This document shows positions 1 to 33,977 of a stretch of 33,977 bases of DNA, piece after piece. This stretch comes from Granulosicoccus sp. (GTDB lineage Bacteria; Pseudomonadota; Gammaproteobacteria; Granulosicoccales; Granulosicoccaceae), in assembly GCA_023300375.1 (NCBI GenBank), contig JALZWO010000226.1, positions 1 to 33,977 on the forward strand, read 5' to 3'. The notes under the pieces are model-generated. The model was not told where the DNA came from and made no database searches. It saw nothing but the letters and a program-made list of their open reading frames with translations. The first letter of the stretch is position 1; each line of letters starts with the position of its first letter. The position numbers and the translations under genes were made by a program.

Positions 1-264
1 GAGCTTGAGCAACTCCCTAGAGTCGAATTGCAAGATCGCGCTGATCTTGGCGAGCGCGGTGCACAAGTTGTGTTGGCCGAAGATTTTGCACAAGAGGCAA
101 CCATGCTTGCCTTCTCACCTGCAGCTGCAAATGACGCGTTAAGCGATGCCGTACGCTGGTATTCACTCGCAGCCCAGAGAGGCTACCCCGGCGCACCATC
201 ACTGGAACAGGCTGGAGTACAGTTTTTCCCAATACGCGCCCAGAGGGCTCGATCTGGCTCTTAG
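1..264 (+). CDS. C-terminal end of an unrecognised protein (5' truncated by window)
   Basis: The first reading frame is open from base 1 to the TAG at 262-264, giving 87 residues with no good internal start, so this is most likely the tail of a gene that begins outside the window. The segment is rich in Ala, Glu and Arg and contains WYSLAAQRGYPGAP followed by a basic end (RAQRARSGS). I do not recognise a family; the WYSLAAQRG stretch faintly resembles a Sel1/TPR helix but one such stretch is not enough to call it. The next gene starts 42 bases downstream on the same strand. Confidence 0.5.
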   Translation, partial: ELEQLPRVELQDRADLGERGAQVVLAEDFAQEATMLAFSPAAANDALSDAVRWYSLAAQRGYPGAPSLEQAGVQFFPIRAQRARSGS

Positions 265-306
265 TCCTAGCGCACAGGTACACTTTTCAAAAAGTTATAC
301 CACTCC

Positions 307-1107
307 ATGCCTGTGCAGCTTGTTAATTCTATTGAGCTCCACTACGAGCATCAAGCTGGACCCAGCGGCGGCAAACACTATCCGCTGCTGATGCTCTCTG
401 GCATGGCCAGTGACAGCGGTAGCTGGCAGCCAGTTCGTGAACCATTGGCTAGTCACTTCGAGCTAATTATCCCCGATAACCGCTGCACGGGGCGTACTCT
501 GCCCAATCCTATTGAGACCAGCCGTGACTTGATGGTAGCCGATATATTGGCCCTGCTCGACACGTTAGACATAGACAAGGTCAACGTCGTTGGACACTCT
601 ATGGGAGCTATGCTGGGCTGGGCGCTAGCAGCGCAAGAACCCTCTCGGGTCAATCATTTAATCGGTGCCAGTGCATTGCCATTCGTGATTCCGGCAAGAG
701 TGTCGTTGTTTAAGTCACTAAGCGCCTTGCGCTTGAGTAGCAACGAAGAAGACTGGTTTGCGTTGCTCTTTCAATTTTTGTTCAGTGCTACATTTTTTGA
801 AAACACCGCTAATGTAGAACACGCTGTTGCTGCTTCCACAAATTACCCTCACAAACAATCAGCAGAATCGTTTGCAGCCCAGGCTGCAGCCCTGAGCTCT
901 TTTCTACCACCCATCGATACCAGCAAAGTCAGCTGTAAAGTATCCATGCTTTCCGGATCGAACGATGTGCTAATGACGCCTTCCTCTCTAGAAGAGTTTT
1001 GTCAGCACCATAAATTGCCCTGCACTTTTCTGGATAACGCAGCTCATGCTATTCACTGGGAACAACCCGAAGCGTTTGTGGATCACATCCTCAGTGAGCT
1101 TGGTTGA
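307..1107 (+). CDS. alpha/beta-fold hydrolase
   Basis: A 266-residue soluble protein of the alpha/beta hydrolase fold. The nucleophile elbow GHSMG places Ser98 as nucleophile; Asp220 in SGSNDVLMT and His247 in DNAAHAIHWEQPEAF complete a plausible triad. The oxyanion region is LMLSGMASDSGSW near residue 30 and an Asp-Asn-Arg segment (IIPDNRCTGRT, about 54-64) matches the strand before the first helix in esterases of this family. There is no signal peptide, so it should be cytoplasmic. Length is typical. No strong ribosome site precedes the ATG. The substrate cannot be inferred: esterase, lactonase or C-C hydrolase activities are all possible. It converges on the P1 peptidase gene. Confidence 0.85.
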   Translation: MPVQLVNSIELHYEHQAGPSGGKHYPLLMLSGMASDSGSWQPVREPLASHFELIIPDNRCTGRTLPNPIETSRDLMVADILALLDTLDIDKVNVVGHSMGAMLGWALAAQEPSRVNHLIGASALPFVIPARVSLFKSLSALRLSSNEEDWFALLFQFLFSATFFENTANVEHAVAASTNYPHKQSAESFAAQAAALSSFLPPIDTSKVSCKVSMLSGSNDVLMTPSSLEEFCQHHKLPCTFLDNAAHAIHWEQPEAFVDHILSELG

Positions 1108-1115
1108 GTTTTGTA

Positions 1116-1129
1116 TTAGAGAACTCTAA
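1116..1129. repeat. short perfect inverted repeat between convergent genes
   Basis: TTAGAG-AA-CTCTAA lies 8 bases past the hydrolase stop codon. The 6-bp arms are perfect, but neither strand has a following T-run, so it does not qualify as an intrinsic terminator. It could be a weak hairpin or chance. Confidence 0.3.
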
Positions 1130-1201
1130 AACGAAACCAGCATCAACAGGCGCGCGCAGGCAACCCATAAAAGATTAAGCTTAGGACAGGCCTCCTATGC
1201 G

Positions 1202-2272
1202 CTAGCCATACAGTTGCCGCCACGAGGGAAGCGTGTCACCTGTTGCCGTATTGGCATGGTATATCCCACGAGCAATAGCACGTGACAAACACACCGCTGC
1301 TGCATGACCAATCAACATCACATCGCTATCGGGATCGACCATGGCTTGACCTTGTGTGGATAGTGCAAACACCAGATCACCATCGAACGGTGTATGCGAA
1401 GGCACAATGGCACGCGACATACCATCTTGTGCGGCGACGGCCATGCGCTTGAGTTGCGCTTTCGTTAAATTGGCATTGGTTGCCACAATAGCAATAGTGG
1501 TGTTTAAGCCTGCCGATGAACCAGACGCATCAGTCCCCTTGCCACCACCAGAGGGGCCTCCATACATTTCGGCATACGCTTTAAATTTGTTGTTTACAGG
1601 AAGGCTCAACGCATCATAGCTGTCAGCCACGCCAAACCCACCATATTCGTCATCGATCTCAAACGGTGCGGCCCAGAAATTCTGACTACCCGGCACACAA
1701 ACATGTCCGTGTGGGTTTGCCACCACGAGAGCCCCAACAACCAGCCCATCAGGAAGCAACAAAGACGCAGAACCCAACCCGCCCTTCAGACGCGCCGTGG
1801 TGGCTCCTTTTCCCGCACCCACACTGCCAATGGCAAAGTCTTCACTCAAGTTGGAATACGCTGTATGGCCAAGTTTTGGATAAGGGTTATCTTCCCATTG
1901 ATGGTTACCCCCATTAATAAGATCAAAAATAATGGCGCATGGCACGATCGGCACCTGCACCGGCCCCACTGCGAATCCACGATGATCACGTCGCAACGCA
2001 CTACTCACACCTGAAGCGGCGTCAAGACCAAACGCTGAACCTCCCGAAAGCACCAAGGCATCAACTTGTTCAACCAGTTTATCTGGCGCTAGCAACTCGA
2101 TATCACGAGAACCGGGCGCGCCACCCATGACATCCACACTAGCAATAAAGGGCTGTTGCGCACTGAGCACAGTAACGCCGCTTTTAAGCTCCGCGTCGTC
2201 CGCGTTTCCGACGTGCAAGCCTGGCACATCAGTAATCAGATTTCTCGCACCCACTTGCCATTTTTTCTCCAT
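1202..2272 (-). CDS. P1-family (DmpA/BapA-like) autoprocessing aminopeptidase
   Basis: A 356-residue member of peptidase family S58/P1, Ntn-like hydrolases that self-cleave into two chains and remove N-terminal residues, including D- or beta-residues in DmpA and BapA. Visible family blocks are ITDVPGLHVGNA (about 13-24), GGAPGSRDIELL (50-61), LSGGSAFGLDAASGV (75-89), VGAGKGATT (151-159), LNTTIAIVATNANLT (256-270) and IVPSHTPFDGDLVFALST. In this subgroup the cleaved bond is thought to be Asn-Thr, here Asn257-Thr258, making Thr258 the new nucleophile. No signal peptide is seen. It is the last gene of the peptide ABC operon, starting 8 bases after the ATPase stop codon, which suggests it trims the imported peptides. 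The actual substrate is unknown. Confidence 0.9.
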   Translation of the reverse strand: MEKKWQVGARNLITDVPGLHVGNADDAELKSGVTVLSAQQPFIASVDVMGGAPGSRDIELLAPDKLVEQVDALVLSGGSAFGLDAASGVSSALRRDHRGFAVGPVQVPIVPCAIIFDLINGGNHQWEDNPYPKLGHTAYSNLSEDFAIGSVGAGKGATTARLKGGLGSASLLLPDGLVVGALVVANPHGHVCVPGSQNFWAAPFEIDDEYGGFGVADSYDALSLPVNNKFKAYAEMYGGPSGGGKGTDASGSSAGLNTTIAIVATNANLTKAQLKRMAVAAQDGMSRAIVPSHTPFDGDLVFALSTQGQAMVDPDSDVMLIGHAAAVCLSRAIARGIYHANTATGDTLPSWRQLYG

Positions 2273-2280
2273 TACACTTC

Positions 2281-3930
2281 TTACCTTAGGTCGTTAGTCG
2301 AGAAATAGTTTAGCTTCGGCGTTGCCGCAATAAGCTCCTTTGTATAGGCATGCTGAGGATTAGTCAGCACATCGCGGGTTTGGCCACATTCAACGAATTG
2401 CCCGTGCCGCATCACAAGCACCCGATCAGTAACACGTCTCACCACGTCTAAATCGTGCGATATGAAAAGATAGGCTAAACCGTGTTGTTTTGCTAATTGA
2501 GTAAGCAACTCAAGCACTGACGCTCTTATCGATACATCTAAAGCAGACACAGCCTCATCGAGGATAATGATATCAGGCATAACAATAAGTGAGCGTGCTA
2601 TCGCAATACGCTGACGCTGCCCACCAGAAAATTCGTGAATGTACTTGCCTTTGTCTAAGCTGCTCAAACCCACCCGAATGAGCGCCTCGTCAACACGCAC
2701 AATGCGCTCTCGCTCACTCAGTTTACTATCCAACAAATGCAAGGGTTCGCTCACCAGCTTCACCACTTTATGACGCGGATTAAATGAACCATAAGGATCT
2801 TGGAAAACCACCTGCATACGTCGTCTTGCAGCACGCGAAACTGCTTGCTGGGCACTCACTGACTCACCCGCCAGCACAATAGAACCGCTGTGTAGAGGCA
2901 TAAGTCCAAGCAATGCACGTGTCAGCGTAGACTTCCCACATCCGCTCTCACCCACAAGGCCCATGCTCTCGCCCTTGTGGATATCAAAGCTCACCCGGTC
3001 AACTGCACGGAAGCTGCGTGCCTTGGAAAACAGTGTCTCTCTTGGCACCGGGTACTCACAAACCAAATCACTAACGCTTAACAGCGGATGGCTGTTAATG
3101 GGTGGAATAGGCTCAGCCCCCGCAGGCTGTTGAACGCGATTTAATGCTGAGGCCTCAAACAACATGCGCGTATAGGGCTCTCGCGGGTGATTAAACACCG
3201 ATTCAATAGTCCCACTCTCCACAAGCTTACCGTTGTTCATCACAACGATATCATCAGCCATGTTCGACACGACTGCCAGATCGTGGGAGATCAGTAGCAA
3301 TGCCAAACCGTGTTCTTTTTTTAGCTCATCAAGCAAAGTCAGAATAGCTGCCTGTGTCGTCACATCCAGTGCAGTAGTGGGCTCATCAGCAATTAACAGC
3401 TTTGGCTGACAGGCCACGGCGATGGCAATAACAACGCGCTGCCTTTGCCCTCCCGATAGCTCGTGTGGATATCGAGACAATGGGAATTCCGCATTGGGCA
3501 ACCCAACCCTTGCAAGTGTTTTCAAGGTAACAAGATCGGCCTCAACACGACTCAAACGGCGATGCAATCGTACACTTTCACTCACCTGTTCACCGATGGT
3601 TTTGACCGGATTCAAGGCTGTCATAGGCTCCTGAAATATCATACCAATGTCCGAGCCTCTGAGCTGACAAAGCGACACTTCATCCAGGCTATTTAGCTTG
3701 TGACCATCGAAATGAATATCTCCATGCACGGTGGAGCCGCGAGGTAATAACTGCATGATCGACAAAGCGGTCATCGATTTCCCAGATCCGCTCTCACCAA
3801 TAATACCTAGCGTTTTCCCAGCATGCAGTTCAAATGAGATGTTATGCAATATCGGTGAACCATGAATGCTCAGACCAACCGATGACAGCGTCAACAGCGG
3901 CTGCGTCAAAGACTGCTCTTTATCGTTCAC
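2281..3930 (-). CDS. peptide-type ABC transporter, fused double ATP-binding protein
   Basis: Two complete oligopeptide-type ATPases (DppD-like then DppF-like) in one chain of about 549 residues, the arrangement of YejF and GsiA. The first half has Walker A GESGSGKS, signature LSGGQRQRV and Walker B LLIADEPTTALD; the second has GESGCGKST, FSGGQRQRIAIARSL and IIILDEAVSALD. Both carry an H-loop (LISHDL, FISHDL). The frame is open up to 3969, but I choose the GTG at 3930: it has GAGG about 8 bases upstream and overlaps the permease stop by 11 bases, and the longer version adds 13 residues that fit no ATPase N terminus. It would energise the two permeases encoded immediately upstream. Confidence 0.92.
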   Translation of the reverse strand: MNDKEQSLTQPLLTLSSVGLSIHGSPILHNISFELHAGKTLGIIGESGSGKSMTALSIMQLLPRGSTVHGDIHFDGHKLNSLDEVSLCQLRGSDIGMIFQEPMTALNPVKTIGEQVSESVRLHRRLSRVEADLVTLKTLARVGLPNAEFPLSRYPHELSGGQRQRVVIAIAVACQPKLLIADEPTTALDVTTQAAILTLLDELKKEHGLALLLISHDLAVVSNMADDIVVMNNGKLVESGTIESVFNHPREPYTRMLFEASALNRVQQPAGAEPIPPINSHPLLSVSDLVCEYPVPRETLFSKARSFRAVDRVSFDIHKGESMGLVGESGCGKSTLTRALLGLMPLHSGSIVLAGESVSAQQAVSRAARRRMQVVFQDPYGSFNPRHKVVKLVSEPLHLLDSKLSERERIVRVDEALIRVGLSSLDKGKYIHEFSGGQRQRIAIARSLIVMPDIIILDEAVSALDVSIRASVLELLTQLAKQHGLAYLFISHDLDVVRRVTDRVLVMRHGQFVECGQTRDVLTNPQHAYTKELIAATPKLNYFSTNDLR

Positions 3931-4735
3931 GACGCAGCCTCGGATCAAGCCAATCGCGCAGCCCATCACCCAGCAAATTCAATCCAAGCACAGTGAATAC
4001 AATCGCAAGCCCCGGGTACAGTGCCAGATGCGGCGCTAACGTTATCAGTGTTTGACTTTCAGCCAGCATTCGGCCCCAACTAGGCACTGGCGGCTGTGCG
4101 CCCAAACCCACATAAGACAACCCTGCCTCTGCGAGAATACCCAAGGAGAACTGAATGGTGCCCTGAACAATAAGAAGGTTACTGATGTTAGGCAATACAT
4201 GTTCAAAGGAGATACGAAACGCACCTTTGCCTGCTACTTTTGCCGCCAGAATAAATTCGCGCGTCCATAGGCTCAGTGCAGCGCCACGGCTTAATCGTGC
4301 AAATACGGGGATGTTGAATATGCCGATAGCAATGATCGCATTCAAAGCACTAGGACCAAATACAGCTGTGATCATGATGGCAATGAGCAACGCTGGGAAT
4401 GCAAACACCAGATCATTACCTCGCATGATGAGTTCATCAATCCAGCCATGTGCCCTGGCAGCGGCAAAAAGACCTAAGGGCACACCCACCCCCATACCGA
4501 TGCCTACCGCGACTAAAGCTACAGCGATCGATGTCCGCGCCCCTACCATGAGCATAGAAAAAATGTCACGCCCAAAATGATCTGTACCCAGCCAATGCTC
4601 AATACTGCTGGTTTGCATTTTATTGCGAATATCTAAATCAGCAACATCGTAAGGCGTCCAGAATAAACTTCCCAGTGCCGCAAGCATGACTGTAAATACC
4701 AGTATGGCTCCGGGAATAATACTGCGCCAGCTCAT
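3920..4735 (-). CDS. peptide-type ABC transporter permease, DppC-like
   Basis: A 271-residue inner-membrane permease of the DppC/OppC type. It starts with a membrane segment (GAILVFTVMLAALGSLFW, about 9-26), followed by the typical LGTDHFGRDIFSMLMVGART segment and the EAA loop around FRISFEHVLPNISNLLIVQ, which docks on the ATPase. The end DWLDPRLRR is a family hallmark. Its ATG forms an ATGA overlap with the stop of a 24-codon ORF that links it to the upstream permease gene, and its own ribosome site is weak. The substrate is probably short peptides, judged from family and the downstream peptidase. Confidence 0.92.
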   Translation of the reverse strand: MSWRSIIPGAILVFTVMLAALGSLFWTPYDVADLDIRNKMQTSSIEHWLGTDHFGRDIFSMLMVGARTSIAVALVAVGIGMGVGVPLGLFAAARAHGWIDELIMRGNDLVFAFPALLIAIMITAVFGPSALNAIIAIGIFNIPVFARLSRGAALSLWTREFILAAKVAGKGAFRISFEHVLPNISNLLIVQGTIQFSLGILAEAGLSYVGLGAQPPVPSWGRMLAESQTLITLAPHLALYPGLAIVFTVLGLNLLGDGLRDWLDPRLRRER

Positions 4736-4806
4736 CGGCCAAACGCCATCACAAGAAAGCTACCGTTCGCCTCATCATACAAACGTCTTGCCACCACCAG
4801 AGCCAT
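4732..4806 (-). CDS. possible 24-residue bridging ORF between the two permease genes
   Basis: Starting from ATG at 4806, this frame encodes 24 residues (begins MALVVARRLYDEAN, ends MAFGR) and stops with TGA at 4732. Its start overlaps the stop of the DppB-like gene by one base (TAATG), and its stop overlaps the start of the DppC-like gene (ATGA). It therefore fills the gap exactly. It has no recognisable domain. The likely role, if any, is to carry terminating ribosomes across the gap so that the second permease is translated in step with the first; it may equally be a chance ORF. Confidence 0.4.
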   Translation of the reverse strand: MALVVARRLYDEANGSFLVMAFGR

Positions 4807-5756
4807 TATCTATTAGCCTGTCGCAAACGGGGGTCAACCCATGCGTAAGCAACATCAACCAGAAAAGTGATTATCACAACCGCAAACACCAAGAGCATCA
4901 CCACGCTTTCCACCACAATAAGATCGCGCTGCGCAATGCTTTGGAATATTAATCGCCCAAGCCCAGGGAGGAAAAACACATTCTCTATGATTATTGCACC
5001 AGCAATTAAAAACGAAAACTGTAGCCCTATAATCGTTAGCACTGGTATTAAAGCGTTACGCAGCGCATGTTTGAGTAACACTTGCCTTACGCTGAGACCT
5101 TTAGCTCTGGCCGTACGGATGTAATCTTCATTCATCACATCAAGCAATGAAGAGCGCATCACTCGAGTCAATATGGCCGCCTGTGGCAAGGCCAAGGCAA
5201 TGGCGGGCAACATCAATGACTTCATGGCCGCAAATGCACCAGCATCCCAACCTGCAAATCCGCCGGCGGAAAACCAGCCAAGCTTTATTGCAAACAACAT
5301 GACAAGCAACAATGCAAACCAGAAATTGGGAATAGCAACACCCAATTGAGTAAACCCCATAACGACAGAATCAGCGTAGCTGCCTCGACGACTGGCAGCC
5401 CATAGTCCGACAGGCAGTGCGATTAGCGTGGAAAGCGCTAAAGCAAACAACGCTAATGGCAGTGAAATCCAGAGCCGATCTGCGATCATATTCGCTACCG
5501 GTGTCCGGTAGGTGTAGGAGGTGCCAAAGTCACCGCTTAGCATTCCCCCTGTCCAATGCAGGTATCGCTGCCACTTTGGAACATCTAACCCGAGTTCGGC
5601 ACGCAGTGCAGCGAGGGTATCGGGCTGGGCATTAATTCCCAACATAAATGAAGCTGGGTCACCAGGCACAACTTCGATAACAAAAAACACAATACAACTG
5701 GCCACCACAAGCGTGGCCAGTAAAGACATCAAGCGTGTTAGTACAAAGCGCAACAT
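4806..5756 (-). CDS. peptide-type ABC transporter permease, DppB-like
   Basis: A 316-residue permease of the DppB/OppB type. The N terminus has the usual pattern: membrane helix MSLLATLVVASCIVFFVIEVV, then PGDPASFMLG and a periplasmic segment with LRAELGLDVPKWQRYLHW. The EAA loop is DYIRTARAKGLSVRQVLLKHALRNA, followed by PVLTIIGLQFSFLIAG, ENVFFLPGLGRL and a C-terminal DPRLR, all family blocks. About six membrane segments are expected. It is the second gene of the operon, 34 bases after the binding protein, and pairs with the DppC-like permease to form the channel. Confidence 0.93.
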   Translation of the reverse strand: MLRFVLTRLMSLLATLVVASCIVFFVIEVVPGDPASFMLGINAQPDTLAALRAELGLDVPKWQRYLHWTGGMLSGDFGTSYTYRTPVANMIADRLWISLPLALFALALSTLIALPVGLWAASRRGSYADSVVMGFTQLGVAIPNFWFALLLVMLFAIKLGWFSAGGFAGWDAGAFAAMKSLMLPAIALALPQAAILTRVMRSSLLDVMNEDYIRTARAKGLSVRQVLLKHALRNALIPVLTIIGLQFSFLIAGAIIIENVFFLPGLGRLIFQSIAQRDLIVVESVVMLLVFAVVIITFLVDVAYAWVDPRLRQANR

Positions 5757-5790
5757 ACGCTACTAAACGCGTGACCTAGCCTTGAGTCTA

Positions 5791-7269
5791 TTATTCTTCC
5801 CAATAAACGCCAGTTAAGTCATTTGCTTGTGTAGGTGCATTAGCCCACAGACCTTTGAGCTTTGCACTGGCAACGCCTGTCTTAGCTAGTTGAAAAAGAT
5901 ACCCGTTAACGTAGTCGTCAGCAATAATTTTTTGAGCGTCACGCAACATCTGCTCACGTTTAGCCGTATCTGTTTCTACGTTGAATGTATCCATTAGCTC
6001 CTGCAAAGTAGCATTGTCATATTGGAAGTAATAGTCGGGGTTAGCATAAATTCCAATATCCAAAGGCTCTGTATGCGACACGATAGTGAGATCAAAATCA
6101 CCGCCTTTGAACACCTGTTCTATCCACTGTGCCCACTCCACATTCTCAATCTCGGTTTCTATTCCGATATCACGCAATTGCGCCGCTATAATTTCTCCTC
6201 CACGACGTGCGTAAGAAGGAGGTGGCAGCTTCAACGACAAGGTAAGCCCGTTTGAATAGCCCGCTTCGACAAGGAGCTCCTTCGCTTTTTCTGGATCAAA
6301 CGCTGATTGCTCAGTGAGATCAACATACGCTGGATGATGCGGCGCAAAGTGCGATCCAATGGGCGTGCCATAGCCAAACATAGCACCATCAATAATCTCA
6401 TCTCGATTGATGGCATGCGAAATAGCTTCGCGAACACGTTTATCGTTCAGCGGCGTAGAACCATTGTTCATCGTGAGAATAGTCTCGCCTTCAGTGGAGC
6501 CCAGTACTACCGAGAATCGCGGATCGGCATCGAACTGAGGTAGATTTTCTGGTGCTGGGTAGTTAGGGAATACATCCACATCACCAGCCATAAGAGCGGC
6601 GAAAGCTGCTGTGGGCTCACTAATGAATTTGAATGTTGCTTTGTCTAACTGAACGGGGGTTCCCCAGTAATCAGGATTCTTGACAATATCGACACGATCT
6701 CCCTGCACCCAGTTAGCAAATATAAAAGGGCCTGTCCCTACCGGATTAGTGGCAGCATCTGCAGCAGTGGCCTCATCAAGAATGACCGCATCGCCCCAAG
6801 CCAAGTTGAATAGCAGGCTGCCATCAGCCTGTTTCAGGTTGACAGCCACGTGCAATGGATCAATGACTTCAACGCTGTCGATATTGCTAAAAAGGCCCTT
6901 CTGAGCATTGGTGGAGTCTTCAGCCATCGCTCGATCTAGCGAAAATTTCACATCATCAGCGTTGAATTCAGCTCCGTCGTGATACGACACACCCTCATGC
7001 AATGTAAAGACGTAACGAAGGCCTTCGTTTTCTATAGCCCACTCTTTAGCCAATGCAGGTAATACACTGCCATCGGGCGCAAAGCGAGTTAGTCCCTCAT
7101 AAATGTTGGCGTAAACCACCTCATCGATGGCAGCAGCAGCACCGGCAGTTGGATCAAGATTGGGTGGCTCTAACGGCATACCTAGAGTTACATCGGTTCT
7201 TGCTGCCAAGGCTGAGCCTGACAGCACTGCTACAACAACTAGTGCAGTTAGGGAATAATGTAATTTCAC
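5791..7269 (-). CDS. periplasmic peptide-binding protein (SBP family 5)
   Basis: A 492-residue extracellular solute-binding protein of family 5 (DppA/OppA type). The N terminus is a Sec signal peptide (basic MKLHY, hydrophobic core LTALVVVAVL, likely cut after SGSALA at residue 22). Family features follow: LEPPNLDPTAGAA, NIYEGLTRFAPDGSVLPALA, the NADDVKFSLDRAM segment, NPVGTGPFIF and the NDKRVREAISHAINRDEI helix. The start is GTG at 7269, supported by AAGGAG six bases upstream. It is the first gene of the operon, so it should set the ligand range: probably di- or oligopeptides, though family 5 also carries glutathione, nickel and sugars. Confidence 0.93.
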   Translation of the reverse strand: MKLHYSLTALVVVAVLSGSALAARTDVTLGMPLEPPNLDPTAGAAAAIDEVVYANIYEGLTRFAPDGSVLPALAKEWAIENEGLRYVFTLHEGVSYHDGAEFNADDVKFSLDRAMAEDSTNAQKGLFSNIDSVEVIDPLHVAVNLKQADGSLLFNLAWGDAVILDEATAADAATNPVGTGPFIFANWVQGDRVDIVKNPDYWGTPVQLDKATFKFISEPTAAFAALMAGDVDVFPNYPAPENLPQFDADPRFSVVLGSTEGETILTMNNGSTPLNDKRVREAISHAINRDEIIDGAMFGYGTPIGSHFAPHHPAYVDLTEQSAFDPEKAKELLVEAGYSNGLTLSLKLPPPSYARRGGEIIAAQLRDIGIETEIENVEWAQWIEQVFKGGDFDLTIVSHTEPLDIGIYANPDYYFQYDNATLQELMDTFNVETDTAKREQMLRDAQKIIADDYVNGYLFQLAKTGVASAKLKGLWANAPTQANDLTGVYWEE

Positions 7270-7647
7270 GAAAATCTCCTTAGTATTTGAATAGGCCGCG
7301 CACTGCTAGCACCGCCTGCTTACCAGTCTTAGTTTGGGTACGACCGTGAATTATTCAACGAATCTATATCAGTGAGCCAGAATGCCCCCACTCCCAGCGC
7401 CTGTCATCATATCCTGTATTTCCACAGCCTTACCGGAGTTGGAGAAATCAGATCACGAAGACACAGCCTGTACCAGTGTAAAAGACATGCAAAAGACGCT
7501 AGAAATCATCCAACACACATTCCTGCACTTAAAACAGCCTTCAAGCGCACTTACCTGCGCAAGAGTGGTCTGATCGCCAGCGGATGATTCAATCATGCGT
7601 TACTCTGTAAGCCTTCCTCACGTTTTCCCTGACCTTACACACTTCAC
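7270..7647. other. 378-bp divergent intergenic region
   Basis: This stretch separates the peptide-transport operon (leftward) from the histidine phosphatase gene (rightward) and should hold both promoters. I see the AAGGAG ribosome site next to 7269 and one short palindrome at 7584-7596, but no convincing -35/-10 pair, riboswitch or gene. Short open frames here have no start signals or family resemblance. Confidence 0.5.
7584..7596. repeat. palindrome upstream of histidine phosphatase
   Basis: ATGATT-C-AATCAT is a perfect 6-bp inverted repeat about 50 bases before the phosphatase ATG. Its small size and central single base suit a protein-binding site better than an RNA hairpin, but chance is not excluded. 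Confidence 0.25.
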
Positions 7648-8304
7648 ATGAATTCTTCGTTTCGCGATCGCCTACCTCAAGACTCTCACGCAACGCGATT
7701 CTGGTGGATTCGCCATGCAAAAGTGCCCGAGGTCATGCACAAGATGTATGGCAGCCTGGATGTTGATTGCGACACCTCAGACACAGCCCTATTTTCTAGT
7801 GTGGCGGCCAAACTCCCTGCCAACGCTATTTGGGTAACCAGCCAACTAAAACGCACGCATCAAACCGCACAGGCACTCGTCGATAATGGAGCACCCTTCA
7901 ACGGTGAATTTCTGCAAGATAGCGGTATCGCAGAACAAGATTTTGGCGACTTAAATGGCCGGACACACGAGGAGTTATTTGCCATGCGTGACGATGCTTA
8001 TTTCGGGTTCTGGCCATGGCCACCCGAACAACAGGCACCCAACGGCGAAAGTTTTCCTATGTTAAGGCAACGTGTTGCGGAGTTCAAAGAGCGCATGATA
8101 TCGACTCATACAGGTCGAGATATCGTTTGCGTTGCGCACCGAGGCAGCATCCTTGCCGCGTTACAAGTAGCATTAGACCTTCCAACGCGCAGCAGCGTTA
8201 GTTTCGATATCGGTAACGTATCACTGACCCGCCTGACGCACCATGGCGATGTACCCAATGACGGCCCACAATGGCGCGCCGTTGATGCTGGCTGGCTGCC
8301 CTAG
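7648..8304 (+). CDS. histidine phosphatase family protein (phosphoglycerate-mutase-like)
   Basis: A 218-residue member of the branch-1 histidine phosphatase superfamily (CobC/GpmB/SixA-like). The RHA motif at Arg22-His23-Ala24 in FWWIRHAKVPE supplies the phospho-accepting His23. SQLKRTHQTA contains Arg69, Glu96 in AEQDFGDLNGRTHEE is the likely acid, and His164 in CVAHRGSI is the second catalytic His. No signal peptide is present. The order and spacing of motifs resemble alpha-ribazole phosphatase and related small-molecule phosphatases, but no cobalamin gene lies nearby, so the substrate is left open. The gene stands alone between two leftward operons. Confidence 0.88.
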   Translation: MNSSFRDRLPQDSHATRFWWIRHAKVPEVMHKMYGSLDVDCDTSDTALFSSVAAKLPANAIWVTSQLKRTHQTAQALVDNGAPFNGEFLQDSGIAEQDFGDLNGRTHEELFAMRDDAYFGFWPWPPEQQAPNGESFPMLRQRVAEFKERMISTHTGRDIVCVAHRGSILAALQVALDLPTRSSVSFDIGNVSLTRLTHHGDVPNDGPQWRAVDAGWLP

Positions 8305-8354
8305 TAACTCACTAGTCGCTTTGCCTAGTTGCCACAACCAAGAGCACCTTTAGT

Positions 8355-8388
8355 GTTGGCACAGCGCGCAAAAGCGAGCTGTACCAAC
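8355..8388 (-). terminator. 15-bp stem-loop after fadA (no U-tract)
   Basis: Read on the minus strand, GTTGGTACAGCTCGC, a TTTT loop and GCGCGCTGTGCCAAC form a 15-bp stem. The two imperfect positions are G-U pairs on this strand, but would be C-A and G-A mismatches if transcribed from the plus strand. It begins 10 bases after the fadA stop. No run of U follows, so it is better seen as a 3' stabilising hairpin or a factor-dependent stop than a standard intrinsic terminator. Confidence 0.6.
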
Positions 8389-8398
8389 CTTATCGTCA

Positions 8399-11745
<3,347 letters not shown>

Positions 11746-11907
11746 GGGCTTGAATTCCTCTATTTATGCCTGGTGGACATAGCTAAATGGATGGTGCAAA
11801 GCAGGCCTAGAAAGTCAGCCAACTCGGCAAATTCACTTTTCTGTTATCTCGTGAAGGTACAGAAGCTTTTCTGCACCCATGGTTCTCATATTACTGGCCA
11901 AACTATA

Positions 11908-11936
11908 CTCGATAGTGCCTGTTGCCGACTATCGAG
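11908..11936. promoter_or_regulatory. 9-bp-arm inverted repeat upstream of fadB, candidate operator
   Basis: CTCGATAGT and ACTATCGAG are perfect complements separated by 11 bases, giving a centre-to-centre distance of 20 bp, close to two helical turns. It lies about 165 bases upstream of the fadB ATG. No U-run follows on either strand, so a regulator site is more likely than a terminator. It does not resemble the known E. coli FadR or Pseudomonas PsrA sites. Confidence 0.35.
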
Positions 11937-11980
11937 GCTCTCACTCGCGTAAAAGACCCATAGAACGTTGCTCCCCCGCC

Positions 11981-12060
11981 AGTAAGATAAACGTCACTGC
12001 CGCACAAGTAAGATAAAACATCATTCCCGCATAAGTAAGATAAAACGTCATTCCCGCGCA
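11981..12060. repeat. three tandem 26/27-bp units
   Basis: Units start at 11981, 12007 and 12034, each beginning AGTAAGATAAA, continuing with a CGTCA or CATCA core and ending in CGCACA, CGCATA or CGCGCA. Units two and three differ at only a few positions; unit one is 26 bases and more diverged. There are no unique spacers, so this is not a CRISPR. The last unit runs straight into the palindrome at 12050-12069. Confidence 0.7.
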
Positions 12061-12069
12061 GGCGGGAAT
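12050..12069. repeat. dispersed palindromic repeat (ATTCCCGC-type)
   Basis: ATTCCCGC-GCAG-GCGGGAAT is a perfect 8-bp stem with a 4-base loop. This exact type, ATTCCC with eight bases then GGGAAT, is widespread as an intergenic repeat in Proteobacteria, best known as neisserial dRS3. Here it lies about 80 bases past the end of the leftward acyl-CoA dehydrogenase gene and could act as its mRNA 3' hairpin. Confidence 0.65.
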
Positions 12070-12148
12070 CTATGTCAATTAATGAGTAGATCCCACCTTC
12101 GCAGGGGTCGTAACTTGCACTATGCCTTCTTAAAACACTGTTGTCAGA

Positions 12149-13948
12149 TTATAAGGAAAAATGTGCCTCATCCAGATCCATGAGGTTGTCAGCACCTGAG
12201 AGCATTGTTACCGCCAAGGTGTTTGTACGAGGTAACAGGCGTTCCATATAGAAGCGCGCCGTAAACAATTTAGCCTGAAGAAATAGTGCATCGCCACGAC
12301 CCTCCTCAAGTTGCTGATGGGCCGCCACTGCCGCTCGTGCCCAGAAGAAAGCTAAAACGACATAGCCTGAATACATTAGATAATCCACTGACGCCGCACC
12401 GGCCTCTTCTTTATCTTGCAGTGCAGCCATGCCGACGCGTTGAGTCAGCTCACTCCATTGCGTGTTGACACGCTTTAGCGGATTGATGTAACGCGCCAAT
12501 CTTGTATCGTCTTCATTAGCCTGGCAAAATTGCTGTATCTGATTGGTGAATGATTTAAGCAGAGCACCTTGCGAACCCAACACTTTTCGACCTAAGAGGT
12601 CAATTGCCTGAACACCCGTAGTGCCTTCGTAAATCATAGCAATACGAGCATCACGTACATTTTGCTCCATACCCCATTCCTTGATATAGCCATGCCCACC
12701 AAAAACCTGCAATCCGAGATTTGCTGCCTCAAATCCTGTCTCTGTTATAAAAGCTTTTGCTATGGGCGTGAGCAACGCAAGCTCCTGCTCTGCCGCAGCA
12801 CGCACTTCATCCGATTCGCCTTTGTGTGCAATGTCTACTAGCTGGGCGCAGCGATAGATAAACATACGCCCACCTTCAGCAAATGCTTTTTGCGTCAACA
12901 ACATGCGACGCACATCCGGATGTACGATGATAGGATCAGCCACCTTCTCAGGGTAGGCAGCGCCAGACAGTGAGCGCATTTGTAGTCGATCTCGCGCATA
13001 GGCAAGAGAGCCTTGAAACGCTAATTCAGCATGTGCCAGACCTTGTATTGCAGTGCCGATACGCGCTGTATTCATAAACGTAAACATGCAATTCAAACCA
13101 CGATTCGGCTGACCGATCAAGTAGCCCGTAGCGCCATCAAAATTCAACACACAGGTGGCATTTCCATGAATCCCCATCTTGTGCTCAATGGAGCCGCAGT
13201 TAACCGCGTTGCGTGCATCAACTTCGCCTTTGTCGTCCAACAGGAATTTGGGCACGATAAACAGCGAGATACCACGTGTACCTGCTGGCGCACCGGGAAG
13301 CCGCGCCAGCACGATATGCACGATGTTATCGGCCATATCGTGTTCACCCGCTGAGATAAAGATTTTTTGTCCAGTGATCGCAAAACTGCCGTCAGCGTTT
13401 GCTTCAGCCCGTGTCTTGAGTAAACCCAAATCAGTGCCGCAGTGTGATTCTGTTAGACACATGGTGCCAGTCCATTCCCCTGAGACCAGCTTTGTCAGAT
13501 AGGCCTGCTGCTGCTCTGGCGTACCGTGTGCCTGCAACGTGTTCATTGCACCGTGAGACAACCCTGGGTACATCGCCCAAGACCAATTAGCCGTCCCATT
13601 CATCTCCGACAACACGGAACCCAGCGATTCGGGCAACCCTTGCCCACCCAACTCAGGTGATTGTGTCATTGAAGGCCAACCACCGTCTACATACTGCTGA
13701 TAAGCCTCACGAAAGCCTTCTGGCGTTGTAACATCGCCATTAACCCAAAGGCAACCTTGCTCATCACCTACCGCATTTAACGGGGCAAGAACGTCATGCG
13801 CAAACTTTGCACCTTCCTCCAAAATGGCATCTACCGTATCTGGATCAGCGTCGGCAGCCCCCTCTAACTGGGCATAATGAGAATCGAAGTCAAGCACTTC
13901 ACGCAAAGCGAAACGCATATCCTGAAGCGGTGGAGTGTAGTTAGGCAT
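12149..13948 (-). CDS. acyl-CoA dehydrogenase, ~600-residue type with C-terminal extension
   Basis: A 599-residue FAD-dependent acyl-CoA dehydrogenase that introduces the alpha-beta double bond. Visible are the N-terminal MPNYTPPLQDMRFALREVL typical of this subgroup, the FAD/substrate block GTMCLTESHCGTDLG (161-175), the ITGQKIFISAGEHD strand (191-204), the catalytic base Glu441 in MIYEGTTGVQAIDLLGRK, and the extra C-terminal domain ending SGADNLMDLDEAHFSL. This length matches the DmdC-like and beta-oxidation enzymes of Pseudomonas-like bacteria. The frame is open to a TTG at 13990, but the ATG at 13948 is preferred because it matches the family N terminus and has AGAAG upstream. It is likely the dehydrogenase partner of FadBA. 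Confidence 0.93.
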   Translation of the reverse strand: MPNYTPPLQDMRFALREVLDFDSHYAQLEGAADADPDTVDAILEEGAKFAHDVLAPLNAVGDEQGCLWVNGDVTTPEGFREAYQQYVDGGWPSMTQSPELGGQGLPESLGSVLSEMNGTANWSWAMYPGLSHGAMNTLQAHGTPEQQQAYLTKLVSGEWTGTMCLTESHCGTDLGLLKTRAEANADGSFAITGQKIFISAGEHDMADNIVHIVLARLPGAPAGTRGISLFIVPKFLLDDKGEVDARNAVNCGSIEHKMGIHGNATCVLNFDGATGYLIGQPNRGLNCMFTFMNTARIGTAIQGLAHAELAFQGSLAYARDRLQMRSLSGAAYPEKVADPIIVHPDVRRMLLTQKAFAEGGRMFIYRCAQLVDIAHKGESDEVRAAAEQELALLTPIAKAFITETGFEAANLGLQVFGGHGYIKEWGMEQNVRDARIAMIYEGTTGVQAIDLLGRKVLGSQGALLKSFTNQIQQFCQANEDDTRLARYINPLKRVNTQWSELTQRVGMAALQDKEEAGAASVDYLMYSGYVVLAFFWARAAVAAHQQLEEGRGDALFLQAKLFTARFYMERLLPRTNTLAVTMLSGADNLMDLDEAHFSL

Positions 13949-14159
13949 GGCATATCTTCTAAAGTGAGGTTCTGTTGCCAGTGTCGACAATCACCCGCCT
14001 CAGCTCAATGACAAGAACCACCAAATTAGGTATCAATTTTGTTCACACACTCAGTACAACTTTATATGATGTTTAATTTCAATGACTTAAAAAACAGCAA
14101 TTCATTAAAAAAAATACCAATATCGTCAATACCAAGCTGTTTTTACTGTTTTCTCACCA

Positions 14160-15212
14160 TTAAACACTACTGCGATAAGCCGAAGGTGTTTGGCCAGTCC
14201 AACGTTTAAAAGCCCTGAAAAATGCACTGGTTTCATCAAAGCCCAGCAAACCGGCAACTTCCGACAAGGACAGCTCGCTAGACACCAGATACTGCATGGC
14301 AACCGCTTTGCGCGAATCATCCTTGAGCTGTTGAAACGAGGTACCTTCATCGTTGAGTTGGCGACGTAAGGTACTCACGCTCACACCCAGTTGCAAGCCC
14401 ACCTCTTTTGCACCAGGTAACGCTTGCGTAAAGTCATCGCCAAACAACGCCAACACGCGATCGCTTAAACGATGCTCATGAAATGAAGGCACAATCAGCC
14501 TTAATGGTGTTGATTTGAGAAATACAGATAATGTCTGTTCGTTCTGCACATTGGGTGAATCAAGAACACCCTGCTCAAGACAGATCATAGAATGTTTCGC
14601 ATCGAAAACCAGAGGGCAACGAAACATCTCTTGCCAAGCGCTTGCTTGGCTAGGCTGCGGAAAATTGAACAATTGTTGAAGCAGCGGCAACCGTCGTCCG
14701 GCAAACCAGCAGAGCAGGCTATGCCACAAAAAAAATGACGTTCTTATGCTGACTGGATTTTCATCGCAGAGAATGTCATCTAGCGTTTTAGTCTCTCTTG
14801 CTACAACTGCTAATCGGATGCATGGCTTGTCTTGATACTGCGACAACTCAGGCTTGACGCCCGTAGTCATACACACATCAAGAAACTCACCCATTCGCGT
14901 CACGATCGATTCAAGGTTAGGGCAGTGAATAACGCACAGGCACATCATTCTGAATGTACCTGCAACCACAGGGCCACCACTGACAAGCCCAAGTGATTCA
15001 TCATTCAACAATTTACTGGCACGCCGATACATACGTCCAAACAAAGGCCCGTCTAGCTGTTCAAGTTGCTCGATAGCGTCGGCTGAGACAAGCTCACCTT
15101 CAAGAATCAAATCAGAGCTATACCCTTGATCTGACACAGCCCGAAGCAATGCACGAGCATAGGTGGCCGAAATGTTAATTTGACCGCTATGCGCTATTTC
15201 ATCGTGTGCCAT
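14160..15212 (-). CDS. AraC-family transcriptional regulator (arabinose-binding-like N domain)
   Basis: A 350-residue regulator. The first 210 residues match the OruR/VirS-type N-terminal sensor domain (ISATYARALLRAV, GLVSGGPVVAGTFRMM), and the C terminus is a double helix-turn-helix: VSVSTLRRQLNDEGTSFQQL for the first, LSLSEVAGLLGFDETSAFFR and FKRWTGQTPSAYR for the second. Its start overlaps the MATE gene stop by 19 bases, so it is cotranscribed as the last gene of the alginate operon. It also lies 211 bases upstream of the acyl-CoA dehydrogenase gene, and regulators of this subfamily often sit beside lipid genes, so its target could be either set. Confidence 0.9.
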   Translation of the reverse strand: MAHDEIAHSGQINISATYARALLRAVSDQGYSSDLILEGELVSADAIEQLEQLDGPLFGRMYRRASKLLNDESLGLVSGGPVVAGTFRMMCLCVIHCPNLESIVTRMGEFLDVCMTTGVKPELSQYQDKPCIRLAVVARETKTLDDILCDENPVSIRTSFFLWHSLLCWFAGRRLPLLQQLFNFPQPSQASAWQEMFRCPLVFDAKHSMICLEQGVLDSPNVQNEQTLSVFLKSTPLRLIVPSFHEHRLSDRVLALFGDDFTQALPGAKEVGLQLGVSVSTLRRQLNDEGTSFQQLKDDSRKAVAMQYLVSSELSLSEVAGLLGFDETSAFFRAFKRWTGQTPSAYRSSV

Positions 15213-16561
15213 TGCTTAGTCCAGATTCGCCGATGAAACAAAGGGAACTTAAATAATTCTTCGAGTAAGAAAAGAGCAAACACCCAGCCCACGTGAAGGT
15301 TAAGCACCATAATACAAAACGCGGTTAGTGGCACCATAAATAACCAGTTAGCCATTAAATGAATATTCATAGATGTCTTGGTATCCCCTGCAGCACGAAG
15401 CACGTTGCCACAAATGGCATTGGATACCCGTGGAAACGGGATGACTAATAAAACGGGTAAAAAGCTGAGTAACGCTAGACGAGTTTGCTGGTCGAGATCA
15501 GAATAAACCCAATTCATAGAACCCACAATAAGAACATAGACCGTTGCCACTACAGCGGCTGCAACAAACGCTGCTCGCCACGCTCGACTTAAAAATTCGT
15601 CAAGGCTCTCACTAGATAATGATTTACCAATCATCTGCGCCAACAAGATACCAGTGGCTTGTGTCCAGGTATAACTCAATTGCCCAGCAACTCTTACCCA
15701 CGGCGTAATCAATACCATCGCAGCAAAGTGATAAACATTCATACTGGCATAAATGGCCGTACACACCTGATTTGCAAACGTCATACTAATAAAGGTTGCA
15801 GCGATAGGCCAAGAAAAACTGAATTGCCTATGTACCGTAGTTAGTAGCTTACCGTTTGCCCAGCCATCAACAGTGTGCAAGTCGCTGTGAACACAATAGA
15901 AGCGATATGCAAGGTACAACATTCGCAAAAATGCGCCAAGAAATGACCCCCAAGCTGCACCAACTAATCCCAGGTGAGGCATACCGTAAAGACCAAATAT
16001 CAATACAATACTGGTGAAAATATTAACCGGCGCTGATATCAAAAAACTATAAAACGCCAGTTTGGTTTTTCCACAACCATTAAAATGACTGGTGAGTGCT
16101 GAACTGAATGTTTCAGCAATAATAACTAATAAAAATACAGACAAATAGCTTGATGCGCCTTCAGCGATACTGGGTGAGTGCGCCAACTTAAGAATCGCGG
16201 CCTGACTAAACATCATGATTAACACAATACCAAGACTTGCGATAACAACGTTGAGCAGCAAGCCACAATAAAACGCGCTTTTAAGATCAACCACGTTATC
16301 ACCGCCGAAGGCCTGAGCTACCTTGATCTGCATGGCATTGGCAAAGGCAAATGTCGTCCCTAGTAGCAAGCCGGTAAAAATGGAGGCGATGCCGATGGCG
16401 GCCACTGCATTCTCACCTAAAGACGAGACAAGATAAAGATCGATAATGACTAGTGAGAACATCATGACTGCACGCAAAGCCATAGGCCATGCCATGCGGA
16501 ATATGTCGGCGTTAGTGGGCGTCTGTTGAATGTTCAGGCTAGTAATTCCAGAGTGTGCCAT
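15194..16561 (-). CDS. MATE-family efflux transporter
   Basis: A 455-residue integral membrane protein with about twelve hydrophobic segments, of the multidrug and toxin extrusion family (NorM/DinF-like). Family features: an N-terminal FRMAWPMALRAVMMFSLVIIDL helix, the LGLVGAAWGSFLGA loop and PFPRVSNAICGNVLRAAGDTKTSM in the second half. Members use Na+ or H+ gradients to export cations, drugs or metabolites. The ATG at 16561 overlaps the ManD gene by 23 bases and has AAGG seven bases upstream; the AraC gene overlaps its 3' end. Being inside a sugar-acid operon is unusual and hints at export of a toxic intermediate or alga-derived compound, but this is inference. Confidence 0.9.
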   Translation of the reverse strand: MAHSGITSLNIQQTPTNADIFRMAWPMALRAVMMFSLVIIDLYLVSSLGENAVAAIGIASIFTGLLLGTTFAFANAMQIKVAQAFGGDNVVDLKSAFYCGLLLNVVIASLGIVLIMMFSQAAILKLAHSPSIAEGASSYLSVFLLVIIAETFSSALTSHFNGCGKTKLAFYSFLISAPVNIFTSIVLIFGLYGMPHLGLVGAAWGSFLGAFLRMLYLAYRFYCVHSDLHTVDGWANGKLLTTVHRQFSFSWPIAATFISMTFANQVCTAIYASMNVYHFAAMVLITPWVRVAGQLSYTWTQATGILLAQMIGKSLSSESLDEFLSRAWRAAFVAAAVVATVYVLIVGSMNWVYSDLDQQTRLALLSFLPVLLVIPFPRVSNAICGNVLRAAGDTKTSMNIHLMANWLFMVPLTAFCIMVLNLHVGWVFALFLLEELFKFPLFHRRIWTKQWHTMK

Positions 16562-17765
16562 CGGTGAGCCTTGTCACTGGATGACTGCCAGGTTTGTACT
16601 GGTATCGTTTGGCCTCGGCCTCATCAAAATCAACACCCAAGCCCGGGGCATCTGACACATACATACGCCCCTTCTCCATTCGATGCATCGATGGAAACAA
16701 CGCATCACACGCGGGAGTTCCTAGCACCAAATATTCCTGAATACCAAAATTGGGCGCCCAGGCGTTTAGATGCGCCTGTGCAGCCATGCACAACGGTGAA
16801 TGACTGGGAGCTCCATGGAAGCCTGTGCGCACGTGATGCAGAGCTGCCAGATCAACAATACGTTTCACGTGTGTAATACCGCCGGCGTAAGTGACAGCCA
16901 CACGAATGAAATCGATGAGTTCCTCTTCTATCAGCTGTTTGCAGTCCCATACGGAGTTAAATACCTCTCCTATGGCAACAGGCACAGTGGAATGTTGTCT
17001 CAACAACCTCAAGGCTTGCTGATCATCTGCAGGTGTTGGGTCTTCCAACCAAAACAGACCGACTGACTCCACAGCCTTGGCAAACTCGGCAGCCTCACGA
17101 GGCAGTAGCCTATGATGCACGTCGTGCAAAATCTTCAGTTCTGGACCAAAACGATCACGCACTGCTGCCAATGCATCTGGCATGAATCGCATATAGCGCT
17201 CTGTGCCCCATACCTCTTGTTTTGGATGAATGCCGCTAAAGTCTGTAATAAATTGTTCATCAGATTGCTGACGGTTTGCGACACCGTAACTCTCGACAGG
17301 CATACCCGGCACACCACACTGAACACGCACCGCTTCATAGCCCTGCTCTTGATAAGAAACAACAGAGTCCATAAGCGCCTCTAGATCTGAACCTGTGGCG
17401 TGTGCATAGACCAAGGCGCTATCACGACTCTTACCTCCAAACAATTGGTACAACGGCATATTGGCAAGTTTGCCTTTGATATCCCATAACGCCATATCAA
17501 CTGCACCAAATGCTGCCATAGCAATGGGTCCACGGCGAAAGTATGCCCCTCGGTACATAAATTGCCACATATCCTCACTGTTGCGCGGATCCTTACCAAT
17601 GAGATTGGGAATAAGATAGTCGCTTAAATAAGCAGCTGGCAACGTCTCTCGATTATTGAGTGTGGCGTCGCCAAGGCCATAAATCCCTTGGTCCGTCATC
17701 ACTTTCAACGTGACGTAATTTTTACCAGGCCCTCCAACAAACACTTTAGCGTCAGTTATTTTCAT
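16539..17765 (-). CDS. manD: D-mannonate dehydratase, enolase superfamily (ManD/RspA type)
   Basis: A 408-residue enolase-superfamily protein that closely follows E. coli RspA and characterised ManDs. It dehydrates D-mannonate to 2-keto-3-deoxygluconate. Mg ligands are Asp215 (HDVHHRL), Glu241 (WLEDPTP) and Glu267 (IGEVFNS); Tyr160 and His217 match the catalytic Tyr/His pair of Novosphingobium ManD. Ala319 in FHGAPSHSP sits where high-efficiency ManDs have Ala and low-activity RspA-like ones have Pro, as far as I recall. The C terminus LTDGTLWNY is a family signature. The frame opens at 17822, but the ATG at 17765 starts the canonical MKITDAKVFV and has AGGT upstream. It follows the PL15 lyase gene by 98 bases. 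Confidence 0.9.
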   Translation of the reverse strand: MKITDAKVFVGGPGKNYVTLKVMTDQGIYGLGDATLNNRETLPAAYLSDYLIPNLIGKDPRNSEDMWQFMYRGAYFRRGPIAMAAFGAVDMALWDIKGKLANMPLYQLFGGKSRDSALVYAHATGSDLEALMDSVVSYQEQGYEAVRVQCGVPGMPVESYGVANRQQSDEQFITDFSGIHPKQEVWGTERYMRFMPDALAAVRDRFGPELKILHDVHHRLLPREAAEFAKAVESVGLFWLEDPTPADDQQALRLLRQHSTVPVAIGEVFNSVWDCKQLIEEELIDFIRVAVTYAGGITHVKRIVDLAALHHVRTGFHGAPSHSPLCMAAQAHLNAWAPNFGIQEYLVLGTPACDALFPSMHRMEKGRMYVSDAPGLGVDFDEAEAKRYQYKPGSHPVTRLTDGTLWNY

Positions 17766-17863
17766 TGAGTGTACCTGTGAAGATTCTATTGGATCTTGCT
17801 TGACATCATAAAACAGCTTCACACTAAGACATGACGATTTTCTGTAGTCACGCCTTCATCGGC

Positions 17864-20206
17864 TCAGGCACCAACATCAAACGTCTTAGGCACAACGACT
17901 TTAAAACTTCGATCTTGAGCATCCGTGAAATACAAATCACAATCGTAGCCTTGATCATCCAGAAAACTGAACACCCTCTGTGGCTTAGACATGGAGTACG
18001 GCACGAGTAAGGTGGCAATGCGCTGCCTCATAGCTTTCGGGTAGCGCGCTGTCAAACAGGTACTCACTGATAGCCCTTTGTAATCTTCTGGATCAACATC
18101 AGGAAAGCCCGTGTGCTGTGACAATTCTGCGGCACCCGCTTCAGACCACAATATCTGTCCATAGAAGCCTGCTTTTTCGCCGGTGTAACGAAAGCTGGTA
18201 GCACTAAGATCCATGGGCGCGTTAGCGTGTAGCAACCAATCTATGGACACAGGACATGTTGCATCTACAGAATCAACAATGACAAAGTACTGATTGTTGA
18301 CGAAATAAATATCTCTCAATACTTTGGTGACTTCAGGTGTTAGTGATTGATAGGCCGCTGTAGCATCACCTTGAATATAGATATGATCATCGTGTTGAAC
18401 AGCCTGTGTTATTTGTCCACAAGAACGCATCGCCTGAGCTTTATCCTTGCTAGCATACTGACCGTTACCATTAATAAGGATGGCGTTTTTTGAGCGCGTC
18501 TGCCTGCGCCAACTTTGATGCATCGTGCTATTAAAGGCAACATAGTGACCTGACTGTATGGCCAAATCCTCCCCATAAGCTGCTAGGCAGAAGGCATTTT
18601 GATCACCATGGCTATGGCTGACTGATCCATACTTTGATGCCTTCATAACGAATTGTATATGCTTGTCAGTGTCTTGCATATTTGTCTGTATCGCAACCCA
18701 GCCTACGCCTTTGAACCAACGAAGCATGTCGTTATCAGCTGGAGGTGCAGCCTTCACAATGGGGTAGTCTGACTGATACAACAACTCGTCGAAATTCAAA
18801 TCCCACCAACCGTAGTTATAGAAAGCCATCTCGGTGCCCGGATCGTTACGCTTTATCTCATCGTAGTACCACTGATAAGCACCGTTACCAGTCACACCTG
18901 CAAATTGACGCAAGTTGTAGCCTATTTTCAAGGACGGCAAATCACCCATGGTGCTGTCATCACCGAACGTGGCACGTCGCGTATCGGGTGCTTTAGTAAA
19001 TAACGGAAAATCACCCGTATGCTGAAAAAACGGACGTTGATACAGATCGATCTGCGTGTAGTTTTTCAACAAATTTACGGCATCAATCAAATAAGCCATA
19101 CCGGTCATCCAGTAATGCGGCCCCTCTGCCCATCCCCCTTCTTCATCTCCCCAAGGGGAATACACCGTTGCAAGAAATTCAATAGCATAGTTTAGCCAGC
19201 CTTCAGCCTCTGGCTCATCATCGAGCAATGCAATAGATGCTGGAATCAAGACAGCAGAGACAGCTCTTACCGCATGACTATCAAAAGGAAACAGGTGAAT
19301 ATTGGCATGCTTGATAATGTGATTAGCGGTTTCACGGGTTCGCACTAACAAGGCAATACGAACCGCGTCGCGCTCTTCTAGGGTGAGCTCGTCATATAGC
19401 CAGTCATAGCCCCAAGCTAAGGCACCATTAACTCTGAACGCCCATTCATCCGTATAACTACGTGATGTTGTACCACCGGGATTCCAAGAGGCCGCTTCCA
19501 GCAACCATTCTTTAGCTCGGGCAAGCAGGGCTGGATCGTCAGTGATAACACCAGCCACAGAAAGATGCCTGATAGCATAGATAAGCTCTTGCAGATCTAT
19601 GTAGGTCTGACGCCAGATGCTAGCGGTTCTCTTATGTTCTGGATAACCCGCAGGCTCTCTGAGAATGCCTCTGTCCATCCAGGGCAATACGGACTTGCTA
19701 TAAAACACATCCCAAGTGCAGTAATCTGGCTTGAGCGAGAGCTCTTGCTTGAATTGCGCAATGCCAGATTTGTTCATCCATAATCTTGGATGATCTTTAT
19801 TCGACGTGTTAAAGCGCTCAGCTCTAGAGGGCAGTGAGGTTTCAGGCAACTCAGCCGATACTGTAAAGTGACGATCACTGCTCCAGTTAGAGATGTGTGA
19901 TTGTTTAGCGTCAGACCATAGCGCGTATGACCAGACATAAGAGCCTGGGGACAACGGAGAATTCGGTGTGAAAAAATTTAAAGGTATTGATGTGAAGGTG
20001 TGGGTACTACTTTGTTCGTATTGCTTGTCTGGAGCCACACGAACCACGTAGCACGCATCATCTTCAATCGTTGGCAGCCACGTAAATCTAGGAGGATTTT
20101 CTACAATTTGCGTATCCGAATCTGGAGAATATTGAATCGTAAGCCGCCCACTTGCTGGCTCATCAAGCACTGCCAACTTAACATCAATATTTCCAGCGCT
20201 TTGCAT
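17864..20206 (-). CDS. PL15-family exolytic (oligo)alginate lyase
   Basis: A cytoplasmic lyase of the heparinase II/III fold that resembles Agrobacterium Atu3025 and Sphingomonas A1-IV along its whole length. These release monouronates (becoming DEH) from alginate oligomers. An N-terminal beta domain (ENPPRFTWLPTIEDDACYV) precedes an alpha/alpha barrel and a C-terminal beta sandwich. Counted from the ATG at 20206 (780 residues), the catalytic residues are His311 in FDSHAVRAV, Tyr365 in GPHYWMTG and His531 in SHSHGDQNAF, the Atu3025 numbers as I know them. The frame also opens with an ATG at 20239, but that codon touches a stem-loop; the ATG at 20206 has AAGAG upstream and fits the family N terminus. 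No signal peptide. Confidence 0.92.
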   Translation of the reverse strand: MQSAGNIDVKLAVLDEPASGRLTIQYSPDSDTQIVENPPRFTWLPTIEDDACYVVRVAPDKQYEQSSTHTFTSIPLNFFTPNSPLSPGSYVWSYALWSDAKQSHISNWSSDRHFTVSAELPETSLPSRAERFNTSNKDHPRLWMNKSGIAQFKQELSLKPDYCTWDVFYSKSVLPWMDRGILREPAGYPEHKRTASIWRQTYIDLQELIYAIRHLSVAGVITDDPALLARAKEWLLEAASWNPGGTTSRSYTDEWAFRVNGALAWGYDWLYDELTLEERDAVRIALLVRTRETANHIIKHANIHLFPFDSHAVRAVSAVLIPASIALLDDEPEAEGWLNYAIEFLATVYSPWGDEEGGWAEGPHYWMTGMAYLIDAVNLLKNYTQIDLYQRPFFQHTGDFPLFTKAPDTRRATFGDDSTMGDLPSLKIGYNLRQFAGVTGNGAYQWYYDEIKRNDPGTEMAFYNYGWWDLNFDELLYQSDYPIVKAAPPADNDMLRWFKGVGWVAIQTNMQDTDKHIQFVMKASKYGSVSHSHGDQNAFCLAAYGEDLAIQSGHYVAFNSTMHQSWRRQTRSKNAILINGNGQYASKDKAQAMRSCGQITQAVQHDDHIYIQGDATAAYQSLTPEVTKVLRDIYFVNNQYFVIVDSVDATCPVSIDWLLHANAPMDLSATSFRYTGEKAGFYGQILWSEAGAAELSQHTGFPDVDPEDYKGLSVSTCLTARYPKAMRQRIATLLVPYSMSKPQRVFSFLDDQGYDCDLYFTDAQDRSFKVVVPKTFDVGA

Positions 20207-20239
20207 ACTTTGACTCTTAAATAAGGTTAATTTCAGCAT

Positions 20240-20266
20240 AAGAGGTGCGTACCAAACGCACCTCTT
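20240..20266 (-). promoter_or_regulatory. intercistronic stem-loop between algQ-like and PL15 genes
   Basis: On the minus strand, AAGAGGTGCGT, loop TTGGT and ACGCACCTCTT make a perfect 11-bp stem, starting 29 bases after the binding-protein stop. No U-run follows it in the direction of transcription; the T-rich stretch lies before it. Such hairpins after binding-protein genes commonly protect the upstream mRNA or thin out downstream expression, as in malE-malF. It ends directly at the upstream candidate start codon of the lyase. Confidence 0.65.
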
Positions 20267-20295
20267 GCTTTTGCAAAAAAGAACGAACTAACTCA

Positions 20296-21858
20296 TTACT
20301 TATACTGACGTTTGTAAGCTGAGTTCATGACATCCAAAACGTCTTGAAAATTTTGCTTATTCAACTGGGCAATGTAGTCGTCCCAGTCTGCCTCGACGTC
20401 ACCCGTACCCAGTATCCAGGTTTGCTGTCGTTCGAGCATATAATCGCGTATGCCTGGCCAGAATTTGTCATACACTTTTTGCTCATCGGCTGTGAACGCG
20501 ACACCCAGAAACTGGTCTATCAAGTAGTCACCTTCGTCATACAGCGCAATACCCTCAAGCGCAAATTCGTTTGACCACTGAGTCTCGTAGTTATAGTCCT
20601 GAAAATAACCGCGTGCCTGGAGCTGTGAGCCCACTGCATACAACTGGTTGTTGACTGGCTCATCACTGTTAAGCACCGAGTCTTTAAACACCGCTTTGCC
20701 ATCGACCATATCGTAATGCTGACCCTCAACTCCGAAATTAGCTAAGCGACGACCTGCCTCGGTAAACCAAAAATCAAAGTATTTAATGGTTTCAACTGGA
20801 TGCTTGTTCGTCCCACCAATCGCCCAACCATCAGGCTTGATAGGTATACGCCGATGCTCTTCTATCCGCTTGCCTGATATAGAGGCAGGTGGCGCAAAAG
20901 CTTTAAACGCAAAGCCGTCTATATCGGCAGAGAGTCGGTTGTAACCCGCCGTAGACGCAAACCAATCGTGCGTGACTCCTCCCAGATTTTCTGACAAAAG
21001 AAATTCTCGCGACGAACTACCCCGTGTAAAAATCTCAGCATCTACAAGACCTTCTTCATACCAACGTGCAACATTCTTTATGCCATCTCTGTAGCCTTCG
21101 CCCGCGTACGGATGTTTAATTTCACCGTCTTCCACCAAGAAGTCGTGATAGGTGTCAGAACCTGATGAGCGACCATCCCACAAAGTAACAAGACGAAGTA
21201 GCTCTGGCCATTGGCGTGCAAAATAAGGCACCTCATCGGCTTCACCGTTACCATTGGGATCTTGCGTTTTAAACGCACGCAGCACCGCCTCGAATTCATC
21301 AACAGTTTCTGGAACCTCAAGTTTCAATGCGTCGAGCCAGTCATAGCGTATGAAGTATGCACGTCCATACTTGCCATCCGGTAAATAAGGAATGTAATAC
21401 ATATTGCCGTCAGCAGCAGATAGAGCCGCCTTTATCTCTGGTTTTTCTTCGAAGAATTTCTTAAGATTGGGTGCGTGCTCGTTAATAAGATCGTTCAAGG
21501 GCAAGAAGGCCCCTTCCGGTCCGTACTGATTCACAAAATCTTTAATACGACTGGAACCAACAATATCCGGAATTTTTCCCGTGGCAAGCATCAAATTTAA
21601 TGCTTCTGTTTTACCTGTGTTCTCACTGTCTGTACGAATGTTCGCACCAACTGTGACATCCTTGAGGTGTATATTTGTCAACGCTCTAGCTTCTTGCTCC
21701 ACGGGCCAGTCTTCTTCATAAACTGGATAACGTTTATGATTCATCTGAATACTGAGCTCTAGCGGCTCATCCACAATCTTGTATTCGTCTTGCGCATTCG
21801 CCGCAGTGCCAAAAACGGCACCCGCTACTATGGCAGTTGTTAATAGTGTTTTATTCAT
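20296..21858 (-). CDS. algQ: alginate-oligosaccharide-binding protein, AlgQ-like
   Basis: A 520-residue periplasmic binding protein resembling AlgQ1/AlgQ2 of Sphingomonas sp. A1 throughout. A Sec signal peptide (MNKTLLTTAIVAGAVFGTA, cut after ANA at about residue 22) has no lipobox cysteine, so the protein is soluble. Shared blocks include PDGNIYY-like AADGNMYYIPYLPDG, YFIRYDWLDALKL, the EF-hand-like Ca site DPNGNGEADEVP (200-211), GGVTHDWFAST and the C-terminal YDKFWPGIRDYMLE. It should deliver alginate oligomers to the M1-M2-S importer. Ribosome site AGGAG lies upstream of the ATG. It is followed by the stem-loop, then the lyase. Confidence 0.92.
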   Translation of the reverse strand: MNKTLLTTAIVAGAVFGTAANAQDEYKIVDEPLELSIQMNHKRYPVYEEDWPVEQEARALTNIHLKDVTVGANIRTDSENTGKTEALNLMLATGKIPDIVGSSRIKDFVNQYGPEGAFLPLNDLINEHAPNLKKFFEEKPEIKAALSAADGNMYYIPYLPDGKYGRAYFIRYDWLDALKLEVPETVDEFEAVLRAFKTQDPNGNGEADEVPYFARQWPELLRLVTLWDGRSSGSDTYHDFLVEDGEIKHPYAGEGYRDGIKNVARWYEEGLVDAEIFTRGSSSREFLLSENLGGVTHDWFASTAGYNRLSADIDGFAFKAFAPPASISGKRIEEHRRIPIKPDGWAIGGTNKHPVETIKYFDFWFTEAGRRLANFGVEGQHYDMVDGKAVFKDSVLNSDEPVNNQLYAVGSQLQARGYFQDYNYETQWSNEFALEGIALYDEGDYLIDQFLGVAFTADEQKVYDKFWPGIRDYMLERQQTWILGTGDVEADWDDYIAQLNKQNFQDVLDVMNSAYKRQYK

Positions 21859-21903
21859 AGACTACTATCTCCTCTCCTTCGTGGTGGTTGTCCTTACTCT
21901 TCG

Positions 21904-22788
21904 CTATTCCTTGACACCGCCAAGGAGTATTCCTTTTTCAAAATACTTCTGCACAAATGGATAGACAATAAGTACAGGAATAATTGAACAAACTATGATT
22001 GCAGCTGTTACCGACTCAACACTGTACAGCTGTGATGACAAGGTAGCTGTGAATTCTTGATCGTCTGATAAAAACGCGATTGTGTGTCTTAGGAATACCT
22101 GAAGAGGTATTTTTTCCTCACTCTGCAACAGTACCATTGCCCAGAAAAATCCGTTCCATCGAGCGACTATACAAAACAGGGTGATAGTGGCAATAGCAGG
22201 TTTCGACAGAGGCATATACACTTTCCATAGCACTTGAAAATCATTGGCACCGTCCATGCGCGCTGCCTCCTCGAAGCTCTGAGGAAGCGACTCAAAGAAA
22301 TTTCTCAACAGAATGAGATTGAATGCATTTACTGCGAATCCAACGATAATTCCAATGTAACTATCAAGCAGCCCCAAGTCACGCATATTGATAAAAAACG
22401 GAATCAGCCCTGCATTGAACCATAAGGTAAAGGCGACAAAGAGATTCCAGAAACGCCGGCCAATTAATTGTGGACGCGATAACGCATAGGCTCCTGGAAT
22501 GATAATCAGCAAGCTCATTATCGTGCCACCAATCGTATATACAAACGTATTTAAATACGAGAGCCAGAACTTAGGCTGTGTAAGAACATACTTATAAGCC
22601 GCTAACGTTGAGTCTACCGGTGTAAAAACCACCTTACCCGCAGCAGCGGCGAGACCCCCGCTAAATGAAACCGCCGCTATGTATATAAATGGGTATAGCG
22701 TTGCCACCGTAAACATTCCAATGAGAATGGAGGTAGCTATAGCAAATACCTTATCGCCCTTTGAATACAGATTCATGTTTAATATCAT
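21904..22788 (-). CDS. algM2: ABC transporter permease, AlgM2-like
   Basis: A 294-residue carbohydrate-type permease (CUT1, MalG-like) with six predicted helices. The EAA loop is SFEEAARMDGANDFQVLWKV followed by PLSKPAIATITLF. It ends in KGILLGGVKE, the typical end of AlgM2/LplC/YtcP proteins. Size equals A1 AlgM2 (293). It starts 7 bases after the M1 stop, with TAGGCGG as ribosome site, and partners M1 as the channel for alginate oligomers delivered by the AlgQ-like protein. Confidence 0.9.
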   Translation of the reverse strand: MILNMNLYSKGDKVFAIATSILIGMFTVATLYPFIYIAAVSFSGGLAAAAGKVVFTPVDSTLAAYKYVLTQPKFWLSYLNTFVYTIGGTIMSLLIIIPGAYALSRPQLIGRRFWNLFVAFTLWFNAGLIPFFINMRDLGLLDSYIGIIVGFAVNAFNLILLRNFFESLPQSFEEAARMDGANDFQVLWKVYMPLSKPAIATITLFCIVARWNGFFWAMVLLQSEEKIPLQVFLRHTIAFLSDDQEFTATLSSQLYSVESVTAAIIVCSIIPVLIVYPFVQKYFEKGILLGGVKE

Positions 22789-22795
22789 GAGCCGC

Positions 22796-23773
22796 CTACC
22801 AGAGCGATGTGCGCGAGTATCGTCGCGATAAGGTATTGGCGGTCATCACCAACACGAACGCGACAACCGCATTAAACAAGCCAGCAGCTGCGGCAACATC
22901 ATACTGGCCGCTTTCCAAGCCCTGGCGATATACGAATGTATTGACCACATCGGCGGTGGACCATGTTGCAGGCTGATACAGCAGAATAATCAACTCGAAT
23001 GATACCTCCATAATATTGCCTATGCGAATAATCAGCATGATGATGATGGTGGGCATGATTGAAGGTATTGTGATTCTCCACATCATTTGCCAACGGCTGG
23101 CACCATCAACAACAGCACTTTCATAGAGCGATGGATTAACACCCGCAATAGCTGCGAGAAACACGATAGATCCAAAGCCAGCCTCTTGCCAAATACCTGT
23201 ACTCACAAATATAGGTCTGAACCATTCGGGCTTAGTGAGAAAGTAGATAGAGTCCAGCCCAAACCACCCTATCATTGTATTGACAACACCTGCTGTCGGT
23301 GAAAAGGCGGTAGTAACAATACCCGCTATAATAACAGTGGAAATAAAATGAGGCAGATAGACGATAGTTTGTGCAGTGCGTTTATAGGTAGCATGCAATA
23401 TTTCATTGAACATCAGGGCAAGAATTATGGGCGCTGGAAATCCGAACAATAAATTCAGGGCACTGATAATAATCGTGTTCTTTATTGCTCTGAGAAATTG
23501 ATCATTACTAAAGAGTGTTTGGAAATGTTCAAATCCAACCCAAGGACTGGCAGCAACTCCACGAAATATCGAATAATCTTTAAATGCTATTTGTAACCCG
23601 TACATGGGTTTGTATAAAAATACGATCATCCATATGATAGTAGGCAAGAGCATTAGGTAGATCTGCCAGTCATTGCGAAAATGATCAACAAACCTACTCA
23701 GCTTTTGCTTCAATGGCTTAGCTTGACGAGCGGCTGCCATCGCTTTATCCGCTTTTACGCTAGAGGAGCTCAC
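22796..23773 (-). CDS. algM1: ABC transporter permease, AlgM1-like
   Basis: A 325-residue permease of the MalF/LplB type. After a basic N terminus, the first helix is [19 protein letters not shown], followed by [18 protein letters not shown], a hallmark of LplB/AlgM1 proteins. The EAA loop is [19 protein letters not shown] with [12 protein letters not shown] after it. A1 AlgM1 has 324 residues. The start is GTG at 23773, which overlaps the stop of the ATPase gene (GTGA), so translation is coupled. Confidence 0.9.
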
Positions 23774-24864
23774 GCAACCGTCTTCCGATCAATAGCAAGA
23801 CCACTCTGCATATCAAACAGCTTTACCAAATTCATTGGAGCGAACACCTCCTTCACATTGTGCAGGTGATCAATGTTGCCATGAGTTTCCACCTTGATGA
23901 TGATTGGCACCTCGCCCACAGTGGCATGTAGCAGAGCCTCGGAGCCCAAGGTTTCTACAAGGTCGAGCGATATTGGAATCGTGGATGAATGTTCGCTAGC
24001 GTGTAAGGACAAATGCTCAGGACGTATGCCCACTACTACCGCCTGACCCGGCTCAACCTGTGTAGACTCCAGTAGTTCAAAAGTGATACCACTGACATTC
24101 GCCTGTAAACCGTCTGAGGTAACTTCAACAACACCGTTCAATTGATTCATTGGCGGCGAACCGATAAAACCTGCGACAAAAGTATTGGCAGGATTCATAA
24201 ACAAGTCCATGGGCGAACCAACTTGTTCTATCCTTCCATCGTTCATAACCACAATGCGATCTGCCAAGGTCATAGCTTCAACTTGATCGTGTGTGACATA
24301 GACACTTGTTGCTCCTAGCCGCTTATGCAATCGCTTGATTTCAGCACGCATCTGAGTCCGTAGCTTTGCATCAAGATTAGACAGAGGCTCATCGAACAGA
24401 AATACTTTGGGTCGTCGTACTATGGCTCGACCCATAGCAACACGCTGGCGCTGCCCACCTGACAAATCTGCCGGACGTCGTTGAAGATAAGGCGTTAAAC
24501 CAAGTATCTCGCCAACTTCACTCACTGATTTTGCAATATGTTCCTTGGATTCTTTGCGTATACGTAGTCCAAACGCAATATTTTCAGCCACATTCAAGTG
24601 GGGGTAAAGTGCATAGTTTTGAAAAACCATGGCCACGTCGCGATCTTTTGGAGCGACCCTATTCACAACTCTATCGTCGATCTGTAACTCACCGTCACTG
24701 ATCTCTTCAAGCCCTGCGATCATTCGAAGCGTGGTGGACTTACCGCAACCTGATGGCCCAACCAGAACAACAAACTCTTTTGGAGCAATCGTTAAGTCAA
24801 TGCCATGAACCACTTCAATTTCATCATAGCGTTTAACGATATGTTGCAAAATGACATTAGACAT
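23770..24864 (-). CDS. algS: ABC transporter ATP-binding protein, AlgS/MsmK-like
   Basis: A 364-residue sugar-type ATPase (A1 AlgS has 363). Walker [10 protein letters not shown] (36-44), Q-loop [10 protein letters not shown], signature [14 protein letters not shown] (133-146), Walker [13 protein letters not shown] (153-164) and H-loop VTHDQ are intact; a C-terminal TOBE/regulatory domain ([12 protein letters not shown]) follows. The frame is open to a TTG at 24903, but ATG 24864 gives the canonical [14 protein letters not shown] start and lies 11 bases after the GntR stop. It presumably forms a homodimer powering M1-M2. No clear ribosome site, so coupling to gntR is likely. Confidence 0.92.
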
Positions 24865-24875
24865 GGGCGCGCTAT

Positions 24876-25679
24876 CTATGTTTGTTGAGTACGAGTGGAC
24901 CAAGAGGAACGCCTTGAAGGCAGCTTCCTGGTCATAGAGGAGTCTTGATTTTCTATAAATGCAAGTAAACCCGGATTCTGCGCCAAACGCTCAATCTCAG
25001 ACTCCAAAGAGCCGATGTGTGCCACTAGAGCCTCTTCAGAGGCTTGCACATCACCCGCCTTGATAGCGCTTACAATTGCATTATGTGCCTCAAGAACTTG
25101 AAGCCCTCGACGAATGCCATTGATGCGTTTTAGATGTCTAACCCGGTTTACGTCTGCCTGCGTCTTTTGATGAAAATGCCATACGCCGTCAAGACCTGCA
25201 GCTGTAAAAAATGCTTCGTGTAATTGTTCATCAAGTGTGGCGAAGCGAACGTAGTCTTCTGCATTCCAGGCAATAGCTTGCTGCTCAAGAATGCTGTCGA
25301 GCTGCTGATGACAAGATTCAATGCCACGCCGACTCGCTGCGCGTCGAACAGCGCCAATCTCTAACTGCAACCTGATGAAACAACCTTCAATGTATGAATC
25401 GATACGGATCGGGGTAACGTAGGTTCCACTTTTTGGTACAACAGCTACCAGGCCCACATCCTCAAGTCGGATCAGCGCCTCTCGTACAGGTGTTTTGCTT
25501 GAATTTAAAACAGAGGCAATTTCCTTCTCGGATACCAACTGCCCAGGTTGTATTTCCATGGCCACAATGGCGTCCCAGAGTACGCGATAAATTTGCGATA
25601 CCAAGGAACGACCCGGGTCTAGCGAGACGCCAGTTAAGACACTGGTGAGAGATGAGAATTGGGGGGTCGCAGAATTCAA
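24876..25679 (-). CDS. GntR-family regulator, FCD (FadR) subfamily
   Basis: A 267-residue regulator with an N-terminal winged helix-turn-helix (about 28-95: [49 protein letters not shown]) and an all-helical FCD ligand domain (about 100-230) carrying the metal-type pattern [20 protein letters not shown] and [12 protein letters not shown] regulators usually sense sugar acids or carboxylates and repress their own operons. It is the first gene of the alginate operon. The only upstream start in frame is a TTG at 25679 with no good ribosome site, so the N terminus is uncertain; the wing-helix domain needs most of the given length. Confidence 0.88.
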
Positions 25680-26148
25680 GGTGGAGGTTTAGAGCGTCGC
25701 CTGACACAAATATGCTAGAACCTCAAACTAACATACTAGTTGCGCATTAATCAAACACTACGATGATTCTTCAAAATTGCGCTTTTTTTATTCAATGCAA
25801 AATCGATTTACTGAAGCTTATTCAATGTCTTGCATTATTAGTCAAGACATTGACGGACGACTCAAGCACAACACTATTTAGGTACCGAGCCCGTTATGGG
25901 CAACTATCGGTAGCACCCTGCCTGCTTAATGAGTCACCGTCGCCGCTCACGAATAGCCCCCGTGTGAGTGCAGACCAAAAATTGGAGGAGCGTGACCGAA
26001 GTGACTACCCATTCAAATATAAACGAACAATTATTGCGCTAGCGAACGCTGCGTAATTCGACATCCACACCACCTTAGCGGGTTAGCACCCAATCGCAGA
26101 CGCTGAGAGAAAATCAGCGCCCGCAAGAGTGTGCAAGTCTTTCTACTT
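25680..26148. other. 469-bp intergenic region between gntR and the chemoreceptor gene
   Basis: The left-transcribed alginate operon promoter region occupies the low-coordinate third. The rest is the downstream flank of the nothing-on-plus side and of the chemoreceptor gene. A 97-codon plus-strand frame (25763-26056) has no ribosome site or family resemblance and I do not call it. At 26101-26119 CGCTGA-N7-TCAGCG could form a small hairpin 30-48 bases past the chemoreceptor stop, but it lacks a U-run. Confidence 0.4.
25711..25774 (-). promoter_or_regulatory. candidate promoter and operator of the alginate operon
   Basis: On the minus strand TTGAAG (25774-25769) and ATTAAT (25751-25746), each four of six matches to the sigma-70 boxes, are separated by 17 bases. 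Just downstream, over the expected start site, lie the inverted repeat AACTA-N6-TAGTT (25726-25741) and the direct repeat TATGCTAG/CATACTAG (25711-25718, 25732-25739) spaced 21 bp, two helical turns. This layout suits autoregulation by the GntR protein. Confidence 0.35.
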
Positions 26149-28461
26149 CTAGAAATCTTCCCAGAATTCACCATTGCCTGCGGATTTTGGAGTTTGGATT
26201 TGATGAGCAGCATCGTTGCTCGCCTGACTCTCTGTATGACTTTGCTGCTTTGAGGGCACAATGGTTGGCGACAATATGCGAGGAGCAGAAGGTGCAACTA
26301 CTGGCGCTATAGTTTTTGCTGAATCTTTGTTCGCTGAAAAGAACTCTATCTGGGATGTTAACAAGGTCGCTTGATCCCTCATTAAGCGACTTGTTGAGGC
26401 AGCTCCCTCAACCATGGTTGCATTTTGCTGGGTAACACTATCCATATGCACCAATGCCTGATTAATTTGCTCGATTCCCGCTGCCTGCTCATCGCTGGCA
26501 ACGCTAATCTGCCCCACAATGTCAGTTAGTTTGGATACACTTTCCACAATGTGCTCGAGCTCACCTCCTGATTCTTGCACCAAACGTGTGCCGTCCTTCA
26601 CCTTATGAACACTGTCTTGGATAAGCTCCTTGATCTCTTTTGCTGCCGAAGCACTTCTGCCAGCCAATTGCCTGACCTCAGTCGCCACAACTGCAAATCC
26701 TCGACCTTGTTCTCCAGCACGTGCCGCCTCAACAGCTGCGTTAAGAGCTAGCAAGTTTGTCTGGAAAGCTATCTCATCGATCACACTGATGATGTCCGCG
26801 ATACGCTCACTCGCTGTCGTGATTTCTTGCATAGCCGTTACTGCCCTTCCGGCTACGGCCCCAGTAGCGGATGCTCGCTCTCTCGTTTGCATAGCTAATA
26901 CATTCGCATTTCGAGTGTTCTCAGCATTATGCTTTACCGTGCTCGTGATCTCTTCTGTACTGGATGCAGTTTCTTCCAGGTTAGCCGCCTGCTGCTCTGT
27001 ACGCTCACTCAACCCGACGTTCGCATCGGATAACTCATTCGCACCATTCCTGACCTGCACCGCAACTTGTATTGACTCCTCAAGAATAGTCCGCAGTTTG
27101 TTACGCATCTTCACCAGCGAAGCATAAGCACCCTTGGCTGTATCATCACCTTCACGATCAGTCAGATCACCACCACCGATAGCTTCTGCCGCGGCTTGAA
27201 GCTCACTCGGGTCTCCGCCGATTAGACGATGTAAATGAGAGCCGACCATAAACGAGAGTAACGCAACTAACATAGCTGACCCTGCTGTTATATAGGCACT
27301 TTTCATTAACAGATTATCAACTGCAACAAGTGCCTCGTCAGACTGAATTTGGCCTGTTATAGCCCAGTCAATTCCAAGAACATCAATGGGTGCAAAAACA
27401 CTTAAATAGGAAATATCATCAAACATCTCGACCATCGCGCCAGACTCTCCGTCATGTGCACGTTCAACAGCTTCTGATGAAACTTTTTTTCTTAGAATTG
27501 TATTTTCATCATTGAACCGTGATTGAGAACGCATCAAGTGGTCATCACCTACGAGAATTATTTCACCAGTCTCTCCCAATCCTTCATGGATTTGCATAAT
27601 GTCATTTATTCCTTCCACTGGCATTTGAAATGCTAGAACTCCAATCACCTCATCGTCCGAGTAAATGGGACTTGCAACAAATGAGGCGGGACTACCATAG
27701 GACGGCAGGTAGTCACTGAAGTCTACAATGGCACTACGACCTTGAGGTAAAGATAGTGCCTCCCTGGCAACCCGTGCCAGGCCACTATCTCGATGTGCTC
27801 CATTAAACAGGCTACCAGCAAAGTCAATTTCCTTGAACACCGAGTAAACTATCGTGCCATTGACAGGCTCGATTAAAAACACATCATAAAAGCCAAACTC
27901 TTCCAGAAGTAGATTAAATATCGGATGATATTTCTGATGTGCAACATCATATGCCGTTGAATTATCTACAGCGGTAAGTAGGTTTTTACTTCCTAAAGCG
28001 CTGTCGTTATTAGTGATATAAATAGACTGCGCAATTTTTCCAGCACGCGTCTTCGGAATTAATGCCTCAGGATTTCCATTTATTATTTCCTTGTCATCTA
28101 ACTGACTGGAGAAATCATTTCTATAAAACCGACGTAAGCCGGCATCCATTGATTCCTGCTCTTTTATAGTAGGGACCGTATCGTTAGGTAATTTAAAAAA
28201 TGAATCGTTGAATGCACTCATCGCATCAACCGTCATCAAATTAGTTGAATACGTTTCGTTCTGACTAATAACTGTCTTAAGATATTTTTCAACGAAAGCT
28301 TTTCTACCGTTGATCTCGGCTGTCAGTAAGGTATAGGTTTTTTTCTGGAGCGATGAACTCGCATCATTCGTTATGATAGAACTCACCACGATCATCGGCA
28401 CGATACCAGAGACGATCATAGAGATTACGATTAACGTTCTCATGCTTATTCTAGATAGCAT
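26149..28461 (-). CDS. methyl-accepting chemotaxis protein with Cache-type sensor and CheR tether
   Basis: A 770-residue transmembrane receptor. Helix 1 spans about 8-30 and helix 2 about 388-409; between them is a 350-residue periplasmic double-Cache-like domain ([21 protein letters not shown], 191-211, and the second lobe around [18 protein letters not shown]). A HAMP-like linker (about 410-465) leads into the signalling domain, with the conserved tip [20 protein letters not shown] (562-581) and [15 protein letters not shown]. The protein ends in FWEDF, matching the xWxxF pentapeptide that tethers CheR and CheB. It is divergent from the che operon, so it is likely a main receptor of that pathway. 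The ligand is unknown. Confidence 0.94.
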
Positions 28462-28776
28462 TGTTACAAAATTCTCCAGCAGTGTTTGCAGTTGTGTGTA
28501 CGCGAACTACTTTGGTTCGAGTTCGCACCATGTCGTCTATGTATCAGACCTATCGATACATTCCTTTAGTCCGACTAACATATAGTTCGCATTGAGATAT
28601 CGAAAATTGGCCTTAACACTGATTCTCACATTCCACCTGAACTAACTCCTCAACATTAACTTGGCACCTAACTTGCCGCTAGATTGCTCATATTCGCAGA
28701 TTTAGGCTAGAACCAACGGACGGTCGCTTATATCGATTCCATAGTTTCATTTTTATATAGCAAGCGGAAAAACAGC
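28462..28776. other. 315-bp divergent region between chemoreceptor and cheA
   Basis: This should hold both promoters. I find three inverted repeats in a 77-bp span: GCGAACT-N11-AGTTCGC (28502-28526), ATGTATC-N9-GATACAT (28539-28561) and TTAGTC-C-GACTAA (28566-28578). All lie on the chemoreceptor side. I see no good flagellar sigma-28 box (TAAA-N15-GCCGATAA) and no gene. Confidence 0.55.
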
Positions 28777-30822
28777 ATGGAGGACGACGAACTCGAGGAA
28801 CTTAAGCAAATGTTTCTGGAAGAGTGTCTAGAAAACTTTGAGCTTCTCGAGAATGGCCTGATGCGCATGGGCGATGGAGAGTGCAGTTCAGACACTCTCA
28901 ACGAAGTCTTCCGCGCGGCACACTCCATTAAAGGAGGAGCAGCAGGATTCGGCTTTAATCCCATGTCTGAGCTAACGCATCACATGGAAACATTGCTGGA
29001 CGAAATGCGTTCAGGTAAAAGATCTGTGGAAGAGGTGGATGTAGATCTACTTCTAGAGGCTCTGGACATACTTCAGGAAATATTGCAGGTTTGCCAGGCG
29101 GAAGGTACGGGCGACCATGAAAACAGGCTTGCTCTGCAAACAAAGCTAGAGCAAGCTGTGTCGAGCTCTGAGGAAACGCCTGAAAGCACGACTGCAGTCA
29201 GCAGCACCTCTGAGGAACAAACACCGTCGGTTTCATCCACCAATCACTGGCAAATCAAATTTGCACCGAATCCCAATTTTCTCCAGCGTGGTAATAACCC
29301 GCTGTCATTGCTGCGAGAGCTAGCGCGACTCGGCACTTTAGAGCTCACCCTCAATAATGATTGCATTCCTGAATGGTCTGTATTTGATCCAAATATAAGC
29401 TACCTATCTTGGAACGCACAGCTCGTCAGTTCAGAATCAGAAGAGACGATACGTGCCATTTTTGATTGGGTAGAAGATGACTGCGTGCTGGAAATAACTT
29501 TAGAAACTAGTAGTCCTACTGCCCCCACACAAGTGGATGTTATTCCGAGCATTGAATCAGAGAAAGAGACTACATCTAAAGAAGTTACCCCAAAAAAGGC
29601 TGAAGAAAAATCTGATCCTCCAGCCAAGGCAAAAAAGAGTTCCGCTGGGGCAGAAGGCGCATCTATACGAATAGCCACCGATAAAATTGACCAGCTAATC
29701 AATATGGTTGGCGAGCTGGTCATTACACAATCAATGCTAAGCCGTGTTGGCGATCAGGCTGGGCCTATTGATGTACAAGAACTCAGAGAGCGACTAGCTG
29801 ATCTTGAACACCATACGCGCGACCTACAAGAGAGCGTCATGCAGGTGCGCATGCTGCCTATTTCATCCGCCTTTAGTCGTCTGCCAAGACTGGTTAGAGA
29901 TTTGTCTAAAAAGCTAGATAAAAATATAGATTTAGTCTTAACGGGTGGAACGACAGAGTTAGACAAAACAGTACTTGAGCGAATGGTAGATCCATTAGTG
30001 CACCTTGTCAGGAACTCATTGGATCACGGATTGGAAAACACCGCTGAGCGAGCAGAAGTAGGTAAGTCCAGCAGAGGACAGTTAGAGCTCAGTGCACGCC
30101 AGGAAAGTGGCAACGTAATCATAGAAATCAGTGACGATGGCCGTGGAATAAACGGTCAGGTCATATTAAAAAAAGCTCGAGAGCGCGGCATCGTTCAGCC
30201 TGACGAAGAGCTAAACGACGATCAAATCAATCAGCTTATATTCGCTCCCGGCTTCTCCACTGCAGAGACAGTAAGCGATGTCTCAGGACGGGGTGTTGGA
30301 ATGGACGTTGTAAGACGTAACATCGTGGACCTTGGAGGGCAGGTAAACGTGCATTCACAGCTTGGAACAGGGACAACTGTGAAGATCAAACTTCCATTAT
30401 CACTAGCCATTCTAGATGGCCAGCTTGTACGAATTGCTGATCAAATATTTGTCATTCCCATCCTGAGTATCATCGAATCAATGGAAGTGGGTCAAACAGA
30501 TTTGAGTGTACTGCCAGGTGGTGATGAGGTATGTCTGTTTCGCGGTTCCTATTTGCCTACTATTAATGTGGCCCGGCAATTCCAACTTAGTAATTCATCA
30601 GATCCGAGAATGGTAGTTATTGTTGAAACACATCTCCAACGGATCGGGCTATTGGTAGACGATATTCTAGGACAACAGCAGGTTGTCATTAAACCATTGG
30701 AAAAAAATTATAAGGCAGTTAATGGACTAGCTGGTGCGACAATTATGAGTGATGGAGCAGTCGCACTAATACTAGATCCTAATGGATTTGGTCAGATTAA
30801 TTCAGTTACCGAAGCAGCCTGA
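28777..30822 (+). CDS. cheA: chemotaxis sensor histidine kinase CheA
   Basis: A 681-residue CheA. The N-terminal Hpt domain has the phospho-accepting His49 in RAAHSIKGGAAGFGF. Residues 157-243 (HWQIKFAPNPNFLQRGNNP and following) form a compact domain in place of a recognisable CheY-binding P2, flanked by acidic/Ser/Lys-rich linkers. Then come the dimerisation helices (296-360, IDQLINMVGELVITQS), the ATPase with N box HLVRNSLDHGLE (409-420), G1 ISDDGRGI and G2 GRGVGMDVV, and a C-terminal CheW-like domain (about 545-675). It transfers phosphate from ATP to its response-regulator partners at the receptor array. It is the first gene of the operon, 14 bases before cheW. Confidence 0.95.
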   Translation: MEDDELEELKQMFLEECLENFELLENGLMRMGDGECSSDTLNEVFRAAHSIKGGAAGFGFNPMSELTHHMETLLDEMRSGKRSVEEVDVDLLLEALDILQEILQVCQAEGTGDHENRLALQTKLEQAVSSSEETPESTTAVSSTSEEQTPSVSSTNHWQIKFAPNPNFLQRGNNPLSLLRELARLGTLELTLNNDCIPEWSVFDPNISYLSWNAQLVSSESEETIRAIFDWVEDDCVLEITLETSSPTAPTQVDVIPSIESEKETTSKEVTPKKAEEKSDPPAKAKKSSAGAEGASIRIATDKIDQLINMVGELVITQSMLSRVGDQAGPIDVQELRERLADLEHHTRDLQESVMQVRMLPISSAFSRLPRLVRDLSKKLDKNIDLVLTGGTTELDKTVLERMVDPLVHLVRNSLDHGLENTAERAEVGKSSRGQLELSARQESGNVIIEISDDGRGINGQVILKKARERGIVQPDEELNDDQINQLIFAPGFSTAETVSDVSGRGVGMDVVRRNIVDLGGQVNVHSQLGTGTTVKIKLPLSLAILDGQLVRIADQIFVIPILSIIESMEVGQTDLSVLPGGDEVCLFRGSYLPTINVARQFQLSNSSDPRMVVIVETHLQRIGLLVDDILGQQQVVIKPLEKNYKAVNGLAGATIMSDGAVALILDPNGFGQINSVTEAA

Positions 30823-30836
30823 ACGAGATATTTAGA

Positions 30837-31346
30837 ATGACAACAAAATCGAACACAGCTGTATCAAATGAGATTGCAGAAACTGCAGATCAGTATCTTA
30901 CGTTCCTTTTAGGAGACGGAGAATACGGTGTAAAAATCCTGCAAGTGCAAGAGATAAAAAGTTGGGGACCTTATACCCCCCTGCCTAACTCTCCAGACTA
31001 TTTACTAGGAGTTATCAACTTGAGGGGCTCAATAGTCCCGATCATTGATTTAAGAATACGTTTTAGCCTTGAAAAAGTGGAATATACGTCCACTACCGCC
31101 ATCATCATTGTGCATGTTGAAATAGATTCACATACACGAATAGTGGGCCTGGTGGTTGACCTCGTCTCCGATGTACATCACTTAGCTCAAGATGCCATTC
31201 AATCAGAGGAGGAAATCACTGGAGGACCTAACGGAGGCTACATAAAAGGACTGGGACAAATCGGTGACAAGATGGTGATTCTAGTTAATTTAGAGCCCGT
31301 AGTGGCATCAAGTTTGGCCTCCTTACCTGAAGTCCCAAGCGCATGA
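30837..31346 (+). CDS. cheW: chemotaxis coupling protein CheW
   Basis: A 169-residue single-domain CheW that links CheA to receptors. Features: QYLTFLLGDGEYGVKILQVQEI near the start, PLPNSPDYLLGVINLRGSIVPIIDLR in the middle and GLVVDLVSDVHHL later, all standard blocks. The end (QIGDKMVILVNLEPVVA) is typical. Its TGA overlaps the ATG of the small STAS gene (ATGA), so the two are translated together. Confidence 0.95.
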   Translation: MTTKSNTAVSNEIAETADQYLTFLLGDGEYGVKILQVQEIKSWGPYTPLPNSPDYLLGVINLRGSIVPIIDLRIRFSLEKVEYTSTTAIIIVHVEIDSHTRIVGLVVDLVSDVHHLAQDAIQSEEEITGGPNGGYIKGLGQIGDKMVILVNLEPVVASSLASLPEVPSA

Positions 31347-31615
31347 ACATTGTAGAACTACCCCCAGAATTCACGTCAAATAGCCTAGATGATATTCACA
31401 GAAAAATAAGTGAATTCGTCAGCGCAAAAAATGAATACCGCTTTGATGGAAGTCAGGTCAAGAGTGTCGATGCAGCTGCCATTCAGCTTTTGGCCGTGTG
31501 CAAAAAATCAGAACCCGATTGCATGGAACCCAGCGTGTTTAAACCAAGCGAGGTACTTTCCAGCACTTTGGAATTTCTAGACGTCTTTAAGTCCTCATCA
31601 GTCCACGCTACCTAA
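31343..31615 (+). CDS. small STAS-domain protein of the chemotaxis operon
   Basis: A 90-residue protein with the STAS fold pattern: an N-terminal strand (MNIVELPPEF), a helix, a strand RFDGSQVKSVDAAAIQLLAVC and a C-terminal helix FLDVFKSS. In anti-sigma antagonists the motif is Asp-Ser-x-Gly with a phosphorylatable Ser; here it reads Asp43-Ala44-Ala45-Ala46, so phospho-control of that type is unlikely. It overlaps cheW by four bases and cheR by one (TAATG), so it is made in step with both and presumably belongs to the array. Function is not known; a scaffold or adaptor role is inference. Confidence 0.8.
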   Translation: MNIVELPPEFTSNSLDDIHRKISEFVSAKNEYRFDGSQVKSVDAAAIQLLAVCKKSEPDCMEPSVFKPSEVLSSTLEFLDVFKSSSVHAT

Positions 31616-32448
31616 TGTCAAAACCCGCAACCAACGATCAATCATTCAAGCTAACTGACAAAGTATTCAATGAATTTCAAAAGGTAACGCTTACTCATAC
31701 AGGTATTCACCTGGATGATACTAAGCGAGCAATGATCACTAGTCGCTTTTCACGTCGTCTACGCGAACTAGGGATGGGAGGTTTTGAAGAATATCTTAGC
31801 TGCATTCGTGACACCACTCATCCTGAGTACGCAGAATTTGTAGACACAATAACCACTAATCTGACCTACTTTTTCAGAGAGCCTCATCACTTTGATAAGT
31901 TACGAGAAGACATCCTGCCTGGCTTGCAGGGCATAAGCTCTACCGCAGATCCAATTAGGATATGGTCTGCTGGGTGTAGCTCAGGACAAGAACCCTACTC
32001 CATTGCGATAACAGCTCTACAAGAGTCATGTGCCGGACATAGAAAGGTAAAAATACTGTGTACTGATATCGACTCTAAAGTGATTCGACAAACAGAACAA
32101 GGTATTTATCGCTCAACGGAGCTGCGCGGATTAACAGATCACGATAAGAATTTATGGTTTAGCAAACAAGCTGACGGCGGCGTAAGGGCCAATGAAAGTT
32201 TAAGAGAATTAATATTCTGTCGGTACTTAAATTTGTTCGATCCTTGGCCAATAAAGTCTCATTTGGATGTTATTTTTTGTAGGAACGTACTTATTTATTT
32301 CGACATTGGTCGGCAAGAAAAATTAATACGAGGCATGGCTAAACTGCAAAAGTCTAAATCTATTTTGATAATAGGGCATTCTGAAACTATCGCTAACTGT
32401 AGCGATGTTTATCGAAGAACTAGTAACACGATGTACGAAAGAATTTAG
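31615..32448 (+). CDS. cheR: chemoreceptor glutamate methyltransferase CheR
   Basis: A 277-residue methyltransferase that uses S-adenosylmethionine to methylate receptor glutamates. An N-terminal helical domain (to about 80) contains ITTNLTYFFREPHHFDKL; the catalytic domain has the SAM motif IWSAGCSSGQEPYSIAI, the acidic CTDIDSKVI and FCRNVLIYFD, then the closing IIGHSETI. The divergent receptor carries the pentapeptide that such enzymes bind. Its ATG overlaps the STAS stop by one base. Confidence 0.95.
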   Translation: MSKPATNDQSFKLTDKVFNEFQKVTLTHTGIHLDDTKRAMITSRFSRRLRELGMGGFEEYLSCIRDTTHPEYAEFVDTITTNLTYFFREPHHFDKLREDILPGLQGISSTADPIRIWSAGCSSGQEPYSIAITALQESCAGHRKVKILCTDIDSKVIRQTEQGIYRSTELRGLTDHDKNLWFSKQADGGVRANESLRELIFCRYLNLFDPWPIKSHLDVIFCRNVLIYFDIGRQEKLIRGMAKLQKSKSILIIGHSETIANCSDVYRRTSNTMYERI

Positions 32449-32527
32449 CTTTGTGTAAATAGGCAACTATTTGAACCGTTGTTGGTTATCCAAGAGTTGG
32501 TCGATAGCATAATAAGGAATATATGTA

Positions 32528-33601
32528 ATGTCAGTTCAAAGAGTACTGATCGTTGACGATTCAAAAGCGTTCTGTTTGTTTCTGTCAAAAATTATTTCTG
32601 CAGATCCAAATTTGGATGTTATTGGGTATGCCTTAGATCCTTTTGAGGCGCGTGACAAAATCAAAGATCTTAATCCAGACGTTCTGACTCTAGACGTTGA
32701 GATGCCGCGAATGGATGGTCTTACGTTTCTGCGTAACTTAATGCGACTGCGCCCCATGCCCGTGGTTATGGTTTCTTCACTCACAGAACCCGGTGCTGCC
32801 ATCACTCTGGACGCTCTGGAAGTCGGTGCCATAGATTTTATGGTAAAGCGCCATACCTCAGATTCTCAAAGCATGGAAGAGTACTCTGCCGAGGTCGTTC
32901 GAAGAATCAAGAACGCAGCAGCAGCCAATATTCGTAAGAAAAATGTACAAACCACCGACGTTGCCATACCGGACGTACCAATTCTAAACCAGCGTATTCG
33001 GGCAGACAAACGTGTTTCCCCCGAATTGAAGAGACTAGTAGCGATGGGCGCATCCACGGGAGGCCCGGAGGCTTTGCGAAAAGTGCTAACTGATTTTTAC
33101 GATCCTGGTTGTGCTGTAGTGTTATGTCAGCATATGCCAGAGAGGTTCATGGCGGCATTCTCTCATCGGCTAAACTCAAGTTCACGATTTTCGATCAACT
33201 TAGCTGTTGATGGTGAAAAAATAGAACCTGGACATTGCTATGTAGCCCCAGGGGATAAACACTTAGAAGTGGTGAACAAGTCAGGATCCTTACATTGCAA
33301 GATCACATCAGATCCAGCCGTCAGCGGACACAGGCCATCTGTGAATACTTTGTTCAACAGCGTGGCGAAAGAAGTCAAACGAGGTGTTATTGGTGTTCTA
33401 TTAACTGGCATGGGAGACGACGGCGCAACAGGACTCAAATTGATACACGATGCCAATTACCCCACCATCATCCAAGACGAAAAGACTAGTGCGGTATGGG
33501 GAATGCCTGGACGCGCGCATGAGCTAGGCGGCGCGGACCAAGCGATGGGTCTTGAGTGTATCGGCCCTGTTTTAAACGCAATTAATAAAAAAGCTAAGTA
33601 G
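32528..33601 (+). CDS. cheB: chemotaxis response regulator and protein-glutamate methylesterase CheB
   Basis: A 357-residue CheB: receiver domain 1 to about 125 with phospho-acceptor Asp56 (LTLDVEMPRMDG), acidic pair Asp10-Asp11 and Lys107; linker; methylesterase domain with the triad Ser176 (GASTGGPEA), His202 (CQHMPERF) and Asp298 (TGMGDDGATG). It removes methyl groups from (and deamidates) receptor glutamates when phosphorylated by CheA. It is the last gene, 79 bases after cheR, with AAGGA ahead of the ATG. It is the only receiver domain encoded in the window. Confidence 0.96.
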   Translation: MSVQRVLIVDDSKAFCLFLSKIISADPNLDVIGYALDPFEARDKIKDLNPDVLTLDVEMPRMDGLTFLRNLMRLRPMPVVMVSSLTEPGAAITLDALEVGAIDFMVKRHTSDSQSMEEYSAEVVRRIKNAAAANIRKKNVQTTDVAIPDVPILNQRIRADKRVSPELKRLVAMGASTGGPEALRKVLTDFYDPGCAVVLCQHMPERFMAAFSHRLNSSSRFSINLAVDGEKIEPGHCYVAPGDKHLEVVNKSGSLHCKITSDPAVSGHRPSVNTLFNSVAKEVKRGVIGVLLTGMGDDGATGLKLIHDANYPTIIQDEKTSAVWGMPGRAHELGGADQAMGLECIGPVLNAINKKAK

Positions 33602-33930
33602 GACATCTTGTAGGGCTTTCAGATAAAACTGGTCCCGCCAGATTAGCGATTAACAGTGCAGTTCAGGCAAGGCAACGAATAAGCAAAGATCACCTGTTGT
33701 GTGAATCTCTGCACGAGCATGTTGCCAACCGCGCTCTGAATTTTTCAACAACCTGCAGCTACTCAGAAAAAAGAACTGTCGCCGTTAGGAGTGAGTTCGA
33801 CACCGAAACACCTCAATAAGGGATTACGCAGGTCACGATCTACGCCTTTGATTTGTGACTAAAAAACGTCTAAATCTCGGGGAGAGCCACTAGGGCGATG
33901 GCTGGAAGGCCTGTAAAGTTTTGATTTAAC
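33602..33930. other. 329-bp intergenic region after cheB
   Basis: No gene or clear terminator is visible. A weak AGCCA-N9-TGGCT repeat lies just before the tRNA 3' end. The span separates convergent units: the rightward che operon and the leftward tRNA. Confidence 0.4.
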
Positions 33931-33977
33931 TGGTGCCGGCACCAAGAGTCGAACTCGGGACCTACTGATTACAAATC
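33931..33977 (-). tRNA. tRNA-Thr(TGT), 3' part only
   Basis: Reverse-complemented, the last 47 bases read as the 3' half of a tRNA: the anticodon arm (loop TTTGTAA with TGT anticodon, followed by the closing ATCAG strand), the variable loop AGGTC, a T arm with GTTCGACTC, the 3' acceptor strand TGCCGGC and encoded ACCA. The anticodon and surrounding bases match bacterial tRNA-Thr(TGT). The 5' half lies outside the window. Confidence 0.9.

Follow-up and report, generated by a model that had tools for sequence, protein, structure and literature searches.

The window analysed here, a stretch of 33,977 nucleotides from Granulosicoccus sp., carries a chemotaxis operon that probably supplies the sensing, the kinase and the adaptation functions of a flagellar chemosensory system of F7-like type, the output pair being encoded elsewhere in the genome. 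We consider it a known kind of system because a matching cheY lies elsewhere in the same genome and because a STAS-like gene regularly accompanies chemosensory systems of this class. The sequence comparisons that support this reading concern gene content, the unlinked cheY, cheY copies inside the operons of relatives, the matched presence of this CheY, CheA and FliM in the genus, and the differing histories of block and output site. The sensing block and the output pair appear to have had separate histories. This suggests that, within one genus, such a system can be divided into a sensing and adaptation half and an output half that are encoded apart and differ in their trees, and some relatives still keep the cheY pair inside the operon. 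Genomes that have one of each therefore offer a test of the match between CheA and CheY. The system also points to an unnamed family of CheY partners and to a flagellar switch that lacks the usual CheY-binding peptide.

In the mechanism that we propose, the divergent chemoreceptor (Mcp) and CheW would control CheA, and CheA would phosphorylate both the linked CheB and the unlinked CheY, whose target would then be the flagellar switch. Adaptation of Mcp would fall to CheR and CheB, with CheR probably docking on the xWxxF tail of the receptor.

An operon with a single receiver domain

The operon and the divergent receptor gene comprise the following features. The window contig is C226 of genome G000; C36 and C59 are other contigs of the same genome.

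26149-28461, minus strand: mcp, divergent chemoreceptor, 770 aa, C-terminal tail ..EFWEDF (Pfam MCPsignal, 171.6 bits)
28777-30822, plus strand: cheA, chemotaxis histidine kinase, 681 aa (Pfam Hpt, H-kinase_dim, HATPase_c, CheW)
29224-29532, plus strand: P2-like region of CheA, residues 150-252, candidate CheY/CheB docking domain (AF2 model)
30837-31346, plus strand: cheW, coupling protein (Pfam CheW, 118.7 bits)
31343-31615, plus strand: STAS gene, single-domain protein, 90 aa (Pfam STAS_2, 27.7 bits)
31615-32448, plus strand: cheR, receptor methyltransferase (Pfam CheR, 198.3 bits; CheR_N, 46.4 bits)
32528-33601, plus strand: cheB, methylesterase (Pfam CheB_methylest, 186.9 bits; Response_reg, 66.1 bits)
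32543-32857 of C226: CheB receiver domain, the sole receiver of the operon, also found in the genome-wide receiver search

Open reading frames and Pfam matches bear out the order cheA-cheW-STAS-cheR-cheB that the initial annotation had placed at 28777-33601. They also agree with its statements that CheB carries the only receiver domain and that no cheY, cheZ or cheD is present among the operon's ORFs. No ORF of at least 60 aa lies between cheB and the contig end, which closes with a tRNA-Thr-like sequence. A cheY remnant in the gap between mcp and cheA was rejected, as tblastn searches with CheY and its partner, run on that gap for the window and four relatives, found chance scores only (best E 0.34). 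Elsewhere in the window, the transporter and enzyme genes (8399-23773) and a gene for a GntR regulator (24876-25679) were examined and judged unrelated to the operon.

The Hpt domain of CheA has the motif RAAHSIKGG, in which H49 is invariant across nine aligned CheAs, the window's included. The P2-like region is modelled as a ferredoxin-like beta-alpha-beta-beta-alpha-beta fold (pLDDT 86.8). It aligns with T. maritima CheA P2 (1u0s_A) at Z 7.5 and rmsd 3.4 over 78 residues, at rank 20, where generic ferredoxin-like folds score no lower, a result compatible with a P2 domain; the top Foldseek matches are PII-like and ribosomal S6 folds. CheR docks on receptors through an xWxxF-type C-terminal tail. 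All eight Mcp orthologues, the window's among them, have a tail of the form xW[ED][DE]F, for which E. coli Tar, ending in NWETF, serves as comparison.

An orthologous cheY lies outside the operon

The initial annotation had suggested that an unlinked CheY might serve the system and had called for a genome scan for orphan cheY genes and other che clusters. Genome-wide searches found 55 receiver domains and two CheAs, and the scan turned up both a cheY on contig C36 and a che cluster on contig C59 with the order CheB1-CheA-CheW-MCP-CheY-CheB2-CheR-CheX. The cheY (G000:C36:30490-30852) is directly followed by a partner gene, and the pair lies between fabAB and srkA; the neighbours fabA, fabB, srkA, aroQ, accB and accC, like CheD in related loci, were labelled by reading their sequences. 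Scored against the cheY family (A4), the C36 CheY reaches 214.5 bits and the next receiver of the genome, the C59 CheY, 85.1 bits. In a CheY tree, the C36 type falls into a third clade (99/98) that is neither F7 front CheY nor F6/E. coli-like; in a further CheY tree, forks of support below 80 were disregarded.

Comparison across the genus supports the unlinked CheY well. Window-type CheA occurs in 8 of the 27 genus genomes, and in three of these (G018, G005 and G026) the orthologous cheY and its partner are encoded inside the operon, between mcp and cheA. In the other five (the window genome, G001, G006, G008 and G016) the pair sits between fabB and srkA. The entire operon of G026 is itself located at the fabB-srkA site. 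Eleven further genomes were compared at this site: it is empty in nine (G005, G018, G002, G003, G009, G013, G015, G021 and G030), and in G029 and G039 no fabB was seen next to srkA.

Genes in related loci were named by phmmer similarity to labelled reference proteins, with starts taken from a simple ORF caller. Among the best 80 of at least 586 confirmed relatives, cheY lies directly upstream of cheA in 71 loci. The remaining nine include two start-codon artefacts of ORF calling (L059, L080) and three loci with cheY elsewhere in the locus (L056, L079, L100). No cheY was found in the other four (L052, L102, L112, L113), three of which are short or cut, L052 at a contig end; L113 spans 14 kb. 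The annotation's own condition for refutation was a cheY just beyond the operons of relatives; cheY genes within or immediately next to such operons are what we found.

The partner of the C36 CheY has 149 aa, and E94 and N97 (alignment numbering) of its ExxN motif are invariant in 19 of 19 family members. ExxN is the catalytic motif of CheC/CheX/FliY phosphatases. A CheX-like identity, considered on the basis of this motif, found no support: no member matches the Pfam CheX or CheC families at E <= 1, a PDB profile search returned no credible solved relative (best E 0.89), and hhalign against the Pfam-confirmed C59 CheX was equally unsupportive. The structure model, built from a two-sequence alignment, has a pLDDT of 46. 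No CheZ was detected genome-wide at E <= 0.001 (CheZ search, 0/15), and the conserved motif makes the partner a candidate CheY-P phosphatase.

A STAS gene conserved with the operon

The window STAS protein matches Pfam STAS_2 (PF13466) at 27.7 bits (E 3e-6), under the curated cut-off of 29.2. Its assignment is secured because all 40 che-linked homologues, the window's included, match PF13466 at E <= 0.001, and because profile matches lead to solved structures of MlaB and of anti-sigma-factor antagonists. As the initial annotation had noted, the gene is tied to both neighbours, and the protein has Ala at the usual phospho-serine position (VDAAAIQ). The gene shares 4 bases with cheW and 1 base with cheR. 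The corresponding column of the 40 homologues holds T in 26, G in 6, A in 4 and S in 4.

A passenger or chaperone-like small protein with no signalling role is an unlikely reading of the STAS protein. It is the fastest-evolving protein of the operon, with 24-33% identity to six relatives compared with 59-69% for CheA, and no STAS-like gene was detected in 8 of the 59 named loci of at least 15 kb among the best 80 of at least 586. However, such a gene is present in 51 of those 59 loci, and some STAS-like gene occurs in 61 of the 80. Within the genus it is kept in 8 of 8 operons with window-type CheA, and in every one of them the start of the gene overlaps cheW, by 1 or 4 bases. The dN/dS of 0.115 (window versus G008), on a high dS of 1.69, points to purifying selection; a mis-set start of the G008 CheB affects the CheB row of this comparison alone. 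The annotation's countercase, a STAS gene that can be spared and shows poor conservation, holds by half: the sequence is divergent, but the gene is present in every operon and under purifying selection. One STAS match (G062, locus L030), by reading antisense to a gatB-like gene, is a row in alignment A1 and was left out of A6 and all counts.

A precedent also argues against a passenger. CheS of S. meliloti and Agrobacterium fabrum, according to the available text of PMC12654446, is a small STAS-only protein of a che operon that binds CheA and alters its dealings with CheYs. The window protein is likewise STAS-only and encoded in a che operon, a likeness of domain content and location. The CheS operon, in contrast, is alphaproteobacterial and has two cheYs, cheD and CheT, whereas the window operon has no linked cheY. 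STAS was also looked for in PMC11253619, and none was found. Our best guess by analogy is that the window STAS protein is an adaptor of CheA, which most likely would bind CheA or CheW and tune phosphotransfer in the manner of S. meliloti CheS, itself unphosphorylated.

The C36 CheY as the likely regulator served by the window CheA

An arrangement in which the C59 CheY serves the window CheA by cross-talk, with the C36 CheY belonging to the C59 CheA, is very unlikely. Both CheYs are present in the window genome, and the C59 CheB1 groups with window-type CheBs (joint group 100/99). The C36-type CheY is also not exclusive to the window-type operon, because it occurs in six genus genomes that have the second CheA type only (G007, G012, G014, G019, G023 and G024). 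But G006 and G016 each have a single CheA, of the window type, and a single, unlinked C36-type CheY, the runner-up receiver scoring no more than 57 bits; neither has a second CheA, nor a C59-type CheY at E <= 1e-12. The three operons that enclose a C36-type CheY likewise argue for the pairing of this CheY with the window CheA. In the window genome, the C36 CheY could nonetheless also serve the C59 CheA, and the C59 CheY could serve the window CheA.

The output is most consistent with a flagellar role

The initial annotation had offered a non-flagellar output as its other option, with the STAS protein as adaptor or output partner. One form of such an output would be a STAS partner switch in the manner of CrsA or HsbA that controls a sigma factor or another effector, with no CheY needed. 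We judge this very unlikely and set it aside because CheA, C36-type CheY and FliM occur together in one set of 14 among the 27 genus genomes; FliM has no match in the other 13. In four genomes with FliM (G005, G006, G016 and G018), moreover, no CheA other than the window type was found, and relatives retain cheY in the operon.

Several observations do favour a non-flagellar output. CrsA, a STAS antagonist from the S. oneidensis che1 locus, acts with CrsR in RpoS control, and its counterpart HsbA is phosphorylated at Ser56 by a regulator that has phosphatase and kinase domains (PMC9855816 and PMC6482189, in the text available). The window protein differs from both in lacking a phosphorylatable Ser or Thr at the switch position, where it has Ala and the proteins of G008, G005 and G026 have Gly, and its operon contains no gene for such a regulator, neither an anti-sigma kinase nor a serine phosphatase. 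Related F7 clusters of stages 1-2 are described as of unclear function in the accessible part of PMC7184735. Outside the genus the agreement with flagella is imperfect: G029 has a C36-type CheY and a related CheA, yet no FlhA or FliM match, and G038 has FlhA and no C36-type CheY.

The flagellar switch gives a further point in favour of a non-flagellar output. The N-terminal CheY-binding motif of FliM is absent in 13 genus copies from 12 genomes (G007 and G019 left out), with G056 as control and G061 left out, as its chosen frame is not FliM. Contact with the motor must therefore be unusual or absent. Flagella and chemotaxis genes have been reported for kelp-associated Granulosicoccus, in 8 of 8 MAGs and two reference genomes (PMC9238374), compared with 13 of 27 genus genomes here that have no FliM match; the available text of that study does not describe the operon structure, STAS or the cheY split.

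An F7-like, derived system

In the CheA tree, 16 of 19 sequences lie on one side of a branch (100/99), opposite one F6-type and two C59-type CheAs. That side includes the window, Pseudoalteromonas, Shewanella, Vibrio, Methylobacter, Lysobacter and E. coli, so that the window CheA falls together with those of F7-type clusters and of E. coli, in a tree whose root was not inferred, whose F6 and E. coli rows are long and whose F6-type label comes from gene order. For F7 systems, Ortega et al. 2020 (PMC7184735, in the text available) give an anti-sigma-factor antagonist gene as a stated component of stage-1 clusters, and report cheY outside the F7 cluster at stage 3 in gammaproteobacteria.

The window operon does not match the F7 order STAS-cheY-cheA-cheW-receptor-cheR-cheD-cheB. 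It lacks cheY and cheD, and its STAS gene stands between cheW and cheR, whereas in F7 it precedes cheY. Because of this difference in gene order, we describe the system as F7-like and derived and not as a plain F7 member. It departs from F7 further in its third-clade CheY, which is paired with a partner of no known family instead of CheZ, and in the differing histories of its block and its output site.

Block and output site follow different trees

The block tree unites the window genome with G008 and G001 (100/100) and rejects a grouping of the window genome with G008 and G026 (AU p 2e-44). The tree of the fabB-srkA site, built from three genes that all come from this site, gives the converse: it unites the window genome with G008 and G026 (99/98) and rejects the grouping with G001 (p 4e-5). 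The tree of the cheY-partner pair has the topology of the site (85/93), and the pair alone does not firmly reject the block topology (p 0.052). The clades tested were chosen after trees and identities had been seen.

By these sequence trees, the window operon block and the fabB-srkA site differ in history, and the block probably differs from the cheY pair as well. We infer that a sensing block was joined to a resident output, and transfer of the block within the genus would be the simplest reading of the trees. A wider proposal is possible, if on balance doubtful: that the mcp-cheA-cheW-STAS-cheR-cheB block is passed between lineages as a unit, without its response regulator, and comes to work with a cheY-partner pair already in place. 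The pair would form a new CheY/phosphatase set, in which an ExxN protein of no known family replaces CheZ, and would signal to a flagellar switch in which FliM no longer has the N-terminal CheY-binding peptide; CheY-P would then have to use a different motor contact.

A chemotaxis operon with a single receiver domain

The window is contig C226, which belongs to a 4.58-Mb draft genome (G000; 247 contigs, 97.5% completeness) and carries two divergent chemotaxis units:

26149-28461, minus strand: mcp, divergent from the che operon
28777-33601, plus strand: cheA-cheW-STAS-cheR-cheB, in this gene order

Domain searches bore out the gene content and domains proposed for this operon in the initial annotation, including its only receiver domain, that of CheB. 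The STAS gene had been described as tied to both neighbors, and indeed shares 4 bases with cheW and 1 base with cheR; its product has Ala at the phospho position, as described there. CheA contains the phospho-accepting His motif. Between its Hpt and dimerization domains lies a P2-like region modeled as a ferredoxin-like fold (pLDDT 86.8), for which T. maritima CheA P2 is among the structural matches, ranked not above general ferredoxin-like folds. The Mcp tail has the form xW[ED][DE]F in all eight genus operons with window-type CheA, resembling the NWETF tail of E. coli Tar. Mcp, CheW and CheA would form the signaling unit, with CheR and CheB adapting Mcp and phosphorylated CheY acting on the flagellar switch.

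Beyond mcp, positions 8399-23773 encode an ABC transporter, heparinase II/III-like and mandelate-racemase-like proteins, a MATE protein, an AraC regulator and fatty-acid beta-oxidation enzymes, a cluster possibly for uronate or alginate use. One report describes kelp-associated Granulosicoccus MAGs of ~4.3 Mb as flagellate, with chemotaxis genes (PMC9238374).

Absence of cheY as a probable derived state

Window-type CheA occurs in 8 of 27 genus genomes, and all eight operons place a STAS gene between cheW and cheR. Three of them (G018, G005, G026) carry cheY and a second gene between mcp and cheA; the window genome, G008, G001, G006 and G016 have neither there. In the family relatives G039, G030 and G045, the same cheY and partner adjoin cheR, divergent from cheA. 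G056, from another family, has the order cheY1-cheA-cheW-STAS-(unknown)-cheR-cheD-cheB-cheY2-partner (cheD named by reading of the sequence). We also examined the best 80 named loci among at least 586 confirmed CheA relatives (Pseudoalteromonas, Shewanella, Methylobacter, Vibrio, Lysobacter and others). Within these 80 loci, cheY lies directly upstream of cheA in 71 and anywhere in 76, and a STAS-like gene is present in 61; for loci of at least 15 kb, the counts are 59/59 for cheY and 51/59 for STAS. On these counts, STAS is a regular component of this class, and the simplest view of the absence of cheY from the window operon is that it is derived. The window operon is a derived F7-like system.

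Four of the best 80 loci had no detected cheY: L052, L102, L112 (short) and L113 (Thiomicrorhabdus, 14 kb). L102, L112 and L113, of Thiotrichales/Thiomicrorhabdus type, are a possible further case of unlinked CheY.

An unlinked CheY at the fabB-srkA site

The suggestion that an unlinked CheY serves the system is supported. Searched with a profile built from the cheY family of these operons, the window genome yields a single strong hit (G000:C36:30490-30846, 214.5 bits); the next receiver, CheY of the second che cluster on contig C59, scored 85.1 bits. The C36 gene is the orthologue of the in-operon cheY of G018, G005 and G026, and after it comes the partner gene that those operons also carry. 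On one side of the two genes is fabA-fabB and on the other srkA-aroQ-accB-accC, neighbors named by reading of the sequence. The order fabB-cheY-partner-srkA recurs in G001, G006, G008 and G016, as well as in G007, G012, G014, G019, G023 and G024, which have only the second CheA type. In G026 the entire operon, from mcp to cheB, occupies this site. Among 11 further genomes, fabB adjoins srkA with nothing recognized between them in nine, and was not seen beside srkA in G029 and G039.

The partner (L007:4865-5314 on C36) and 18 homologues (alignment A5) form an unnamed protein family, with Glu94 and Asn97 of an ExxN motif invariant in all 19 sequences. From its sequence, the partner is a candidate phosphatase. 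Pfam and PDB profile searches found no relative, neither these nor a profile comparison with the CheX of the C59 cluster supported a phosphatase role, and the structure model was poor. CheZ was found in none of 15 genomes searched, with the E. coli positive control matched.

CheA, this CheY and the flagellar switch occur together

CheA (PF02895), this CheY family and FliM (PF02154) occur together in 14 of the 27 genus genomes, and the other 13, several of them incomplete, lack all three. This pattern does not support the non-flagellar output through the STAS protein that the initial annotation had considered. Among 16 genus genomes with at least 90% completeness and at most 5% contamination, 11 have CheA. 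Window-type CheA is the only CheA in 4 of the 14 (G005, G006, G016, G018). The clearest examples, G006 and G016, combine one CheA in a cheY-less operon with one unlinked CheY of the family (next receiver at most 57 bits); G005 has a second, weaker family member (156.7 bits, C101). Outside the genus the correspondence is less strict: G029 has a related CheA and this CheY without a FliM or FlhA match, and G038 has an FlhA match without this CheY.

The genus FliM proteins call for caution about motor output. The N-terminal CheY-binding motif of FliM is EIDALL-like. In 13 copies from 12 genus genomes (L036:8298-9191 on G000:C27 and loci L218-L229), conservation starts at YDFxxPxH[KR][LIM], and no such motif was found in the open frame before it, by eye or, on the G000 contig, by regular expression. 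The contact between CheY and the motor may therefore be unusual. FliM of G056, by contrast, has SQDEMETLL; the Pfam FliM score in G000 is low (62.3 bits).

Two histories of the operon block and the cheY site

A tree of five joined block proteins (Mcp, CheA, CheW, CheR, CheB) groups G000 and G008 with G001 (100/100). The site tree (FabB, SrkA, AccB), built from three site genes rather than the whole genome, groups them with G026 (99/98). Each tree rejects the other's grouping (AU p 2e-44 for the block, p 4e-5 for the site), and the cheY-pair tree agrees with the site (85/93) without firmly rejecting the block grouping (p 0.052); the tested clades were chosen after trees and identities had been seen, which compromises the p-values. 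The block flanks place G000 and G008 at one location and G006 and G016 at another; flanking-gene comparison found no shared flank for the G001 block.

By these trees, the block and its cheY pair appear to follow different histories. A paralogue swap would leave the same tree pattern as a block transfer. Most simply, the trees and flanks suggest a block that has moved, was acquired in one line from a different member of the genus, and would work with the resident cheY pair. We found no description of such a split between block and output pair in the open-licence literature on STAS in chemotaxis, CheS, chemosensory clusters, che-linked anti-sigma antagonists, Granulosicoccus chemotaxis, CrsA and the FliM motif.

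The contig end (33931-33977) reads as a tRNA-Thr tail; ARAGORN reported no tRNA in the window. G008 has tRNA-Thr(tgt) ~1.2 kb after cheB (L022:11107-11182). A tRNA next to a block that has changed position might mark a site of integration; no integrase was recognized.

A possible CheS-like role for the STAS protein

The window STAS protein scores 27.7 bits against Pfam, slightly below the curated cut-off of 29.2, but PF13466 matches all 40 che-linked homologues scanned (E ≤ 0.001). Their profile matches MlaB and anti-sigma-factor antagonists of solved structure. Because their phospho-position column is mixed (T 26, G 6, A 4, S 4), a phosphate site there is not required in every member. STAS is the operon's least conserved protein (64% to G008, 24-33% to six other genus operons), under purifying selection (dN/dS 0.115 at a high dS of 1.69; CheA, 0.092). 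In all eight genus operons the STAS gene starts within cheW, with an overlap of 1 or 4 bases, and its spacing to cheR is variable.

Two precedents are relevant. Rhizobial CheS, likewise a small STAS-only product of a che operon, is reported to bind CheA and alter CheY handling (PMC12654446). In S. oneidensis, the che1 locus encodes the STAS antagonist CrsA, described as part of a partner switch that involves RpoS (PMC9855816, PMC6482189). We favor a CheS-like role, since the switch site is Ala or Gly in 4 of 8 genus members and no kinase or phosphatase is linked.

Family relatives outside the genus have longer STAS proteins in che clusters: 397 (L147:13471-14664, G039), 211 (L148), 452 (L150) and 401 aa (L151). 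In the G039 protein, Pfam STAS spans residues 307-375.

Other systems in the window genome

The C59 cluster (L003:9462-10568) encodes a response regulator, CheB1, CheA with two Hpt-like stretches, CheW, MCP, CheY, CheB2, CheR and CheX. Its CheB1 and the window-type CheBs form one group (100/99; the eight window-type CheBs alone, 88/87), so by this tree adaptation parts may be common to both systems. By reading of the sequence, locus L232 (G000:C208) has SctV-, SctC-, SctD-, SctJ- and SctU-like genes, resembling a non-flagellar type III secretion system, with a PF00771 match.
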